Of a stretch of DNA of 64,000 nt, positions 1 through 64,000 are shown one piece after another. Made by a program: the position numbers and the translations under genes. Position 1 is the first letter of the stretch; every line of letters begins with the position of its first letter. The DNA is from Seonamhaeicola sp. S2-3 (GTDB lineage: Bacteria; Bacteroidota; Bacteroidia; Flavobacteriales; Flavobacteriaceae). Under the pieces are notes generated by a model that ran no database searches, had not been told where the DNA came from, and saw only the letters and a list, made by a program, of their open reading frames with translations. The DNA is taken from the NCBI RefSeq assembly GCF_001971785.1, contig NZ_CP019389.1, positions 1,995,001 to 2,059,000 on the forward strand, in the 5' to 3' direction.

Positions 1-879
1 GATGAAACACATGAAGTTATACCAATAACTGAAGCAAGTGGCGTTTGGCACCCACAAGAAGGTGTTTTTAATGGCCATTTTAAACCCACCGAAGCCGACA
101 AGATTAATAGAATTGGACAATTAAGACAAGGTGTAATAAAAGTTATTGAAAACCCCATTTACTCGCCAGACGTTTCTAGAAAATATACTGTAGCAGATAT
201 GATTACAGGTTTTGGTGTAGCAGAAGCTGTAAAACACTATTATAATATCTATGGAGGCCAAGTTGAAGGTAAACGTGCTGTTGTTCAGGGATTTGGAAAT
301 GTAGGTAGTGCAGCCGCTTTTTATCTAGCTCAAATGGGAGTGAAAATAGTAGGTATAATTGATTCAAATGGAGGGCTTATTAATGAGGAAGGTTTTTCGT
401 TTAATGATATTTGTCATTTTTTTCTATCCAAAAAGGGTAATATTTTAGCAACCGAAAACTTGATACCGTTTGAAGAGGCCAATGAAAGAATTTGGTCTAT
501 TAAAACCGAAATTTTCGCACCTTGTGCGGCATCACGTTTAATTACTATTCATCAAATAGATGAAATGATTAATAGTGGATTGGAAGTGATTTCTTGTGGT
601 GCAAATGTGCCTTTTGCAGACAAAGAAATTTTCTTTGGACCCATTATGGAACATACAGATCATCGGGTTAGTTTAATTCCCGATTTTATTTCAAACTGCG
701 GAATGGCAAGAGTATTTGCCTATTTCATGGAACGAAAAGTACAAATGACAGACGAAGCAATTTTTAACGATACATCAAATACAATTAAAGAAGCTATTAA
801 AAAAGTGTATAGTAAAAACCCTTCAAAAACAGGGGTTAGTGCTACAGCTTTTGAAATAGCATTAAATCAACTTATTTAA
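1..879 (+). CDS. Glu/Leu/Phe/Val dehydrogenase, C-terminal part (5' truncated by window)
   Basis: The reading frame is open from base 1, so the gene starts outside the window; 292 residues are visible. Family role: NAD(P)-dependent reversible oxidative deamination of an amino acid (glutamate or a branched-chain amino acid) in the cytosol. The visible part holds the Rossmann dinucleotide-binding domain, with the glycine motif GFGNVGSAAA about 100 residues in, followed by the C-terminal lobe (CGANVPF, ISNCGMARVF). The catalytic lysine region lies mostly upstream of the window. nhaD follows after 4 bp, so the two are probably co-transcribed. Family assignment is secure; whether glutamate or leucine is the substrate cannot be decided here. 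Confidence 0.9.
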   Translation, partial: DETHEVIPITEASGVWHPQEGVFNGHFKPTEADKINRIGQLRQGVIKVIENPIYSPDVSRKYTVADMITGFGVAEAVKHYYNIYGGQVEGKRAVVQGFGNVGSAAAFYLAQMGVKIVGIIDSNGGLINEEGFSFNDICHFFLSKKGNILATENLIPFEEANERIWSIKTEIFAPCAASRLITIHQIDEMINSGLEVISCGANVPFADKEIFFGPIMEHTDHRVSLIPDFISNCGMARVFAYFMERKVQMTDEAIFNDTSNTIKEAIKKVYSKNPSKTGVSATAFEIALNQLI

Positions 880-883
880 ATAT

Positions 884-2284
884 ATGGAAGCAGTAATTAT
901 TTTAGTTTTTGTAATGGGCTATTTAGCTATTACCCTTGAGCATAGTATAAAAATTGATAAATTAATTCCTGCTCTGGTGATGATGGCCATTTGTTGGGCT
1001 TGTATAGCACTTGGTCTTGAATCGTTTCCGCAATGGTTTGATTCTGGTAAGCATGCCCTTTTAGAAAATTTTGGGTTGCTTGCTCATGAAGAGAAAATGC
1101 ATTTAATGGAGGAAACACTTTTGCATCATTTAGGGAAAACATCAGAAATTTTGGTGTTTCTTTTAGGAGCCATGACTATTGTTGAAATCATTGATTATTT
1201 TGATGGTTTTTCAACAATTAAAAGCTTTGTTAAAACTAAAAAGAAAACAAAAATTTTATGGATATTTTCAATTTTAGCATTTGTTCTTTCAGCTATTATT
1301 GATAATTTAACAGCAACTATAGTACTTATATCAATACTTCAAAAAATTGTAAAAGATAGAAATATTCGTATTTGGTATGCTGGTTTAATTATAATTGCAG
1401 CTAATGCAGGTGGAGCTTGGTCTCCTATTGGAGATGTTACAACTACCATGCTATGGATTGGTAAAAAAGTAACTACAGGTCATTTAATAGGATATTTATT
1501 AGTACCATCTTTACTTTGTATGATGGTACCATCTTTAATTGCTTCATTCTTACCTGTTTTTAAAGGCGATTTAAACATTGTTGAAGATGAAGATAAAACC
1601 AAATCAAGGTTTAGTAGTACAATGCTTTATCTTGGGCTAGGGGCTATTGTGTTTGTGCCTATTTTTAAAATGGTAACACATTTACCACCCTACGTAGGTA
1701 TGATGCTATCTCTAGGAGTTGTGGCCACTTTTGCCGAAATTTATAGTAGTTCTAAGTTTAGTTTAACAGAGCATGGTGCATATGAAAGTGATGCACATGC
1801 ACAACATAGTCCAGTACACTATTCATTATCAAAAATAGAATTGCCTAGTATATTATTCTTCTTAGGAATTTTAATGGCAGTTGCAGCATTAGAATCTTTA
1901 GGTATATTATTTGGGTTTGCTAATTCATTACAAGAAACTATGCCTATGTTAGGAACAGAAATTCACCCAGGAGGACATGAAGGCGTTTCAGATTTAGTAG
2001 TGCTATTATTGGGAGTAGGATCTGCAGTAATTGATAATGTGCCATTAGTAGCAGCTAGTTTAGGTATGTTTTCTGAGCCAATAGATAATGAATTATGGCA
2101 TTTCATAGCATATTCAGCAGGTACAGGAGGTAGTATGTTAATTATAGGTTCTGCTGCAGGTGTAGTAGCTATGGGAATGGAAAAGATTGATTTCTTTTGG
2201 TATTTAAGAAAAATTTCTTGGTTGGCACTTGTTGGATTTTTAGTTGGTGCAGCAGCATTTATGGTTACCAGAACATTATTTTAG
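884..2284 (+). CDS. nhaD: NhaD-type Na+/H+ antiporter
   Basis: A 466-residue polytopic inner-membrane protein of the ion-transporter superfamily, NhaD branch. It exports Na+ (or Li+) in exchange for H+ and supports pH and salt homeostasis. Visible family features are the hydrophobic hairpins and the conserved segments SAIIDNLTATIV (about residues 139-150), ANAGGAWSPIGDVTTTMLW and, in the C-terminal half, SAVIDNVPLVAA; these paired IDN motifs are typical of NhaD. Length is normal for the family. The start is the ATG 4 bp after the dehydrogenase stop. A hairpin terminator follows at 2313-2346. Na+/H+ exchange fits a marine or salt-tolerant organism. Confidence 0.9.
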   Translation: MEAVIILVFVMGYLAITLEHSIKIDKLIPALVMMAICWACIALGLESFPQWFDSGKHALLENFGLLAHEEKMHLMEETLLHHLGKTSEILVFLLGAMTIVEIIDYFDGFSTIKSFVKTKKKTKILWIFSILAFVLSAIIDNLTATIVLISILQKIVKDRNIRIWYAGLIIIAANAGGAWSPIGDVTTTMLWIGKKVTTGHLIGYLLVPSLLCMMVPSLIASFLPVFKGDLNIVEDEDKTKSRFSSTMLYLGLGAIVFVPIFKMVTHLPPYVGMMLSLGVVATFAEIYSSSKFSLTEHGAYESDAHAQHSPVHYSLSKIELPSILFFLGILMAVAALESLGILFGFANSLQETMPMLGTEIHPGGHEGVSDLVVLLLGVGSAVIDNVPLVAASLGMFSEPIDNELWHFIAYSAGTGGSMLIIGSAAGVVAMGMEKIDFFWYLRKISWLALVGFLVGAAAFMVTRTLF

Positions 2285-2312
2285 ATAAAATTTTTAAATT
2301 GGTATAAAATTT

Positions 2313-2346
2313 GAAAGATTAGTGTTTTTGCTAATCTTTCTTTTTT
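2313..2346 (+). terminator. Intrinsic terminator after nhaD
   Basis: Perfect 10-bp stem GAAAGATTAG / CTAATCTTTC with an 8-nt loop, followed by a T run. It separates the dehydrogenase-nhaD unit from the exbB unit. Confidence 0.85.
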
Positions 2347-2432
2347 ATAATGATATATAGAACTGAAAATTTAATTTTGTTATACTTTAGCAATAAAACA
2401 AACGTTATACAGTTGCAATAAATTTATATTAT

Positions 2433-3140
2433 ATGCTAAGAACATTTTTAACCCTACAAACTACACAAGAAGGTACAGAGCTACTTACCGACGAAGAATC
2501 TGTTGAAAAAACACTTTCAATAATAGAACTTATTAGTAGCGGAGGTGCTGCAGGTCAAATTATCATTGCTATTCTATTTATATTATTAATAGTAGCATCA
2601 TACATTTATTTTGAAAGGCTGTTCGCTATTAAAGCAGCATCAAAAATGGATTCTAATTTTATGAATCAAATTAAAGACCATGTGAGCAACGGAAAAATAG
2701 ACGCTGCTCAAGTATTATGTGCCCAAGTAAATTCTCCAGTTTCAAGATTAATAGGAAAAGGTATTACAAGAATTGGAAAGCCACTGGCAGATATTAATAC
2801 AACAATAGAAAATGCAGGAAGACTAGAAGTTTATAACCTTGAAAAAAATGTAAGTGTATTAGCTACCATTTCTGGTGCAGCCCCTATGATAGGGTTTCTA
2901 GGTACAGTTATTGGAATGATACTATCAATATTTGAAATAGCAAACTCTGGCGGACAAATAGATATTAAACTATTAGCAGATGGTTTATATACAGCTATGA
3001 CAACCACTGTTGCTGGTTTAATTGTTGGTATTGTAGGGTATATTGCTTACAATCATTTGGTGGTAAGAACAGATAAGGTGGTATATCAAATGGAAGCAAA
3101 TTCATTAGAATTTTTAGATCATTTAAACGAGCCTACATAA
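2433..3140 (+). CDS. exbB: MotA/TolQ/ExbB proton-channel family protein
   Basis: A 235-residue inner-membrane protein. With ExbD it forms the proton-driven motor that energises TonB, and thereby SusC-type and other TonB-dependent outer-membrane transporters. It shows an N-terminal transmembrane helix (about residues 40-62), a cytoplasmic stretch, and two C-terminal helices carrying the family signature (ISGAAPMIGFLGTVIGM and TAMTTTVAGLIVGIVGY). The exbD start lies 1 bp after its stop, and a TonB-like gene and folC follow, so 2433-5617 looks like one operon. TolQ would be an alternative name, but the presence of a TonB-like partner and absence of TolA/TolB/Pal favour ExbB. Confidence 0.88.
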   Translation: MLRTFLTLQTTQEGTELLTDEESVEKTLSIIELISSGGAAGQIIIAILFILLIVASYIYFERLFAIKAASKMDSNFMNQIKDHVSNGKIDAAQVLCAQVNSPVSRLIGKGITRIGKPLADINTTIENAGRLEVYNLEKNVSVLATISGAAPMIGFLGTVIGMILSIFEIANSGGQIDIKLLADGLYTAMTTTVAGLIVGIVGYIAYNHLVVRTDKVVYQMEANSLEFLDHLNEPT

Positions 3141-3141
3141 T

Positions 3142-3534
3142 ATGAATTTTAGAGGAAGAAATAAAGTAACGCCAGAATTCAATATGTCTTCTATGACAGA
3201 TATTGTATTCTTACTTCTTATCTTTTTTATGCTGGCATCAACCTTAGTAACCACTAACGCTATTGATATTTTATTACCAAAAGCAAGTGGTAAAACTGAA
3301 AATAAAAAGTCTGTAGCCGTAAGTATTAAAAAAGATTTAACTTATTACATAGACCAAAAACGTGTAGGAGAAAGTGTGTTAGAAAATGAATTGTTAGCAG
3401 CACTTTCTAAATTAGAAAAACCTACCATAGTTTTAAGAGCAGAAAAGTCAGTACCCGTTCAAAACGTTGTAACGGTAATGGATATAGCTAATAGAAATAA
3501 ATTTAAAGTAATACTAGCAGTAAAACCTAATTAA
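3142..3534 (+). CDS. exbD: ExbD/TolR-family biopolymer transport protein
   Basis: A 130-residue protein with the standard ExbD layout: short cytoplasmic N-terminus, one transmembrane helix (about residues 16-40), then a periplasmic domain. The helix contains the conserved aspartate essential for proton transfer in the family, seen in SMTDIVFLLLIFF. Length is normal. It begins 1 bp after exbB and ends 16 bp before the TonB-like gene, which indicates translational coupling and joint assembly of the motor. TolR is the alternative; context favours ExbD. Confidence 0.88.
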   Translation: MNFRGRNKVTPEFNMSSMTDIVFLLLIFFMLASTLVTTNAIDILLPKASGKTENKKSVAVSIKKDLTYYIDQKRVGESVLENELLAALSKLEKPTIVLRAEKSVPVQNVVTVMDIANRNKFKVILAVKPN

Positions 3535-3550
3535 GCTATATAGGCTAAAA

Positions 3551-4396
3551 ATGAAGTATTTTAAAACCAAACACGAAAAAAATTCAGCTAAAATTACAGC
3601 GCTTATAGCTATAATTTTGTTGTTATTAATGTTTGTGGTTGGGCCACCGTATATGGATCCACCAGAGGAGTATGGTGTTGCTGTTAATTTTGGAACAACA
3701 AATTTTGGGTCGGGTAACGTGCAGCCTAAAAAGCCAATAAAATCAGAGCCTAAGGAAATTAATACCCCCACACAACCCGATGTTTCTGAGTCTGAGCCAA
3801 CAAAAGCTTCTGAAGTAAAAGAAGAGGTTTTAACAGCAGATAATGCAGAAGAAATAGCTATTAAAAAACAAAAAGAAGCCGAAGCTAAAGCAAAAGCTAT
3901 TGCAGATGCTAAAGCTAAGGCAGAAGCAGAAAGAATTGCTAAAGAAAAGCGAGAACAAGAGGAGAAAAAGAAAAAATTAGATGCTTTAATTGGAGGTGTA
4001 AGTAAATCTGAAGGTGCTGATACAGGAAGTGAAGGGAATGATGATAAAGCAGGCGATAAAGGTCAGTTAGACGGAAATCCTTATGCTCCAAGTTATTTTG
4101 GCGGTTCTGGACCAGGAAAGGGAGGCGTTGGATATGGACTAGGAGGAAGAGGGAAAATTTCAAACAAAGTATATAAGCAAGATTGTAATGAAGAAGGTCT
4201 TGTTGTTGTAGAGATAAGAGTTGATAGAAACGGAAGAGTAATAAAGGCAACACCTGGTATAAAAGGCACAACAGGAACGAACTGCTTATTTGAAGCTGCT
4301 AAAAAAACAGCTTTATCATTTAAATTTTCTGCAGATAAAAACGCTCCAGCTACTCAAGTTGGTTTTGTGAGTATCAACTTTAGTTTAGGACAATAA
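3551..4396 (+). CDS. TonB-like energy transducer
   Basis: A 281-residue protein. An N-terminal transmembrane anchor (about residues 14-34, followed by VVGPPYMDPPEEYGV) leads into a Pro/Glu/Lys-rich periplasm-spanning region with a long charged, probably helical stretch of Lys/Glu/Ala (about 95-145), then a Gly-rich linker and a small C-terminal domain ending in VSINFSLGQ. This is the architecture of TonB/TolA-type transducers that link the ExbBD motor to outer-membrane receptors. The C-terminal domain has the general form of a TonB_C fold (GLVVVEIRVDRNGRV...) but is divergent. The position right after exbB-exbD supports the call. Confidence is high for TonB-like transducer, lower for a specific partner. 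Confidence 0.82.
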   Translation: MKYFKTKHEKNSAKITALIAIILLLLMFVVGPPYMDPPEEYGVAVNFGTTNFGSGNVQPKKPIKSEPKEINTPTQPDVSESEPTKASEVKEEVLTADNAEEIAIKKQKEAEAKAKAIADAKAKAEAERIAKEKREQEEKKKKLDALIGGVSKSEGADTGSEGNDDKAGDKGQLDGNPYAPSYFGGSGPGKGGVGYGLGGRGKISNKVYKQDCNEEGLVVVEIRVDRNGRVIKATPGIKGTTGTNCLFEAAKKTALSFKFSADKNAPATQVGFVSINFSLGQ

Positions 4397-4399
4397 TTT

Positions 4400-5617
4400 A
4401 TGACCTACCAAGATACTCTCAATTGGATGTTTTCTCAGCTCCCAATGTATCAGCGCCAGGGGAAATCGGCTTATAAAGCAGATTTAAGTAACACTCACTT
4501 ATTAATAAATCACTTAAAAAACCCTCACTTAAATTTTAAATCCATTCATGTAGCAGGAACCAACGGAAAGGGTTCAACAAGCCATATGATTGCTTCCGTA
4601 TTACAAGAAGCTGGTTATAAAGTAGGATTGTATACTTCTCCTCATTTAAAAGATTTTAGAGAGCGTATTAAAATAAATGGACAAGTTGTAAGTAAGCAAT
4701 TTGTAATGGGGTTTATTAAACGAAATAAAGCGTTTTTTGAAGCTAACCAATTATCCTTTTTTGAAATGACTGTTGGAATGGCATTTGAATACTTTTCAAA
4801 GCAAAAAGTTGATATTGCTATTATTGAAGTGGGGCTTGGAGGTAGGTTAGATTCTACTAACGTAATAACCCCTGAAGTTTCAGTAATTACCAACATAGGT
4901 TTAGATCATACCCAATTTTTAGGCAATACCCTAGAGCAAATTGCTACAGAAAAAGGGGGGATTATTAAACCTCAAATTCCTGTTGTTATTGGTGAAACTC
5001 AAACTGAAACTAAAGATGTTTTTAAAAAACTAGCTAAGCAGTACAGCTCTAAAATAGTATTTGCAGATAAAGAAGTTAAGGTTGCTTTAGAAAGTGATTT
5101 AAAAGGAATTTACCAATCAAAAAACATTAAAACAGCAATTCAAGCAATTAAAGAATTACAACTAAAAGATTACACAATAACCAATTCTAATTTAAAAGAA
5201 GGATTATTGAAGGTTGTTAAAAATACAGGATTACTAGGGCGTTGGCAGGTTTTAAACACGCATCCAAAAGTAGTTTGTGATACGGGGCATAATAAAGAGG
5301 GATTAACATATTTAATGAAGCAAATATCAGAAGAAACTTTTCAGGATTTGCATATAGTTTTTGGAGTTGTAAATGATAAAGATTTAAACACAATAATTAA
5401 TTTATTACCTAAACATGCTACCTATTATTTTTGTAAGCCTGATATTTCTAGAGGATTATCTGTTAAAAAGTTAAAAACTTTTTTTAATGAATTGGGGTTT
5501 AAAGGGAAAGCATACAAATCTGTTAAAGAGGCATATAGAGCAGCTTGTAATAATTCTTCGCCTGAAGATTTTATTTTTGTAGGCGGGAGTACTTTTGTGG
5601 TAGCAGAAATAATTTAA
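4400..5617 (+). CDS. folC: Bifunctional folylpolyglutamate synthase / dihydrofolate synthase
   Basis: A 405-residue cytosolic ATP-dependent ligase of the Mur-ligase superfamily. It adds glutamate to dihydropteroate and/or tetrahydrofolate to make and retain folates. The P-loop THVAGTNGKGS-type motif is visible as HVAGTNGKGSTSHM near residues 51-64, followed by LYTSPHLKDFRERI, the conserved GLGGRLDSTN and the TNIGLDH segment, all characteristic of FolC. Length is normal. It starts 3 bp after the TonB-like gene and is probably read through from exbB. Whether it has both activities cannot be told from sequence alone. Confidence 0.93.
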   Translation: MTYQDTLNWMFSQLPMYQRQGKSAYKADLSNTHLLINHLKNPHLNFKSIHVAGTNGKGSTSHMIASVLQEAGYKVGLYTSPHLKDFRERIKINGQVVSKQFVMGFIKRNKAFFEANQLSFFEMTVGMAFEYFSKQKVDIAIIEVGLGGRLDSTNVITPEVSVITNIGLDHTQFLGNTLEQIATEKGGIIKPQIPVVIGETQTETKDVFKKLAKQYSSKIVFADKEVKVALESDLKGIYQSKNIKTAIQAIKELQLKDYTITNSNLKEGLLKVVKNTGLLGRWQVLNTHPKVVCDTGHNKEGLTYLMKQISEETFQDLHIVFGVVNDKDLNTIINLLPKHATYYFCKPDISRGLSVKKLKTFFNELGFKGKAYKSVKEAYRAACNNSSPEDFIFVGGSTFVVAEII

Positions 5618-5633
5618 TTTTTTTTAAAAAAAG

Positions 5634-5666
5634 TTTTTGCAGAATTAAAAACTAGGTTATATTTGC
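5634..5666 (+). promoter_or_regulatory. Bacteroidota-type promoter for tRNA-Val
   Basis: TTTTTG at 5634-5639, then TATATTTGC at 5658-5666, matching the Bacteroidota -33 TTTG / -7 TAnnTTTG consensus with an 18-bp spacer. The tRNA begins 15 bp downstream. Confidence 0.75.
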
Positions 5667-5681
5667 ACACGCTAACAGCAA

Positions 5682-5756
5682 GGGCGCGTAGCTCAGTTGG
5701 TTCAGAGCACTTGGTTTACACCCAAGGGGTCAGGGGTTCGAATCCCTTCGCGCCCA
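5682..5756 (+). tRNA. tRNA-Val (anticodon TAC)
   Basis: A complete 75-nt cloverleaf. The acceptor stem GGGCGCG (5682-5688) pairs with CGCGCCC (5749-5755); D stem GCTC/GAGC; anticodon stem CTTGG/CCAAG around the loop TTTACAC with TAC at 5717-5719; T arm AGGGG-TTCGAAT-CCCTT; discriminator A at 5756. The CCA end is not encoded (CAAA follows). A strong promoter precedes it and a hairpin terminator follows, so it is a single-gene transcript. The insertion-sequence nest begins about 70 bp downstream, so the tRNA itself is intact. Confidence 0.97.
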
Positions 5757-5761
5757 CAAAA

Positions 5762-5792
5762 AAATCCTAAAGTTTTTACTTTAGGATTTTTT
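5762..5792 (+). terminator. Intrinsic terminator after tRNA-Val
   Basis: Stem AATCCTAAAG / CTTTAGGATT (5763-5772 with 5779-5788), short T-rich loop, followed by a T run. Confidence 0.85.
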
Positions 5793-5826
5793 ATTTTAAT
5801 AGCTTTTGTTTCTTATCTCTTGTATA

Positions 5827-5848
5827 GGATCAAGTCAAAATGGATCAA
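5827..5848. repeat. IS left-end stubs (two partial copies of the terminal sequence)
   Basis: GGATCAAGTCAAAAT (5827-5841) and GGATCAA (5842-5848) resemble the left terminus of the insertion sequence just to the right (5849 and 5868), one with a missing C. They lie head to tail outside the left end of the older IS copy. They look like remnants of earlier element ends, perhaps the other side of the decayed IS whose right end is at 8952-8973. No target duplication confirms this. Confidence 0.6.
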
Positions 5849-5867
5849 GGATCAAGTCCAAAATCTG
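5849..5867. repeat. Left end of older IS copy, ending in the 8-bp target duplication of the newer copy
   Basis: These 19 bp (GGATCAAGTCCAAAATCTG) are identical to the first 19 bp of the IS at 5868. The last 8 bases, AAAATCTG (5860-5867), recur at 7327-7334 directly after the right end of the newer copy. The older copy was therefore split after its base 19, and AAAATCTG is the target-site duplication. Joining 5849-5867 to 7335-8774 restores 1459 bp, exactly the length of the newer copy. Confidence 0.92.
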
Positions 5868-5899
5868 GGATCAAGTCCAAAATCTGGGTTTTTACCATT

Positions 5900-6835
5900 T
5901 TAAGAATATAATTTAATCAAGCGATATAAGAAGTATTCCGTATTCCTGACTCCCCTAAATTGAGATCTAAAAGCCTTTACTTTGGCATTAAAGGATTCAG
6001 CTGAAGCATTAGTACTTCTGTTTATAAAATAGTTGAGTACAGAGCGGTAATTTAAAGTAATACTATTGGCTACCGTTTGGAAGCTCTTAAATCCTGACTC
6101 CTCTACATCTTTGTACCAGTGGGCTAGTTTGGTGTAAGCTACTTTAATATCTATGGCTTGGTTAAAAATATTCCTCAAGCCTTGAACAAGTCCATAAGCT
6201 TTCTTTAATTCTGGGTATTCATTAAACAATATCTGTCCCCTCTCTTTCTGATTTGGAGTCCATTTATCTGGGGATTTATACAGTAGATATCTACTCCTGG
6301 CCAGGAGTTGTTTTGAGCTATCACCATTAGAAAAAGTTACAGGTTTAAATTCTTTGTCGGCAGCTCTAGATAGCTTTATCTGTTCATTTTCTTGATCCAA
6401 AGCTTCCCATCGGTATTTGATACGAAGATCTTGGAGCGCCTCTATTGCCAGCTTCTGTACATGGAACCTGTCTGTTACTTGGATGGCTTTCGGGAAACAT
6501 TTAGTGGAGATTGTTTTCATAGAGTTAGCCATGTCTAAGGTAATCTCTTTCACTTTAGCACGCTTTTTTGCTGGGATCTTCAAGAGTTGTTCGATAATAG
6601 GCTCCACTTTAGTTCCGTGGAATATCCCAACTAAAGCCCCTTTCTTTCCTTTGGCCTTCTTATTGGTAATGATGGTATAGAGCTCTCCCTTGGACAGCGC
6701 TGTCTCATCAATGGATAAATAAGAACCTAAGTTTTCAGGGAAAACAAGCCACTGTTTAGCATGACTCTTATGCTCCCATTGCTTAAAATCACTTAAGTGA
6801 TCCTTATAATGTCTTTGAAGCCTTTTTCCGGACAT
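5900..6835 (-). CDS. ISAon1/ISL3-like transposase, catalytic part (orfB, copy 1)
   Basis: A 311-residue DDE transposase core. Candidate catalytic residues are D43 in LSIDETALS, the Asp in ITLDMANSMKT, and the Glu in NASAESFNAKVK near the C-terminus, the usual ISL3 arrangement. The frame is open upstream of the ATG to 6892 and so overlaps the end of orfA (6879) by 14 nt, in the +1 frame relative to it. The mature transposase may therefore be an orfA-orfB fusion made by a +1-type shift, with an A4 tract preceded by T6 lying in the mRNA there (6900-6891). The protein is identical to that of copy 2. Confidence 0.9.
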   Translation of the reverse strand: MSGKRLQRHYKDHLSDFKQWEHKSHAKQWLVFPENLGSYLSIDETALSKGELYTIITNKKAKGKKGALVGIFHGTKVEPIIEQLLKIPAKKRAKVKEITLDMANSMKTISTKCFPKAIQVTDRFHVQKLAIEALQDLRIKYRWEALDQENEQIKLSRAADKEFKPVTFSNGDSSKQLLARSRYLLYKSPDKWTPNQKERGQILFNEYPELKKAYGLVQGLRNIFNQAIDIKVAYTKLAHWYKDVEESGFKSFQTVANSITLNYRSVLNYFINRSTNASAESFNAKVKAFRSQFRGVRNTEYFLYRLIKLYS

Positions 6836-6878
6836 ACCATACTGGCGCCCAAGTTGTTGGCTGCTCAGAGCAGTATTA

Positions 6879-7265
6879 TCAGTCGATTTCTTTTAAAAAA
6901 GCAGCAAACTCTTTTGATATTCGAGTTCCCTGTGCAATAAATTCATCCCATTCACGACTTACTTTAATCCTCTTTTTATCAAGTAGAACGTCCCAACGCC
7001 TTCGTTTAAGATTTAATGATAGTAGATTGTCTCGAACGGGATAATCCTCGATTATTCGAGGCTCCATGAAGCCACTGGCTTTATACTTGCAATCCTTGTA
7101 CTTAGATGGTATTTGTTTTTTCTCCTCCAAATATATCGTTAGACGGTTCTCATATAAAACATGCTTTATAGGCTTCTTATCGAATCCAACAATATCAAAA
7201 TACTCTAATATTCCTTCTGGTAATATTAAACTTAACAAGGATAACTCAGTGTCTTTATTCATCAA
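6879..7265 (-). CDS. ISAon1-like transposase N-terminal region protein (orfA, copy 1)
   Basis: A 128-residue protein that corresponds to the N-terminal DNA-binding portion of ISL3-like transposases, encoded as a separate frame in ISAon1-type elements. Visible features are the LILPEGILEYFDIVGF start, a Cys-containing mid-part (KDCKYKASGFMEPRIIEDYP), a basic LNLKRRRWDVLL segment and the end TRISKEFAAFLKEID. It starts 40 bp inside the IS right end and ends just before orfB. The start is the first of two ATGs; the second is equally possible. Confidence 0.85.
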   Translation of the reverse strand: MMNKDTELSLLSLILPEGILEYFDIVGFDKKPIKHVLYENRLTIYLEEKKQIPSKYKDCKYKASGFMEPRIIEDYPVRDNLLSLNLKRRRWDVLLDKKRIKVSREWDEFIAQGTRISKEFAAFLKEID

Positions 7266-7347
7266 TATAATTTAAAGTACAAAGAAAATTATTTTTCTCT
7301 TTAGACCCAACTTTTGAGATTGATCCAAAATCTGGGTTTTTACCATT

Positions 7348-8283
7348 TTAAGAATATAATTTAATCAAGCGATATAAGAAGTATTCCGTATTCCTGACTC
7401 CCCTAAATTGAGATCTAAAAGCCTTTACTTTGGCATTAAAGGATTCAGCTGAAGCATTAGTACTTCTGTTTATAAAATAGTTGAGTACAGAGCGGTAATT
7501 TAAAGTAATACTATTGGCTACCGTTTGGAAGCTCTTAAATCCTGACTCCTCTACATCTTTGTACCAGTGGGCTAGTTTGGTGTAAGCTACTTTAATATCT
7601 ATGGCTTGGTTAAAAATATTCCTCAAGCCTTGAACAAGTCCATAAGCTTTCTTTAATTCTGGGTATTCATTAAACAATATCTGTCCCCTCTCTTTCTGAT
7701 TTGGAGTCCATTTATCTGGGGATTTATACAGTAGATATCTACTCCTGGCCAGGAGTTGTTTTGAGCTATCACCATTAGAAAAAGTTACAGGTTTAAATTC
7801 TTTGTCGGCAGCTCTAGATAGCTTTATCTGTTCATTTTCTTGATCCAAAGCTTCCCATCGGTATTTGATACGAAGATCTTGGAGCGCCTCTATTGCCAGC
7901 TTCTGTACATGGAACCTGTCTGTTACTTGGATGGCTTTCGGGAAACATTTAGTGGAGATCGTTTTCATAGAGTTAGCCATGTCTAAGGTGATCTCTTTCA
8001 CTTTAGCACGCTTTTTTGCTGGGATCTTCAAGAGTTGTTCGATAATAGGCTCCACTTTAGTTCCGTGGAATATCCCAACTAAAGCCCCTTTCTTTCCTTT
8101 GGCCTTCTTATTGGTAATGATGGTATAGAGCTCTCCCTTGGACAGCGCTGTCTCATCAATGGATAAATAAGAACCTAAGTTTTCAGGGAAAACAAGCCAC
8201 TGTTTAGCATGACTCTTATGCTCCCATTGCTTAAAATCACTTAAGTGATCCTTATAATGTCTTTGAAGCCTTTTTCCGGACAT
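7348..8283 (-). CDS. ISAon1/ISL3-like transposase, catalytic part (orfB, copy 2)
   Basis: A 311-residue DDE transposase core, amino-acid identical to the protein at 5900-6835, with the same D (LSIDETALS), D (ITLDMANS) and E (NASAESFNAKVK) positions. Two silent differences were seen inside this frame (7960 and 7990); a third (8294) lies just upstream. The gene is intact, so both copies can supply transposase. The same 14-nt overlap with orfA, in the +1 frame, is present. Confidence 0.9.
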   Translation of the reverse strand: MSGKRLQRHYKDHLSDFKQWEHKSHAKQWLVFPENLGSYLSIDETALSKGELYTIITNKKAKGKKGALVGIFHGTKVEPIIEQLLKIPAKKRAKVKEITLDMANSMKTISTKCFPKAIQVTDRFHVQKLAIEALQDLRIKYRWEALDQENEQIKLSRAADKEFKPVTFSNGDSSKQLLARSRYLLYKSPDKWTPNQKERGQILFNEYPELKKAYGLVQGLRNIFNQAIDIKVAYTKLAHWYKDVEESGFKSFQTVANSITLNYRSVLNYFINRSTNASAESFNAKVKAFRSQFRGVRNTEYFLYRLIKLYS

Positions 8284-8326
8284 ACCATACTGGTGCCCAA
8301 GTTGTTGGCTGCTCAGAGCAGTATTA

Positions 8327-8713
8327 TCAGTCGATTTCTTTTAAAAAAGCAGCAAACTCTTTTGATATTCGAGTTCCCTGTGCAATAAATTCATCCCATT
8401 CACGACTTACTTTAATCCTCTTTTTATCAAGTAGAACGTCCCAACGCCTTCGTTTAAGATTTAATGATAGTAGATTGTCTCGAACGGGATAATCCTCGAT
8501 TATTCGAGGCTCCATGAAGCCACTGGCTTTATACTTGCAATCCTTGTACTTAGATGGTATTTGTTTTTTCTCCTCCAAATATATCGTTAGACGGTTCTCA
8601 TATAAAACATGCTTTATAGGCTTCTTATCGAATCCAACAATATCAAAATACTCTAATATTCCTTCTGGTAATATTAAACTTAACAAGGATAACTCAGTGT
8701 CTTTATTCATCAA
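8327..8713 (-). CDS. ISAon1-like transposase N-terminal region protein (orfA, copy 2)
   Basis: A 128-residue protein identical to that at 6879-7265. It belongs to the older IS copy and precedes its orfB. The role is presumed to be terminal inverted repeat recognition, either alone or as the N-terminal part of a frameshifted fusion transposase. Confidence 0.85.
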   Translation of the reverse strand: MMNKDTELSLLSLILPEGILEYFDIVGFDKKPIKHVLYENRLTIYLEEKKQIPSKYKDCKYKASGFMEPRIIEDYPVRDNLLSLNLKRRRWDVLLDKKRIKVSREWDEFIAQGTRISKEFAAFLKEID

Positions 8714-8793
8714 TATAATTTAAAGTACAAAGAAAATTATTTTTCTCTTTAGACCCAACTTTTGAGATTGATCCGTTTTAAGCAAAAATTGGA

Positions 8794-8951
8794 TTATGAT
8801 TCATACAAATGAAGAATTTCGTTAGTTTTAGTGTGTTTCACTAAATCGAAATTGTCAATTAAAAATTCAGGTAAAAACAGTTTTAATAGGTCTAAGGTAA
8901 GTTCCAATACAATAATTTTAAAACTTCAAAACTAAAACTATCTTTATTCAC
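8794..8951 (-). pseudogene. Relic of a second ISAon1-type orfA
   Basis: Read on the minus strand, this stretch starts with GTG-AAT-AAA-GAT (VNKDSF) and, after a frame change, gives LLKLFLPEFLIDNFDLVKH then TKTNEILHLY before a stop. This matches the N-terminus of the intact orfA (LLSLILPEGILEYFDIVGF...). It is thus the start of a diverged relative, broken by a frameshift and a stop, and cut off where copy 2 ends. It lies between the right end of copy 2 and another IS right end at 8952-8973, as expected for the first gene of a decayed element. Confidence 0.75.
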
Positions 8952-8973
8952 ACACAACTTTTGGGGTTGATCC
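8952..8973. repeat. Right terminal repeat of a decayed ISAon1-type element
   Basis: The 22 bp from ACACAACTTTT to GGTTGATCC match the right inverted repeat of copy 2 (8753-8774) at 19 of 22 positions. It sits outside the orfA relic at the expected distance for an IS end. The flanking bases (CTTTTTAC) do not clearly repeat at the left stubs near 5827. Confidence 0.75.
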
Positions 8974-8995
8974 CTTTTTACCTAGAATAATATTT

Positions 8996-9030
8996 TTTTT
9001 GCACTCATAGCACCTTTTTAGGTATTTTTG
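8996..9030 (+). promoter_or_regulatory. Promoter of the AraC-type gene
   Basis: TTTTTG at 8996-9001 and TATTTTTG at 9023-9030 (TAnnTTTG) with a 21-bp spacer fit the Bacteroidota consensus. It begins only about 20 bp outside the decayed IS end at 8973; the rest of 8714-9059 holds the IS end and relic described separately. Confidence 0.6.
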
Positions 9031-9059
9031 CTTAAATAATACCGTGTGTAGTCGTTTTT

Positions 9060-9938
9060 ATGAAACTCCATCTTTTAGATAGAAGCAGTATTAGCAATAG
9101 TTCATTTACCACTAAAGTAAATGAATATCCTTATTTTCTAAAGATTTGGCATTATCACCCAGAATTAGAGTTGGTTGTTATTCTTAAAAGTGAAGGTACC
9201 TGCTTTGTGGGTGATAGTGTTGAAAAATTTGAGGTTGGTGATGTGGTACTTATTGGTAAAGATTTACCACATATGTGGTTGAATGATGAAGATTATTTTA
9301 AAGAAGATTCTAATAAATCTGCTAAAGCCATTGCTATTCATTTTAAACAAGATTATTTAGGTGACACTTTTTTTAAAACGCCCGAAATGACCCATCTATC
9401 AAAGCTTTTTGAGAGGGCTAAGTTTGGGATTAAGTTTTTAAATGTTAGTAAAAATCTTATTTTGGAAATTCAAAATATGATGAAACTAAAGGGGTTCTAT
9501 AAAACTATAACTTTTTTAACTATTCTTGATAAGTTAGCCAATCATAATCAAACCAAACAATTAGCAAGCGAGGGGTTTGTTAAATCTTTTAAATCTTCAA
9601 AAAGTGATACCCAAGATAAAGTACAGGCTTATATATTTAAAAATTTTAATAAAAATATAAGTTTAGATGAAGCAGCTAATATTGCGCATATGAATACATC
9701 GGCTTTTAGTCGTTATTTCAAACGCGTAAATAGAAAAACGTTTTCTCGATATGTAACAGAAATTCGTATAGGTTATGCCTGCAAATTACTTATAGAAAAT
9801 AAGTTTAATATTTCAGCTATTTGTTATGAGTCTGGTTTTAAAAATATTTCAAATTTTAACAGACAGTTTAAGCTTATTATGAATTGCACGCCCTCTGATT
9901 ATCTTAAGAATTATAGAATTAAAACATCGTCAATTTAA
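9060..9938 (+). CDS. AraC-family transcriptional regulator
   Basis: A 292-residue cytosolic DNA-binding protein. The N-terminal half is a cupin-type ligand-sensing domain (HYHPELELVVILKSEGTCFVGD at about 32-52, then DVVLIGKDLPHMW), typical of AraC regulators that bind sugars. The C-terminal roughly 100 residues are the double helix-turn-helix domain: ISLDEAANIAHMNTSAFSRYFKR, and the second motif ISAICYESGFKNISNFNRQFK followed by TPSDYLKNYR. Neighbours are a relic of a fumarylacetoacetate-hydrolase-like gene and the lactate genes, so it may have controlled a deoxysugar or lactate pathway. The inducer is unknown. Confidence 0.92.
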   Translation: MKLHLLDRSSISNSSFTTKVNEYPYFLKIWHYHPELELVVILKSEGTCFVGDSVEKFEVGDVVLIGKDLPHMWLNDEDYFKEDSNKSAKAIAIHFKQDYLGDTFFKTPEMTHLSKLFERAKFGIKFLNVSKNLILEIQNMMKLKGFYKTITFLTILDKLANHNQTKQLASEGFVKSFKSSKSDTQDKVQAYIFKNFNKNISLDEAANIAHMNTSAFSRYFKRVNRKTFSRYVTEIRIGYACKLLIENKFNISAICYESGFKNISNFNRQFKLIMNCTPSDYLKNYRIKTSSI

Positions 9939-9973
9939 ATTAAATAATTTTTTAAAGACACAAATAAAATAAT

Positions 9974-10054
9974 ATGAAACCTGGTGACGTTGTAGAACTT
10001 GGTATTGAAGGCTTAGGAACTTCTAAATAAGTTGCAAGAGCTTACGAAGGTTAG
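9974..10054 (+). pseudogene. C-terminal fragment of a fumarylacetoacetate hydrolase-family gene
   Basis: The translation MKPGDVVELGIEGLGTSK, stop, VARAYEG, stop matches the C-terminal end of FAH/ureidoglycolate-lyase-type enzymes (the PGDVVEL-IEGLGT segment is a family hallmark). A TAA at 10028 stands where CAA (Gln) would be expected, and everything upstream of the fragment is gone. In marine Flavobacteriia such hydrolases commonly act in L-fucose/L-rhamnose breakdown, making pyruvate and L-lactate. A terminator (10094-10138) follows. The apparent ATG is likely an internal Met. Confidence 0.72.
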
Positions 10055-10093
10055 TCTGTATTGATTTTATAATATAAAGTTGTTTTAGTTTTA

Positions 10094-10138
10094 GGTTTGT
10101 TTAAACTGATATATTTCAGATTTAGCAAACCCTTTTTT
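10094..10138 (+). terminator. Terminator downstream of the FAH relic
   Basis: Outer stem GGTTTG / CAAACC (10094-10099 with 10126-10131) with an inner CTGA/TCAG pairing, followed by CTTTTTTA. The rest of the 346-bp gap 9939-10284 is AT-rich, with only the FAH relic recognised. Confidence 0.6.
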
Positions 10139-10284
10139 ATTAGCAATAAAATATATAAGTTGCTTATCTTTGATGATTATTTAATAATAAAGCAAAAATA
10201 GTATTGGTTAATGTCATTTTTTAGATAGATAATTATATATATTCGTTTTAGTATTGTAAATTAACATTTAGTAAACTAAAACTC

Positions 10285-11022
10285 ATGAAAGTAGGTTTAT
10301 TTATTCCTTGCTACATAAATCAATTATACCCACAAGTTGGTATAGCAACCTTAGAACTATTAGAAAAACTTAAAGTAAACGTTTCCTATCCATCAGGTCA
10401 AACCTGTTGTGGTCAACCTATGGCAAATTCAGGTTACGAATATGAATCTGTTGGCGCCTGCAATAATTTTGTAGAAAACTTTAAAGATTTTGATTATATC
10501 GTAACACCTTCCGGAAGTTGCGCTTATCATGTTAAAAAGCACTACAATATCATTCCGCAAACAGACGATGTTACTAAAGTACGTAATAATGTATATGAAT
10601 TATGCGATTTCATTTTAAACGTATTAAAAGTTAAAAACCTAGGGGCTTCATTTCCACATAAAGTAGGTGTGCATAAAAGTTGTCACGGTTTACGAGGCTT
10701 GCGTTTGGGGTCTTGCTCAGAATTGGCAATAGACTCATATTCTTATATTGAAGAATTATTAAGTGAAGTAAAAGGACTCGAATTAATGCCTGTAAAAAGA
10801 AGCGATGAATGCTGTGGCTTTGGCGGAACTTTCGCAGTAACTGAAGAAGCTGTTTCGGTAAAAATGGGAAAAGATAAAGTACAAGACCATTTAGAAAGTG
10901 GGGTAGAAGTAATTACCGCTACAGACACCTCTTGTTTAATGCATTTAGAAGGTTTAATTAATCGAAACAAAAAACCATTAAAGGTTTTACACGTAGCCGA
11001 AATATTAAATAGCCAAATGTAA
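10285..11022 (+). CDS. lutA: L-lactate utilisation Fe-S protein LutA
   Basis: A 245-residue (Fe-S)-binding protein with two cysteine-rich CCG domains, seen as TCCGQPMANSG (C41, C42) and ECCGFGGTFA near the C-terminus, with SCHGLRGL between. With LutB and LutC it forms the LutABC (LldEFG) complex that oxidises L-lactate to pyruvate in the cytosol or at the membrane. It is the first of lutA-lutB-lutC in the canonical order, with pyruvate carboxylase next, so it likely heads this operon. Length is normal for the family. Confidence 0.92.
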   Translation: MKVGLFIPCYINQLYPQVGIATLELLEKLKVNVSYPSGQTCCGQPMANSGYEYESVGACNNFVENFKDFDYIVTPSGSCAYHVKKHYNIIPQTDDVTKVRNNVYELCDFILNVLKVKNLGASFPHKVGVHKSCHGLRGLRLGSCSELAIDSYSYIEELLSEVKGLELMPVKRSDECCGFGGTFAVTEEAVSVKMGKDKVQDHLESGVEVITATDTSCLMHLEGLINRNKKPLKVLHVAEILNSQM

Positions 11023-11062
11023 TTAAAACAAAACCATCTAACTGACCAACAAAATCAAAACT

Positions 11063-12436
11063 ATGAGTCACGCAAAATTAGCATCCATATTTAATAAAGA
11101 CGAAAAACGTGTAGATTGGCACGATAAAGCGTTGTGGTTTGTAAGACATAAAAGAGACAAAGCTGCACACACCGTAAAAGGATGGGAAGATTTAAGAAAT
11201 TTAGGTCATGGTATAAAAGCGCATATGCTTACCAATATTGATAAATATCTCATTCAATTTGAAGAAAATGCCAAAAAAAATGGTGTAGAAGTACATTGGG
11301 CGGCCAATGGAGAAGAACACAATAAAATTATACATAGCATATTAAAAGAAAACAATGCTAAAAAGGTAGTAAAGAGTAAATCCATGCTTACCGAAGAATG
11401 TCATTTAAATCCCTATTTACAAAAAGAAGGGATTGAAGTAATTGATACTGATTTGGGTGAAAGAATAGTACAATTAGCCAAAGAACCACCTAGTCATATT
11501 GTGCTTCCAGCAATTCATAAAAATAGATTTGAAGTTGATGAATTGTTTCAAGAACATTTAGGAACAAAACCTGCCAATGGAGACCCACAATATTTAACCA
11601 ATGAAGCGCGTAAACATTTAAGAAAGAAATTTATAGAAGCAGATGTAGCTATTACAGGTGTAAATTTTGCTATTGCAGAAACAGGTGAATTTGTAGTTTG
11701 TACTAACGAGGGTAATGCCGATATGGGAGCGCATTTAGCACCAGTACACATAGCCTGCATGGGTATTGAAAAAATCATTCCAAAACGCGAACATTTAGGA
11801 GTGTTTTTACGTTTGTTAGCAAGAAGTGCTACAGGGCAACCCGTAACCACCTATTCGTCGCATTTTAAAAAGCCAAGTAAAGGTAAGAAAATGCATATTG
11901 TTATTGTAGATAATGGGCGTTCAGAGCAATTAAGCAGACCAGATTTTAGAGCATCATTACATTGTATTCGTTGTGGCGCTTGTATGAACACCTGTCCTAT
12001 TTACAGGCGTAGCGGTGGGCATAGTTATGATTATACCATTCCAGGACCCATCGGTTCTATTTTGTCTCCAGGAAAAGATTTGAAAAAATACAGTACCTTA
12101 CCGTTTGCTTCCACCTTGTGTGGCTCATGTTCAGATGTCTGTCCGGTTAAAATTGATATTCATACCCAATTATATAAGTGGAGACAAATAATAACCAAAG
12201 AAACACCACAGCCTTTTATTAAAAAGCAATCTATGAAGGTCATGGGGAAAATATTCTCAAAACCATCACAATTTGAAACCGTTGGAAAAGTAGCGAGGTG
12301 GTCTTTACGAAATTTACCAAAATCTATAATAAACTCTAAACCTAATGCTTGGGGAAAAGCTAGAGATTTACCAAAAGGCCCTAAACAAAGTTTTGATGAA
12401 TGGTATAATAACAGAGATAACAACAAAAAAGACTAA
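11063..12436 (+). CDS. lutB: L-lactate utilisation Fe-S protein LutB
   Basis: A 457-residue iron-sulfur protein. The N-terminal part is a LUD-type domain; the C-terminal part has two 4Fe-4S ferredoxin motifs, CIRCGACMNTCPIYRR and CGSCSDVCPVKI, which carry electrons from lactate oxidation. Length and order match LutB/LldF. It lies 40 bp after lutA and 3 bp before lutC, so the three proteins are probably made together as one complex. Confidence 0.94.
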   Translation: MSHAKLASIFNKDEKRVDWHDKALWFVRHKRDKAAHTVKGWEDLRNLGHGIKAHMLTNIDKYLIQFEENAKKNGVEVHWAANGEEHNKIIHSILKENNAKKVVKSKSMLTEECHLNPYLQKEGIEVIDTDLGERIVQLAKEPPSHIVLPAIHKNRFEVDELFQEHLGTKPANGDPQYLTNEARKHLRKKFIEADVAITGVNFAIAETGEFVVCTNEGNADMGAHLAPVHIACMGIEKIIPKREHLGVFLRLLARSATGQPVTTYSSHFKKPSKGKKMHIVIVDNGRSEQLSRPDFRASLHCIRCGACMNTCPIYRRSGGHSYDYTIPGPIGSILSPGKDLKKYSTLPFASTLCGSCSDVCPVKIDIHTQLYKWRQIITKETPQPFIKKQSMKVMGKIFSKPSQFETVGKVARWSLRNLPKSIINSKPNAWGKARDLPKGPKQSFDEWYNNRDNNKKD

Positions 12437-12439
12437 ACT

Positions 12440-13027
12440 ATGGGAAGTAGAGAAGCCATACTAGAAAAAATAAAGTCTAACAAACCAGAACATTTAAGTT
12501 TACCTCAAATTGATGCAGGTATTTTTAATGAAGGTTTAGATATAATAAAAGAATTTACTAAAAAAGTAGAAATTGTTGGCGGTAATGTTTTACAGGCAAG
12601 TTCTAATGAAGATGTTATAAATCAAATAAAATCTATTATTCCAAATACTGCTATAAACTATTCTGCTTTAGAAAATACACAGGATTTTAACACCCTAGAT
12701 TTAGCTACTGTTAAAAATCCAAAAGACCTTGAGGATTTAGATATTCTAATTTTAGAAAGTAGTCTTGGTGTTGCAGAAAACGGAGCTGTTTGGGTATCTG
12801 ATACCGAGTTGCCTATTAGAGTGCTTCCTTTTATTACAAAACATTTGGTTTTAGTGCTTTCTTCTAAAGATATTGTGCCTTATATGCACCAAGCCTATGA
12901 AAAAACACAAGACCAATCTTCTGGTTTTGGAGTTTTTATCTCTGGGCCTTCAAAAACAGCAGATATAGAACAATCATTAGTTATTGGAGCGCATGGGGCA
13001 TTGAGTTTAACCATATTTTTAAGATAA
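12440..13027 (+). CDS. lutC: L-lactate utilisation protein LutC
   Basis: A 195-residue LUD-domain protein, third subunit of the lactate oxidation complex. The conserved C-terminal motifs are recognisable (SSLGVAENGAVWVSD, VLVLSSKDIVPYMHQAY, and the end FISGPSKTADIEQSLVIGAHG). It starts 3 bp after lutB and ends 23 bp before pyruvate carboxylase. This suggests pyruvate from lactate is passed directly to carboxylation for gluconeogenesis and the TCA cycle. Confidence 0.93.
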   Translation: MGSREAILEKIKSNKPEHLSLPQIDAGIFNEGLDIIKEFTKKVEIVGGNVLQASSNEDVINQIKSIIPNTAINYSALENTQDFNTLDLATVKNPKDLEDLDILILESSLGVAENGAVWVSDTELPIRVLPFITKHLVLVLSSKDIVPYMHQAYEKTQDQSSGFGVFISGPSKTADIEQSLVIGAHGALSLTIFLR

Positions 13028-13050
13028 CTAAACTATAAACTAACTAAACT

Positions 13051-16000
13051 ATGAAAATTAAAAAGGTACTTGTTGCCAATAGGGGCGAAATAGCAATCAG
13101 GATTTTTAGAGCATGTACAGAAATTAACGTAAAAACGGTTGGTATTTACACTTATGAAGACCGTTATTCTCTGCATCGATATAAAGCAGATGAATCCTAT
13201 CAAATTGGTGAAGACAATGAACCTTTAAAACCTTATTTAGATATTGATGCTATTGTAAAAATAGCAGTAGAAAATAATGTAGATGCCATACATCCAGGGT
13301 ATGGTTTTCTTTCAGAAAATGCCGATTTTGCTCAAAAATGTGAGGATAACGGAATTATTTTTGTTGGCCCCAAAGTATCGGTACTAAAATCTTTAGGAGA
13401 TAAAATAACAGCAAAAGAGGTTGCCATTGCTAATAATATACCCATTATAAAAAGTAATGAAAAACCTTTAAAAGATATAGAAACAGCTCTTTCAGAAGCT
13501 GAAAAAATAGGTTACCCCATTATGCTAAAAGCAGCTTCAGGTGGCGGTGGTAGAGGCATGCGGGTCATTAGAAAAGAAGACGAATTACGCAGTGCTTTTG
13601 GTGAAAGTAAACGCGAAGCTTTAAAGGCTTTTGGTGATGATACCGTTTTTATAGAAAAATTTGTTGAAAACCCTAAGCACATTGAAATTCAGGTAGTAGC
13701 CGATAATTTTGGAAATACCGTTCATTTATTTGAACGCGACTGCTCCGTTCAAAGGCGTTACCAAAAAGTTATTGAGTTTGCTCCCTCTTATGGGCTATTA
13801 GATGAAACCAAACAAGATTTATATAACTACGCTATTAAAATTTGTAAAGCCGTTAATTATAACAATATTGGAACGGTTGAATTTTTAGTAGATGATGATA
13901 ATTCTATCTATTTTATTGAAGTAAACCCAAGAATACAAGTAGAACATACTGTTACAGAAGTTATTACTAATATTGATTTGGTAAAAACGCAATTGTTTAT
14001 TGCAGGAGGTTATAAACTCTCAGACACCCAAATTAAAATTTCAAGTCAGGAATCAATACAAATTAGCGGATACGCTCTTCAATGTAGAATAACAACCGAA
14101 GACCCACAAAACGATTTCAAACCAGACTACGGTACCGTTTCAGTATACCGCAGTGCTTCGGGTTTTGGTATTAGACTCGATGCAGGAAGCATTTATCAAG
14201 GTGTGAAAATTTCACCATTTTTTGATTCTATGTTAGTGAAAGTTACTGCCCACGGTAGAACTCTAGATGGTGCCTGTAGAAAAATTAGAAGAGCTTTAGC
14301 AGAATTTAGAATTAGAGGGGTGAAAACCAACATGCCTTTCCTTGATAACATATTAAAACATCCCACGTTTAGAAAAGGAGAGGTTACGGTTAACTTTATT
14401 AAATCTCAACCCGATTTATTTGTATTTAAAGCTCCTAAAAACAGAGCTACAAAATTAATAACTTATTTAGGAGACGTTATAGTTAACGGTAATGCCGATG
14501 TAAAAAAACTTGACCCCAATAAAACATTTGTTCAGCCTGTTGTGCCAAAGTTTGATGCTAATGCACCATACCCAAAAGGTACAAAAGATTTACTAACCGA
14601 ATTAGGTCCCGAGAAATTTTCAGAATGGTTAATAAATGAAAAGCAAGTTCATTTTACTGATACCACCATGAGAGACGCTCACCAAAGTTTACTCGCTACG
14701 CGCATGCGTACTTACGATATGTTGAAGGTAGCCGAAGGTTATGCAAAAAAACATCCAGAAATATTCAGTATGGAGGTTTGGGGAGGTGCAACTTTTGATG
14801 TGTGCTTACGGTTTTTGCAAGAAAACCCATGGGAAAGACTTAGGCTTTTAAGAAAAGCAATGCCTAATCTATTGTTACAAATGTTAATTAGAGGGTCTAA
14901 TGCAGTAGGTTATAAGGCATATCCTGATAATTTAATAGGAGAATTTGTTGAACAATCTTGGGAAAATGGCGTTGATGTTTTTAGAATTTTTGATTCTTTA
15001 AATTGGATGAAATCTATAGCACCTTGTATAGAACATGTTAGAACACGTACCCAAGGTTTAGCAGAGGGTTCAATTTGCTATACAAATGATATTTTAAATC
15101 CTAACAATAAAAAGTATAATCTTAAGTATTATATTAATCTAGCCAAGGAAATAGAAAATGCAGGAGCTCACATTTTAGGTGTTAAAGATATGGCTGGTTT
15201 ATTAAAACCATATGCGGCTTATGAGCTTATTTCAGCGTTAAAATCAGAATTAAAAATCCCAGTGCATTTACATACACATGATACGTCTTCAATTCAATCA
15301 GCAACTTATATAAAAGCAATTGAAGCAGGGGTTGATGTAGTAGATGTTGCCCTTGCAGGTATGTCTGGTTTAACATCGCAACCAAACTTTAATTCAGTAG
15401 TAGAAATGCTCAAATATCAAGACAGAGCAAGTTCTATAAATATTGATTCATTAAACGAATATTCAAATTACTGGCAAGCTGTAAGAACGTATTATTATCC
15501 TTTCGAATCTGGTTTAAAAGCTGGTACAGGCGATGTTTATAAACATGAAATTCCAGGTGGGCAATATTCTAATTTAAAACCTCAAGCCGAAGCTTTAGGA
15601 TTAGCAGATAGGTTTCATGAAATTACAAAAATGTACGGTGAGGTCAATAAATTATTTGGCGATATTGTAAAGGTAACTCCTAGCTCTAAAGTGGTTGGTG
15701 ATATGGCTCAGTATTTGGTTAGTAATAATTTAACCATTCAAGATGTACTTGAAAAAGGAGATGATATATCGTTTCCTCAATCTGTAATAGACTTTTTTAA
15801 AGGAGATTTAGGACAGCCTGTTGGTGGTTTTCCTGAAAAACTTCAAAAAATAATTCTTAAAGACGAAATACCTTATACAGATAGACCCAATGCACATATG
15901 CCTCCAATGGATCTTGAAGAAGAATTTAAAAACTTTAAAAATATATTTGAGTACGACTTAAGTAGAAAAATTGATTACACAGATTTTCTGTCATATCAAT

Positions 16001-16503
16001 TGTATCCCAAAGTTTTTACAGAGGCTTTTAATAAGCATTTAAAATATGATAACCTCATGAATTTGCCAACAAAAAATTTCTTTTATGGCATGGATGTAGG
16101 TGAAGAAATTATTGTAGAACTAGATAAAGGAAAAACCCTTTTAGTTACATTAGATTCTATAGGAAGCCCCAATGAAGACGGTATTGTAACTATTTATTTT
16201 AAAGTAAATGGTCAAGGGAGAAGTGTTGAAATTAGAGATACTTCCGTTAAGGTTGATAAAGTAGAACATACTAAAATTGATAAAAGTGATGAAAATCAAA
16301 TAGGGGCACCACTTCAAGGAATGTTATCTACTATTTTGGTTGAACAAGGTGAAAAAGTAAAAAAGAATCAACCTTTATTTATAATTGAAGCCATGAAAAT
16401 GGAAACAACCATTACAGCCCATGCCGATGCTACGGTTAAACAAATAGTACTTAAACCTGGCATTATGGTAAATTCTGATGACTTAGTAATTATTTTAAAA
16501 TAA
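13051..16503 (+). CDS. pyc: Pyruvate carboxylase
   Basis: A 1150-residue single-chain biotin enzyme that makes oxaloacetate from pyruvate, bicarbonate and ATP (anaplerosis). Domains in order: biotin carboxylase with its ATP-grasp core (about residues 1-450; KAASGGGGRGMR, FIEVNPRIQVEHTVTE); carboxyltransferase barrel (from about residue 530; HFTDTTMRDAHQSLLATRM); and a C-terminal biotinyl domain with EAMKMETT, the Lys at about residue 1116 being the biotin site. Length is the standard full length. It is the last gene after lutABC and is closed by the terminator at 16573-16605. Confidence 0.97.
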   Translation: MKIKKVLVANRGEIAIRIFRACTEINVKTVGIYTYEDRYSLHRYKADESYQIGEDNEPLKPYLDIDAIVKIAVENNVDAIHPGYGFLSENADFAQKCEDNGIIFVGPKVSVLKSLGDKITAKEVAIANNIPIIKSNEKPLKDIETALSEAEKIGYPIMLKAASGGGGRGMRVIRKEDELRSAFGESKREALKAFGDDTVFIEKFVENPKHIEIQVVADNFGNTVHLFERDCSVQRRYQKVIEFAPSYGLLDETKQDLYNYAIKICKAVNYNNIGTVEFLVDDDNSIYFIEVNPRIQVEHTVTEVITNIDLVKTQLFIAGGYKLSDTQIKISSQESIQISGYALQCRITTEDPQNDFKPDYGTVSVYRSASGFGIRLDAGSIYQGVKISPFFDSMLVKVTAHGRTLDGACRKIRRALAEFRIRGVKTNMPFLDNILKHPTFRKGEVTVNFIKSQPDLFVFKAPKNRATKLITYLGDVIVNGNADVKKLDPNKTFVQPVVPKFDANAPYPKGTKDLLTELGPEKFSEWLINEKQVHFTDTTMRDAHQSLLATRMRTYDMLKVAEGYAKKHPEIFSMEVWGGATFDVCLRFLQENPWERLRLLRKAMPNLLLQMLIRGSNAVGYKAYPDNLIGEFVEQSWENGVDVFRIFDSLNWMKSIAPCIEHVRTRTQGLAEGSICYTNDILNPNNKKYNLKYYINLAKEIENAGAHILGVKDMAGLLKPYAAYELISALKSELKIPVHLHTHDTSSIQSATYIKAIEAGVDVVDVALAGMSGLTSQPNFNSVVEMLKYQDRASSINIDSLNEYSNYWQAVRTYYYPFESGLKAGTGDVYKHEIPGGQYSNLKPQAEALGLADRFHEITKMYGEVNKLFGDIVKVTPSSKVVGDMAQYLVSNNLTIQDVLEKGDDISFPQSVIDFFKGDLGQPVGGFPEKLQKIILKDEIPYTDRPNAHMPPMDLEEEFKNFKNIFEYDLSRKIDYTDFLSYQLYPKVFTEAFNKHLKYDNLMNLPTKNFFYGMDVGEEIIVELDKGKTLLVTLDSIGSPNEDGIVTIYFKVNGQGRSVEIRDTSVKVDKVEHTKIDKSDENQIGAPLQGMLSTILVEQGEKVKKNQPLFIIEAMKMETTITAHADATVKQIVLKPGIMVNSDDLVIILK

Positions 16504-16572
16504 TTTAGGTGTTAGAGATGATTCATTTTCAAAGCATTTCATAAAATTAGAGTCTTTTGTACTATAAAATTT

Positions 16573-16605
16573 AAAAAGCTTCTCTTATTTTGAGAGGCTT
16601 TTTTT
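16573..16605 (+). terminator. Terminator after pyruvate carboxylase
   Basis: AAAAAGCTTCTC pairs with GAGAGGCTTTTT (one G-T pair), 7-nt loop, then a T run. Confidence 0.85.
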
Positions 16606-16687
16606 ATACTTTAAAAAGCAACTCAAAAGGTTTCGTTGTTTTTAATGAAAATATTAGGTTTTTAACTTCCCAACTAATTAAAGATTA

Positions 16688-16695
16688 TATATTTG
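16688..16695 (+). promoter_or_regulatory. Promoter -7 element upstream of transketolase
   Basis: TATATTTG followed by C matches TAnnTTTG. It leaves a roughly 90-nt leader before the transketolase ATG at 16795. A clear -33 element was not found (T-rich at about 16659-16663). Confidence 0.55.
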
Positions 16696-16794
16696 CAAAA
16701 AACTAATTTTCTTATTTGAAAGATGTTTATTTATTAACTCCTTCAAAAGAAAACATTTGTAAACCTTAAAGTAAACAACTAATCGTACATTAAA

Positions 16795-18840
16795 ATGAAC
16801 AAAGCAATTGATCAGCAGGCGGCAGATAACATAAGAGCTTTAGCTGTAGCCATGGTAGAAAAAGCTAAATCAGGACATCCTGGAGGACCAATGGGAGGGG
16901 CAGATTTTATGCATATCCTTTATTCAGAGTTTTTTAACTATGACCCAACAGATATGTCATGGCCATTTAGAGATCGCTTTTTTATGGATGCAGGCCACTT
17001 ATCTACTTTAATGTATGCACAATATTACCTATTAGGGAATTATAAAAAAGAAGATGTTGCTAATTTTAGACAATGGGGTTCCATTACTCCTGGGCACCCA
17101 GAGGTAGATGTTGCTAGAGGTATAGAAAATACATCGGGGCCATTAGGGCAAGGGCACACAATGGGGGTGGGAGCCGCTATTGCAGCTAAGTTTTTACAAG
17201 CCAGATTTGGAGATTGGATGAACCATAAAATTTATGGTTTTATTTCAGATGGAGGAATTCAAGAAGAAATTTCGCAAGGAGCAGGTAGAATTGCAGGTCA
17301 TTTAGGACTTAGTAATTTCATTATGTTTTTCGATTCTAATGATATTCAATTATCAACCTCTACAGATGAGGTTACTACTGAAGACACAGCCATGAAATAT
17401 GAAGCTTGGGGCTGGAAAGTTGTTACTATTGATGGACATGATCATGACCAGATAAGAAAAGCATTAACGGATGCTAATAATGAAACCGAAAAACCTACCC
17501 TAATAATTGGTAAAACCATTATGGGTAAAGGATGTGTAGCTGCAGACGGAAGTATGTTTGAAGGCTATTGTGAGTTACACGGACAACCAATTGGTAATAC
17601 GGGAGCCGATTACGAAAAGACTCTTCAGAATTTAGGAGCTGATGTTGAAAATCCATTCGATATTTTTGATGAGGTAAACGATTTTTATAAAAATATAATA
17701 GCTGAAAAAACAGCTAATGCTTCAAAAAAGAAAGCAGAAATTAATGCTTGGAAACAAGAAAATCCTGAATTAGCAGAGAAATTAGACTTTTTCTTATCAG
17801 GAGAACTTCCAAAATTAGATTTTGAATCTATAGAACATAAATCAGGATTAGCTACTAGAGCTGCTTCTTCAAATGTATTGGCTTATTTAGCTGAAAATGT
17901 AGAAAATATGATTGTATCATCGGCAGATTTATCTAATTCTGATAAAACCGATGGATTCCTAAAGAAAACATCAGCGTTACAAAAAGGTGATTTTAGCGGA
18001 TCATTTTTACAAGCAGGTGTAGCAGAATTAACTATGGCGTGTATTGCAAATGGTATTGCTTTACATGGAGGCGTTATTCCTGTAGTAGCAACGTTTTTTG
18101 TGTTTTCAGATTATATGAAACCAGCTATTAGATTGAGTGCTATACAAGAATTACCAGTAAAATATGTATGGACACATGATGCCTTTAGGGTAGGAGAAGA
18201 TGGTCCAACGCACCAACCTGTTGAGCAAGAAGCGCAAATTAGATTATTAGAAAAACTTAAAAACCACAGCCATAAACAAAGTTTCTTAGCTTTAAGACCT
18301 GCAGATTCTGCAGAAACATCAGTAGCTTGGAAAATGGCTATGGAAAACACAAATACACCTTCTGGTTTAATCTTGTCTAGACAAGGTATAAAAGACATAC
18401 CTTCACAAAAAAGTTCTAGATATGAAGAAGCACTTGGAGCAGAAAAAGGTGGTTATTTAGTGAAGGAAGTAGAAAATCCAGATGTTGTTTTAGTGGCTAA
18501 TGGATCGGAAGTTTCAACCTTAATTGCGGCTGCAGAAATTTTAGAATCTAAAGAAAATTTAAAAGTTAGTATCGCTTCTATTATTTCAGAAGGTTTGTTT
18601 AGACAACAACCTAAAGCCTATCAAGAAAAGGTGATTCCAACCAATAAACCGTTATTTGGTTTAACTGCTGGATTACCTGTTAATTTAGAATCGTTAGTAG
18701 GAGCTAATGGAAAAGTATTTGGCTTAGACCATTTTGGTTATTCTGCACCTGCAGGCGTTCTTGATGAGAAATTTGGCTTTACAGGAGAGCAAGTAAGCCA
18801 AAATGTAATAGAATATTTAAAGACAGTATTAATAAAATAA
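16795..18840 (+). CDS. tkt: Transketolase
   Basis: A 681-residue thiamine-diphosphate enzyme of the non-oxidative pentose phosphate pathway; it moves C2 units between sugar phosphates in the cytosol. The N-terminal ThDP/Mg domain shows SGHPGGPMGGADFMH and the GDGGIQEE-equivalent FISDGGIQEEISQGAGRIAGH with SNDIQLSTSTDE; the pyrimidine-binding domain starts near residue 345 and includes HDAFRVGEDGPTHQPVEQ; the C-terminal domain follows. Length is normal for the single-chain form. A transaldolase follows 12 bp later, making one operon for the same pathway. Confidence 0.96.
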   Translation: MNKAIDQQAADNIRALAVAMVEKAKSGHPGGPMGGADFMHILYSEFFNYDPTDMSWPFRDRFFMDAGHLSTLMYAQYYLLGNYKKEDVANFRQWGSITPGHPEVDVARGIENTSGPLGQGHTMGVGAAIAAKFLQARFGDWMNHKIYGFISDGGIQEEISQGAGRIAGHLGLSNFIMFFDSNDIQLSTSTDEVTTEDTAMKYEAWGWKVVTIDGHDHDQIRKALTDANNETEKPTLIIGKTIMGKGCVAADGSMFEGYCELHGQPIGNTGADYEKTLQNLGADVENPFDIFDEVNDFYKNIIAEKTANASKKKAEINAWKQENPELAEKLDFFLSGELPKLDFESIEHKSGLATRAASSNVLAYLAENVENMIVSSADLSNSDKTDGFLKKTSALQKGDFSGSFLQAGVAELTMACIANGIALHGGVIPVVATFFVFSDYMKPAIRLSAIQELPVKYVWTHDAFRVGEDGPTHQPVEQEAQIRLLEKLKNHSHKQSFLALRPADSAETSVAWKMAMENTNTPSGLILSRQGIKDIPSQKSSRYEEALGAEKGGYLVKEVENPDVVLVANGSEVSTLIAAAEILESKENLKVSIASIISEGLFRQQPKAYQEKVIPTNKPLFGLTAGLPVNLESLVGANGKVFGLDHFGYSAPAGVLDEKFGFTGEQVSQNVIEYLKTVLIK

Positions 18841-18852
18841 TAACTAAATAAG

Positions 18853-19506
18853 ATGAAATTTTTTATAGATACAGCCAACCTTGATGATATTGCAGAAGCA
18901 CAAGCATTAGGAATTTTAGATGGTGTTACAACAAACCCATCATTAATGGCTAAAGAAGGTATTACAGGAGAAGAAAATATATTAAATCACTATAAAAAGA
19001 TTTGTGATTTAGTTGATGGCGATGTAAGTGCCGAGGTTATCTCAACCGATTTTGATGGAATGGTAAAAGAAGGAGAAGCTTTAGCAGCTTTACACCCTCA
19101 AATAGTAGTAAAATTACCTTTAATTGCAGATGGTATTAAAGCTTGTAAGTATTTCTCTGATAAAGGTATTAGAACCAATGTTACTTTGGTGTTTTCTGCG
19201 GGTCAAGCCTTATTAGCAGCTAAAGCAGGCGCAACTTATGTATCACCATTTTTAGGACGTTTAGATGATATTTCAACAGATGGTTTAAATCTTATTGCTG
19301 AAATTCGTCAGATTTATGATAATTATGCTTTTGATACACAAATTTTAGCGGCATCTATCCGTCACACGATGCATGTTATTGATTGTGCTAAACTAGGATC
19401 TGATGTTATGACAGGACCATTATCATCTATTACAGGATTGTTAAAACACCCGTTAACAGATATTGGTTTAGCTAAGTTTTTAGCAGATTATAAAAAAGGA
19501 AACTAA
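18853..19506 (+). CDS. tal: Small (FSA-type) transaldolase
   Basis: A 217-residue class I aldolase of the short transaldolase/fructose-6-phosphate aldolase family. It has [13 protein letters not shown] at the start, [19 protein letters not shown] (with the Schiff-base Lys), [31 protein letters not shown] and the [10 protein letters not shown] region. It transfers dihydroxyacetone units in the pentose phosphate pathway. It follows transketolase by 12 bp. Whether it is a true transaldolase or an F6P aldolase is not certain from sequence, but the pairing favours transaldolase. Confidence 0.93.
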
Positions 19507-19527
19507 ATTTACTTCTTTATATAAATT

Positions 19528-19559
19528 AAAAAAGCTTCTCAACTAAGAGAAGCTTTTTT
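19528..19559. terminator. Bidirectional terminator between tal and the secreted amylase
   Basis: AAAAAAGCTTCTC pairs with GAGAAGCTTTTTT around a short loop. T runs on both strands let it end transaldolase (plus) and the amylase operon (minus), which converge here. Confidence 0.85.
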
Positions 19560-19582
19560 ATTACAACAAAAACTAAACTAAA

Positions 19583-22465
19583 CTACAGTTTCACCATTTT
19601 AAAGGATTGTTCTGCTCCTAAATTATTTTTAACTTTTACTAAATAAATACTTGGAGGTAGATTAGAAATATTAAAGGCATAACCTTTTTCAAAATCACCT
19701 TTATAGGTTAAAATTTGTTTTCCTGTAAGGTTATAAATAGATACAGAAATCACCTCTTTATTTATTTTAAATTCATTTCTTGTAGGATTTGGATAGACCA
19801 TTAAACCAGTTTCAAAAATTTTGTCTTCTGTACTTAATGAAGCTGTTTGGTTTCCGTATATTTTAAATTCACCAGCATCTAAACTAATAGCCTGCCCTGT
19901 ATTGGTAATGTTTATAGAAGTATTACCTGTTTCATCCATTAAATCATACCAGATTCCTGTATAAGGGAAATTTGGTACAATGCTTTGGGTAGTAGTTTCA
20001 AAATTTGCAACAATAACTACATTTTTAAGTTCAGACCCCGAAGTGTTTAAGTCTCCTGTATAAATATTAATTATGGGGGTTAGGTCTCCAGAATCTATAG
20101 TATAATTGCCTTCAAATACATCTTCATTTATTTTTAAAGCATTAATTCTAGCCCAATCATTATATATTTGGCTTCTGTTGGTGTCTGCTAACCAATTTTC
20201 TGTCCATTGGGGTTGCGGTTTTGTGTCTAATTTACAACCATCATTGTCATAAGATCCGTTGGAACATGTGAAAATGGAGTTTTCCATTCCTAATTCCCCA
20301 AAATGCCAAATCATTTTAGGGCCAGGGATTGTTAAAGAAACGGCTCCTAAGGCAGACATTCTTCCTAATGAAGCATTTAAATCGTCTTTAATACCTGTGT
20401 TTCCATAGGTAATGTTCTTATACATTAACCGTTCTTCATCATGGCTTTCGGCGTACCCAACTAATCTTGGTTCTGTAAATCCTCTTGATAGGTGTCCCAT
20501 TCTACTTATATCAGAATCTGTTGCATATCCCATAGTTAGTTGGTTGTAGGAGTCAGTCATTTTACCCCAAAGCATGATGCCTTTTCCTTCGTCTGCTCTA
20601 TAATTAGCCCATTCTATTTCTTCATCAAGCGAGGTTAAGCCATTACCATCGGCATCCCAATCAACACCTAAATGTTCAAAAATAACGTAATGATCAGGGT
20701 CTAAGCTCCAAGAATAATCGGCATATTGTTTTAGTATATCAACTCTATCTTCATTATAGTCATTGGTGCAGCCTTCGTTATTTTCACAATTATTGGTAAA
20801 ACCTTTGGTTAAATCCCAACGGAACCCATCAATTTTAAATTCTTCAATCCAATGTTTAATAACGCTTTCTACATAATTTTGCGTTCTAATGCTGTTTATA
20901 TGGTCAAAATCATAACCAACAGAGTAACTATGTGCTGCTGTAGTGTTAAAGTATGGGTTTTCACTATTGGGGTCTCCCCAACCGTCTCCATCTGGGTCAC
21001 TCATCCACATTCTAACCATAGGATTTCTACCAAAAGCATGATTTAAAGCAAGGTCTAGTATTACAGCAATGCCATTTTGATGACAAGTGTCTACAAATTC
21101 TTTAAATTTTTCTTCTGTTCCATAATACTTATCTAAAGCCATGTGGAAAGAGGTGTTGTATCCCCAACTTTCATTACCTTCAAACTCCATTATAGGCATT
21201 AGTTCTATGGCATTGATGTTTAAATTCTTAAAATAGTCTATTTTGTCTATTAAATCCTGAAAGTTTCTATCGGCATCAAAATCTCTGATTAAAACTTCAT
21301 AAATTACCAAATCTTCTTTTTTAGGTTTTGAAAAGTTGGTTACTTGCCAGTTATACTCTGTTTGCCCCGTTTGTAGTACGGTTACTTCTCGTTCTTGACC
21401 TTCGGGATATTCTGGTAAGTTTGGATAGGTTGTAGCAGAAATGTATGGGTCGTCAAAAGGAAATAAAACCAAGGTTGAATAAGGATCGGCAGTTTTAACT
21501 AATTCTGGAGAATTGGCTGGGGGATTTTTATCTACTACCCAGTATTGGTAAGTTTCTATTTGTCCTGGAGTTAATCCAGTTAAAGTAATCCAAAATTTAT
21601 TTCTAGTAACATCCCAATTCATTGCATAGTTAGCATCTGGTTGCCAGTTATTAAAGCTACCAGCTACGTAAATAAAATCCTTTCCTGAAGCATACAAAAC
21701 TAGTACGGCTTCTGTATCGCTTAAATAAGTAATGCCGTTTTGATAATCTGTTGGCATTACGCTAATGTTTTGTCCGGGGTCTACCAGAGCAGTGAAATTT
21801 TTGATAATTGTGGTGCCATTTAATGTAACCTCTAAGCTGTAAATTTGGTTGCTTGTTATGTTTGTATGGGTATACGAATAAGATGAAATATCCGATTGTG
21901 TATTTATAACAACATCATTGGCTTTAAGCACATATTCTGCGTTACCACCAATGTTAGAAGCAGTAATAGATAAACTTTCACCAGAACTGAGTATGGTTGT
22001 TGAATTTTGAGCAGGACTACTTAAGCTTACCTGAAATGTGCCAACATCAAAATAGAAATCTGAACAGTCATTAGCTTTTAATTCTTGCGAACCGTCTTCA
22101 TTTCTAAAAACCATGCCCATTTTAATAGCATTTTCGGCTTGTGTGCTTGTTAAGCTGTAATAAGTTTCTGGAACTAAGGTAATGCTCCAGGTTCCATTTC
22201 CGTTATCAGTCATTTCTCCTGCACCATCGTCTTCACCCCAGTTACCAACAACATTATATCCCCAAGCATCGGAATCGTCACCTATACCTGAATGCATGTA
22301 TACTTTTGTAGGGTTTGAAAAGCCATTACAGTTTGATGCTGTTGAATTAACATCAACAGTTATAGTGATAGATTCATTAACATTAAAAGGGTATGGGGTA
22401 ATGGTAACTTGACCAAAAATAGTGCTAGAAATGAAAAAACAAAGTAAAGTAAAAATATTTTTCAT
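19583..22465 (-). CDS. Secreted GH13 alpha-amylase with T9SS sorting domain
   Basis: A 960-residue extracellular starch-degrading enzyme. Signal peptide MKNIFTLLCFFISSTIFGQ; N-terminal Ig/CBM-like modules (about 20-340, including a CBM48-like VAGSFNNWQPDANY segment); GH13 catalytic barrel (about 375-760) with nucleophile D551 in DGFRWDLTKGF, acid/base E597 in FEHLGVDWD and the ESHDEERL motif; Ig-like tail and a C-terminal type IX secretion domain (about 885-960: VYPNPTRNEFKI, SIYLVKVKN, MVKL). It is thus released or attached at the cell surface by T9SS. It is the last gene of the leftward susC operon, after an attenuator-like hairpin (22486-22513). Confidence 0.92.
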   Translation of the reverse strand: MKNIFTLLCFFISSTIFGQVTITPYPFNVNESITITVDVNSTASNCNGFSNPTKVYMHSGIGDDSDAWGYNVVGNWGEDDGAGEMTDNGNGTWSITLVPETYYSLTSTQAENAIKMGMVFRNEDGSQELKANDCSDFYFDVGTFQVSLSSPAQNSTTILSSGESLSITASNIGGNAEYVLKANDVVINTQSDISSYSYTHTNITSNQIYSLEVTLNGTTIIKNFTALVDPGQNISVMPTDYQNGITYLSDTEAVLVLYASGKDFIYVAGSFNNWQPDANYAMNWDVTRNKFWITLTGLTPGQIETYQYWVVDKNPPANSPELVKTADPYSTLVLFPFDDPYISATTYPNLPEYPEGQEREVTVLQTGQTEYNWQVTNFSKPKKEDLVIYEVLIRDFDADRNFQDLIDKIDYFKNLNINAIELMPIMEFEGNESWGYNTSFHMALDKYYGTEEKFKEFVDTCHQNGIAVILDLALNHAFGRNPMVRMWMSDPDGDGWGDPNSENPYFNTTAAHSYSVGYDFDHINSIRTQNYVESVIKHWIEEFKIDGFRWDLTKGFTNNCENNEGCTNDYNEDRVDILKQYADYSWSLDPDHYVIFEHLGVDWDADGNGLTSLDEEIEWANYRADEGKGIMLWGKMTDSYNQLTMGYATDSDISRMGHLSRGFTEPRLVGYAESHDEERLMYKNITYGNTGIKDDLNASLGRMSALGAVSLTIPGPKMIWHFGELGMENSIFTCSNGSYDNDGCKLDTKPQPQWTENWLADTNRSQIYNDWARINALKINEDVFEGNYTIDSGDLTPIINIYTGDLNTSGSELKNVVIVANFETTTQSIVPNFPYTGIWYDLMDETGNTSINITNTGQAISLDAGEFKIYGNQTASLSTEDKIFETGLMVYPNPTRNEFKINKEVISVSIYNLTGKQILTYKGDFEKGYAFNISNLPPSIYLVKVKNNLGAEQSFKMVKL

Positions 22466-22485
22466 AAATTAATAGTTTAGTTGAA

Positions 22486-22513
22486 AAAGGCTGACCTACT
22501 AAGATCAGCCTTT
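22486..22513 (-). terminator. Intra-operon hairpin between SusE-like gene and amylase
   Basis: AAAGGCTGA pairs with TCAGCCTTT (9 bp, 10-nt loop), followed on the minus strand by TTCAAC. It lies in the 70-bp gap and could partially terminate transcription, lowering amylase relative to susCDE, or stabilise the upstream transcript. Confidence 0.6.
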
Positions 22514-22535
22514 AATTATTTGTTGAAAAACTGTA

Positions 22536-23873
22536 TTAATTAACTTGGTTTAGCTCATAGGTTAAATTAGCTAAATCTAACATAATTCTATAGTTTCCAG
22601 CAGTAACAGCAATGTTGTCTCCGCCACCATCTAAAGTGCCATCTACACCAGTGTCTCCGTAATCAGTTCCCCAATCTTCATTTACTCTAAATTTAATTTC
22701 ACCATCTACAATTGGTACAATTTCAGCAACCCAAATATCATTGCTTAAAGGTGTTAAAGAGAAATCTGGAGTAGCTCCCCAATCGTTATATCCAGAGCCT
22801 ACAATACCCCAAATATCTGTTTCTTCCATTGTATAGGTGCCGTTTTCAAAATCTAAAGTTATGGCATAATATCCAGCGGTTACAGTGATATTGTCTCCGC
22901 CATCATCTAAAGTACCATCAACTCCAGTATCTCCGAAGTCTTCACCCCAATCGTTGTTTTTTCTAAATTTAATTTCACCATCAGTTAATTTAACACCAAC
23001 TTTAAATGTATTTGTTACGTAATCATAAGTGAATTTTGCATCTGGAGTAGTTCCCCAATCGTTGTATCCAGATCCCACAACACCCCAAGAGAATTCTTCC
23101 ATAGTGTATGTTCCATTGGCAATATCTAAAGTAATTTTATAATCACCTTCGGTAACTGTAATGTTTGAACCACCAGCATCAAGAGTGCCATCTGCACCAT
23201 CATCACCATAATCATTAGTCCATTCGTTATTTTCTCTAAATTTAATTTCACCATCAACAAGAGATACATAGGCAACGTAAACATCTGCTACATCGGTTGT
23301 GTAGAAAGGTGCGTCTGCGAAAGCTCCCCAATTATTATAACCAGAGCCTACAACACCCCATGAAGAAATTTCAATACCAGAACCACTTCCTGTGCTTGCT
23401 TCTAGTAGGGTAACTGTTATTTGTTGCGTTTCTGTGAACATTTCTGTAGTGGAGGATGTGTCTCCAGGAAATGCACGAACTCTGAAATTTAGAACGCCAG
23501 AATTTGGAGCTACTATACCGTATTCTTCGGCTAAAGTTTTTAAAGTACCTATAGAAACTTCAATTTGGTTATTAGCATTAGAAAGTGTAGAAACGGTTGT
23601 AGCATCTGTAAAGTCTCCTAGTATTGATGATTGCAATTCATAAGACACATTAGTTTGTACGCCAAAATCTGCATCGTTAAAAGAAAATACAACACCAATA
23701 TTATTGTTTGTACTTGTTTCTGCAGGTAGTACATATTCTGATAAAAACGTATTAGTAAAAGCGAATTCGCCCTGAGGTGCAGCGGTAAAAACTAAATCAT
23801 CGTCTGTATCGCATGCGGTTATACTCAAAAATAGAGTAAAGATTATTACAAAAGGTTTTATATAATTTTTCAT
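22536..23873 (-). CDS. SusE/SusF-like starch-binding surface lipoprotein
   Basis: A 445-residue lipoprotein (signal with lipobox LSITAC at about 16-21, then a DTDDD sequence that favours surface exposure). A SusE-type N-terminal domain (about 30-160) is followed by three tandem modules of about 91 residues beginning at W172, W263 and W355, each opening with WG(V/I)VGSGYN(D/N)WG and ending with a YTMEE or YELNQ strand. Tryptophan-rich repeats of this kind bind maltooligosaccharide in SusE/SusF. It is the third gene of the susC-susD operon and likely helps hold starch at the outer membrane. Confidence 0.85.
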   Translation of the reverse strand: MKNYIKPFVIIFTLFLSITACDTDDDLVFTAAPQGEFAFTNTFLSEYVLPAETSTNNNIGVVFSFNDADFGVQTNVSYELQSSILGDFTDATTVSTLSNANNQIEVSIGTLKTLAEEYGIVAPNSGVLNFRVRAFPGDTSSTTEMFTETQQITVTLLEASTGSGSGIEISSWGVVGSGYNNWGAFADAPFYTTDVADVYVAYVSLVDGEIKFRENNEWTNDYGDDGADGTLDAGGSNITVTEGDYKITLDIANGTYTMEEFSWGVVGSGYNDWGTTPDAKFTYDYVTNTFKVGVKLTDGEIKFRKNNDWGEDFGDTGVDGTLDDGGDNITVTAGYYAITLDFENGTYTMEETDIWGIVGSGYNDWGATPDFSLTPLSNDIWVAEIVPIVDGEIKFRVNEDWGTDYGDTGVDGTLDGGGDNIAVTAGNYRIMLDLANLTYELNQVN

Positions 23874-23890
23874 TTTATTTAGTTTTTAGT

Positions 23891-25465
23891 TTAATAGCCT
23901 GGGTTTTGCGTTAAGTTAGGATTAGAAAGAATGGTGTTAGATGGTATAGGGAATAAATTTCTAAAATCTGAAACAGCAGTTCCGTTGGCTGTATTTCCTT
24001 TAAAAGGCCATAGGTACGAATTGGTTGTGAAATAGTCATATCTAACTAAATCTGTTCGTCTTTGCCCTTCCCAGTAAAGTTCTCTAGCTCTTTCATCTAA
24101 AATAAAATCTAATGTTAAATCACTTTCAGAAATATTTCCAGAAGTGTCTCCATAGGCTCTTTCTCTAAGTTCATTAATTAGAGATACAGCTGTTGAATTA
24201 CTTCCGCTAGTACCTCTTAAAGTAGCTTCGGCGTAGTTGAGGTAAATTTCTGCAAGTCTAATTAAGGGTAAATCGGTATCGGCAAAGTTTCCAGAGGCAT
24301 CACTACCTTGATTACCTTGCGAATCTAAATTAGAGAATTTAGTTATAGCATACCCATCGTTAAAAGAGGTGATGTCTGAAATTTCAAGATTTTGACCATC
24401 TGTATAAAACATAGCACGTTGGTCTCCTGTGTCCATTTTGTTAACAAGAGCGCTAGTGGTTCTGTTACCAGCCCAACCACCATTTACACCAAATGCACTA
24501 GCATCCATACTACCGCCTATAGCAGCGTGAATTAAGAATGTAGAGCCTCCGTAAGTTTGACTGTTAAGTCCATCGAAATTAGCGGTAAAAATAAATTCAT
24601 TTTGAGCGCCATTAGTATCATTATCGGCTAAAAATAATTCATCGTAAGCTGTACCGTTTCCGTTGGTATCTGTAGTGTTAATGATGTAAGATGAGTTGAT
24701 AACATTTTCTGAAAAAGTCACGCATTCTTCAAATCTAGCGGTTCCTGTCCATACTTCAGCATTTAAATAAAGCTTAGATAAAAGTGCCCAAGCAGCTACT
24801 TCATCTACACGGCCATATTCATTAGAGCCGCTGCTAGCTAAACTGTTTTGAATGTCTAATAATTCTGTTTCTATAAAGTCGAAAACTTCTTCTCGTGTGC
24901 TTAGAGAAGGTAATGTTGTTTCAATTTGAGTAATAAGCGGTACATCACCATATAAGTCAATTAAGTTATAGTACGCAAATGCTCTTATAAACCTAGCTTC
25001 TGCAATGTATTCTGTAACAACATCATCACTTAAACTAGATGCGTTATCTATAAAAGAATTTGCAAAAGATACTGTTTGAGCTAAACGGTTATACATGGCA
25101 TCTGTAAAATCATTACTAGCAGTCCAGTACATACCGTGTAAATCTTGTAAGCCAGCATCTCCCCAAGCAACAACAGCATTATCTGTTGTAAGTTCGTTTA
25201 GGTTAAACAACATCCTGGTATATTGAGAAAACCCTTCATCTATATTAGAAATATCTGCTTGTCCTGCAGGACCTTCTTGCCCTGTAAGAGCAAAACTTGC
25301 ATAAACTTTAGCAAGAGCGCTTTTAGCTTCCTCTGCATTTGAAAAAACATTTTCTTCTGTGAAGCTGTCTGGGTCTATTGGCGATTGGTCTAAATCGTCG
25401 TGACAACTAGCGGTAAATAATAATACGGCTAGTGGAAAAATTAGGTTTTTTATTAATGTCTTCAT
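23891..25465 (-). CDS. susD: SusD-like glycan-binding outer-membrane lipoprotein
   Basis: A 524-residue lipoprotein with signal MKTLIKNLIFPLAVLLFTASC (lipidated at the Cys). It shows the RagB/SusD family pattern: N-terminal SusD-like domain with DQSPIDPDSFTEENVFSN, helical TPR-type repeats (AEARFIRAFAYYNLIDLYGDVPL is diagnostic), and C-terminal SusD motif with FILDERARELYWEGQRRTDLVRY. It forms the lid over SusC and binds the oligosaccharide before import. The gene lies 13 bp after susC and 18 bp before the SusE-like gene. The neighbouring starch enzymes suggest maltooligosaccharides. Confidence 0.93.
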   Translation of the reverse strand: MKTLIKNLIFPLAVLLFTASCHDDLDQSPIDPDSFTEENVFSNAEEAKSALAKVYASFALTGQEGPAGQADISNIDEGFSQYTRMLFNLNELTTDNAVVAWGDAGLQDLHGMYWTASNDFTDAMYNRLAQTVSFANSFIDNASSLSDDVVTEYIAEARFIRAFAYYNLIDLYGDVPLITQIETTLPSLSTREEVFDFIETELLDIQNSLASSGSNEYGRVDEVAAWALLSKLYLNAEVWTGTARFEECVTFSENVINSSYIINTTDTNGNGTAYDELFLADNDTNGAQNEFIFTANFDGLNSQTYGGSTFLIHAAIGGSMDASAFGVNGGWAGNRTTSALVNKMDTGDQRAMFYTDGQNLEISDITSFNDGYAITKFSNLDSQGNQGSDASGNFADTDLPLIRLAEIYLNYAEATLRGTSGSNSTAVSLINELRERAYGDTSGNISESDLTLDFILDERARELYWEGQRRTDLVRYDYFTTNSYLWPFKGNTANGTAVSDFRNLFPIPSNTILSNPNLTQNPGY

Positions 25466-25477
25466 AGTTTACTTTTT

Positions 25478-28417
25478 TTAAAAATCGAAATTAACGCCTA
25501 ACACGAATGATCTAGGTCTGGGGTAAAAGTTGTTATCAATACCACCAGAAATTTCAGGATCTATTCCACTATAATCGGTGAAAAGAGCAACGTTTTGTAG
25601 TGAGCCGTAAAATCTTGCATTTATTCCTTTTAGAATTTTAGATGCATTGTAACCAAGTGTTATGTTGTCTATTCTAAAAAACGATCCGTCTTCTACAAAA
25701 TGATCACTTAAAGCGTTAGTTTCTTCTGTATTGTAAAATCCTGTGTTGTAGTAATCTGCAACAATATTGCTTAAGTAATTATTGGTTGTAGGTACTACAT
25801 TGTTTAAAATGCCTTTTGAAGCACTAACATCGTTGTAAACATAATTACCAATACTAGCTCTTGTAACTACAGCTAAATCCCAATTTTTGTACCTCAAATC
25901 TGTATTTATACCCATTGTAACATCTGCAAGTGCATCTTTATAAAGGTATTTGTCATCATCATTAATAACGTTATCGCCATTTAAATCTGCAAAAGCACCT
26001 TCAATTGGATTTCCATTAACATCATAAATTTGTTTGTATACATAGAAGCTGTAAGGCGATTCACCTTCACGATTCACCTGTACATTATTACCAGTACCTG
26101 TAGAAATGCCACCTGTTGGCTGATCATCTGGTAAATTAGTTACCTCATTTTGGTTAAAAGAAACATTGTAGTTTACATTCCACTGAAAGTTTTCAGTTTT
26201 TATAGGAATAACATTTAAAGCAAACTCTATACCTCTGTTTTCCATATCTCCAATATTAGCTTGAATGGTGTTGGAAAAGTTTGTAAATGGATCTACCGTA
26301 GAGGTGGCAATTAAATCTTGAGTTTCTCTAATATATGCATTAAATAAACCAGATATACGGCTATCTAAAATGCTAAAATCTAAACCTATATTTAATGTGC
26401 GGCCAACTTCCCATTTTAGATTATCGTTAATAGCTTCAGGTCTGTAAGTTTGGTAAAAGGTTGATCCTAACTGATATCTAGCAGTATCTGTACTACCTGT
26501 ATAGCGTGTTAAGAATAAATAATCTCCTAAGCCATTAACGTTACCAATTTCACCATAACCAACTCTTAATTTTAAGTTATTAAAAAAGGAGTCTTCCATG
26601 AAAGATTCGTTAGTAATATTCCAAGCTAATGCTAAAGAAGGGAAAAAGCCCCATCTATCGTCTGGATTTAATTTAGAAGAAGCATCTGCTCTTAAACTTG
26701 CTGTTAAGAGATAACGGCCATCGTAATCGTAATTTAAACGTCCGAAATATGATAATAAAACGTTTTTAGATTTATCTATAAACTCAAATTGGTTACCGTC
26801 TTCTTCATCTTCACTATCATAACTATAGTTGTCATATTCAAAAGATTGATAAGAGTAACCAGCAACCATATTGAAGTTATGAGCATCATTAAAGGTTTGC
26901 TTATATGTTAAATACGCATCAAATAACTTGTTTGTAGCTTCCTGTGTGTAGCTTGTAAGTGAGCCATTCCAATCTATATCAGAAGATGATAAATACTGTG
27001 ATGTTATTTTACGACCATGGCTGTTAGATTTATCTAAAGCTACATTTACGGTGGCAGTTAAAGCCTCGAAAAAAGGTAGGGTATAATCAAATTTTGCATT
27101 TCCTAAAAAGCGTCTAACCTCTGCGGTATCATCAACCAAGTTTAACAAAGCAACTGGGTTTGAAGGTGATAAAGAAATTTGTGTGTAGCCAAGTGTAGCT
27201 GAACTGTTTTCTGATAACCATGCAGAGTAACCACCAAATGGCGATGAGCTATCGTAAACAGGTTGTGTGGGGTCGTAAACTAAGGCACTACCAATGGCAT
27301 CACGATTTGCAAATTTATTTTCTGTATAGCTACCCTTAGCATTTAATTCAATTTTAAGATGGTCATCAAAAAGTTTAGGGGTTAAGCTTAAAGCCCCTGT
27401 AAGACGTTCAAAATTATCTCCTTTTAAAATACCATCATGATTAGAATAAGATACCGATGCTCTCATAGGCACTCCAAAAGCACTACCTAAAGCACTAAAG
27501 TTATGGTCTTGCCCAAATGCTACTGTATAAATTTCGTCTTGCCAATCTGTATTAGCATTACCAAGTAGGCTTGCAGTTGTATCGTCGTAATTAGAATCTA
27601 ATTCAATAATATTTCTAAATTGATTAGCATTAAGTACATCTATCGTTTTTGTTGGGTTGTGTACTGTGGTAGAAGAGCTTAAGTTAAATGTAAACTCTTT
27701 GTCTTTCCCTTTTTTTGTAGAAACAATTATAACACCGTTAGCACCTCTAGAACCATAAATGGCGGTAGCCGAAGCATCTTTAAGTACACTTATGCTTTCA
27801 ATGTCATTAGGGTTAATTAAATTTAAAGGGTTACGAGAGCCTCCAACCCCATCATTATCAATAGGCACCCCATCAATAACGTATAAAGGCGAGCTGTTAA
27901 GGCTTAAAGAACCTGTTCCTCTAATTCTAATTTCTTGGCCTTCACCAGGAGCTCCACTACTAGAAGTTACGGCAACACCTGCAATTTTACCGCTAATAAG
28001 CTGTTGTGCAGATACTATAGGGCCATCATTAAAATCTTTATCCGTAACCAAGTCTACAGTTCCTGTTAAGTCTTCTTTTTTAACACTACCATACCCAATA
28101 ATTACAATTTCATCTAATTGTGCTGTGTCTTCTGTTAATTGAACGTCAAGTGTTTTTTGACCATCAAAAACAATCTCTGTAGATTGATAGCCAATAAAAG
28201 AAAAGACTAAAACATCTCCTTTGTTAGCTTCAATTTGGTAAGCACCGTCAAAATCTGTTGCTGTTCCGGTTGTTGTGTTTTTTATTACAACATTTACTCC
28301 TGGGAGCGGAATGGAAGTTGATTTTTCTGTTACTGTTCCTTTAATTGTTGTTTGTGCAAATAAACTTATTGGCACAAAAAACAAGAAAATCAGCAACTTA
28401 TTCACTGTTGTCTTCAT
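25478..28417 (-). CDS. susC: SusC-like TonB-dependent outer-membrane transporter
   Basis: A 979-residue beta-barrel transporter. Signal peptide MKTTVNKLLIFLFFVPISLFAQ; a carboxypeptidase-regulatory-like domain (about 23-100, GTVTEKSTSIPLPGVNVVIKN); a TonB-box region IVIIGYGSVKKEDLTGTV; plug domain (GVAVTSSSGAPGEGQEIRIRG, SPLYVIDGVP, ASATAIYGSRGANGVIIV); 22-stranded barrel ending in FVLGVNFDF with the expected C-terminal aromatic. It imports glycan oligomers using energy from ExbBD-TonB (a set lies at 2433-4396). It is the first gene of the leftward operon, divergent from lacI, with a candidate operator at 28535-28548. Confidence 0.95.
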   Translation of the reverse strand: MKTTVNKLLIFLFFVPISLFAQTTIKGTVTEKSTSIPLPGVNVVIKNTTTGTATDFDGAYQIEANKGDVLVFSFIGYQSTEIVFDGQKTLDVQLTEDTAQLDEIVIIGYGSVKKEDLTGTVDLVTDKDFNDGPIVSAQQLISGKIAGVAVTSSSGAPGEGQEIRIRGTGSLSLNSSPLYVIDGVPIDNDGVGGSRNPLNLINPNDIESISVLKDASATAIYGSRGANGVIIVSTKKGKDKEFTFNLSSSTTVHNPTKTIDVLNANQFRNIIELDSNYDDTTASLLGNANTDWQDEIYTVAFGQDHNFSALGSAFGVPMRASVSYSNHDGILKGDNFERLTGALSLTPKLFDDHLKIELNAKGSYTENKFANRDAIGSALVYDPTQPVYDSSSPFGGYSAWLSENSSATLGYTQISLSPSNPVALLNLVDDTAEVRRFLGNAKFDYTLPFFEALTATVNVALDKSNSHGRKITSQYLSSSDIDWNGSLTSYTQEATNKLFDAYLTYKQTFNDAHNFNMVAGYSYQSFEYDNYSYDSEDEEDGNQFEFIDKSKNVLLSYFGRLNYDYDGRYLLTASLRADASSKLNPDDRWGFFPSLALAWNITNESFMEDSFFNNLKLRVGYGEIGNVNGLGDYLFLTRYTGSTDTARYQLGSTFYQTYRPEAINDNLKWEVGRTLNIGLDFSILDSRISGLFNAYIRETQDLIATSTVDPFTNFSNTIQANIGDMENRGIEFALNVIPIKTENFQWNVNYNVSFNQNEVTNLPDDQPTGGISTGTGNNVQVNREGESPYSFYVYKQIYDVNGNPIEGAFADLNGDNVINDDDKYLYKDALADVTMGINTDLRYKNWDLAVVTRASIGNYVYNDVSASKGILNNVVPTTNNYLSNIVADYYNTGFYNTEETNALSDHFVEDGSFFRIDNITLGYNASKILKGINARFYGSLQNVALFTDYSGIDPEISGGIDNNFYPRPRSFVLGVNFDF

Positions 28418-28534
28418 ACAATAACTTTTAGAATTAATTTCTCAGTTTTAGTTAGTCAATATATTTTCACTTCTCGAGGATAAAACTATGTAAAGAAATT
28501 GTTAACAGATAATTTTAAATTACGAAATTCTTAG

Positions 28535-28548
28535 CGAAATCGTTTTCG
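28535..28548. promoter_or_regulatory. Candidate LacI-type operator between susC and lacI
   Basis: CGAAATCGTTTTCG is a near-perfect 14-bp palindrome with one mismatched pair and the central CG typical of LacI-family sites (AAAnCGnTTT core). It lies between the divergent susC and LacI-type genes, about 118 bp upstream of susC and 45 bp upstream of the lacI -7 element. It could serve regulation of both. Not tested. Confidence 0.6.
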
Positions 28549-28592
28549 TGTTAACAACTTTTTATTTTAAAGACAAAAAAATGATAAAACCC

Positions 28593-28600
28593 TATATTTG
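28593..28600 (+). promoter_or_regulatory. Promoter -7 element of the lacI gene
   Basis: TATATTTG at 28593-28600 matches TAnnTTTG and lies about 70 bp upstream of the preferred ATG (28671). This argues against translation starting at the GTG at 28602. Confidence 0.5.
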
Positions 28601-28670
28601 AGTGGTTAGCTTAATATGTTTATATTTAACTTTACAATTAGAATTTTCTATTTACCTGATTAATAGTTAC

Positions 28671-29744
28671 ATGAAAAAAAAGATAACATTAAAACAAATA
28701 GCAAAGGAATTAGATGTGTCTGTTTCTACTGTTTCTAAAGCTCTTAGTGGAAGTAAAGAAATTAGTGAAGATACCACTCAAAAAATACAGGCATTTGCTA
28801 AATTATATAACTATAGGCCCAATAATATTGCACTTAGTTTAAAAAACAGAAAAACAAAAACTATAGGTATTTTAATACCAGAAATAGTACACCATTTTTT
28901 TTCAACTGTAATTAGAGGTATAGAAAGGGTTGCCAATAGGCGTGGTTATAATGTTATTGTTGGTTTGTCTAATGAATCTTTTACCAAAGAGGTTATTAAT
29001 ATGGAGTTACTTGCTGGTGGTAGTATAGATGGTTTTATATTGTCCATTTCAAAAGAAACACTACTAAAGCAAGATTATCATCATTTTAACGCCACAATAA
29101 ATCAAGGTATTCCCATTGTTATGTTTGATAGAGTGGTGAATGAAGTAGATTGTGATAAGGTGATTGTAGATGATGAAAAAAGTGCTGTAAAAGCTGTTAA
29201 ACTGCTTGTTGATAAGGGCTGTAAAAATGTAGCTTTAATTACAACAATGGACTATGTGAGTGTAGGTAGATTAAGAACACAAGGTTATTTAGAAGCGCTT
29301 CAAGATTGTGATATTGAAGCTAATTCTGATTTAATATTAAAAATAGACGATAGCTTAGATGTTGAAAACCATTTGGAAATTCTAGAAAATGAAATTGAAA
29401 ACTTTTTTAGAACTAATAAAACTATAGATGGTATTTTTGCGGTAAATGAACTTTATGCTATAACAGCAATGAAGGTGGCAAGAAAACTAGGTTTAAATAT
29501 TCCTGAGGATGTTCAAGTAATAGGTTTTACAGATGGGGTGTTATCTAAACATGCCACACCTAGCTTAACAACTGTTAGTCAACATGGTCAAAAAATAGGT
29601 GAACAATCGGCTAATTTACTTATAGATAGGTTAGAAGCAGAAGATTTAGAACAAAATTCTTATATAACAAGCAACGAACGAAAAAAAGACTTTATTAAAA
29701 TGGTTATTGAGACCGAAATTATTGAGAGAGAATCTACTAAATAA
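28671..29744 (+). CDS. LacI-family transcriptional regulator of the maltose/starch locus
   Basis: A DNA-binding regulator of about 357 residues from the preferred ATG at 28671 (MKKKITLKQIAKEL); a GTG at 28602 would add 23 hydrophobic residues not expected in this family. The N-terminal LacI helix-turn-helix is TLKQIAKELDVSVSTVSKALSG, followed by the hinge YNYRPNNIALSLKNRKT. The rest is the periplasmic-binding-like sensor domain (IGILIPEIVHHFFSTVIRGIE, VIGFTDGVLSKHATPSLTTVSQ). It lies divergent to susCD and just before the transporter-to-amylase operon, so it is the likely sugar-responsive controller of both. The inducer is unknown. Confidence 0.92.
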   Translation: MKKKITLKQIAKELDVSVSTVSKALSGSKEISEDTTQKIQAFAKLYNYRPNNIALSLKNRKTKTIGILIPEIVHHFFSTVIRGIERVANRRGYNVIVGLSNESFTKEVINMELLAGGSIDGFILSISKETLLKQDYHHFNATINQGIPIVMFDRVVNEVDCDKVIVDDEKSAVKAVKLLVDKGCKNVALITTMDYVSVGRLRTQGYLEALQDCDIEANSDLILKIDDSLDVENHLEILENEIENFFRTNKTIDGIFAVNELYAITAMKVARKLGLNIPEDVQVIGFTDGVLSKHATPSLTTVSQHGQKIGEQSANLLIDRLEAEDLEQNSYITSNERKKDFIKMVIETEIIERESTK

Positions 29745-29777
29745 TTTTTTTTTTAGAATAATTAAAAATCTTTTCTA

Positions 29778-29851
29778 TATCTTTGTTGCAGAATCAAGAC
29801 TTATATTTTCACTTCTCAAATAAGTTTTGATAAGTAATATCGCTTATCAAA
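29778..29851 (+). promoter_or_regulatory. Leader of the maltose-degradation operon: promoter, shared 16-bp box and inverted repeat
   Basis: TATCTTTG (29778-29785) fits TAnnTTTG and would start transcription near 29793. The box TATATTTTCACTTCTC (29802-29817) is identical to 28460-28475 in the susC/lacI intergenic region. Next comes a perfect inverted repeat TTTGATAAG / CTTATCAAA (29826-29834 and 29843-29851). These lie in the 5' leader of the transporter gene (ATG 29877) and may be regulator sites or an RNA hairpin. Confidence 0.55.
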
Positions 29852-29876
29852 TAGTATTAATTAAACATACTATTTA

Positions 29877-31220
29877 ATGGAAAAGCGTAGATTAAGTTTC
29901 TGGGAAATATGGAACATGAGTTTCGGTTTCTTAGGAATTCAGATGGGTTTTGCCCTTCAAAATGCCAATGCTAGTAGAATACTTCAAATTTTCGGAGCCG
30001 ATGTTCATGAACTATCGTGGTTTTGGATAATAGCACCTTTAATGGGGCTTGTTGTTCAGCCAGTAATTGGTCATTATTCCGATAAAACTTGGGGGCGTTT
30101 TGGTAGACGTAAGCCATACTTTCTTGTAGGCGCTATTTTAGCCTCTGTTGGTTTAATACTTATGCCACAAGCCGATTTATTTATTGCATTTTTACCAGCG
30201 TTATGGGTTGGTGCAGGTATGCTCATGATTATGGATGCCTCATTCAACATTGCTATGGAGCCTTTTAGAGCTTTAGTAGGTGATAACCTTAGAACAGATC
30301 AAAGAACCCTTGGGTTCAGTGTACAAACAGCCTTAATTGGTTTTGGTGCTGTAATTGGTTCATGGTTGCCATATGCATTAACTAATTGGTTTGGTGTTTC
30401 AAATGAAGCTACACCAGGTACAGTACCCTTTAATTTGGTTTTATCATTCATTATTGGAGCCATTATTTTAATTGTTTCAATTTTAGTTACGGTAACTACC
30501 ACTAAAGAGTATTCGCCTAAAGAACTAGCAAGTTTTGATAACGAAACTCTAGAAGAAAACCCAGACAAGAAATCTAGTTTATTAGATATTTTTGAAGATT
30601 TTAAAAAAATGCCAGACACCATGAGGCAACTAAGTTGGGTACAATTTTTTTCATGGTTTGGTCTATTTGGCATGTGGGTATTTGCAACTCCTGCTATTGC
30701 ACAACATGTTTATGGTTTATCATATACAGATAGCAGTAGCGCAGCCTTTCAAGATGCAGGAGATTGGGTAGGTATTCTTTTTGGAGTTTATAATTTAGTG
30801 TCTGCTTTTTATGCATTTGCTTTACCCAGAATAGCTAAAAAGATTGGTAGAAAAAAAACACACGCAATTTCATTGTTAATAGGTGGTATAGGTTTGCTTT
30901 CTATTTACATTATGCCAGATAAAAATTGGCTAATCGTTTCTATGATAGCTGTTGGTATTGCATGGGCAAGTATTTTGGCTATGCCTTATGCTATTCTTGC
31001 AGGATCCATTTCACCAAAGAAAATGGGTGTGTATATGGGGATCTTCAATTTCTTCATTGTAATACCTCAAATAATCAACGCATTAATAGGAGGTCCATTA
31101 GTTAAGTATGTTTACAGCAATCATGCAATTTTTGCTTTGGTAACAAGTGGTATAAGCTTTTTAATAGCTGCTGCTTTAGTGTCAAAAGTAAAAGATGTTG
31201 ATGATATAATTCAGGAATAA
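29877..31220 (+). CDS. SLC45-type MFS sugar transporter
   Basis: A 447-residue inner-membrane permease of the major facilitator superfamily, 12 predicted helices. The family motif after helix 3 is visible as GHYSDKTWGRFGRRKPYFLVGA, and MDASFNIAMEPFRALVGD is typical of the sucrose/maltose (SLC45, formerly GPH-like) branch. It starts the rightward operon and ends 1 bp before pgmB. With GH65 and beta-phosphoglucomutase next, maltose is the expected substrate, imported with H+. The substrate assignment is inference from context. Confidence 0.88.
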   Translation: MEKRRLSFWEIWNMSFGFLGIQMGFALQNANASRILQIFGADVHELSWFWIIAPLMGLVVQPVIGHYSDKTWGRFGRRKPYFLVGAILASVGLILMPQADLFIAFLPALWVGAGMLMIMDASFNIAMEPFRALVGDNLRTDQRTLGFSVQTALIGFGAVIGSWLPYALTNWFGVSNEATPGTVPFNLVLSFIIGAIILIVSILVTVTTTKEYSPKELASFDNETLEENPDKKSSLLDIFEDFKKMPDTMRQLSWVQFFSWFGLFGMWVFATPAIAQHVYGLSYTDSSSAAFQDAGDWVGILFGVYNLVSAFYAFALPRIAKKIGRKKTHAISLLIGGIGLLSIYIMPDKNWLIVSMIAVGIAWASILAMPYAILAGSISPKKMGVYMGIFNFFIVIPQIINALIGGPLVKYVYSNHAIFALVTSGISFLIAAALVSKVKDVDDIIQE

Positions 31221-31221
31221 A

Positions 31222-31881
31222 ATGAACAAAATAGGAGTTATATTCGATTTAGACGGTGTTATTGTAGATACCGCTAAGTACCATTATTTAGCTTGGAAAA
31301 GCGTAGCTAATAAATTAGGATTTGAATTTACAGAAGAGCACAACGAACTGCTAAAAGGTGTAAGTAGAGTGCGTTCTTTAGAAATTCTTTTAGATATAGG
31401 AGGGGTACAAATTTCCGAACAAAAAAAGCAAGAATATTTAGTTAGTAAAAACGAAGAGTATTTGGGCTTTATCACAAAAATGAAGGCCGACGAAATTCTT
31501 CCTGGAGCTTCAGAACTATTAGATGCTTTAGATGAAGCTGGAATACAATATGTGTTAGGTTCTGCAAGTAAAAATGCACCATTAATTCTTAAACAATTAG
31601 GGCTATATGATAGGTTTGCAGGTATTGTTGATGGTAACAGCGTGTCTAAAGCGAAACCAGATCCTGAAGTATTCCTAATTGGAGCCAAAAAACTAAACCT
31701 ACTACCAAAACAATGTGTTGTTTTTGAAGACGCTATTGCTGGTGTAGAAGCGGCAAATAAAGCCCATATGATTTCTGTTGGAATAGGTGATAAAAACACC
31801 CTTTGCGAAGCAGATTATAATTTCAATGACTTAACAGAAATTCCAGTGGATTTTTTTGAAAAGTTAACGACTTTAAATTGA
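31222..31881 (+). CDS. pgmB: Beta-phosphoglucomutase
   Basis: A 219-residue cytosolic HAD-superfamily enzyme that converts beta-glucose-1-phosphate to glucose-6-phosphate. The N-terminal catalytic motif VIFDLDGVIVDTAKYHYLAW contains the nucleophile Asp and the acid/base Asp; the cap domain includes KGVSRVRSLEILL; the other HAD motifs are LGSASKNAP (Ser) and KAKPDPEVFLIGAKKL with VVFEDAIAGVEAA. Length fits the family. It lies between the transporter and GH65, exactly as expected to use the phosphorylase product. Confidence 0.94.
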   Translation: MNKIGVIFDLDGVIVDTAKYHYLAWKSVANKLGFEFTEEHNELLKGVSRVRSLEILLDIGGVQISEQKKQEYLVSKNEEYLGFITKMKADEILPGASELLDALDEAGIQYVLGSASKNAPLILKQLGLYDRFAGIVDGNSVSKAKPDPEVFLIGAKKLNLLPKQCVVFEDAIAGVEAANKAHMISVGIGDKNTLCEADYNFNDLTEIPVDFFEKLTTLN

Positions 31882-31888
31882 GAAAACA

Positions 31889-34195
31889 ATGAATCAAGAT
31901 TATATAAAACCAGATAATTGGTCAATCATAGAAGAAGGCTTTCAGCCTCAATTAGTCGAATCTTCCGAGAGTTTATTTAGTATTGGTAATGGAGCTATGG
32001 GGCAACGAGCCAATTTTGAAGAAACTTACACGGGTAAAACCTTTCAAGGTAGCTATATTGCGGGGGTTTATTACCCAGACAAAACCCGTGTAGGGTGGTG
32101 GAAAAATGGTTATCCAGAGTACTTTGCCAAAGTGCTGAACGCTCCAAACTGGATAGGAATAAACGTTGTTGTTAACGGAGAATCACTAGATTTAAATACC
32201 TGTAAAAAGGTAGAAAAGTTTAGGAGAGAACTCAATATGAAAGAAGGGTGGCTGTCTAGAAGTTTTGTGGCAACCCTGCAAAATAATGTAACAGTTCAAG
32301 TAGTTACTAAGCGTTTTTTAAGTTTAGATTTAGATGAGCTAGGTGCTATAAAATATAGTGTTACCCCAATAAATACAGATGCTCAAATTAGTTTTATACC
32401 GTATTTAGACAACGGTATAACTAATAAAGATACCAATTGGGATGATAAATTCTGGGATGTTATAAAGGTGAGCCATGAAAAAGAACAAGCTTTTATTGAG
32501 GCTAAAACCATGAAAACAGATTTTTATGTTTGTACTTTTATGCAGTCTCAAGTTTCGGTTAATGAAAAACCTTTAACTAACAACCCAACTATTCAAACAA
32601 ATTCAAACGATATTTCATATAATTATACCCAAGATATTAAAAAAGGTGATACTTATAGTATTACCAAATTTGGGGGATATACGGTTGATAGAAATCACGA
32701 TAAAACCCAACTAGTTTCGGCTGCAAAAGGTGTTTTAAAAGAAGCCTTTAAGTTAGGATATGATAGCTTATTAAAAAAACAAAAAGAGGCTTGGGCGCGT
32801 ATTTGGGAACGAGCAGATATTACTATTGATGGCGATGTAAAAGCACAGCAAGGTATCCGCTTTAATATATTTCAGTTAAACCAAACGTATTTAGGAACAG
32901 ATTCCAGATTAAATATAGGGCCTAAAGGATTTACGGGCGAAAAATACGGCGGAAGTACGTACTGGGATACCGAAGCGTATTGCATTCCGTTTTATATGGC
33001 AACTAAAGATCAAAAAGTAGCCAGAAATTTGTTGGCGTATCGTTATAACCATTTAGAAAAAGCCATTGAAAACGCCGAAAAATTAGGGTTTACAAACGGT
33101 GCAGCTTTGTACCCAATGGTAACCATGAACGGAGAAGAATGCCATAACGAATGGGAAATTACTTTTGAGGAAATTCATCGTAATGGGGCTATTGCATTTG
33201 CCATCTATAATTACCACCGTTATACGGGCGATTATAGTTATATCCCCGAGAAAGGTTTAGAAGTACTTATTGGAATTGCCCGTTTTTGGCAACAGCGTGC
33301 TACATTTTCAAAAGATAAAAACAAATACGTTATTCTTGGTGTTACAGGCCCCAATGAGTACGAAAACAACGTAAATAATAATTGGTACACTAACTATTTA
33401 GCACAATGGTGTATTAATTATGCTTTAGAAAATATAGAAAAGGTAGAAGAAGAATATGTGTTAGATTTTCAAAGAATTGTTAAAAAACTTAACCTTACCG
33501 AAAAAGAATTAGCTCTTTGGAAAGCTGTTGCAGATAATATGTATCTCCCATATTCAGAAAAACATCAAGTGTATTTACAACAAGATGGTTTTTTAGATAA
33601 AGAATTAATAACTGTTTCCGATTTAGATAAATCGCAGCGCCCTATAAACCAACATTGGTCCTGGGATAGAATTCTGCGTTCGCCATATATCAAGCAAGCC
33701 GATGTACTTCAAGGTTTTTACTTTTTTGAAGATCAATTTTCTGATGAAGAATTAGAACGTCATTTCGATTTTTATGAGCCTTTTACCGTTCATGAAAGCT
33801 CTTTGTCACCTTGCGTACATAGTATTCAAGCTGCTAAATTAGATAGAATGGAACAAGCTTACACTTTCTACTTGCGCACTTCGCGTTTAGATTTAGATGA
33901 TTATAACCATGAAGTACATGAAGGCCTCCACATCACCTCTATGGCAGGAACTTGGATGAGTATTGTAGAAGGTTTTGGTGGTATGCGTGTAAAAAACAAC
34001 ATGCTATCTTTTACCCCTAGAATTCCAAAACAGTGGAAAGGTTACTCGTTTAAAGTGAATTTTAGAGATGCTATTATAAAAGTAAATGTAACACAAAACC
34101 AAACAAATTTTGAAATGGAGGGTGAACAAGAATTGCAAATTTTAGTTAATAATTCTTTAGTAACTATTGCGCCTAATAATTTAGTAACAGTATAA
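31889..34195 (+). CDS. GH65 family phosphorylase (maltose phosphorylase)
   Basis: A 768-residue cytosolic enzyme without signal peptide. It cleaves maltose with phosphate, giving glucose and beta-glucose-1-phosphate. It has the GH65 layout: N-terminal beta-sandwich domain (about 1-270), helical barrel with GGSTYWDTEAYCIPFY, the catalytic-acid motif GPNEYENNVNNNWYTN (the Glu), and the phosphate-binding-type HESSLSPCVHS, then a small C-terminal beta domain. The neighbours (importer before, beta-PGM) fix the pathway. Trehalose or kojibiose specificity cannot be excluded from sequence, but the starch context points to maltose. Confidence 0.9.
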   Translation: MNQDYIKPDNWSIIEEGFQPQLVESSESLFSIGNGAMGQRANFEETYTGKTFQGSYIAGVYYPDKTRVGWWKNGYPEYFAKVLNAPNWIGINVVVNGESLDLNTCKKVEKFRRELNMKEGWLSRSFVATLQNNVTVQVVTKRFLSLDLDELGAIKYSVTPINTDAQISFIPYLDNGITNKDTNWDDKFWDVIKVSHEKEQAFIEAKTMKTDFYVCTFMQSQVSVNEKPLTNNPTIQTNSNDISYNYTQDIKKGDTYSITKFGGYTVDRNHDKTQLVSAAKGVLKEAFKLGYDSLLKKQKEAWARIWERADITIDGDVKAQQGIRFNIFQLNQTYLGTDSRLNIGPKGFTGEKYGGSTYWDTEAYCIPFYMATKDQKVARNLLAYRYNHLEKAIENAEKLGFTNGAALYPMVTMNGEECHNEWEITFEEIHRNGAIAFAIYNYHRYTGDYSYIPEKGLEVLIGIARFWQQRATFSKDKNKYVILGVTGPNEYENNVNNNWYTNYLAQWCINYALENIEKVEEEYVLDFQRIVKKLNLTEKELALWKAVADNMYLPYSEKHQVYLQQDGFLDKELITVSDLDKSQRPINQHWSWDRILRSPYIKQADVLQGFYFFEDQFSDEELERHFDFYEPFTVHESSLSPCVHSIQAAKLDRMEQAYTFYLRTSRLDLDDYNHEVHEGLHITSMAGTWMSIVEGFGGMRVKNNMLSFTPRIPKQWKGYSFKVNFRDAIIKVNVTQNQTNFEMEGEQELQILVNNSLVTIAPNNLVTV

Positions 34196-34213
34196 TTTTA
34201 TTTTAATGAATAA

Positions 34214-36157
34214 ATGAAAACAGGTGTAAGGTTATTAGTTGTATTTTTAGTTATGCTTAGCTTTTCTTGTAATAAGAAAAAGCAAGATGTTACTAAAGAA
34301 TCTTCAACACAATCTATGGAAGAATTTAACGAAATAGAACGCATAGAACCTCTTAATTGGTGGGTAGGTTTTAAAAATAAAAACCTTCAGTTATTGGTAA
34401 AACACCCAGATATTTCTAAAGCAACGCCTAAAATAAATTACGAAGGGGTAACTATAAGTGAAGTGCATAAAGCTGATAGTCCTAACTATTTGTTTATAGA
34501 TTTAATTATTAATGAAACCGCCAAAGCCGGTAAGTTTAATATTGAATTCACATTTCAAAATGGTGATAAAAAACAGCAAACCTATGAGTTAAAACCTAGA
34601 GAGAAGGCTTCACAACATTATGTAGGTTTTAATAGCTCTGATGTTATTTATTTAATTACACCCGATCGTTTTGCAAATGGAGATTCATCAAATGATATTA
34701 ATGAAAAACTTTTAGAAAAATCTATTAATAGAGATGATGATTATGCCAGACATGGCGGAGATATTAAAGGTATTATAAACCATCTAGATTACATTCATGA
34801 TATGGGTTTTACGGCCATTTGGCCATGTCCGCTACTTACTAATGATATGCCACAAGCATCATATCATGGGTATGCAATGACTAATTTTTATGAAATAGAC
34901 CCAAGGTTTGGAACTTTAGATGAGTACTTAGAACTATCTTCTAAAATGTCTAAAAAAGGCATGAAGTTAGTCATGGATCAAGTTGCTAATCATTGTGGTT
35001 TAAACCATTGGTGGATGAAAGATTTACCATTTAAAGATTGGGTAAATCATCAGGATAATTTTGAAAAAAATAAAGATGTTTGGGATAATAAAAACATTAT
35101 AAAATCTAATCACGTAAGAACATCTAACCAAGATATTTACGCTTCAATAAAAGATAAAAAAGAAATGACCGATGGTTGGTTTGTTTCTGCAATGCCAGAT
35201 TTAAATCAACGTAATCCTTTTATGGCTAAATATATCATTCAAAATAGTATTTGGTGGATTGAAACAGCAAATTTAGGTGGTATACGTCAAGATACTTATC
35301 CGTATTCAGACAAAGATTTTATGAGTACTTGGGCGGGAGCTATTATGGATGAATATCCTAATTTTAGTATTGTAGGCGAAGAGTGGAGCTATAACCCATT
35401 GCTTATTGGCTATTGGCAAAATGGCGCAAACAATAAAGATGGGTACAACTCCAATTTAAAATCGCCTATGGATTTTGCTATGCAACGCAATATTGTTGAA
35501 GGGCTCAATGAAGAAGATACATGGGATAAAGGCTTAGTTAAAATGTATGAAGGTTTGGCAAACGATTTTCATTATGCTACACCAAAAGATATCTTGATTT
35601 TTCCTGATAATCATGATATGAGTCGCATTTTTACCCAGCTAAATGGTAATATAACTAATACCAAAATGGCACTTAGTTATATTTTAACCTTACCAAGAAT
35701 TCCGCAAATTTATTACGGAACAGAAATTTTAATGGGAGATTTTGAAAAACCAGGAGATCATGGCTTAGTAAGAAGTGATTTTCCAGGAGGATGGGAAGGC
35801 GATACTGTAAATGCTTTTACAAGAAACGGATTGACCAACGAACAAAAAGAGATGCAATCTTACGTTAAAAAATTACTCAATTATCGTAAGAACAGTAAAG
35901 CCATTCATGAAGGAAAAACAATTCATTTTGCCCCAAAAAACAAAACCTATCTGTTGTTTAGAAGTTTAGGAGATGAAGTGGTTGTGCATATAATCAATAA
36001 AAATGAAACACCAATTCAGCTTGAATTAGACCGGTTTGATGAGGTTGGTTTAAAGGGCAAAACTTTAAAAAACATTATTACTGGAGAAACTTTTGTATGG
36101 AATGATGTTCTAGAATTAAAAGAAAAAGGGAGCCTAATTTTAACTACTAAGATTTAG
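34214..36157 (+). CDS. GH13 neopullulanase/cyclomaltodextrinase-like lipoprotein (SusA-like)
   Basis: A 647-residue lipoprotein; signal with lipobox LSFSCN near residue 20. An N-terminal cyclomaltodextrinase-type beta domain (about 40-130) precedes the GH13 barrel: LVMDQVANHCG, the nucleophile in GGIRQDTYPY, the acid/base in IVGEEWSYN and the FPDNHDMSR motif, then a C-terminal beta domain. The double-domain layout resembles SusA, a periplasmic neopullulanase that cuts maltooligosaccharides. It likely faces the periplasm, anchored to a membrane. It lies in the middle of the operon, 18 bp after GH65. Confidence 0.9.
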   Translation: MKTGVRLLVVFLVMLSFSCNKKKQDVTKESSTQSMEEFNEIERIEPLNWWVGFKNKNLQLLVKHPDISKATPKINYEGVTISEVHKADSPNYLFIDLIINETAKAGKFNIEFTFQNGDKKQQTYELKPREKASQHYVGFNSSDVIYLITPDRFANGDSSNDINEKLLEKSINRDDDYARHGGDIKGIINHLDYIHDMGFTAIWPCPLLTNDMPQASYHGYAMTNFYEIDPRFGTLDEYLELSSKMSKKGMKLVMDQVANHCGLNHWWMKDLPFKDWVNHQDNFEKNKDVWDNKNIIKSNHVRTSNQDIYASIKDKKEMTDGWFVSAMPDLNQRNPFMAKYIIQNSIWWIETANLGGIRQDTYPYSDKDFMSTWAGAIMDEYPNFSIVGEEWSYNPLLIGYWQNGANNKDGYNSNLKSPMDFAMQRNIVEGLNEEDTWDKGLVKMYEGLANDFHYATPKDILIFPDNHDMSRIFTQLNGNITNTKMALSYILTLPRIPQIYYGTEILMGDFEKPGDHGLVRSDFPGGWEGDTVNAFTRNGLTNEQKEMQSYVKKLLNYRKNSKAIHEGKTIHFAPKNKTYLLFRSLGDEVVVHIINKNETPIQLELDRFDEVGLKGKTLKNIITGETFVWNDVLELKEKGSLILTTKI

Positions 36158-36161
36158 CAAG

Positions 36162-37118
36162 ATGAACCGTTTTTTTATAATAAGTTTTCTTTTGTTTTTT
36201 ATGTCTTGCAAAACAGATAAAACGTTTTCAAAGCATGTTTTTAAAATTGAAAATGCCACTTTGTCTAGTGGTTCATTATATAGAATAGATAGCATACAAT
36301 CTAAGTATATAAAACCAAGACCAGTTGATGTTTGGTTGCCAGAAAACTATTCAAAAGAAAAAAAATATGCCGTTTTATATATGCATGATGGACAGATGTT
36401 GTTTGATAGCACCACAACATGGAATAAGCAAGAATGGAAGGTAGATGAGTGGGCATCTAAACTTATGAACGATAAAATAACCAAAAACTTTATTGTAGTT
36501 GGTATTCATAATATCAAGGAGTTAAGGTGGTTTGATTTATTTCCACAAAAAGCTTTTTATAATTTAAATAAAGATACCGATGTATCCATGCTGCATGATG
36601 GTTATGAAGGATTTGATGAGTTTCTATTAAACGGCGATAATTATCTTAAATTCTTAGTAGAAGAGTTAAAACCATTCATAGATTCAACATACTCCGTTTA
36701 CACTAATAGAGAAAATACATTTGTAGCGGGTTCCAGTATGGGTGGTTTAATGAGTATGTATGCTATTTGCGAATATCCTAATATTTTTTCTGGGGCCGCT
36801 TGTCTTTCAACGCATTGGGAAGGAGCCGCTCCAATAGAAAATAATCCGTTGCCAGAAGCTGTTTTTAAATACATGGAAGCTAATTTACCATCGGCAGAAA
36901 ACCATAAACTTTATTTTGATTATGGCACAGAAACATTAGATGCACATTACCCTAAGCACGCGCCTAAAGTAAATGAAATATTAGCATCTAAGGGGTATGA
37001 TAAAACAAACTCAAAGAATTTAATGTTTGAAGGAGCAAACCATTCAGAAAATGCATGGAATCAGCGTTTGTATATTCCGTTAACATTTTTATTAGGTAAT
37101 ACAAATGAACAAATTTAG
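36162..37118 (+). CDS. Lipoprotein esterase of the alpha/beta-hydrolase (esterase D-like) family
   Basis: A 318-residue lipoprotein (lipobox FFMSC near residue 16). The fold is an alpha/beta hydrolase of the putative esterase (EstD/Fes-like) type: KKYAVLYMHDGQMLFD, WKVDEWASKLM, the nucleophile elbow AGSSMGGLMSMY (GxSxGG) and a C-terminal catalytic His in FEGANHSENAW. It lies 4 bp after the GH13 gene and overlaps the GH31 gene by 14 nt (37105-37118), so it is translationally coupled to starch enzymes. The substrate is unknown; acyl or acetyl groups on glucans are an inference only. Confidence 0.82.
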   Translation: MNRFFIISFLLFFMSCKTDKTFSKHVFKIENATLSSGSLYRIDSIQSKYIKPRPVDVWLPENYSKEKKYAVLYMHDGQMLFDSTTTWNKQEWKVDEWASKLMNDKITKNFIVVGIHNIKELRWFDLFPQKAFYNLNKDTDVSMLHDGYEGFDEFLLNGDNYLKFLVEELKPFIDSTYSVYTNRENTFVAGSSMGGLMSMYAICEYPNIFSGAACLSTHWEGAAPIENNPLPEAVFKYMEANLPSAENHKLYFDYGTETLDAHYPKHAPKVNEILASKGYDKTNSKNLMFEGANHSENAWNQRLYIPLTFLLGNTNEQI

Positions 37119-39507
37119 TACAGTTTTTTTATTCGTTTTTATCGGTTTATTTGCATTCGGGCAAAATAAGAACAGAACGTTTTTTGATGTAAATTATACC
37201 GAAGGAGATTTTCTAACAATAAAGGTAAACGACGGTTTATATAAAATTCGATTTTATACAAAAGATATTGTTGAGACCACATTTATACCAAAAGGAGAGC
37301 AGTTTGATGATGTCTCACATGCCGTTATATTGCACCCCAAAAAAGTAGATGTGGTTTATAGTTATAGCCCTAAAAACAACAACGTTTTTTTCAAAGCAAA
37401 AGAAGGTATTACTGTAAAAATTCAAAAGCATCCTTTTCAAATTTCATATGTATATAAAGACAAGCCTATTATTTCAGAAAAAGCAGGTTATGTTAAAAAT
37501 GATAGTTTAGAAACCATTCAATTTAACCTTTCTAAAGATGAAGTATTGTACGGTGGGGGTGCCCGTGCTTTAGGAATGAACAGAAGAGGGAACAGGTTGC
37601 AACTTTATAATAGAGCGCATTATGGTTATGAAACCAGAAGTGAATTAATGAATTACACCATGCCCATTGTATTATCATCTAATCAGTATTTGATTCATTT
37701 TGATAATGCACCAATTGGTTTTTTAGATTTAGATAGTAAAGGCGATAATACACTTGCTTACGAAACTGTTTCTGGCAGAAAAACCTATCAGGTTATTGTA
37801 GGCAAAAATTGGTATGATTTATTAGATAATTATACCAATTTAACAGGAAAACAACCTATGCTGCCACGTTGGGCTTTAGGGAATTTTTCTAGTAGATTTG
37901 GGTATCATTCAGAAGCAGAAACCGAAGCTACTATTGCTAAATTTAAAAAAGAAAAAATTCCGGTTGATGCGGTTATATTAGATTTATATTGGTTTGGAAA
38001 AGAGGTTATGGGCACAATGGGAAATTTAGAGTTTGATAAAGATTCTTTCCCAAACCCCAAGCAAATGATTAAAAACCTAAGAGATAATAATGTTGAAACT
38101 ATTTTAATTACAGAGCCCTTTATTTTAACTACATCAAAAAAATGGGATGAAGCCGTTAAAGAGGATATTTTGGCTAAAGATTCCGTAGGAAATCCATTTA
38201 CCTACAATTTCTTTTTTGGCAATACGGGACTCATAGATATTTATAATCCAAAAGGAAAAAAATGGTTTAAAAATATATATAAAGATCTATTAAAAATGGG
38301 TGTTACTGGTTTTTGGGGTGATTTAGGAGAACCAGAAGTACACCCAAAAGAACTAATACACGCCACTGGAACAGCCAATGAGCTACATAATATTTATGGC
38401 CATAATTGGGCAGAATTAGTTTATGAGGCTTCAAAAGAGTTTAATCCAGATAAAAGACCATTTATATTAATGCGTGCTGGCTATTCTGGTTCACAACGTT
38501 TTGGTATGGTTCCTTGGTCTGGAGATGTAAATAGAACTTGGGGCGGTTTACAAAGTCAACCCGAAATAGCATTGCAAATGGGCATGCAAGGGTTGGCATA
38601 CATGCATTCAGATTTAGGTGGGTTTGCCGGCGCCAATTTAGATGATGAACTTTACGTGCGTTGGTTGCAATATGGTGTTTTTCAACCAATATACAGACCT
38701 CATGCACAGGAAGAGGTCCCTAGCGAACCCGTTTTTAGAAGTGGGAAAGCTAAGGTTTTGGCCAAAAAGGCTATAGAATTGCGTTATAAGTTATTGCCGT
38801 ATAATTATAATTTGGTCTATGAAAATAACCAGTTTGGTAAACCGTTAATGAGACCTTTATTTTTTGAAGAGCCTAATACCCCTTCGCTTTATGGTTATTC
38901 AAAAACCTATTTGTGGGGCCATGATATTTTGGTGTCTCCAGTGTTAGAACAAGGCAAAACAGAACAGGAAATGTACTTTCCTAAAAACGCCATTTGGTTC
39001 GATTTTTATTCAGATGAAAAAGTAAAAGGCGGACAAACAAAAACAGTTTTACTTGAAGAAAATAATATTCCCACTTTTATTAGGGCCGGAGCATTTATTC
39101 CTATGGCAAAACCAATGCAGTCTACCAAAGCGTACAATGCTAATCATTTAGATGTACATTATTATTTTGACGAATCTGTAAAGGAAAATAAAGCTGAATT
39201 TTATAATGATGATGGGGCGTTAGCCAATGCTTCAGAAACAAATAATTATGAAATTTTAGAGTATAAAGCAACATTTGATAAAAACCGTTTGAAAATTGAA
39301 TTTGAAGCCGAAGTAGGAGTTAATTACAATTCACAGACCAAATATTTTAACCTTATAGTTCATAACATACAAAAACAGCCAAAACGTATTAATGTAGGTG
39401 GTAAAAAAGTAAACGTTGAATGGGATGGTAAATTAAAATCATTAACTGTACCAGTGGTTTGGCAAGCTTCAAAAGGTAAAAAAATACTAATAAAATTTAA
39501 AAAATAA
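37105..39507 (+). CDS. GH31 alpha-glucosidase, secreted/periplasmic
   Basis: An 800-residue alpha-glucosidase with signal peptide MNKFSTVFLFVFIGLFAFGQ. An N-terminal beta-sandwich (about 20-240) precedes the barrel. GH31 hallmarks: LDLYWFG, the nucleophile in GFWGDLGEPEV, and the acid/base Asp in VPWSGDVNRTWGG, followed by YMHSDLGGFAG. It releases glucose from the non-reducing ends of maltooligosaccharides. No lipobox, so it is predicted soluble in the periplasm or exported. It takes the place that GH97 SusB has in Bacteroides. The start overlaps the esterase gene. Confidence 0.92.
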   Translation: MNKFSTVFLFVFIGLFAFGQNKNRTFFDVNYTEGDFLTIKVNDGLYKIRFYTKDIVETTFIPKGEQFDDVSHAVILHPKKVDVVYSYSPKNNNVFFKAKEGITVKIQKHPFQISYVYKDKPIISEKAGYVKNDSLETIQFNLSKDEVLYGGGARALGMNRRGNRLQLYNRAHYGYETRSELMNYTMPIVLSSNQYLIHFDNAPIGFLDLDSKGDNTLAYETVSGRKTYQVIVGKNWYDLLDNYTNLTGKQPMLPRWALGNFSSRFGYHSEAETEATIAKFKKEKIPVDAVILDLYWFGKEVMGTMGNLEFDKDSFPNPKQMIKNLRDNNVETILITEPFILTTSKKWDEAVKEDILAKDSVGNPFTYNFFFGNTGLIDIYNPKGKKWFKNIYKDLLKMGVTGFWGDLGEPEVHPKELIHATGTANELHNIYGHNWAELVYEASKEFNPDKRPFILMRAGYSGSQRFGMVPWSGDVNRTWGGLQSQPEIALQMGMQGLAYMHSDLGGFAGANLDDELYVRWLQYGVFQPIYRPHAQEEVPSEPVFRSGKAKVLAKKAIELRYKLLPYNYNLVYENNQFGKPLMRPLFFEEPNTPSLYGYSKTYLWGHDILVSPVLEQGKTEQEMYFPKNAIWFDFYSDEKVKGGQTKTVLLEENNIPTFIRAGAFIPMAKPMQSTKAYNANHLDVHYYFDESVKENKAEFYNDDGALANASETNNYEILEYKATFDKNRLKIEFEAEVGVNYNSQTKYFNLIVHNIQKQPKRINVGGKKVNVEWDGKLKSLTVPVVWQASKGKKILIKFKK

Positions 39508-39511
39508 TAAA

Positions 39512-41383
39512 ATGAATAAAACCATTGCTTTAGCTTCCATGATAGTGCTTACGGTAATATTGGGGTGTAAAAAAGTACAAGAAACAGAGGTGGTAGCAAG
39601 AACGTCTTTAAAGAAAAAGCAAGTTATTTATCAAGTTTTCACACGTCTTTTTGGAAACACTAATTCAACCAATAAACCCTGGGGAACTATTGAAGAAAAT
39701 GGCGTTGGAAAATTTAACGACTTTACAGATAAAGCTTTAAAAGAAATTAAAGATTTAGGAGTTACGCATATTTGGTACACTGGGGTACCGCATCATGATG
39801 TTATTACAGATTATACGGAGTTTGGTATTTCAATGGATGATCCCGATGTGGTAAAAGGGCGTGCCGGATCACCTTATGCGGTTAAAGATTATTACAATGT
39901 AAACCCAGATTTAGCTGTAGATGTTAATAATCGGTTAGGCGAGTTTAAAGCGCTCATAGAGCGTTCTCACAAAGCAGGGTTAAAAGTTGTTATCGATATA
40001 GTTCCCAACCATGTAGCTAGAAATTATGAAGGTTTAACCAACCCTGAAGGCGTGGTAGATTTTGGCGCTAATGATGATAAATCGGTTACATATAATGTAA
40101 ACAATAACTTTTATTACAACCCAGATGAGTCATTTAAAGTGCCCGTTTGGGAAAATAATTATTCTCCTTTAGGAGATGAAAAACATCCTTTAGAAGATGG
40201 TGAATTTGATGAAAATCCAGCAAAATGGACAGGTAATGGGTCTAGATTATCTCAACCTAAAATGAATGATTGGTACGAAACCGTAAAAATAAACTATGGT
40301 ATTGCACCAGATGGAACTAAAGATTTTGATGAACTTCCAGAAGGTTTTGAAAACAAAGATTACAAAGCGCATTTACAGTTTTGGAAAGATAAAAAAATTC
40401 CAGACTCATGGAAAAAGTTTAAGGATATTGCTCTGTACTGGTTAGATATGGGGGTAGATGGTTTTAGGTTCGATATGGCCGAAATGGTACCGGTTGAGTT
40501 TTGGAGTTACATGAATTCTAATATTAAAAACAAAAATCCCGAGGCTTTTTTACTGGCAGAAGTTTACAATCCAAGCTTATACAGAGATTATATTAAAAAA
40601 GGAAAAATGGATTATTTATATGATAAAGTTCAGTTGTATGATACTCTTAAGCACGTAATGCAAGGACACGGAAAAACAGATAATATTCCACCTATTCAAG
40701 AGGATTTAAAAGACATAGAACACCATATGCTCCATTTTTTAGAAAACCACGACGAGCAACGTATTGCCAGTCCAGAGTTTGCAGGAAATGCAAAAAAAGG
40801 AAAACCTGCTATGGTAGTTTCTGCAACTATTAGCACCTCTCCAACCATGATTTATTTTGGGCAAGAATTGGGTGAACCCGGAGCAGAAGACGCTGGTTTT
40901 GGGAAACCATCAAGAACATCAATTTTTGATTATATAGGGGTGCCAACACTACAACGCTGGGTAAATAATAAACAGTTTGATGGCGGACAATCTACTGCCG
41001 AAGAAAAAGAATTAAGAGACTTCTATAAACGTTTGCTAAATTTTACAATTAATAGTACAGCTTTAGCCGGTAATTATCAAGATATTCATTTGTATAACAG
41101 AAAACATACCAATAATTATTCAGATAGAGTATTGTCTTTTGTAAGATGGAGTATTGAAGAAAAACTAATCGTTATATCTAATTTTGACGATTCTAATTCT
41201 TATGAATTTAACTTAGAAATCCCACAAGAGTTAATCAATACCTTAAGTTTAAAAGATGGTGTTTATACTGTTAAAGATGAGTTATATGGAAAGTATAAGT
41301 CAAGTTTGAACATTAAAAATTCCACAGGAACTATAAATATTAAAATTAACCCGTTAGAATCGTTTATTCTTAAAATTTATTAA
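39512..41383 (+). CDS. GH13 alpha-amylase-family lipoprotein
   Basis: A 623-residue lipoprotein (lipobox VILGC near residue 19). GH13 barrel motifs: LKVVIDIVPNHVARNYEG, the nucleophile in DGFRFDMAEMV, the acid/base in FLLAEVYNPS and FLENHDEQRI. An additional loop of about 100 residues after the first motif (TYNVNNNFYYNPDESFKVP...) is rich in Asn and acidic residues. It acts on maltooligosaccharides or starch at a membrane face, likely periplasmic. Exact specificity is unknown. It lies 4 bp after the GH31 gene and 1 bp before the next GH13 gene. Confidence 0.9.
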   Translation: MNKTIALASMIVLTVILGCKKVQETEVVARTSLKKKQVIYQVFTRLFGNTNSTNKPWGTIEENGVGKFNDFTDKALKEIKDLGVTHIWYTGVPHHDVITDYTEFGISMDDPDVVKGRAGSPYAVKDYYNVNPDLAVDVNNRLGEFKALIERSHKAGLKVVIDIVPNHVARNYEGLTNPEGVVDFGANDDKSVTYNVNNNFYYNPDESFKVPVWENNYSPLGDEKHPLEDGEFDENPAKWTGNGSRLSQPKMNDWYETVKINYGIAPDGTKDFDELPEGFENKDYKAHLQFWKDKKIPDSWKKFKDIALYWLDMGVDGFRFDMAEMVPVEFWSYMNSNIKNKNPEAFLLAEVYNPSLYRDYIKKGKMDYLYDKVQLYDTLKHVMQGHGKTDNIPPIQEDLKDIEHHMLHFLENHDEQRIASPEFAGNAKKGKPAMVVSATISTSPTMIYFGQELGEPGAEDAGFGKPSRTSIFDYIGVPTLQRWVNNKQFDGGQSTAEEKELRDFYKRLLNFTINSTALAGNYQDIHLYNRKHTNNYSDRVLSFVRWSIEEKLIVISNFDDSNSYEFNLEIPQELINTLSLKDGVYTVKDELYGKYKSSLNIKNSTGTINIKINPLESFILKIY

Positions 41384-41384
41384 A

Positions 41385-43040
41385 ATGAAAAAAAGCATAA
41401 TTCTGGCGTTAATTTATATTCCTTTAGTTTCATTTGTTCTATTCATTAATTGTAAGGATAACGAAAACAAGAAAGAAAAAACACCTTTTGTTTGGGAAGG
41501 TGCCAATATCTATTTTTTACTAGTAGATAGATTTAACAATGCAGATTTTGCTAACGACGTTAATTTTAATAGAAACAAAGAAACAGCAGTATTAAGAGGT
41601 TTTAAAGGGGGCGATTTAAAAGGGATAACCCAAAAAATAAACGAAGGTTACTTTACCGATTTGGGGGTCAATGCCATTTGGATGACTCCTATTGTCGAGC
41701 AAATTCACGGAAGTACCGATGAAGGTACGGGGCTTACATACGGGTATCATGGGTATTGGACAAAAGATTGGACGGCCATAGATCCCAATTTTGGAACGAA
41801 AGACGATTTGCACGAGTTGGTAGAGGCGGCTCATAAAAAAGGCATTAGGGTTTTATTGGATGCCGTAATTAACCACACGGGGCCGGTAACAGCAAAAGAT
41901 CCTGCTTGGCCACAGGATTGGGTAAGAACAGAACCCAAATGTGAGTACACTAATTATGAGTCTACTGTAAGCTGCACCCTGGTTGAGAATTTACCGGATA
42001 TAAGAACAGAAAGTAATGAAGATGTTGATTTGCCACAACAGTTGGTTGAAAAATGGAAAAAAGAAGGCAGGTACCAGCAAGAAATGGCAGAGTTAGAGGC
42101 TTTTTTTAAAAGAACAGGCTATCCCAGGGCACCGCGTTTCTACATTATTAAATGGCTAACGGATTATATTACAGAGTTCGGAATAGATGGCTATAGGTGC
42201 GACACCGTAAAACATACCGAAGCCTATGTTTGGGAAGAATTTAAAACCCAATGCGATGATGCGTTTAATAAATTTAAAGAAGACAACCCAGACAAGGTAT
42301 TGGATAATAACGATTTTTATCTAGTGGGAGAGGTGTACAATTACGGAATAAGCTCTGGAAAGTATTTTGATTACGGTGATAAAAAACAAAACTATTTTGA
42401 TAATAAATTTAACAGCCAAATAAACTTTGAATTTAAGTGGAACGCCAAACAAATGCCTATTCAAGAAATGTTTGCCAAATATGACAGTATTCTTCATTCA
42501 AATTTAAAAGGATTTGGTGTTTTAAACTATTTAAGTTCACATGATGATCACAATCCGTTTGATGCCAAACGCGGAAAACCTTTTGAAACAGCCAATAAGT
42601 TATTGTTAGCCCCAGGAACTTCTCAAATTTATTACGGCGATGAATTAGCGCGTATATTATTGGTTGATGGGGCTAGTGGCGATGCCAACTTAAGATCTTT
42701 TATGAATTGGGAAGCGCAAGAAAGTAACAGTGAAATTTTAAACCATTGGCAAAAATTAGGGCAATTTAGAAATAACCATCCAGCAGTTGGAGCGGGCAAA
42801 CATCAAATGATAAGTTCTAACCCATTTGTGTTTTCAAGAAGTTTTTCAATAAAAGACTATCATGATAAAGTAGTTGTTGGTTTAAATCTTTCAAAAGGAG
42901 AGAAACTAATAGATGTTTCTTCTGTATTTAATAATGGTGAAAAACTGCATGAGGCATATTCAAATCAAAATTTAAAAGTTAAAAACGGAAAAGTTAGTGT
43001 TAATTCAGAATTTAGTATTGTTCTTCTAGAAACTAAATAG
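41385..43040 (+). CDS. GH13 alpha-amylase-family lipoprotein
   Basis: A 551-residue lipoprotein; signal followed by the lipobox LFINC near residue 23. GH13 motifs: VLLDAVINHTGPV, the nucleophile in DGYRCDTVKHTE, the acid/base in LVGEVYNYG and LSSHDDHNPF. A Cys pair (CEYTNYESTVSC) lies in the barrel and may form a disulfide. It is the last gene of the rightward maltose operon, 1 bp after the preceding GH13 gene. The three GH13 lipoproteins here differ in domain make-up, suggesting distinct cleavage roles rather than duplication. Confidence 0.9.
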   Translation: MKKSIILALIYIPLVSFVLFINCKDNENKKEKTPFVWEGANIYFLLVDRFNNADFANDVNFNRNKETAVLRGFKGGDLKGITQKINEGYFTDLGVNAIWMTPIVEQIHGSTDEGTGLTYGYHGYWTKDWTAIDPNFGTKDDLHELVEAAHKKGIRVLLDAVINHTGPVTAKDPAWPQDWVRTEPKCEYTNYESTVSCTLVENLPDIRTESNEDVDLPQQLVEKWKKEGRYQQEMAELEAFFKRTGYPRAPRFYIIKWLTDYITEFGIDGYRCDTVKHTEAYVWEEFKTQCDDAFNKFKEDNPDKVLDNNDFYLVGEVYNYGISSGKYFDYGDKKQNYFDNKFNSQINFEFKWNAKQMPIQEMFAKYDSILHSNLKGFGVLNYLSSHDDHNPFDAKRGKPFETANKLLLAPGTSQIYYGDELARILLVDGASGDANLRSFMNWEAQESNSEILNHWQKLGQFRNNHPAVGAGKHQMISSNPFVFSRSFSIKDYHDKVVVGLNLSKGEKLIDVSSVFNNGEKLHEAYSNQNLKVKNGKVSVNSEFSIVLLETK

Positions 43041-43116
43041 TAAATAATTTGTGTTGTTAGTTGTAACATTTTAAGTGTTATGTAGTCTTTAATGTAACGA
43101 CAAATACAAATATTTG

Positions 43117-43124
43117 TAAATTTG
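43117..43124 (+). promoter_or_regulatory. Promoter -7 element of the GAF-domain gene
   Basis: TAAATTTG fits TAnnTTTG and overlaps a possible TTG start at 43122, which supports the ATG at 43143 as the real start with a very short leader. No good -33 element was found. Confidence 0.45.
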
Positions 43125-43142
43125 TCACGCAATACTATTTCT

Positions 43143-45518
43143 ATGACCAACATTAACGATAATATTGAATCGCCATTAATTCTAAAAGTAAGTTTTAGTA
43201 ACCTTTTAGATTATTATGAAGATTTAGCTACAAATCAAGACCCATTTGTTGCAGCTAGAGCTAAACACGTCTTGAAAATAGCTGAAGATTATCCAGAGTT
43301 GCGTGATGGGTTTACAAATACTGAGGTATTAGAACAAAGAAAAGAAGAAATTAAAATAATACTTCAAGACTCTTTTAGTCCAGTACTAACCAAAAACGAA
43401 ATAAAAACAGCCTCAATTCCTTTTCATGATATTATTTTTAATGAATCAGAACGTTTTAAAAATATCATAGAAACAGCAGGAGAAGATTTTCAACTTCACA
43501 TAAAAAATATGCCAGAAGATTATAGGTATATTGTTGCTTGTACGGTTATTTTAAATTTTTGCTATGGTTATGATTTAAATTTTAAGCGTCCGTTTTATTA
43601 TGAAATACCAGATGCCAATGGTATTATGAGATATTACAAAATAATGTATAATGCAGATTTTTGTAAAATAAAACCAACGCCTAATGCTCCTAAAATTACT
43701 CAAGAAGATTATGAAGAATTATTAGATAATTTTGAGAATTTAGATTTGTGGAAAGAAAAGTTTCCGCCCAATAGCTATGTTTTTGAAGGCTTTGTTATTT
43801 CAAATATTTTTGATGTTACAGATGATCAATCTATTTCTAATATAAAATCATCACTTATTTCAGATGAAAGTCATAAAGATGCCTCTTTCATAGAAAGATT
43901 TTATGAAATATTCAGGTCTTTACTTGGTCTTAAAGATATAAAGGTAGGATTTTCTATGTATAATGCAGAAGACAATACATTTGAAAGTCTTTATGGTGTT
44001 AGTGCTAGTAGCTTTTTATTAAGTGATTTAGAAAAAGAAGATTGTAAAAAAGCATTATGTGTATGGTCTTATAACAGGTTAATTAATGAGCATAAAAACC
44101 TATCTATTTCAGATGTAGATAAGGCATACAGTAAATCAAAAGGAAAAGTACCTCAAATAAAAGCTTTACATGAACAAGGTATAAAAAGCGCTATTTTTCT
44201 TCCTATTGCCAATGATTATGGATTAATGGGAGTAGTTGAAATTATTTCCTATAAACCAAAAGCTTTAAATAGCATTAATGCTAATAAATTGGTTGATGTT
44301 ATGCCTTATATTATTTCGGCTATTGAACGCTCTAAAGCCGAAGAAGAAAACCTTATTGAGGCTATAATTCAAAAGGAATGTACATCAATACACCCAAGTG
44401 TACACTGGAGGTTTGTAAAAGAGGCTAAAAAATTCATAAAAGATGAGGTATTAGGAAAAGAAGCCCGTTTTAGAAAAATTGTTTTTGAAGGGGTTTATCC
44501 GCTCTATGGTCAAATTGATATCAAAGGATCTTCAGAAGCTAGAAATAATGCAACCAAAGAAGATTTAAAACTACAGCTAAATGCTGTAAAAAGTATATTG
44601 AATAAGGCTGCAAAAATAGAACCACTTCCTATTTACGAGCAATATATCTATCAGGTAGAAAAATATTTAGAAGAATTAGAAAATCACTTTCAAGTAGATA
44701 GTGAGCAACAAATCTCAGAGTTTTTTAAACAAGATGTAGAACCTACTTTTAAGCACTTAAGTAAGATTGATGAATTGTCAGAACTCATAGAAGGCTATCA
44801 TAATAATATTGATGATAAAGTAGAAATGCTTTATAAGCACAGAAAAGATTATGATGATACTATTGCAACTATTAACCAAGAAATGGCTTCTTTATTAGAT
44901 AGTAAGCAAAAAGAAGCTCAAGCAATGTATCCTCACTACTTTGAGCGTTTTAAAACAGATGGTGTAGAGCATAATATGTACATAGGAGAATCTATTACTA
45001 AAGAAGATAGTTTTAATCCATTATACTTATATAATTTACGCTTGTGGCAGTTGCAAGTAATGTGTGAAATGGAAAATATGTATTATCAAATGCGGTCAGA
45101 CCTTCCTGTTTCATTAGATGTGGCTTCCATGATATTAGTATTCAATCAACCATTGTCTATTAGTTTTAGAATGGATGAAAAGCAGTTTGATGTTGATGGT
45201 ACTTATAATGCCCGATATGAAATTGTGAAAAAACGAGTTGATAAAGCTTATATAAAAGGAACAAACGAGCGCATTACTCAAAAAGGGAAAATAAGTATAG
45301 TCTATTCTCAAAAACAAGACGAGATAGAGTACATGCATTATATTAAGTTTTTACAAGATAAAAACTATTTAGATACAGATGTTGAAATAGTAGAACTTCA
45401 AGATTTACAAGCGGTTACAGGACTTAAAGCTATACGTGTAAGTGTGCTTTATCATAAAAATGAAAATGATAAATCATTCTATACTTATGATGATTTAATG
45501 AAAGAAATTAAAGCTTAA
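43143..45518 (+). CDS. GAF-domain protein of unknown function
   Basis: About 791 residues from the ATG at 43143 (MTNINDNIESPL); an earlier TTG at 43122 overlaps the promoter. A GAF-like module is recognisable at about 240-410 (SAIFLPIANDYGLMGVVEIISYKP). The flanking N- and C-terminal parts are helical, with charged coiled-coil-like stretches (ELIEGYHNNIDDKVEMLYKH and around). No kinase, cyclase or output domain was recognised, no signal peptide, no membrane helix. It looks cytosolic and sensory. It converges with the HD/Pycsar-effector-like gene, 18 bp away. Function unknown. Confidence 0.8.
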   Translation: MTNINDNIESPLILKVSFSNLLDYYEDLATNQDPFVAARAKHVLKIAEDYPELRDGFTNTEVLEQRKEEIKIILQDSFSPVLTKNEIKTASIPFHDIIFNESERFKNIIETAGEDFQLHIKNMPEDYRYIVACTVILNFCYGYDLNFKRPFYYEIPDANGIMRYYKIMYNADFCKIKPTPNAPKITQEDYEELLDNFENLDLWKEKFPPNSYVFEGFVISNIFDVTDDQSISNIKSSLISDESHKDASFIERFYEIFRSLLGLKDIKVGFSMYNAEDNTFESLYGVSASSFLLSDLEKEDCKKALCVWSYNRLINEHKNLSISDVDKAYSKSKGKVPQIKALHEQGIKSAIFLPIANDYGLMGVVEIISYKPKALNSINANKLVDVMPYIISAIERSKAEEENLIEAIIQKECTSIHPSVHWRFVKEAKKFIKDEVLGKEARFRKIVFEGVYPLYGQIDIKGSSEARNNATKEDLKLQLNAVKSILNKAAKIEPLPIYEQYIYQVEKYLEELENHFQVDSEQQISEFFKQDVEPTFKHLSKIDELSELIEGYHNNIDDKVEMLYKHRKDYDDTIATINQEMASLLDSKQKEAQAMYPHYFERFKTDGVEHNMYIGESITKEDSFNPLYLYNLRLWQLQVMCEMENMYYQMRSDLPVSLDVASMILVFNQPLSISFRMDEKQFDVDGTYNARYEIVKKRVDKAYIKGTNERITQKGKISIVYSQKQDEIEYMHYIKFLQDKNYLDTDVEIVELQDLQAVTGLKAIRVSVLYHKNENDKSFYTYDDLMKEIKA

Positions 45519-45536
45519 TCTTATCAATAAAATAGT

Positions 45537-46739
45537 TTAAGATCCTGCCCCAGAAAATTGAAAAGCAATAGCAAATGCAATAACACTTACAATTATTCCA
45601 ACCATAAAAACACTGTAGGTAAGTCTAAGAATTTTGTATTTTTTATCAAGAACCAAACCTAAAAAATAAAGGTCTTTTTTCATTGAAGAATACAAATAAT
45701 CACGGTCTTGCATCATTTCGCCCATAGCCCACTCAAAATCATTAAGCTTCATTTTATGAAAGTTGCCAAAAAATAAAAGGTTAACTTTTTTATTAGCTAC
45801 ATCTTCTTTTGTGAATTTACCTCTAGTAACATTGGGTCTTGTTGCTAGAACGGACAATACAATAGAAGCCACTGTTACAACCACAAAAATAACTGTTGGT
45901 GTAATTAAATAATAATTTGACGGATTGTCTAGTTTAGGAATAAGATTTGCTAAAACCATAGACACAATAATAGCGTTTACAGAAAGTAAAATATTAGCTT
46001 TAGTATCAGCAATATTACTTAGTTGCATATGGTTTTTTAGAGTAACTCTAAACATAGTTTCTATACCGCGTTCTGGTAATGCAACCTTGTTTTTTTTAAA
46101 TTTTAATTCTTCTTTTTTTTGCTTTAACTTCTTTTCGTTTTCAACTATCTTGTTTTTTCTTTTAAGTAATTCAGAAAGGTTTTTGCTTTTTCTTTTACCC
46201 CATAATAAAGCAGCTTCTGGTGTATGAAAGTGATGTTTTTTAGTTAAAAAGTGAATATTGTTGTCTAACCATTCTTTTTCACTTAATATTTTGTTATCTA
46301 ATAATTCCCATTCCTTTCTTAAAAGTTCAGATGATTCTAAATAATTCTTGCTTCCAACATGAGAGCAATCAGCATCTCTAATTATTTTTTCTAGTAGAGT
46401 TTTAGGCTCATAATCTATCTCAGTTGCCATAATAAGTTGGCAAACAGCTTCAATTTTATCGGCTGGATATTTTTTAGATTCTAGAAATTCTCGTGCAATT
46501 TTGGCACTGTTTTTTTCATGGTTTTTACAACCCTTAATAAAACCTGTGTCATGTAACCAGCTACTTAGAGCAAGCAGTTCTTTATCTGCATCTGTTACGT
46601 TACAAAGCTCTGCAAGTTCTAGAGATTTTTCTGCAACGCGCTGTGTATGTGTTAAATTATGATAAACAAAAGATTTGTCTAACGCTTCATTTAAAAGATT
46701 TGTAGCAAATTTTTCGGTTTCTAGTAAAAGGTTACTCAT
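45537..46739 (-). CDS. HD-domain phosphohydrolase fused to Pycsar-effector-like (PycTM) membrane domain
   Basis: A 400-residue protein. The N-terminal HD domain (about 20-180) keeps the metal-binding residues: HNLTHTQRV, SSWLHDTGF, and IIRDADCSH. A charged linker (about 185-225, Lys/Glu-rich) leads to a C-terminal domain with three predicted helices: ADTKANILLSVNAIIVSMVLA (about 240-262), a second at about 276-300 and a last at about 375-397. The ADTKANILL start is the hallmark of Pycsar effector membrane domains (DUF5706), which depolarise or disrupt the membrane when cyclic nucleotides accumulate. No cyclase gene is near, so it may be a stand-alone form. Role unproven. Confidence 0.82.
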   Translation of the reverse strand: MSNLLLETEKFATNLLNEALDKSFVYHNLTHTQRVAEKSLELAELCNVTDADKELLALSSWLHDTGFIKGCKNHEKNSAKIAREFLESKKYPADKIEAVCQLIMATEIDYEPKTLLEKIIRDADCSHVGSKNYLESSELLRKEWELLDNKILSEKEWLDNNIHFLTKKHHFHTPEAALLWGKRKSKNLSELLKRKNKIVENEKKLKQKKEELKFKKNKVALPERGIETMFRVTLKNHMQLSNIADTKANILLSVNAIIVSMVLANLIPKLDNPSNYYLITPTVIFVVVTVASIVLSVLATRPNVTRGKFTKEDVANKKVNLLFFGNFHKMKLNDFEWAMGEMMQDRDYLYSSMKKDLYFLGLVLDKKYKILRLTYSVFMVGIIVSVIAFAIAFQFSGAGS

Positions 46740-46912
46740 AAATTATAAGGTTTAATGTAAAAATACTAAACTTTGCATTAAAGTATGTAAACGATTTTAT
46801 TTGTTGTAAATTTCAATCTTTAATTACAATATGTTGCAAATTAAAAGTGTGTAAGAGAACGAATAAAGTACCGACATAGTTATTAGTAAAAACAAAGAAA
46901 GAAATAATTAAT

Positions 46913-47365
46913 ATGATAACTTGGAAAGATGTTATTAATTTTTCGGTAAACGGAAATTTAAAACCAGATATTCGTGTTGAAAAAACAGAACAAGAGTGGA
47001 AAGCTCAACTAACACCAGAGCAATATAGAATTACAAGGCAAAAAGGCACCGAAAGACCGCATAGCGGAGCTTTATGTACAAGCCATGATGCAGGTAAATA
47101 CAGTTGTGTATGTTGTGGTGCTCCTTTATTTGATTCTACAATTAAATTTAGTTCTGGCACCGGATGGCCAAGTTTTACTCAACCCATCAAAGATAATGCT
47201 ATTAAATACGAAAAAGATACTTCTTTTGGTATGGCTAGGGTAGAGGTTATGTGTAATACTTGCGATGCCCATTTAGGACATGTCTTTCCTGATGGACCAG
47301 AACCTAGCGGTTTGCGTTATTGTATTAATTCTGAATCTTTACAATTAGAAAAACAAAATGAATAA
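46913..47365 (+). CDS. msrB: Peptide-methionine (R)-S-oxide reductase
   Basis: A 150-residue cytosolic repair enzyme that reduces methionine-R-sulfoxide in proteins. Two zinc-binding CXXC pairs (CVCCGAPLF and [10 protein letters not shown]) and the catalytic Cys in [11 protein letters not shown] are visible, along with [10 protein letters not shown]. It overlaps the msrA start by 8 nt, giving a translationally coupled msrB-msrA pair. No signal peptide was seen, so it serves cytosolic proteins. Confidence 0.95.
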
Positions 47366-47894
47366 AAATATACAATTAGCCACATTTGGAGGTGGTTGCT
47401 TTTGGTGTACAGAAGCCGTTTTTAAAGAGTTAAAAGGTGTTGAAAAAGTAGTGTCTGGATATTCTGGTGGTAATGCCCCTGGTAAGCCAACTTATAAAGA
47501 AGTTTGTTCTGGTTTAACAGGACATGCAGAAGTAGTTCAAGTAACGTTTGATGCTAATGTAATTTGTTATCAAGATATCATAACCATTTTCATGACAACT
47601 CATGATCCTACAACTTTAAATCGTCAAGGAGCAGATGTAGGTACCCAATACAGGTCTGTTATTTATTATCATGATGAAAATCAAAAAGAGATAGCTAGTA
47701 AGATTCTAAAAGACATGGCTTCATATTATGAAAACCCTATTGTTACAGAGCTTAGTCCGTTAGATGTTTTTTATCAAGCAGAAGATTATCATCAAAATTA
47801 CTATAGTAACAACACAGAACAAGGTTATTGTAATGCTGTAATAACGCCTAAATTGGCAAAGTTTAGAAAGTTATATGCAGAAAAGTTAAAGTAG
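47358..47894 (+). CDS. msrA: Peptide-methionine (S)-S-oxide reductase
   Basis: A 178-residue partner of MsrB that repairs the S-epimer of methionine sulfoxide. The catalytic motif [12 protein letters not shown] lies near the N-terminus, followed by GYSGG and the conserved TGHAEVVQV; the AEDYHQNYY motif is near the C-terminus. The ATG overlaps msrB by 8 nt. Together they make a full oxidative-damage repair pair. Confidence 0.95.
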
Positions 47895-47939
47895 GATACT
47901 CAAAATTACAGTTCTTATAATTCAGAATTACCCATCCAA

Positions 47940-50900
47940 ATGACGCATCATTTAAGGTTATTTTTAATTTTCATTTCACTTATATTATTAAATAATTGTG
48001 CTACCTATAAAGCTCAATATAAAGGCGTTGTGGTTACAGGCAATTTTCAAGAAGAAGATATTATACATTCTTTTTACTTAATTGGAGATGCTGGTAATTC
48101 GCCAATAGGAAGTAAGTCGCCCACAGTTGAAGTTTTAGGTGAAGAACTAAAAAAGGCATCAAAACATAGTACAGTATTGTTTTTAGGTGATAATATTTAC
48201 CCAAAAGGAATGCCTGCTAAAAAATCAAAAAACAGAGCATTTGCAGAACATCAGTTAAATGTTCAAACAGATATTGTTAAAGATTTTAAAGGCGATGCTA
48301 TTTTTATTCCGGGTAATCATGATTGGTATAATAATGGTTTAAAAGGACTCAAACGTCAAGAAAAATATATAGAAGAAAGGTTAGGGAAAAACACCTTTTT
48401 ACCAGAAGATGGATGCCCAATAGAAAAAGTTGATATATCAGATGATATTGTTTTAATAATAATAGATTCAGAATGGTATATAACAAATTGGGATAAACAC
48501 CCAACCATGAACGATGATTGCGAAATTAAAACCAGAGCTAAATTTTTTGAAGAACTAGAGGGTTTAATAAAAAAAGCCCGAGGAAAGACTACGGTTTTAG
48601 CCATACATCACCCTATGTTTACTAATGGGCCTCATGGGGGGCAATATTCTTTTAAATCTCATTTAACACCTTTGCCAATTTTAGGAACATTAAAAAATAT
48701 ACTCAGAAAAACCAGTGGCGTTTCTCCGGCAGATATTCAAAATAAAAAATATAACACGCTTAAAAAACGTATAGTTACTTTAGCTCAAGAAAATGATAAA
48801 GTTATTTTTGTGTCTGGGCATGAACACGGTTTACAATATTTGGTAAAAGATAATTTACCACAAATAATTAGTGGTGCAGGCTCTAAATCAACTGCTACCA
48901 GAAATGTATCTGGTGAATTTTCATCAAGTGCATTAGGGTATGCAAGATTAGATGTTTTAAAAGATGGATCATCTTATGTTAGGTTTTATTCTGCTAAAAA
49001 CAATGAGCTTATATACCAAAATCAAGTTTATTCAGAAGATGAAAAAGAACATACAGCTAAATACAATGCCTCTTTTCCTAAAGAAGTAAAAGCATCTGTT
49101 TATACCAAAGAAGAAGTACATAAAAGCAAGTTTTATAAAACCGTTTGGGGAGATCGTTACAGAGAATATTACGGTGTTAAAGTTAATGCACCAACGGTAA
49201 ATTTAGATACACTATTTGGAGGTTTAAAACCATTTAGAAAAGGAGGCGGACATCAATCAAAATCATTACACTTAAAAGATAAAGCGGGTAAACGCTATGT
49301 TATGCGGGCTATAAGAAAAAGTGCGGTTGTGTACCTGCAAGCTATGGCTTTTAAAGATCAATATATTGAAGGGCAGTTCGATAATACTTTAACAGAACGG
49401 TTATTGCAAGATTTCTATACAGGCTCTCATCCTTATGCGCCATTTGTAACTGGAGAACTGTCAGATGCTGTAGGTTTATACCACACCAATCCTGTGTTGT
49501 ATTACGTGCCTAAACAAGATGCTTTAGGACAATTTAATACTAATTTTGGGGATGAATTGTATATGATAGAAGAGCATGTTTCTGATGGTCATGGAAATCT
49601 TAAAAGTTTTGGATATTCTAACAAAATAGAAAGTACTGATGATTTAATTAAAAAACTGCGTAAGGACGAAAAATATGAGGTAGATGATATCATGTTTTTA
49701 AGAGCACGTTTATTTGATATGGCTATTGGAGATTGGGATAGACATATAGACCAGTGGCGATGGGCCGAGTTTAAAGATAAAGCTTCTGGAAAAATAATTT
49801 ACAAACCCATTCCAAGAGATAGAGATCAAGCTTTTTCAATAATGGGAGATGGTGCCTTAATGAATTTTGCAACTAGGGTGATTCCGCCTTTAAAATTAAT
49901 GGAAGGTTTTAATGAAGATATTAGAAATGTAAAAGGTTTTAATTATAGCCCGTTTTCATTAGATATGATGCTGCTTAACAAAACAACTTTAAAACAGTGG
50001 CAAGAACAAGCCTTATACATTCAAGAGCATATTACAGATGATGTTATAGATAAGGCTTTTAAAGAATTTCCTAAAGAAGTACAAACCCAAACAATTTTAA
50101 AAATCAAACAAATTTTAAAACAAAGACTTAAAAACCTACCCCAAATAGCAAATCGTTATTACCATGCTTTAAATAAATATGTGCTTGTAACGGGTACCGA
50201 TAAGGATGATTTTTTTGAAATTGAAAGAATGCCTAACGGAAATACTAAAGTTACTGGGTATAGAATTAAAAAAGGCAAAAAGGCAGATGTGTTTTATGAG
50301 AAACTATTCAATGCTAATGAAACCAAAGAAGTTTGGGTCTATGGAATAGATGATGAAGATGTATTTAAAGTTTTTGGCGAAGGTGATAATTTAATTAAAA
50401 TGCGTTTAGTGGGTGGGCAAAATAACGATGTTTATACCATAGAAAACGGTAAAAAAATAAAAATTTACGATTATAAAACTAAGAAAAACACCTTCGCTAC
50501 AAATAAAGGAATTAAAAAGCTAACAGATAATTATGAAACCAATATTTATGATTATACCAAGCCTAAAAGTAATACCAATCAATTTATTCCAACAATAGGG
50601 GCTAATCCTGATGATGGATTAAAAATAGGCTTTATAAATACTTATACACATTACGGTTTTGCTAGAAATCCATTTACATCACAACATACTGTTTCTGGCG
50701 CATACTATTTTGCAACAAACGGCTATGATGTTGCGTACAATGCAGAATTTGCTAATGTAGTTGGTAATATGAACCTTCAATTAAATGTAAGATTTACAAG
50801 TCCTAATTATGCCATTAACTTTTTTGGTTTTGGTAATGAAACAAACAACCCAGAGGCTGATGAAAATGATGGTTTAGATGTAGGTTTAAACTATAACAGA

Positions 50901-51629
50901 GTAAAATTGCAAACCTTAAAATTTTCACCAGCATTGATATGGAAAGGTGAGTTAGGAGCTAGCTTTAAAATAGGACTTAACTATGAATCTATTGAAGTAG
51001 AAGAAACCGAAGGTCGATTTATAAATGAATTTATAGGCGATAATATTGAAACTAATAATACGTTTTTAGGTGCTAAAATGGAATATAGTTATCATAATAA
51101 AGATAACGAAGCCTTTCCTACTTTAGGTATGGAATCTAATTTTCAATTAGGTTACACAACAAACATAGATAATTCAAAGAGTTTTGGGTATTTTATCCCT
51201 TCGTTGGGTATTGATTATAAGGTAATACCAAGTGGGCAATTAGTTTTGGCTTCTAAAGTAAAAGCGCATATAAATATTGGTGATGAAGATGATATAGAAT
51301 TTTACCAAGGCGCTAACATTGGTGCAAATAGCGGATTACGAGGTTACAGAAATGAACGTTTTACAGGGATGTCTTCCTTTGTGCAAAGTACAGACTTGCG
51401 CTTAAACCTTAGAAAAATTAAAACGGGGTTGTTGCCATTAAATTTTGGCGTTTACGGTGGTTTTGATTATGGTCGTGTTTGGTACAAAGAAAATCATTCT
51501 AATGTTTTGAATACCTCTATAGGCGGTGGCGTTTTTGCAAATGCAGCAGATGTGATAACTTTAAATTTATCGGCTTTTAATAGTGATGACGGTGTGCTTT
51601 TAGCTTTCAAACTAGGTTTTGGGTTTTAA
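47940..51629 (+). CDS. Metallophosphoesterase / kinase-like / beta-barrel fusion protein
   Basis: A 1229-residue exported lipoprotein-like protein (signal, lipobox ILLNNC near residue 20). Domain order: calcineurin-like phosphoesterase (about 35-360) with all metal motifs (LIGDAGN, LGDNIYPKG, PGNHDWYNNG, HHPMF, SGHEHG); a middle region (about 450-770) with kinase-like elements, including RYVMRAIRK, GDWDRHIDQW (D598, D600, H602) and PRDRDQAF (D627, D629); and a C-terminal outer-membrane barrel (about 870-1229, Omp85/surface-antigen-like) ending in Phe. The order of a phosphatase, a kinase-like domain and a barrel is striking. The kinase assignment is inference. Convergent with the next gene, 4-nt overlap. 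Confidence 0.8.
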   Translation: MTHHLRLFLIFISLILLNNCATYKAQYKGVVVTGNFQEEDIIHSFYLIGDAGNSPIGSKSPTVEVLGEELKKASKHSTVLFLGDNIYPKGMPAKKSKNRAFAEHQLNVQTDIVKDFKGDAIFIPGNHDWYNNGLKGLKRQEKYIEERLGKNTFLPEDGCPIEKVDISDDIVLIIIDSEWYITNWDKHPTMNDDCEIKTRAKFFEELEGLIKKARGKTTVLAIHHPMFTNGPHGGQYSFKSHLTPLPILGTLKNILRKTSGVSPADIQNKKYNTLKKRIVTLAQENDKVIFVSGHEHGLQYLVKDNLPQIISGAGSKSTATRNVSGEFSSSALGYARLDVLKDGSSYVRFYSAKNNELIYQNQVYSEDEKEHTAKYNASFPKEVKASVYTKEEVHKSKFYKTVWGDRYREYYGVKVNAPTVNLDTLFGGLKPFRKGGGHQSKSLHLKDKAGKRYVMRAIRKSAVVYLQAMAFKDQYIEGQFDNTLTERLLQDFYTGSHPYAPFVTGELSDAVGLYHTNPVLYYVPKQDALGQFNTNFGDELYMIEEHVSDGHGNLKSFGYSNKIESTDDLIKKLRKDEKYEVDDIMFLRARLFDMAIGDWDRHIDQWRWAEFKDKASGKIIYKPIPRDRDQAFSIMGDGALMNFATRVIPPLKLMEGFNEDIRNVKGFNYSPFSLDMMLLNKTTLKQWQEQALYIQEHITDDVIDKAFKEFPKEVQTQTILKIKQILKQRLKNLPQIANRYYHALNKYVLVTGTDKDDFFEIERMPNGNTKVTGYRIKKGKKADVFYEKLFNANETKEVWVYGIDDEDVFKVFGEGDNLIKMRLVGGQNNDVYTIENGKKIKIYDYKTKKNTFATNKGIKKLTDNYETNIYDYTKPKSNTNQFIPTIGANPDDGLKIGFINTYTHYGFARNPFTSQHTVSGAYYFATNGYDVAYNAEFANVVGNMNLQLNVRFTSPNYAINFFGFGNETNNPEADENDGLDVGLNYNRVKLQTLKFSPALIWKGELGASFKIGLNYESIEVEETEGRFINEFIGDNIETNNTFLGAKMEYSYHNKDNEAFPTLGMESNFQLGYTTNIDNSKSFGYFIPSLGIDYKVIPSGQLVLASKVKAHINIGDEDDIEFYQGANIGANSGLRGYRNERFTGMSSFVQSTDLRLNLRKIKTGLLPLNFGVYGGFDYGRVWYKENHSNVLNTSIGGGVFANAADVITLNLSAFNSDDGVLLAFKLGFGF

Positions 51630-52471
51630 TTAAGGCTTAATTTGTATAAATTACCTCCTTCGCCATGGGCTTTTTCATCTGTAATTAATAAAGTGTTGTT
51701 ATCTTTAAAGCAAATGCCTTCTTTTTGTGAGATGTAATCAAAAGGTATTTCGGTTACATCGCCATTAAAAAAGTCGTCACCTTTAAAGTTAGAGAATACC
51801 CAAACAGATTTAGGTGTTAATAACACCATCTGTTTACCATCATTACTTATGTCTGCAGAGGTAATCCAGCAATCAGATTCATTACAAGTGTTAAAAGACC
51901 CTACTAATTCTGCAACATGATTGCCTTTTGTTGCAGGCAGCTTGTAAAGATTGGTTTTTCCAAAGTTATTTTTTACACGACTTTTTGTAAATAAATACAA
52001 GCTATCATTGTAATGAAAAAAGGCTTCGCAGTCAAAAAACATTTTTTTCTTTTTAGGCGGGAATTTTGTTTGATTTTTAAACTTAAAGCTAATACGTTCA
52101 ACATCCACTTTTTTACCTTCTTTTAAAGCAGTTTTGTTAACCTTTAAAATGGCTAAGTTATCTCTTTTGTTGTTGTTATTACCAAAGTCGCCTATATAAA
52201 GATTTCCTTGAGAGTCTGATGTTAAATCTTCCCAATCATGGTTTTTAGCATTAATTTTCAACTCGCTAATAATTTCTCCTTTGGTATTTAAACTATATAA
52301 TAACGGTTTGTTTCCGCTATCATTTAGCATCCAAATTACATTGGAGTTTTCAATAATTTCAGTACCAGAAACTTCCTTTAAATCATTAGGCAAATCATTT
52401 ATAAATTTTAATTTCCCTGTATTACAGGATGTTGATAAGGCTAAAAGAAATAAGAACGATTGTTTAAGCAT
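51626..52471 (-). CDS. Lipoprotein of beta-propeller type, function unknown
   Basis: A 281-residue lipoprotein (lipobox LALSTSC near residue 16). Repeating SDSQGNLYIGDFG / SADISNDGKQMVLLTP / ISQKEGICFKDNNTLLITDEKAHGEGGNLYKLSLN segments suggest a small beta-propeller, similar to proteins annotated SdiA-regulated or PQQ/NHL-like. No enzymatic motif was recognised. It ends 4 nt inside the tail of the 1229-residue protein (opposite strand) and lies divergent from the flavoprotein gene. A surface or periplasmic location is predicted. Confidence 0.65.
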   Translation of the reverse strand: MLKQSFLFLLALSTSCNTGKLKFINDLPNDLKEVSGTEIIENSNVIWMLNDSGNKPLLYSLNTKGEIISELKINAKNHDWEDLTSDSQGNLYIGDFGNNNNKRDNLAILKVNKTALKEGKKVDVERISFKFKNQTKFPPKKKKMFFDCEAFFHYNDSLYLFTKSRVKNNFGKTNLYKLPATKGNHVAELVGSFNTCNESDCWITSADISNDGKQMVLLTPKSVWVFSNFKGDDFFNGDVTEIPFDYISQKEGICFKDNNTLLITDEKAHGEGGNLYKLSLN

Positions 52472-52513
52472 ATAGTAGATTTAAATGCTAAATTTACATT
52501 GATTTTTTTATTT

Positions 52514-53725
52514 ATGGAATATTATGATGTTATAATAATTGGAGGTGGTGCAGCTGGTTTTTTTGCAGCAATAAATGTAGCAGAAATAAATCCTGATTTA
52601 CGGATAGCTATCTTAGAGAAAAGTAAAGAAGGTTTGCAAAAAGTAAAAGTTTCTGGTGGAGGGCGTTGCAATGTAACACATGCAGAATTTATGCCTTCAG
52701 AGTTGGTTCAAAATTATCCAAGAGGCGAAAAAGAATTACTAGGGCCATTTCATCAGTTTATGACTGGAGATACTATTGCATGGTTTGAAAAGCGCGGAGT
52801 TGCCCTAAAAATTGAAGAAGACGGACGCATGTTTCCAGAATCTAATTCTTCTCAAACTATAATTGATTGTTTTTTAACAGAAGCTAACAAGCATAAGGTA
52901 GCTGTTTTTTACAGTACCACAGTTCAATCTATCAATAAACATCAAGAGTTTTGGGAGATAAAAACCAATACCAATAATTTTCATGCTAAAAACATTGTGG
53001 TTGCTACCGGAAGTAGCCCAAAAGTATGGCGGTTATTAGAAAAATTGAATCATCATATTGTAAAACCTGTACCTTCATTGTTTACTTTTAATGTAAATGA
53101 TAAACGTATTAAAAACATCCCTGGCGTGGTGGCTCAAGATGTTTTGGTTAAGGTTTTAAGTTCTAAATTAGAATCTCAGGGACCACTGCTTATAACGCAT
53201 GTTGGTTTTAGCGCACCAGCCATTTTAAAACTATCGGCTTGGGGCGCTATAGAATTAGCTGAAAAAAATTATAAATTTCAAATTGAAATTAATTTCATAA
53301 AGCAAGATTTTCAGGAGTGTTTAGGTGCTTTAAAAGACATTAAACAAGCATTAGCCAAAAAAACAGTTTTTAAATTTTCACAGTTTGAATTGCCTAAAAG
53401 ATTATGGCAACAATTGGTATTAGCATCAACTATTGATGAGAGCACTAAATGGGCAGAAATAAATAAAAAGCAGTTAGAGACCTTGGCAACTCAATTAACC
53501 AAGGCTGTATTTAATGTTGATGGTAAAAGTACTTTTAAAGAGGAATTTGTTACAGCAGGTGGCGTAGATTTAAAAGAAGTTAACTTTAAAACCTTTGAAA
53601 GTAAGCTACATAAAAACCTTTATTTTGCAGGAGAGGTGTTAAATATTGATGCCATTACGGGTGGGTTTAATTTTCAAAACGCATGGACAGGAGCTTACAT
53701 TGTTGCTAAAAATATTTCAAATTAA
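52514..53725 (+). CDS. HI0933-family FAD-dependent flavoprotein
   Basis: About 403 residues from the ATG at 52514 (MEYYDVIIIGGGAAGF); an upstream start at 52460 would add an odd hydrophobic 18-residue leader and overlap the divergent gene, so it is not preferred. Rossmann FAD motif GGGAAGFFAAI and the HI0933 signature KVSGGGRCNVTHAE, with VATGSSPKVW and C-terminal AITGGFNFQNAWTGAY. The family covers aminoacetone oxidase-like and BaiN-like enzymes; the substrate is unknown. A DUF1697 gene follows without a gap. Confidence 0.88.
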   Translation: MEYYDVIIIGGGAAGFFAAINVAEINPDLRIAILEKSKEGLQKVKVSGGGRCNVTHAEFMPSELVQNYPRGEKELLGPFHQFMTGDTIAWFEKRGVALKIEEDGRMFPESNSSQTIIDCFLTEANKHKVAVFYSTTVQSINKHQEFWEIKTNTNNFHAKNIVVATGSSPKVWRLLEKLNHHIVKPVPSLFTFNVNDKRIKNIPGVVAQDVLVKVLSSKLESQGPLLITHVGFSAPAILKLSAWGAIELAEKNYKFQIEINFIKQDFQECLGALKDIKQALAKKTVFKFSQFELPKRLWQQLVLASTIDESTKWAEINKKQLETLATQLTKAVFNVDGKSTFKEEFVTAGGVDLKEVNFKTFESKLHKNLYFAGEVLNIDAITGGFNFQNAWTGAYIVAKNISN

Positions 53726-54265
53726 ATGAAAACTTTCATAGCGCTTTTAAGGGGAATTAATGTTGGCGGACAAAAGCGAATTCCTATGGCAGAACTTTGT
53801 GAGTTACTAGAGAAAAAAGGCTTTAAAGAAGTGAGAACCTATATTCAAAGTGGGAATGTTATTTTTAATTCTTCAGAAACAAATGAAGACGCTTTGGCTT
53901 TAAAAATTCAAGAGGCCATAAAAGCACATTTTAGATTTGAAGTACCTGTTTTGGTGATTTTACCAAGTGAATTAAAACAAATATTTAATGATTGTCCGTT
54001 TCCACAAGAAAAAAAAGAGCATAGTTATTTTACATTTTTGTTTACCAATCCAGATAAAAATTTTGTAGAAAAACTCACTGCTACATCTTACCCTAATGAA
54101 GAGTTTCTAATTACGCCTAATTGTATTTATTTTTATTGTACTATTGGTTACGGTAAAGCTAAATGCAGCAATAATTTTTTTGAAAACAAGCTAAAAACTA
54201 CTTCTACTGCTAGAAATTATAAAACCGTGCTAAAGTTGTTATCTTTGACATCTCAAATAACTTAA
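53726..54265 (+). CDS. DUF1697 family protein
   Basis: A 179-residue cytosolic protein of the DUF1697 family, recognised from the start MKTFIALLRGINVGGQKRIPMAELCELL and the TYIQSGNVIFNS segment, then a C-terminal GYGKAKCSNNFFENKL with ARNYKTVLKL. Function is unknown in the family. It abuts the flavoprotein stop and the mvaD start, so a polycistronic transcript running 52514-57331 is plausible. Confidence 0.85.
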   Translation: MKTFIALLRGINVGGQKRIPMAELCELLEKKGFKEVRTYIQSGNVIFNSSETNEDALALKIQEAIKAHFRFEVPVLVILPSELKQIFNDCPFPQEKKEHSYFTFLFTNPDKNFVEKLTATSYPNEEFLITPNCIYFYCTIGYGKAKCSNNFFENKLKTTSTARNYKTVLKLLSLTSQIT

Positions 54266-55360
54266 ATGACTGTAAACGATTTTATACCAAAAGAAGCATA
54301 TAAAACCAGTGCAAACGGAAGCGTAACTTGGGAGTCTCCAAGTAATATTGCTTTAGTGAAATACTGGGGAAAAAAAGAAAACCAAATTCCAGCTAACCCT
54401 TCTATAAGTTTTACCCTTAGCGGTTGTAAAACCACCACTAAATTGAGTTATTCTAAAAAAGAAACCTCTAATAATTTTTCATTTGAAGTATTTTTAAATG
54501 ATGAAAAAAAAGACAGTTTCAAGCCTAAAATAGACACCTTTTTTAAGCGTATTGTGCAGTATGTTCCATTTATTAAAAATTATCATTTTGTAATAGAAAC
54601 TACCAATACGTTTCCTCACAGTTCAGGAATAGCGTCTTCTGCTTCTGGTATGAGTGCTTTAGCTTTATGTTTAATGAGTGTTGAACGTTCTTTGAGTGAA
54701 GTAGAAATAACTAGCAATTATTTCAATCAAAAAGCCTCCTTTTTAGCACGTTTAGGCTCTGGAAGTGCTTGTAGAAGTATTGAAGGCGATTTAGTAGTCT
54801 GGGGAGCACATAATGAAATTACCAATAGTTCTAATTTATTTGGTGTTAAGTACCCATTTGAGGTTCATGAAAATTTTAAAAATTATCAAGACACTATTTT
54901 ATTAGTAGATAAAGGCGAAAAACAAGTAAGTAGTACGGTAGGTCACGGGTTAATGCATAACCACCCTTTTGCAGAACAGCGTTTTCAACAAGCACATAAT
55001 AACCTTTCTCAGTTAATAAAGGTGTTTAAAGAAGGTGATTTATATGCTTTTATAAATATTGTAGAAAGTGAGGCGCTAACTTTACATGCTATGATGATGA
55101 CTAGCTTACCCTATTTTATTTTAATGAAACCTAATACTTTACAAATTATTAATAAAATATGGGCGTATAGAACTGAAACAAAATCAAAAATATGTTTTAC
55201 CTTAGATGCAGGAGCTAACGTGCATGTGTTATATCCTCAAAATGAACGCGAACAAGTTATAGAATTCATTAAAAATGAATTAGTTGCATATTGTCAAAAT
55301 GGGCAGTATATTTGTGATCAAATAGGCTTTGGGGCTAAACAATTAACAATGAGTAGTTGA
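54266..55360 (+). CDS. mvaD: Diphosphomevalonate decarboxylase
   Basis: A 364-residue GHMP-superfamily enzyme that makes isopentenyl diphosphate from mevalonate diphosphate (mevalonate pathway). Motifs: NIALVKYWGKKENQIPANPS, HSSGIASSASGMSALAL (ATP loop), LGSGSACRSIEGDLVVWG and the catalytic Asp region FTLDAGANVHVL. The length fits the family. It precedes mevalonate kinase and a UbiA-type prenyltransferase, a normal flavobacterial isoprenoid cluster. Confidence 0.93.
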   Translation: MTVNDFIPKEAYKTSANGSVTWESPSNIALVKYWGKKENQIPANPSISFTLSGCKTTTKLSYSKKETSNNFSFEVFLNDEKKDSFKPKIDTFFKRIVQYVPFIKNYHFVIETTNTFPHSSGIASSASGMSALALCLMSVERSLSEVEITSNYFNQKASFLARLGSGSACRSIEGDLVVWGAHNEITNSSNLFGVKYPFEVHENFKNYQDTILLVDKGEKQVSSTVGHGLMHNHPFAEQRFQQAHNNLSQLIKVFKEGDLYAFINIVESEALTLHAMMMTSLPYFILMKPNTLQIINKIWAYRTETKSKICFTLDAGANVHVLYPQNEREQVIEFIKNELVAYCQNGQYICDQIGFGAKQLTMSS

Positions 55361-55420
55361 TAATTGATAATGAAGAAAGATAATGTTGTAAAACCTCAAA
55401 ACTAAAATAATTATCAATTA
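55361..55420. repeat. 11-bp inverted repeat between mvaD and mevalonate kinase genes
   Basis: TAATTGATAAT (55361-55371) and ATTATCAATTA (55410-55420) are perfect inverted copies 38 nt apart. The AT-rich unit may be a hairpin or a small dispersed repeat. No T run follows it, so it is not an obvious terminator. Confidence 0.5.
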
Positions 55421-55446
55421 TAAATTGTTAATTTTCAGTTGAAACT

Positions 55447-56376
55447 ATGAAAGGACCACTTTTTTATTCTAAAATATTACTCTTTGGAGAGTATGGTATC
55501 ATTAAAGACTCCAAAGGTTTATCTATTCCTTATAGTTTTTACAATGGGGCATTAAAAACGGATAAGAATCTTTCTGGAAAAGCAAAAAAATCAAACGAAA
55601 GTTTAAAGAAGTTTACTCAATATTTAGAAACTTTAGATGCTAGTTTGGTTACGTTTGATTTAGAGGCCTTAAACAAGCATGTTGAAGCTGGTATGTACTT
55701 TGATTCTTCCATTCCTCAAGGTTATGGTGTGGGTAGTAGTGGTGCTCTAGTAGCAGCTATTTATGATAAGTATGCACAAGATAAAATTACCGTTCTTGAA
55801 AATTTAACGCGAGAAAAACTGCTTAAATTAAAAGCAATTTTTTCGGCAATGGAATCTTTTTTTCATGGCAAGTCTTCAGGTTTAGATCCGTTAAATAGTT
55901 ATTTAAGCATTCCTATTCTTATAAATTCAAAAGACAATATAGAAGCTACCGGAATTCCATCGCAAAAAACTGATGGCAAAGGTGCTGTGTTTTTATTAGA
56001 TAGTGGTATGATTGGTGAAACCGCGCCTATGATTAGGATTTTTATGGAAAACATGAAGCAAGAAGGATTTCGTAAAATGATTAAAAATCAATTTATAAAA
56101 CATACTGATGCTTGTGTTGAAGATTTCTTAAAGGGCGATATAAAATCGTTGTTTTCAAATACTAAACAGTTGTCTAAAGTGGTGCTCAACCATTTTAAAC
56201 CTATGATACCAAAGCAATTTCATGACCTTTGGAAAAAAGGACTGGAAACCAATGATTACTATTTAAAACTTTGTGGCTCTGGTGGCGGAGGTTACATTCT
56301 TGGTTTTACAGAAGATTTACAAAAAGCAAAACAAGCACTTGCGGGTCATAAATTAGAAGTAGTTTATAATTTCTAA
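55447..56376 (+). CDS. Mevalonate kinase (GHMP kinase)
   Basis: A 309-residue GHMP kinase. It shows KILLFGEYGIIKDSKGLSIP (substrate region), the glycine-rich ATP loop SIPQGYGVGSSGALVAAIYD and FFHGKSSGLDPLNSYLSIP with the catalytic Asp, then a C-terminal CGSGGGGYILGF. The mevalonate phosphorylation role is supported by mvaD just upstream. The phosphomevalonate kinase is not in this window. Start is the ATG 86 bp after mvaD, after the inverted repeat. Confidence 0.88.
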   Translation: MKGPLFYSKILLFGEYGIIKDSKGLSIPYSFYNGALKTDKNLSGKAKKSNESLKKFTQYLETLDASLVTFDLEALNKHVEAGMYFDSSIPQGYGVGSSGALVAAIYDKYAQDKITVLENLTREKLLKLKAIFSAMESFFHGKSSGLDPLNSYLSIPILINSKDNIEATGIPSQKTDGKGAVFLLDSGMIGETAPMIRIFMENMKQEGFRKMIKNQFIKHTDACVEDFLKGDIKSLFSNTKQLSKVVLNHFKPMIPKQFHDLWKKGLETNDYYLKLCGSGGGGYILGFTEDLQKAKQALAGHKLEVVYNF

Positions 56377-56428
56377 TAGCTTTATTTTATCCTGAATATA
56401 TTTCAGGTTCTCATCAAATTTAGTTTCT

Positions 56429-57331
56429 ATGCTATCAAGACAACAGAAACATATTTTACTAAAATTCTTTAGTATGTTTTCTGTTATTAGAGGCTATAAT
56501 ATTTTGGTAATTGTAATTGCTCAATACCTAACATCTATATATATTCTTGCACCCAATATACCCTTAAAAGGTGTTGTGTTTGATGTAAATTTATTTATGT
56601 TAGTTCTAGCATCTGCAGCTACTATAGCTGGTGGTTACATTATTAATAGTTTTTACGATTCAGAAAAAGATTTAATCAATCGCCCCATAAAGTCAAAGTT
56701 AGATAGGTTGGTAAGCCAAAATACCAAACTATCCTTTTATTTTGTACTTAATTTTTTGGCAGTAATTATGGCAAGTTATGTGTCTTTTAAAGCCGTAGTA
56801 TTCTTTTCTCTTTACATTTTTGGTATTTGGTTTTATTCACACAAGCTTAAAAGATTGCCATTTATAGGTAATTTAACATCGGCAACATTAACTATAACAC
56901 CATTTTTTGCCATTTTTATGTATTACAAAAATTATGAAACCGTCATTTTTGTGCATGCTACTTACTTGTTTTTAATAATCTCTATGAGAGAACTTACCAA
57001 AGATTTAGAAAACATAAAAGGCGATTTAGCTCAGAATTACCATACCATACCCATAACTTACGGAGAAAAAGCTTCTAAAATAATGCTTACAACATTAGCA
57101 GTATTAACATTAGTGCCTACTTATCTTTTGCTTTTTCGTTTTCAAATAGGACACATGTATATATTCTTTTATTTGGGTATTGTGCTACTTGTTCTTTTTT
57201 TAGTCATACTCTGGCGTTCTAAAACAAAAATTCATTATCTCATACTTCATAATATTTTAAAATTTATTTTGTTAGCAGGGGTGTTTAGTATTTTACTAAT
57301 TGATGTAAGCGTTATTTTAAACCGAATTTAA
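56429..57331 (+). CDS. UbiA-family prenyltransferase (geranylgeranylglyceryl-phosphate-type)
   Basis: A 300-residue integral membrane enzyme of the UbiA superfamily, with about 8-9 predicted helices and the two Asp-rich motifs: NSFYDSEKDLINRP (first Asp of NDxxD replaced by S) and ELTKDLENIKGD. It transfers a prenyl chain to an acceptor, using isoprenoid made by neighbouring genes. The acceptor is unknown; Flavobacteriia members are commonly annotated as geranylgeranylglycerol-phosphate geranylgeranyltransferases. It lies 52 bp after the mevalonate kinase gene. Confidence 0.82.
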   Translation: MLSRQQKHILLKFFSMFSVIRGYNILVIVIAQYLTSIYILAPNIPLKGVVFDVNLFMLVLASAATIAGGYIINSFYDSEKDLINRPIKSKLDRLVSQNTKLSFYFVLNFLAVIMASYVSFKAVVFFSLYIFGIWFYSHKLKRLPFIGNLTSATLTITPFFAIFMYYKNYETVIFVHATYLFLIISMRELTKDLENIKGDLAQNYHTIPITYGEKASKIMLTTLAVLTLVPTYLLLFRFQIGHMYIFFYLGIVLLVLFLVILWRSKTKIHYLILHNILKFILLAGVFSILLIDVSVILNRI

Positions 57332-57512
57332 AAGTTTTGGGCTTTCTGTGTTACAGGCTAACTAGCTACAAAAAGCATTCACAATGTCTTATTTATCAAA
57401 GTAAACAGTATGAGTAAACTCTAACGTGGGTTTCGTCTTAAATTTTATTTTAGTTAACAGAGATAAAAATTATAAATAGGTAGTCAAAAATCGTCAATCG
57501 TAAATTAAAGTA

Positions 57513-57520
57513 TATCTTTG
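57513..57520 (+). promoter_or_regulatory. Promoter -7 element upstream of the RsuA/RluB-type gene
   Basis: TATCTTTG matches TAnnTTTG, 17 bp before the ATG at 57537; this gives a very short leader. No convincing -33 element. Confidence 0.45.
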
Positions 57521-57536
57521 CAAAAAATTAGCGTTT

Positions 57537-58349
57537 ATGAGCAAGCAACAAGGTAAAGGACAAGGAAAACCTTCAGGAAGATTTAATAAAAATAAATCTA
57601 AAGGAGTATCAAAAACAAGTGCTTCCGCCAAAAAATCAAACAGCAATGAAATTAGGTTAAATAAATACATTGCTAATGCTGGTATTTGTTCTCGTAGAGA
57701 GGCCGATGTTCATATAGCTACGGGCTTAGTGTCAGTAAACGGTAAAGTAGTAACAGAAATGGGTTACAAAGTAAAACCTACAGATGAGGTTCGTTATGAT
57801 GGCGCTAGAGTAAACCCAGAGAAAAAAGCTTATGTACTTTTAAATAAACCTAAAGGATTTGCAACTACCACTAGCGAAGGGAAAGGACGTACCGTTATGG
57901 ATTTAGTTGCTAATGCTACTTCTTCAAGAATAAAGCCTATTGGGCGTTTAGGTAGAAACTCTAAAGGCTTGCTATTGTTTACCAATGACCTTGAAATTGA
58001 AAATAAATTTAAAAACTCTAAAAATGGCGTGCCTCGTCTATTTCATATAGAATTAGATAAAAATTTAAAGCTAGAAGATTTAAAGAAAATCCAAAACGGT
58101 TTTAAAATTCAAGGAAAACTCATTTCAGTAGAAGAAATTAGTTATATTGAAGGTGCTTCAAAAAAAGAAATTGGTTTAAAAATAAAGAATACTGGTAACA
58201 CCATTATTCGTACCATTTTTGATTATTTTAACTATGATGTTATAAGTATAGATTGTGTTGCCATTGCACATCTTACCAAAAAAGACATTCCGCGTGGGCA
58301 CTGGAAACACCTTTCTAAAGAAGAACTATCAATGCTTCAAATGCTATAA
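57537..58349 (+). CDS. RsuA/RluB-type pseudouridine synthase homologue with altered active site
   Basis: A 270-residue protein. A basic N-terminus is followed by an S4 RNA-binding domain (RLNKYIANAGICSRREADVHI, about 39-85) and the RsuA-type synthase domain. In place of the usual GRLDxxTxGLL active site the sequence reads GRLGRNSKGLLLFTND: Gly139 (codon GGT at 57951) stands where the catalytic Asp should be, and Ser replaces Thr. The C-terminal motif (TGNTIIRTIFDYFNYDVISIDCVAIAHL) resembles the family. It may have lost activity and act as an RNA-binding protein; a rRNA target is only an inference. Confidence 0.85.
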   Translation: MSKQQGKGQGKPSGRFNKNKSKGVSKTSASAKKSNSNEIRLNKYIANAGICSRREADVHIATGLVSVNGKVVTEMGYKVKPTDEVRYDGARVNPEKKAYVLLNKPKGFATTTSEGKGRTVMDLVANATSSRIKPIGRLGRNSKGLLLFTNDLEIENKFKNSKNGVPRLFHIELDKNLKLEDLKKIQNGFKIQGKLISVEEISYIEGASKKEIGLKIKNTGNTIIRTIFDYFNYDVISIDCVAIAHLTKKDIPRGHWKHLSKEELSMLQML

Positions 58350-58549
58350 ACCAATCTTAATTAGGGTGTTTTTACTTTCTAAATAAACTTAACAATTACA
58401 TAATATTATGGTACACTTTTTTGTGTTTCATTTGTGCTAAGTTTAATTTTAATGCATTGGTTAAAAATTTTATGTTTGAGTTTCAGAAATATTTTTTAAA
58501 TTGAACCTATTATTTTTAGTATTTGTTTTAAAAATAACCCCAAAGTAAA

Positions 58550-58840
58550 ATGATACGTAAAATTGTAGATTACCAAAAATTGAATGAAGATATCTTGAAT
58601 CTTCTTGTAGAGAAGTTTCCAGACGGTTATGATGATGACGATATAATTTCATTTAGAAATGCTAAAAATGAAGTTATAGAAGCTGTTGAAGTGAGAACAG
58701 AAGATACCATTTATTTGGTAAAGGTAGGAAAGCGTTTAGTACAGGCAATGCAAGATTTTGGTGATGAAGATGAAACGGATGATATAACAACAAGTACACC
58801 ACCTGCTCCAGAAGCAGATTTTGATAAAGAAGCAGATTAG
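58550..58840 (+). CDS. Conserved small acidic protein, unknown function
   Basis: A 96-residue protein. The first 70 residues are likely folded (IRKIVDYQKLNEDILNLLV, VEVRTEDTIYLVKVGKRL); the C-terminal 25 are Asp/Glu-rich and Pro-rich (GDEDETDDITTSTPPAPEADFD), probably disordered. No motif was recognised. The bases just before it show no strong promoter. A second small gene follows at 58864 on the same strand, so they may be co-expressed. Confidence 0.7.
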   Translation: MIRKIVDYQKLNEDILNLLVEKFPDGYDDDDIISFRNAKNEVIEAVEVRTEDTIYLVKVGKRLVQAMQDFGDEDETDDITTSTPPAPEADFDKEAD

Positions 58841-58863
58841 TAATATTGATTTTGATTAGTTAG

Positions 58864-59091
58864 ATGAAAACCGCGGTTTTTAAGTCTTATCAAGATGGTT
58901 ATTATACATTTTGGTTTGACAATGGAGACGAACTTTCTTTTGAAGAAGTTCACCCAAAAGCATTGTATAAGTACAATTTAAAAGAAGATGAATCTTTTAT
59001 AGACAAAACATTTAAACTCACCTACTCAGAAGTTTTTGATGATTTAGATGATTCTGTAATTTATAGAATAGAGTCGCTCACTTTGCTTTAA
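58864..59091 (+). CDS. Small protein of unknown function
   Basis: A 75-residue acidic protein (MKTAVFKSYQDGYYTFWFDNGDELSFEEV...). Beta-rich with aromatic residues; no known domain recognised. It is 23 bp downstream of the other small gene, and its last 14 nt overlap the end of the convergent membrane mannosyltransferase gene (59078-59091). Confidence 0.65.
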   Translation: MKTAVFKSYQDGYYTFWFDNGDELSFEEVHPKALYKYNLKEDESFIDKTFKLTYSEVFDDLDDSVIYRIESLTLL

Positions 59092-60454
59092 GTTTATTTT
59101 TATAAACATCCCAAAAGAATACACCATACACAATAAGGTATTCTATAGTTATAACAATAAGGTTTTCATGCTTATTGGCATTTCCTGTTTGTATGTATGC
59201 CAAATAACTTAAAATAATAACAAAGCTCCACACTAAAGGAAACTTATACTTGGTAAAAACATTCAAAGCAAGTAAGGTAGCAACATACCAAGGGTGTACT
59301 GTGGTGGCTGTAAAGTAATAAAAACTTAATACCAGCAACATAGCAGTAATAAGTGTTATAGGCGTTTTGTTCTTTCTAAAAAAGGAGATAATAAGCACAA
59401 ATAAAATAACTACAAGTGGGATTATTTTTCCAATAATGGCAATTTGGTTATAGCCTGTAAGGGCATAACCAATTTCCCGAGCAATATAGTATAGGCTTGC
59501 ATTAAACTCAAAGTTTTGAAGCCAAAGTGCTACAGTTTCGGTGTAGTTTGAAATAAATTGACTTGAAAAAAATGGTGCAAAAAGCAAAAGCGTTACACCA
59601 CCAACAATAGTATAAAATAAAATAAGTTTTGTTATTCCTTGTTTGTTACTTGTAGTATTTGAAATAAACCACTGAAAAACTAAAGGCAAAAATATTAACG
59701 GAATTAACTTTGTAGAAATAGATAAGGCTAAAACCACCGCAGCCCATATCCACCTACCTGAAACCAATAAATATAAACTCCAAATTAAAAAGAAAATCAT
59801 AACACCTTCAAAGTGTAAGTTTCCTGTAAGTTCTATAATGATAAACGGATTTAAAATATACCAAAAAATATGATGAGCAGGTAGTTTAAGTATTTGTAAA
59901 AGCTTTTTGCCAAAGTAAAGGGTTCCAAAATCGGCAGCTATAATAATAAGTCGTAGTCCAATTACAGAACTTAAAATGCTTGTTCCGGGAAATAAATTTG
60001 CAAGCACAAAACAAAATTGATTAATAGGAGGGTAATTGGTAAAATGACTAGCGTTAAGTTTGCCCATGCCTTCATACAATTCCATTTTATTAGGGAAATC
60101 ATTTAAAAAACCTTGAGATATCTGGTATTCTGGAGTAGATAAATAAGGATTAAAACCCAGAATTGTCATGTTGCCATCCCAAATAAAACGGTAAAAATCC
60201 TGTGATAAATTAGGGATAGCCAAAATAAAAACCGCTCTAAATAGAAAAGCTATAAGAGTTAAAAACTTTAAGTTGTTGCTATGCTTTTTTATTAACCAAT
60301 AGAACAACCCAAATAGCGCAGTGTATAAGGTAACTAGCTTTAAATATTGTGTGCGTTCTAAATTATAAGCAAATACAAAAAATAGCCCGCAACTAATAAG
60401 TGTAATTAGTAAAGGTGTTTTGTAATGTTTTAACAAAGCCAGATTAAGTTGCAT
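59078..60454 (-). CDS. Polytopic membrane mannosyltransferase-like protein (GT-C type)
   Basis: A 458-residue protein with about 10-12 hydrophobic helices. The early loop IPNLSQDFYRFIWDGNMTILGFNPYLSTPEY carries an acidic residue pair (SQDFYRFIWDG) like that of GT-C transferases (DUF2029/PIG-M-like), which use polyprenyl-phosphate-linked mannose or other sugars. NYPPINQFCF and ISTKLIPLIFLPLVF are typical of this group. It is probably in the inner membrane, glycosylating an envelope component. Donor and acceptor are unknown. The gene starts divergent to the 5'-nucleotidase. Confidence 0.75.
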   Translation of the reverse strand: MQLNLALLKHYKTPLLITLISCGLFFVFAYNLERTQYLKLVTLYTALFGLFYWLIKKHSNNLKFLTLIAFLFRAVFILAIPNLSQDFYRFIWDGNMTILGFNPYLSTPEYQISQGFLNDFPNKMELYEGMGKLNASHFTNYPPINQFCFVLANLFPGTSILSSVIGLRLIIIAADFGTLYFGKKLLQILKLPAHHIFWYILNPFIIIELTGNLHFEGVMIFFLIWSLYLLVSGRWIWAAVVLALSISTKLIPLIFLPLVFQWFISNTTSNKQGITKLILFYTIVGGVTLLLFAPFFSSQFISNYTETVALWLQNFEFNASLYYIAREIGYALTGYNQIAIIGKIIPLVVILFVLIISFFRKNKTPITLITAMLLVLSFYYFTATTVHPWYVATLLALNVFTKYKFPLVWSFVIILSYLAYIQTGNANKHENLIVITIEYLIVYGVFFWDVYKNKLKAK

Positions 60455-60604
60455 AGACCAAATATAGCATTATTTAATACTTGGTAGTGTCTTAGTTAAA
60501 ACCTTACTTGGTTTTGTAAAAATTTTCAACTATTTTCGTTTAGCTTAGATGTAAAATAAAAACGATTTTATATTAAGTTGTTATAGTCAATTAAAACTAA
60601 GAAT

Positions 60605-61579
60605 ATGCCAGTAAACTTTTCAGATATTTTAGTGATTGGGGTTTCTTCTCGAGCTTTATTTAATCTTGAAGAAGAAAATGCTATCTTTAACAAAGAAGGA
60701 ATTGAAGGTTATAGAAAATACCAGTTAGAACACGAAAACGAACTTTTACAGCCTGGTTCAGCATTTTATCTTGTAAAGAGTTTACTTGAACTGAACAATC
60801 AAGCAGATAAAGAAATTGTAGAAGTTATTGTTATGTCTCGCAACAGCCCTGAAACTGGAGTGAGGATTTTGAACTCTTTAAAAAAACATAACTTAAAAAT
60901 AACAAGAGTTGCTCTATCTGGAGGAGAACCATTGGCGCCTTATATTGATGCTTTTGATGTTGATTTGTTTCTGTCAAAAGATGACAAAGATGTTCAAACT
61001 GTTATTGATTCAAAAGCTTGTGCTGCTGCAACTATATATGCTCCACCTAAATCTTTTGATGAAAATGATAATAGAGTAAAAATAGCATTTGATGCAGACG
61101 CAGTTATTTTTAGTGATGAATCCGAACTAAGGAATAAAACAGAAGGGCTAGATGCTTTTCATAAGTATGAGTTAGAACACGAAGAAGAACCTTTAAACGA
61201 AGGTCCTTTTGCTAAACTTCTAATCAAACTTTCTAAAATTCAAGAGCATTTGCCAACAACAATTGAATTGACACCTTTACGGATTGCAATAGTTACAGCG
61301 AGAAATGCACCTAGTCATATGAGAGTAATAAAAACACTTCGTAAATGGGGGGTTTATGTAGATGAGGCATATTTTTTAGGAGGCTTATCAAAGGATAAAG
61401 TATTGAAAGCGTTCGGAGCGCATATTTTCTTCGATGACCAAGAAACACACTTAATAAGTACAAGTAAATATGTTCCTTCTGCAAAAGTTCCTTATCTAAG
61501 TGACTCACCTATGAAAGAAATTGAGAATAAAAAAAAGACTAAAACAAAAATAGTTAGCAACTGTAAGGACTGTAAGTAA
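60605..61579 (+). CDS. Cytosolic 5'-nucleotidase family protein (PF06189)
   Basis: A 324-residue protein of the 5'-nucleotidase family related to NT5C1. The N-terminal half has ILVIGVSSRALFNLEEEN, and the core shows KIAFDADAVIFSDESE with the DxD-type motif, IVTARNAPSHMRV and FLGGLSKDKVLKAFGAHIFFDDQETH. It probably dephosphorylates nucleoside monophosphates. Length is normal. It stands alone after a 150-bp gap with no good terminator downstream on the plus strand; the C-terminus has two nearby cysteines (NCKDCK). Confidence 0.85.
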   Translation: MPVNFSDILVIGVSSRALFNLEEENAIFNKEGIEGYRKYQLEHENELLQPGSAFYLVKSLLELNNQADKEIVEVIVMSRNSPETGVRILNSLKKHNLKITRVALSGGEPLAPYIDAFDVDLFLSKDDKDVQTVIDSKACAAATIYAPPKSFDENDNRVKIAFDADAVIFSDESELRNKTEGLDAFHKYELEHEEEPLNEGPFAKLLIKLSKIQEHLPTTIELTPLRIAIVTARNAPSHMRVIKTLRKWGVYVDEAYFLGGLSKDKVLKAFGAHIFFDDQETHLISTSKYVPSAKVPYLSDSPMKEIENKKKTKTKIVSNCKDCK

Positions 61580-61679
61580 TTATTGTTTACTAACGAAGAA
61601 TTTCGTGTATTTTCTGTTCGGTTTGTATTTACTAAATTAATTATTCAAACACACTATTCGTAAGACCAATAAACAAGAA

Positions 61680-61704
61680 AAAGAGCACCTAAATGATGCT
61701 CTTT
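61680..61704 (-). terminator. Terminator of the leuA-leuB operon
   Basis: On the minus strand AAAGAGCA pairs with TGCTCTTT (9-nt loop), followed by TTCTTGTTT. It lies just beyond the leuB stop (61758) and closes the leucine operon. The 5'-nucleotidase converges here from the left. Confidence 0.7.
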
Positions 61705-61757
61705 CTATACGGACGTCTTTAGTTTAATTGTGTATTGGCGACTAACTCAAATAATAA

Positions 61758-62870
61758 TTAAATGATAGTTGACTGTCCTAAATGTATGTTTGTAAAGTTT
61801 AAGTTGGTTTCGTCTGGGTTGTTTATAAAATCTTCTATAAAATCACCCACTTTACTAGTACTAATATTATCGTATTTAGTGTTTAAATCGGGTGTTGTAA
61901 TGTGTAACTTCAACGATTTATCTACACCATCTCTTACTAAAGAGGCTTCATCATACAATCCAAAATGTTCTAGCAACATAGCGGCACTTAAAATAGAAGC
62001 AATTGGGTTGGCAATTCCTTTATTGGTAGCCTTAGAATATGCACCGTGAATAGGCTCAAACATAACGTGTTTTTCGCCAATAGAAGCCGAAGCTAATAAT
62101 CCAATAGAGCCAACAATAACACTGGCTTCTTCTGAAAGGATATCACCAAACATATTCTCTGTTAAAATAACATCAAACTGGCGTGGGTTGATAATGAGTT
62201 CCATAGCGGCATTATCAACAAACAAACAATTTAATGCAACATCTGGGTATTCTGCAGCAATTTCTGTTACTACACTACGCCAAAGTCTAGAACTAGCTAG
62301 TACATTGGCTTTATCTACCAAAGTTAATTTACGTTTTCTGCCCTGTGCAGCTTTAAATGCTAAATGTGCAATACGTTCAATTTCAGAACGTTTATAAACA
62401 CAAATATCAGAGGCTTCGGTATCACTAAATTTCTTTTCGCCAAAATAAATACCACTGGCTAATTCTCTATAAATAAGAATATCGGTACCCTTAATTTGCT
62501 TAATTTTTAATGAGGATTTGTTTAGTAAATCTTCGTAAGCAATTACGGGTCTTATATTGGTGTAAAGGTCGAAGGTCTTTCTAAGTCCTAATAAACCTTG
62601 TTCTGGTCTTATTTCAGCAGTAGGGTTATCATCATATTTAGTATTACCAATAGCACCAAATAAAATAGCATCTGCTTTATCGCAAATGCTAATGGTTTCT
62701 TCTGGTAGGGGGTTGCCCGTTTTATCAATGGCGCTGGCGCCAACTAATGCCTCGTTGAAAGTGAACACATGGTTAAACTCCATAGCAATAGCTTTCAAAA
62801 CCTTGACGGCTTGAGCAGTGACTTCGGGTCCTATGCCATCACCTGGTAAAACAGCTATGTTTAACTTCAT
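61758..62870 (-). CDS. leuB: 3-isopropylmalate dehydrogenase
   Basis: A 370-residue cytosolic NAD-dependent oxidative decarboxylase of leucine biosynthesis. Motifs: IAVLPGDGIGPEVT, AILFGAIG(N)TKYDD, RPEQGLLGLRKTFDLYTNIRP, the DKANVLASSRLWR region, NMFGDILSEEAS, and HGAYSKATNKGIANP. Length is normal. It follows leuA (62891 onwards) by 20 bp on the minus strand, so the two are in one operon; leuC and leuD would lie outside the window. Confidence 0.96.
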   Translation of the reverse strand: MKLNIAVLPGDGIGPEVTAQAVKVLKAIAMEFNHVFTFNEALVGASAIDKTGNPLPEETISICDKADAILFGAIGNTKYDDNPTAEIRPEQGLLGLRKTFDLYTNIRPVIAYEDLLNKSSLKIKQIKGTDILIYRELASGIYFGEKKFSDTEASDICVYKRSEIERIAHLAFKAAQGRKRKLTLVDKANVLASSRLWRSVVTEIAAEYPDVALNCLFVDNAAMELIINPRQFDVILTENMFGDILSEEASVIVGSIGLLASASIGEKHVMFEPIHGAYSKATNKGIANPIASILSAAMLLEHFGLYDEASLVRDGVDKSLKLHITTPDLNTKYDNISTSKVGDFIEDFINNPDETNLNFTNIHLGQSTII

Positions 62871-62890
62871 CCCTTTTTATGTTATAATAT

Positions 62891-64000
62891 TTAAGACGAC
62901 GTAATTTCGTTATAAACGGAAGTCGACTCAATTATTTGATGAATATCACTATCGTCAATTTCTTTTTTCTTATCGGCAAATTCTAAGAATTTACTATAAA
63001 CTTCATCTAACTGAAGTTTTGTTAATTCATACCCAATATTTTTAGCTCTATATGCTAAGGCAGCTCTTCCGCTTCTTGCAGTTAACACAATAGCAGATTC
63101 TGTTACACCAACAGCTTTAGGATCTATAATTTCGTAAGTTTCACGGTTTTTAATAACCCCATCTTGATGAATTCCAGAGCTATGAGCAAAGGCATTAGCA
63201 CCAACAATAGCTTTGTTTGGTTGTGTGTAAATACCCATACTGTCAGACACTAACTGGCTAATGCCATAAAGCATTTCAGATTTAATTTTGGTATCTAAAT
63301 TTAGGTAAGGGTGTTGTCTTAAAATCATTACTACTTCTTCTAAAGCAGTGTTTCCTGCGCGTTCACCAATACCGTTAATAGTACATTCAATTTGACGTGC
63401 ACCATTAATTACACCTTCAATTGAATTGGCAGTTGCTAAACCTAAATCGTTATGGCAATGGCATGATAGAATAGCTTTATCTATACCTTTAACATTTTCT
63501 TTTAAGTATTTAATTTTAGCACCATATTCACTTGGTAAACAGTATCCCGTAGTATCTGGAATGTTTAAAACTGTAGCACCAGCTTTAATTACCGCTTCAC
63601 AAACTCTTGCTAAATATTCGTTATCTGTTCTACCAGCATCTTCGGCATAAAATTCTACATCTTCTACAAAAGATTTTGCATAACTTACAGCTTTTACAGC
63701 ACGTTCTATTATGGCTTCTTGATTAGATTTAAATTTGAATTTTATATGAGATTCTGAAGTGCCTATTCCTGTATGGATTCTAGGAGTTTTAGCATGTTTT
63801 AATGCTTCAGCAGCCACTTTTATATCATTTTCAACAGAGCGTGTTAATCCACAAACGGTTGCTGATTTTACAATTTTAGAAATTTCTTCAACCGATTTAA
63901 AGTCGCCAGGACTAGAAACAGGAAAACCAGCTTCAATGATATCAACACCTAATTGATCAAGCTGTTCAGCAATAACTAATTTCTGTTCTGTATTTAACTT
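62891..64000 (-). CDS. leuA: 2-isopropylmalate synthase (5' end beyond window)
   Basis: The minus-strand frame is open to the window end, giving 369 residues without the N-terminus. It makes 2-isopropylmalate from 2-oxoisovalerate and acetyl-CoA. Visible: [34 protein letters not shown], the [16 protein letters not shown] catalytic/metal motif, [15 protein letters not shown], and [15 protein letters not shown]. The C-terminal regulatory (LeuA allosteric) domain is absent: the frame ends about 100 residues after the HQDG motif. A short LeuA of this type is common in Bacteroidota. Confidence 0.94.

Follow-up and report, generated by a model that had tools for sequence, protein, structure and literature searches.

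The window, the whole stretch of 64,000 nucleotides of Seonamhaeicola sp. S2-3 that was analysed, carries a gene for a single chain in which a lipobox precedes a metallophosphoesterase and a middle domain, with a beta linker leading on to an Omp85 barrel (Table 1). Both the reading frame and the three-part architecture, with a phosphoesterase, a kinase-like middle region and a C-terminal barrel joined in one protein, are as the original prediction described them. A chance or broken frame can be excluded, as matches turned up in 27 of the 39 genomes that were searched, counting the window's own, and the long copies in these 27 are open frames of about 1200-1260 residues without internal stops. 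Furthermore, 584 of 595 pattern-matched contig stretches, among the matches listed, code for a middle-domain relative. The window gene is counted once in the totals of 201 domains, 203 members and 155 fused copies used below, and one more divergent middle-domain copy (in L156) was left out of the 201.

Table 1. Coordinates of the gene, its parts and its two conserved neighbours in the window.
Feature	Position	Strand	Evidence
Whole gene, 1229 aa	47940..51629	+	
Putative signal peptide with lipobox-like LNNC at its end, Cys20	47940..47999	+	Cys conservation
Purple-acid-phosphatase-like metallophosphoesterase, residues 42-365	48063..49034	+	PF00149, GAP50 fold match, metal-site conservation
Protein-kinase-like domain, residues 380-745	49077..50174	+	AlphaFold, Foldseek, profile against CtkA, other architectures
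P-loop-like GGGHQ, residues 435-439, between two N-lobe strands	49242..49256	+	Model, conservation
Catalytic-loop-like DWDRHIDQW, residues 598-606	49731..49757	+	Model position, conservation
PRDRD, residues 625-629, DFG-Asp-like metal site	49812..49826	+	Model position, conservation
Beta-rich linker, residues 750-868	50187..50543	+	Models
16-strand Omp85-type barrel, residues 877-1227	50568..51620	+	Secondary structure, fold match, Omp85_fam
GLRGYRNERFTG, residues 1132-1143, Omp85 loop-6-like RG(Y/F) motif	51333..51368	+	Sequence, alignment, model
Convergent gene, weak SdiA-regulated/NHL similarity (propeller-like), conserved neighbour	51626..52471	-	
HD + PycTM protein, conserved neighbour	45537..46739	-	

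Residues 45-296 of the N-terminal enzyme domain match PF00149 with an E-value of 2.2e-8, which passes the Pfam cut-off, and the domain contains the metallophosphoesterase motifs GDAG (49-52), GDNIY (83-87), GNHD (125-128), HHP (223-225) and GHEH (293-296), the set of the purple acid phosphatases. With this match and all nine metal-site positions present, the Tyr of GDNxY included, the phosphoesterase active site is complete, as had been proposed. The full model matches GAP50 in fold (3tgh; Foldseek E 2.1e-10, TMt 0.61), and a plain sequence search of the PDB returned two purple acid phosphatases (E 0.8 and 0.87). The nine positions are standard in 144 of the 155 distinct fused copies and the site has decayed in 8, so the pairing of phosphatase and kinase-like domain is not obligatory. 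As a possible relative with published work, the virulence metallophosphoesterase of Riemerella was looked at and dropped on its description, because a review lists it as a T9SS effector (PMC10202324).

At the other end of the chain, model residues 847-1197 of the full model form 16 long strands, and BamA heads the Foldseek ranking, closely followed by TamA (TamA barrel 4n74, TMt 0.77), which bears out a predicted outer-membrane barrel of the BamA/TamA type. NCBIfam Omp85_fam finds its best stretch at 1049-1199 (E 3.1e-12; its 46.7 bits fall short of the cut-off of 200), and the only Pfam match at the barrel is to ShlB, below threshold (E 0.005). The segment GLRGYRNERFTG lies in the long loop that joins strands 11 and 12 of the model and contains an RG(F/Y) motif like that of Omp85 loop 6. 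The linker, which the models draw as short strands at regular spacing, is present in 195/203 members. No POTRA domain was matched in Pfam or NCBIfam across the window protein, and POTRA-less Omp85 subfamilies are described in an earlier survey (PMC4104836).

The middle domain has no useful Pfam or NCBIfam family match in the window protein or in the members. An AlphaFold model of residues 375-865, built with 74 sequences, reached a pLDDT of 91.7 and a pTM of 0.91, and all 13 Foldseek matches of this model in the PDB at E<=0.001 were kinase-fold chains, with CtkA first (E 2.3e-5) and PI4KII-alpha, RIO2, ADCK3/COQ8A and an mTOR complex chain among the others; two of the 13 are Rv3197, presumably also a kinase-fold chain. 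Because the TM-scores are low (for CtkA, TMq 0.31 and TMt 0.47, with an rmsd of 8.6 over 364 columns), the match is remote, and it is as a remote match that the modelled domain is assigned a protein-kinase-like fold; the middle region is kinase-like, as first suggested, and an unrelated fold did not appear. In two profile searches CtkA was again the closest match (E 0.5 and 0.054) and no kinase was matched significantly, while matches to HDAC6 were rejected because they are based on a short DWDxH stretch. Membership of the FAM20C, CotH or HipA families, to which the region had been likened, is not supported, CtkA being closest by both fold and profile: Pfam Fam20C was absent among 17 families for 22 members and among the 25 of 50 families listed for 86 members, and the HipA_C matches in 2 of these 86 (best E 0.2) and the CotH match in 1 of 86 (E 0.064) do not amount to membership.

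Both motifs singled out beforehand are present, GDWDRHIDQW at 597-606 and PRDRDQAF at 625-632. In the model GGGHQ is flanked by strands 430-434 and 440-446, DWDRHIDQW sits between helix 583-596 and strand 606-613, and PRDRD directly follows strand 618-625; this order of P-loop, catalytic loop and an Asp after the next strand pair is that of kinases. The catalytic-loop Asp and the metal Asp stand at kinase positions, judged by element order in the model and by conservation among the 201 distinct domains (D598 in 201, D600 in 196, R601 in 200, H602 in 196, D627 in 201 and D629 in 199), and Q439 is found in 198 of 202 rows, among which the window protein is counted twice. The usual catalytic-loop Asn of kinases (D-x4-N) is replaced by Gln605 in 199/201 domains, two having Asn, and the beta-3 Lys of kinases is here Arg456 (mid-strand, 200/201) or has shifted to Lys460 (strand end, 199/201), and nucleotide binding may therefore be altered or lacking. 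Every one of the five domains that have lost D600 belongs to a phosphatase-less class. D598, D600, R601, H602, Q605, D627 and D629 are kept in 155/155 distinct phosphatase-bearing copies, including those in which the phosphatase site has decayed. In both enzyme domains, indeed, the residues of the active site rank with the best conserved positions.

Of 395 Bacteroidota genomes, 142 have the middle domain, be it in the fused form, in forms that lack the phosphatase or the barrel, or as a stand-alone protein, and 16/203 members have no barrel of any kind. In two genomes of one genus (L148 and L163) a kinase-plus-linker lipoprotein, a PF00149 lipoprotein and a PF01103 barrel are consecutive separate genes, and the fused-phosphatase state changes six times on the tree, at least four of them on well-supported branches. 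Adjacent split genes together with repeated fusion and splitting show that the three parts belong together. Five plasmid records have a match, from Hymenobacter (three), Persicobacter and Parabacteroides, and the 11 pattern matches in viral contigs include no relative of the middle domain.

Three neighbours recur beside distant relatives: the HD-PycTM protein, a propeller resembling SdiA/phytase and, the last in six families, polyphosphate kinase PPK1. Within the flanking DNA examined per locus, HD-PycTM accompanies 18/18 more distant fused loci, 13/28 phosphatase-less barrel loci and 61/80 of the loci nearest to the window gene (the best 80 of 595 pattern-matched stretches listed); the corresponding counts are 14/18, 14/28 and 62/80 for the propeller and 3/18, 10/28 and 0/80 for PPK1. 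Neither HD-PycTM nor the propeller stands next to the 7 stand-alone and 5 kinase-plus-linker loci. In the window genome PPK1 lies 1.18 Mb from the gene, and its mere presence was discarded as evidence because 357/395 genomes have it. Two or more PPK1 copies are commoner in genomes with the kinase-like domain (z 3.8 over 15 families, in a hand-compiled table limited to families with both kinds of genome and with PPK1-less genomes partly listed), and z rises to 5.6 without family f32, which runs opposite (10/16 genomes with the domain, 47/65 without). In the sample of the window's family, two PPK1 are found in 4/5 genomes with a stand-alone copy versus 1/36 others, and two PPK1 are likewise seen in four more relatives that carry several kinase-like copies. 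This association with a second PPK1 may be taken as a lead only, since the genomes concerned in the window's family may be one clade.

Cys20 is nearly invariant (at least 90%) in 21 aligned full-length copies, the window's included, and a simple pattern rule recognises a lipobox-like Cys in 147/157 phosphatase-bearing rows. The window residues from this Cys onward, CATYKA, hold no acidic residue, and when set against published signals (PMC5080379) the acidic surface-export signal is lacking after the Cys in all but 1 of the 147 rows, this one having two adjacent acidic residues in +2 to +6. The surface location put forward in the original prediction is not supported, as this signal is lacking and the comparable PlpD is periplasmic (PMC11116518). 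On these grounds the enzyme domains probably face the inner side, the periplasm, and the protein would be lipid anchored in this orientation.

We propose a model, which we hold to have about an even chance of being correct, in which the protein serves as a phosphate-transfer module that is anchored in the outer membrane, faces the periplasm and is tied to phosphate/polyphosphate metabolism. The N-terminal lipid and the C-terminal Omp85 barrel would keep both enzyme domains close against the outer membrane's inner leaflet. There the kinase-like domain may transfer phosphate (or nucleotide) to a substrate in the periplasm or the inner leaflet, and removal of phosphate from the same or a related substrate may fall to the purple-acid-phosphatase-like domain, both activities lying within the phosphate/polyphosphate metabolism of the bacterium. 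The model starts from what was computed, that is domain order, three predicted folds, active-site conservation, fusion and splitting, and neighbours, and to these it would add the lipid anchor and the orientation, catalysis by the kinase-like domain, a substrate common to both domains and the polyphosphate link. Against the model stand the remoteness of the fold match, Arg456 and Gln605 at kinase positions, a periplasm that lacks ATP (PMC11116518), the domains without D600, the decayed phosphatase sites, the distance of PPK1 from the window gene and the loci that have neither HD-PycTM nor propeller.

Compatible with the other readings, and somewhat unlikely in our view, is a middle domain that is a pseudokinase, a ligand-binding kinase fold regulating the phosphatase or the barrel without catalysis; the replacement of the usual Lys and Asn by Arg456 and Gln605, the loss of D600 in five domains and a periplasm described as without ATP (PMC11116518) are consistent with this, although the seven residues intact in every phosphatase-bearing copy, even where the phosphatase site has decayed, argue against it. 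We consider it unlikely that the protein is an Omp85 assembly or translocation factor, its enzyme-like domains serving as binding platforms in the manner of POTRA while the barrel inserts or moves proteins. The barrel is indeed of Omp85 type with a loop-6 motif, and protein assembly is called the most conservative hypothesis for unknown Omp85 subfamilies by Heinz and Lithgow 2014 (PMC4104836), yet such a role fits poorly with the conservation of both active sites, with the barrel-free members and with PlpD, an Omp85 barrel that serves an enzyme domain (PMC11116518).

Very improbable is a type Vd-like display, as the original prediction had it, in which the barrel exports phosphatase and kinase-like domains to extracellular substrates: the PlpD-like BF9343_2862 of B. 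fragilis is reported to be protease sensitive in intact cells (PMC4319957), but the acidic export signal is rare, the PlpD domain is located in the periplasm only (PMC11116518) and a narrow barrel would have to pass two large folded domains. A bolder form of our phosphate-transfer model, and one that we rate as quite unlikely, is a new family of Omp85-anchored periplasmic kinases with a non-ATP donor, such as polyphosphate, and a reversing phosphatase in the same chain, which together would make up an envelope phosphorylation cycle that is complete in itself and common across Bacteroidota.

The phosphate-transfer model may point to phosphate transfer where ATP is not expected, and the protein may join PlpD as an instance in which an Omp85 barrel carries enzymes. 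This reading replaces the label 'hypothetical protein / metallophosphoesterase' with a testable putative enzyme in more than one third of the sampled Bacteroidota genomes (142/395), and with point mutants both envelope phosphorylation in Bacteroidota and its phosphate donor become directly testable.

Among known systems, purple acid phosphatases and GAP50 have the GDxG, GDNxY, GNHD, HHP and GHxH set and the fold in common with the window domain, whereas the latter is fused to a kinase-like domain and a barrel and its phosphatase activity is putative. CtkA (PDB 3akj/3akk), a Helicobacter pylori kinase that is presumably kin to HipA, aligns with the middle domain at the catalytic loop, but its chain of 325 residues has neither barrel nor phosphatase and carries Asn in this loop where the middle-domain family has Gln. 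FAM20C and CotH kinases place a kinase fold outside the cytosol, and FAM20C chains resemble the middle domain in fold at about E 3e-3, although among the Pfam matches listed FAM20C is absent and CotH appears for 1 of 86 members (E 0.064). A phosphatase-Omp85 architecture is already known and the kinase-fold domain is the addition; no report of this domain or of a kinase-fold Omp85 protein was found in the open-licence papers searched. The Omp85 'Metallo' subfamily (Heinz and Lithgow 2014, PMC4104836) joins an N-terminal PF00149 domain to an Omp85 barrel without POTRA, as does the window protein, but the accessible text of that paper calls PF00149 a metalloprotease, mentions no kinase-fold domain and gives the subfamily as conserved only at genus level, our likening being by description; the paper also describes a 'noNterm' group that consists of a similar barrel alone. 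Finally, PlpD, the patatin-Omp85 of Pseudomonas aeruginosa, likewise has its enzyme domain N-terminal to an Omp85 barrel, and this domain is periplasmic with outer-membrane lipids as its proposed substrate (PMC11116518), but PlpD combines one lipase domain with POTRA, whereas the window protein has two phosphate-related domains, a lipobox and no POTRA match.

The open reading frame in the table yields the single chain of 1229 residues that the original prediction had described, with the order signal peptide, metallophosphoesterase, middle domain, beta-rich linker and C-terminal barrel, and its phosphoesterase is borne out by a PF00149 match. The middle domain has no family match, while the barrel matches the Omp85 family under that model's cut-off. 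Full-length relatives are frequent: matches occur in 27 of the 39 genomes examined, a figure that includes the genome of the window, and one genome, G018, holds three tandem copies. Of five plasmid copies, four carry the annotation 'hypothetical protein' and one lacks an annotated feature.

Features of the window protein, its neighbourhood and its split counterpart (window coordinates unless a locus or residues are named)
Feature	Position	Strand	Remark
Window gene	47940-51629	+	1229 residues
Signal peptide	protein N-terminus		lipobox-like Cys20
Metallophosphoesterase	residues 45-296		PF00149, E 2.2e-8
HD-PycTM gene	45537-46739	-	one side of window gene
Propeller gene	51626-52471		other side of window gene
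798-aa protein	43122-45518	+	neighbour in 51/80 nearest loci
Two tandem ORF pairs	5900-8713	-	311 and 128 aa in both pairs; may be a duplicated insertion element
LacI regulator, run of GH65, GH31 and alpha-amylase genes	28602-43040		starch/maltose utilisation locus
Three-gene version	L148 3838-7793; L163 4872-8840		kinase+linker lipoprotein, phosphatase lipoprotein, barrel-only Omp85

The middle domain is a predicted kinase fold, remotely matched, as the original prediction of a kinase-like region had it. When its model (residues 375-865, from the window protein and 73 relatives; pLDDT 91.7, pTM 0.91) was compared with the PDB by Foldseek, all 13 matches at E<=0.001 were kinase folds, counting two to Rv3197, which we take to be one; CtkA came top (E 2.3e-5; TMq 0.31, TMt 0.47, rmsd 8.6), others included PI4KII-alpha, RIO2 and COQ8A, and FAM20C chains followed at about E 3e-3. 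Against PDB sequences a profile of 86 diverse members also placed CtkA top, aligned at the catalytic loop (E 0.054), and a profile from 22 members gave CtkA at E 0.5, neither being significant by itself. Kinases present the P-loop, catalytic loop and DFG Asp in that order, which is the order of the modelled elements: GGGHQ (435-439) between two strands, DWDRHIDQW (598-606) after a long helix, and D627 after the second strand downstream.

Conservation was counted over 201 distinct kinase-like domains, a gene cut by its locus end and a divergent, partially matching copy (L156) being excluded. D593, D598 and D627 are each present in all 201, R601 and R456 in 200, Q605 and K460 in 199, and D600 and H602 in 196. 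All 155 distinct phosphatase-bearing fused copies keep D598, D600, R601, H602, Q605, D627 and D629, and 144 have all nine phosphatase metal-site positions standard (the other 11: one H224N, two gapped by a deletion or a contig end, eight decayed), so the kinase-like site is constrained at least as much as the phosphatase site. Decayed phosphatase sites accompany intact kinase-like sites at loci L023, L028, L029, L030, L106, L173, L178 and L187; in three of nine kinase+linker copies D600 is replaced by Ser and H602 by Arg. The beta-3 Lys of kinases is Arg456 here, or shifted to Lys460, and Gln replaces the catalytic-loop Asn, substitutions that count against plain kinase activity.

Among 203 members, the window gene counted once, 155 have phosphatase, kinase, linker and barrel, 31 are without the phosphatase, nine are kinase+linker, seven have only the kinase, preceded by an N-terminal membrane segment (by eye), and one is a cut segment. 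Because 80 loci came from a search keeping nearest relatives, the figures do not reflect frequencies in nature. The kinase-like domain is present in 142 of 395 Bacteroidota genomes sampled. In a tree of 86 domains the phosphatase-fused state changes six times, at least four of them on branches with good support; the stand-alone copies form a single clade (support 100/100). All seven stand-alone proteins (L031, L032, L149, L150, L151, L196, L197) share a C-terminus of CF(E/D)C and one further residue, and barrel-less kinase+linker lipoproteins at L147, L191 and L192 lie in divergent or tandem clusters. At L148 and L163, from two genomes of one genus, three consecutive genes encode a kinase+linker lipoprotein, a PF00149 lipoprotein and a PF01103 barrel, the lipoprotein signals being judged by eye. 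Because one lineage has the parts fused and another has them as neighbouring genes, phosphatase, kinase-like domain and barrel probably act jointly. Genes resembling an ABC exporter and an MgtE-type transporter (by eye) adjoin this three-gene version.

For neighbouring genes, 58 loci beyond the 80 nearest were selected before their own neighbours were identified, out of two earlier hits and about 150 matches in a listing, with diversity as the main criterion. Unsupervised clustering and targeted tblastn, in flanks of about 5-7 kb, some ending at contig ends, agree in kind. By tblastn an HD-PycTM protein is encoded next to 61 of the 80 nearest loci; it also accompanies every one of the 18 fused loci that are more distant (14 families) and 13 of the 28 loci with a barrel and no phosphatase. 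For these three classes the counts are 62, 14 and 14 for an SdiA-regulated/phytase-like propeller, and zero, three and ten for PPK1 (six families). Clustering counts are somewhat lower for the latter two classes (HD-PycTM 17/18 and 11/28; propeller 10/18 and 13/28). In tblastn of flanks, HD-PycTM and propeller were not found at seven stand-alone loci, where PPK1 occurred once, at a locus edge, and none of the three was found at five kinase+linker loci. In the window two methionine sulfoxide reductase genes lie between the HD-PycTM and propeller genes, and PPK1 is 1.18 Mb from the window gene. For some of the distant members the link to phosphate or polyphosphate is thus clear; for the window gene it is indirect. 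PycTM, the membrane part of this HD-domain protein (Pycsar effector type), is a feature of anti-phage effectors; this neighbour, further examples of which are at L165 and L164, may nevertheless have a role in housekeeping or phosphate. HD-PycTM, a SixA-like histidine phosphatase, PPK1, the kinase-fold Omp85 protein and the propeller form a recurring cluster (L143, L164, L177, L186 and others), sometimes with CotH and PAP2 genes within it. In L157, a relative of the 798-aa protein matches GAF weakly.

The full model (residues 31-1229; pLDDT 84.0, pTM 0.80) has 16 long barrel strands, and its Foldseek matches begin with a BamA chain, then a GAP50 phosphatase-fold chain and TamA chains; the outer-membrane barrel first proposed is upheld, and the surface placement proposed with it is not. 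The residues after Cys20, ATYKA, contain no acidic export signal of the kind that surface lipoproteins of Bacteroidota have according to the available part of PMC5080379. Of the 157 rows tested, 147 have a recognised Cys, and one of these has two adjacent acidic residues at that place. In PlpD, an enzyme-Omp85 protein formerly considered secreted, the enzyme stays in the periplasm according to the accessible text of PMC11116518. From this analogy and the residues after the Cys together we infer that the enzyme domains of the window protein are periplasmic. Set against this, they may be surface enzymes, as a B. fragilis PlpD-like protein is protease sensitive in intact cells (PMC4319957, available part).

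In the model we propose, the lipid and barrel would keep both phosphate-handling domains at the inner leaflet; there the kinase-like domain would put phosphate onto a substrate in the periplasm or membrane, and the phosphatase would take it back off. Because the periplasm is without ATP, as stated in the accessible text of PMC11116518, the phosphate donor is the question; polyphosphate, suggested by the neighbouring genes, is a guess. The middle domain may instead be a pseudokinase sensing a ligand, against which stands the retention of the seven site residues in every phosphatase-bearing copy, or the protein may be an assembly factor whose domains only bind.

The open-licence literature searched yielded no description of a kinase-like domain on an Omp85 protein. 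Heinz and Lithgow (2014; PMC4104836) defined an Omp85 'Metallo' group with PF00149, there termed metalloprotease, and another group, similar in its barrel, that consists of the barrel alone. The available part of that paper mentions no kinase-like domain.
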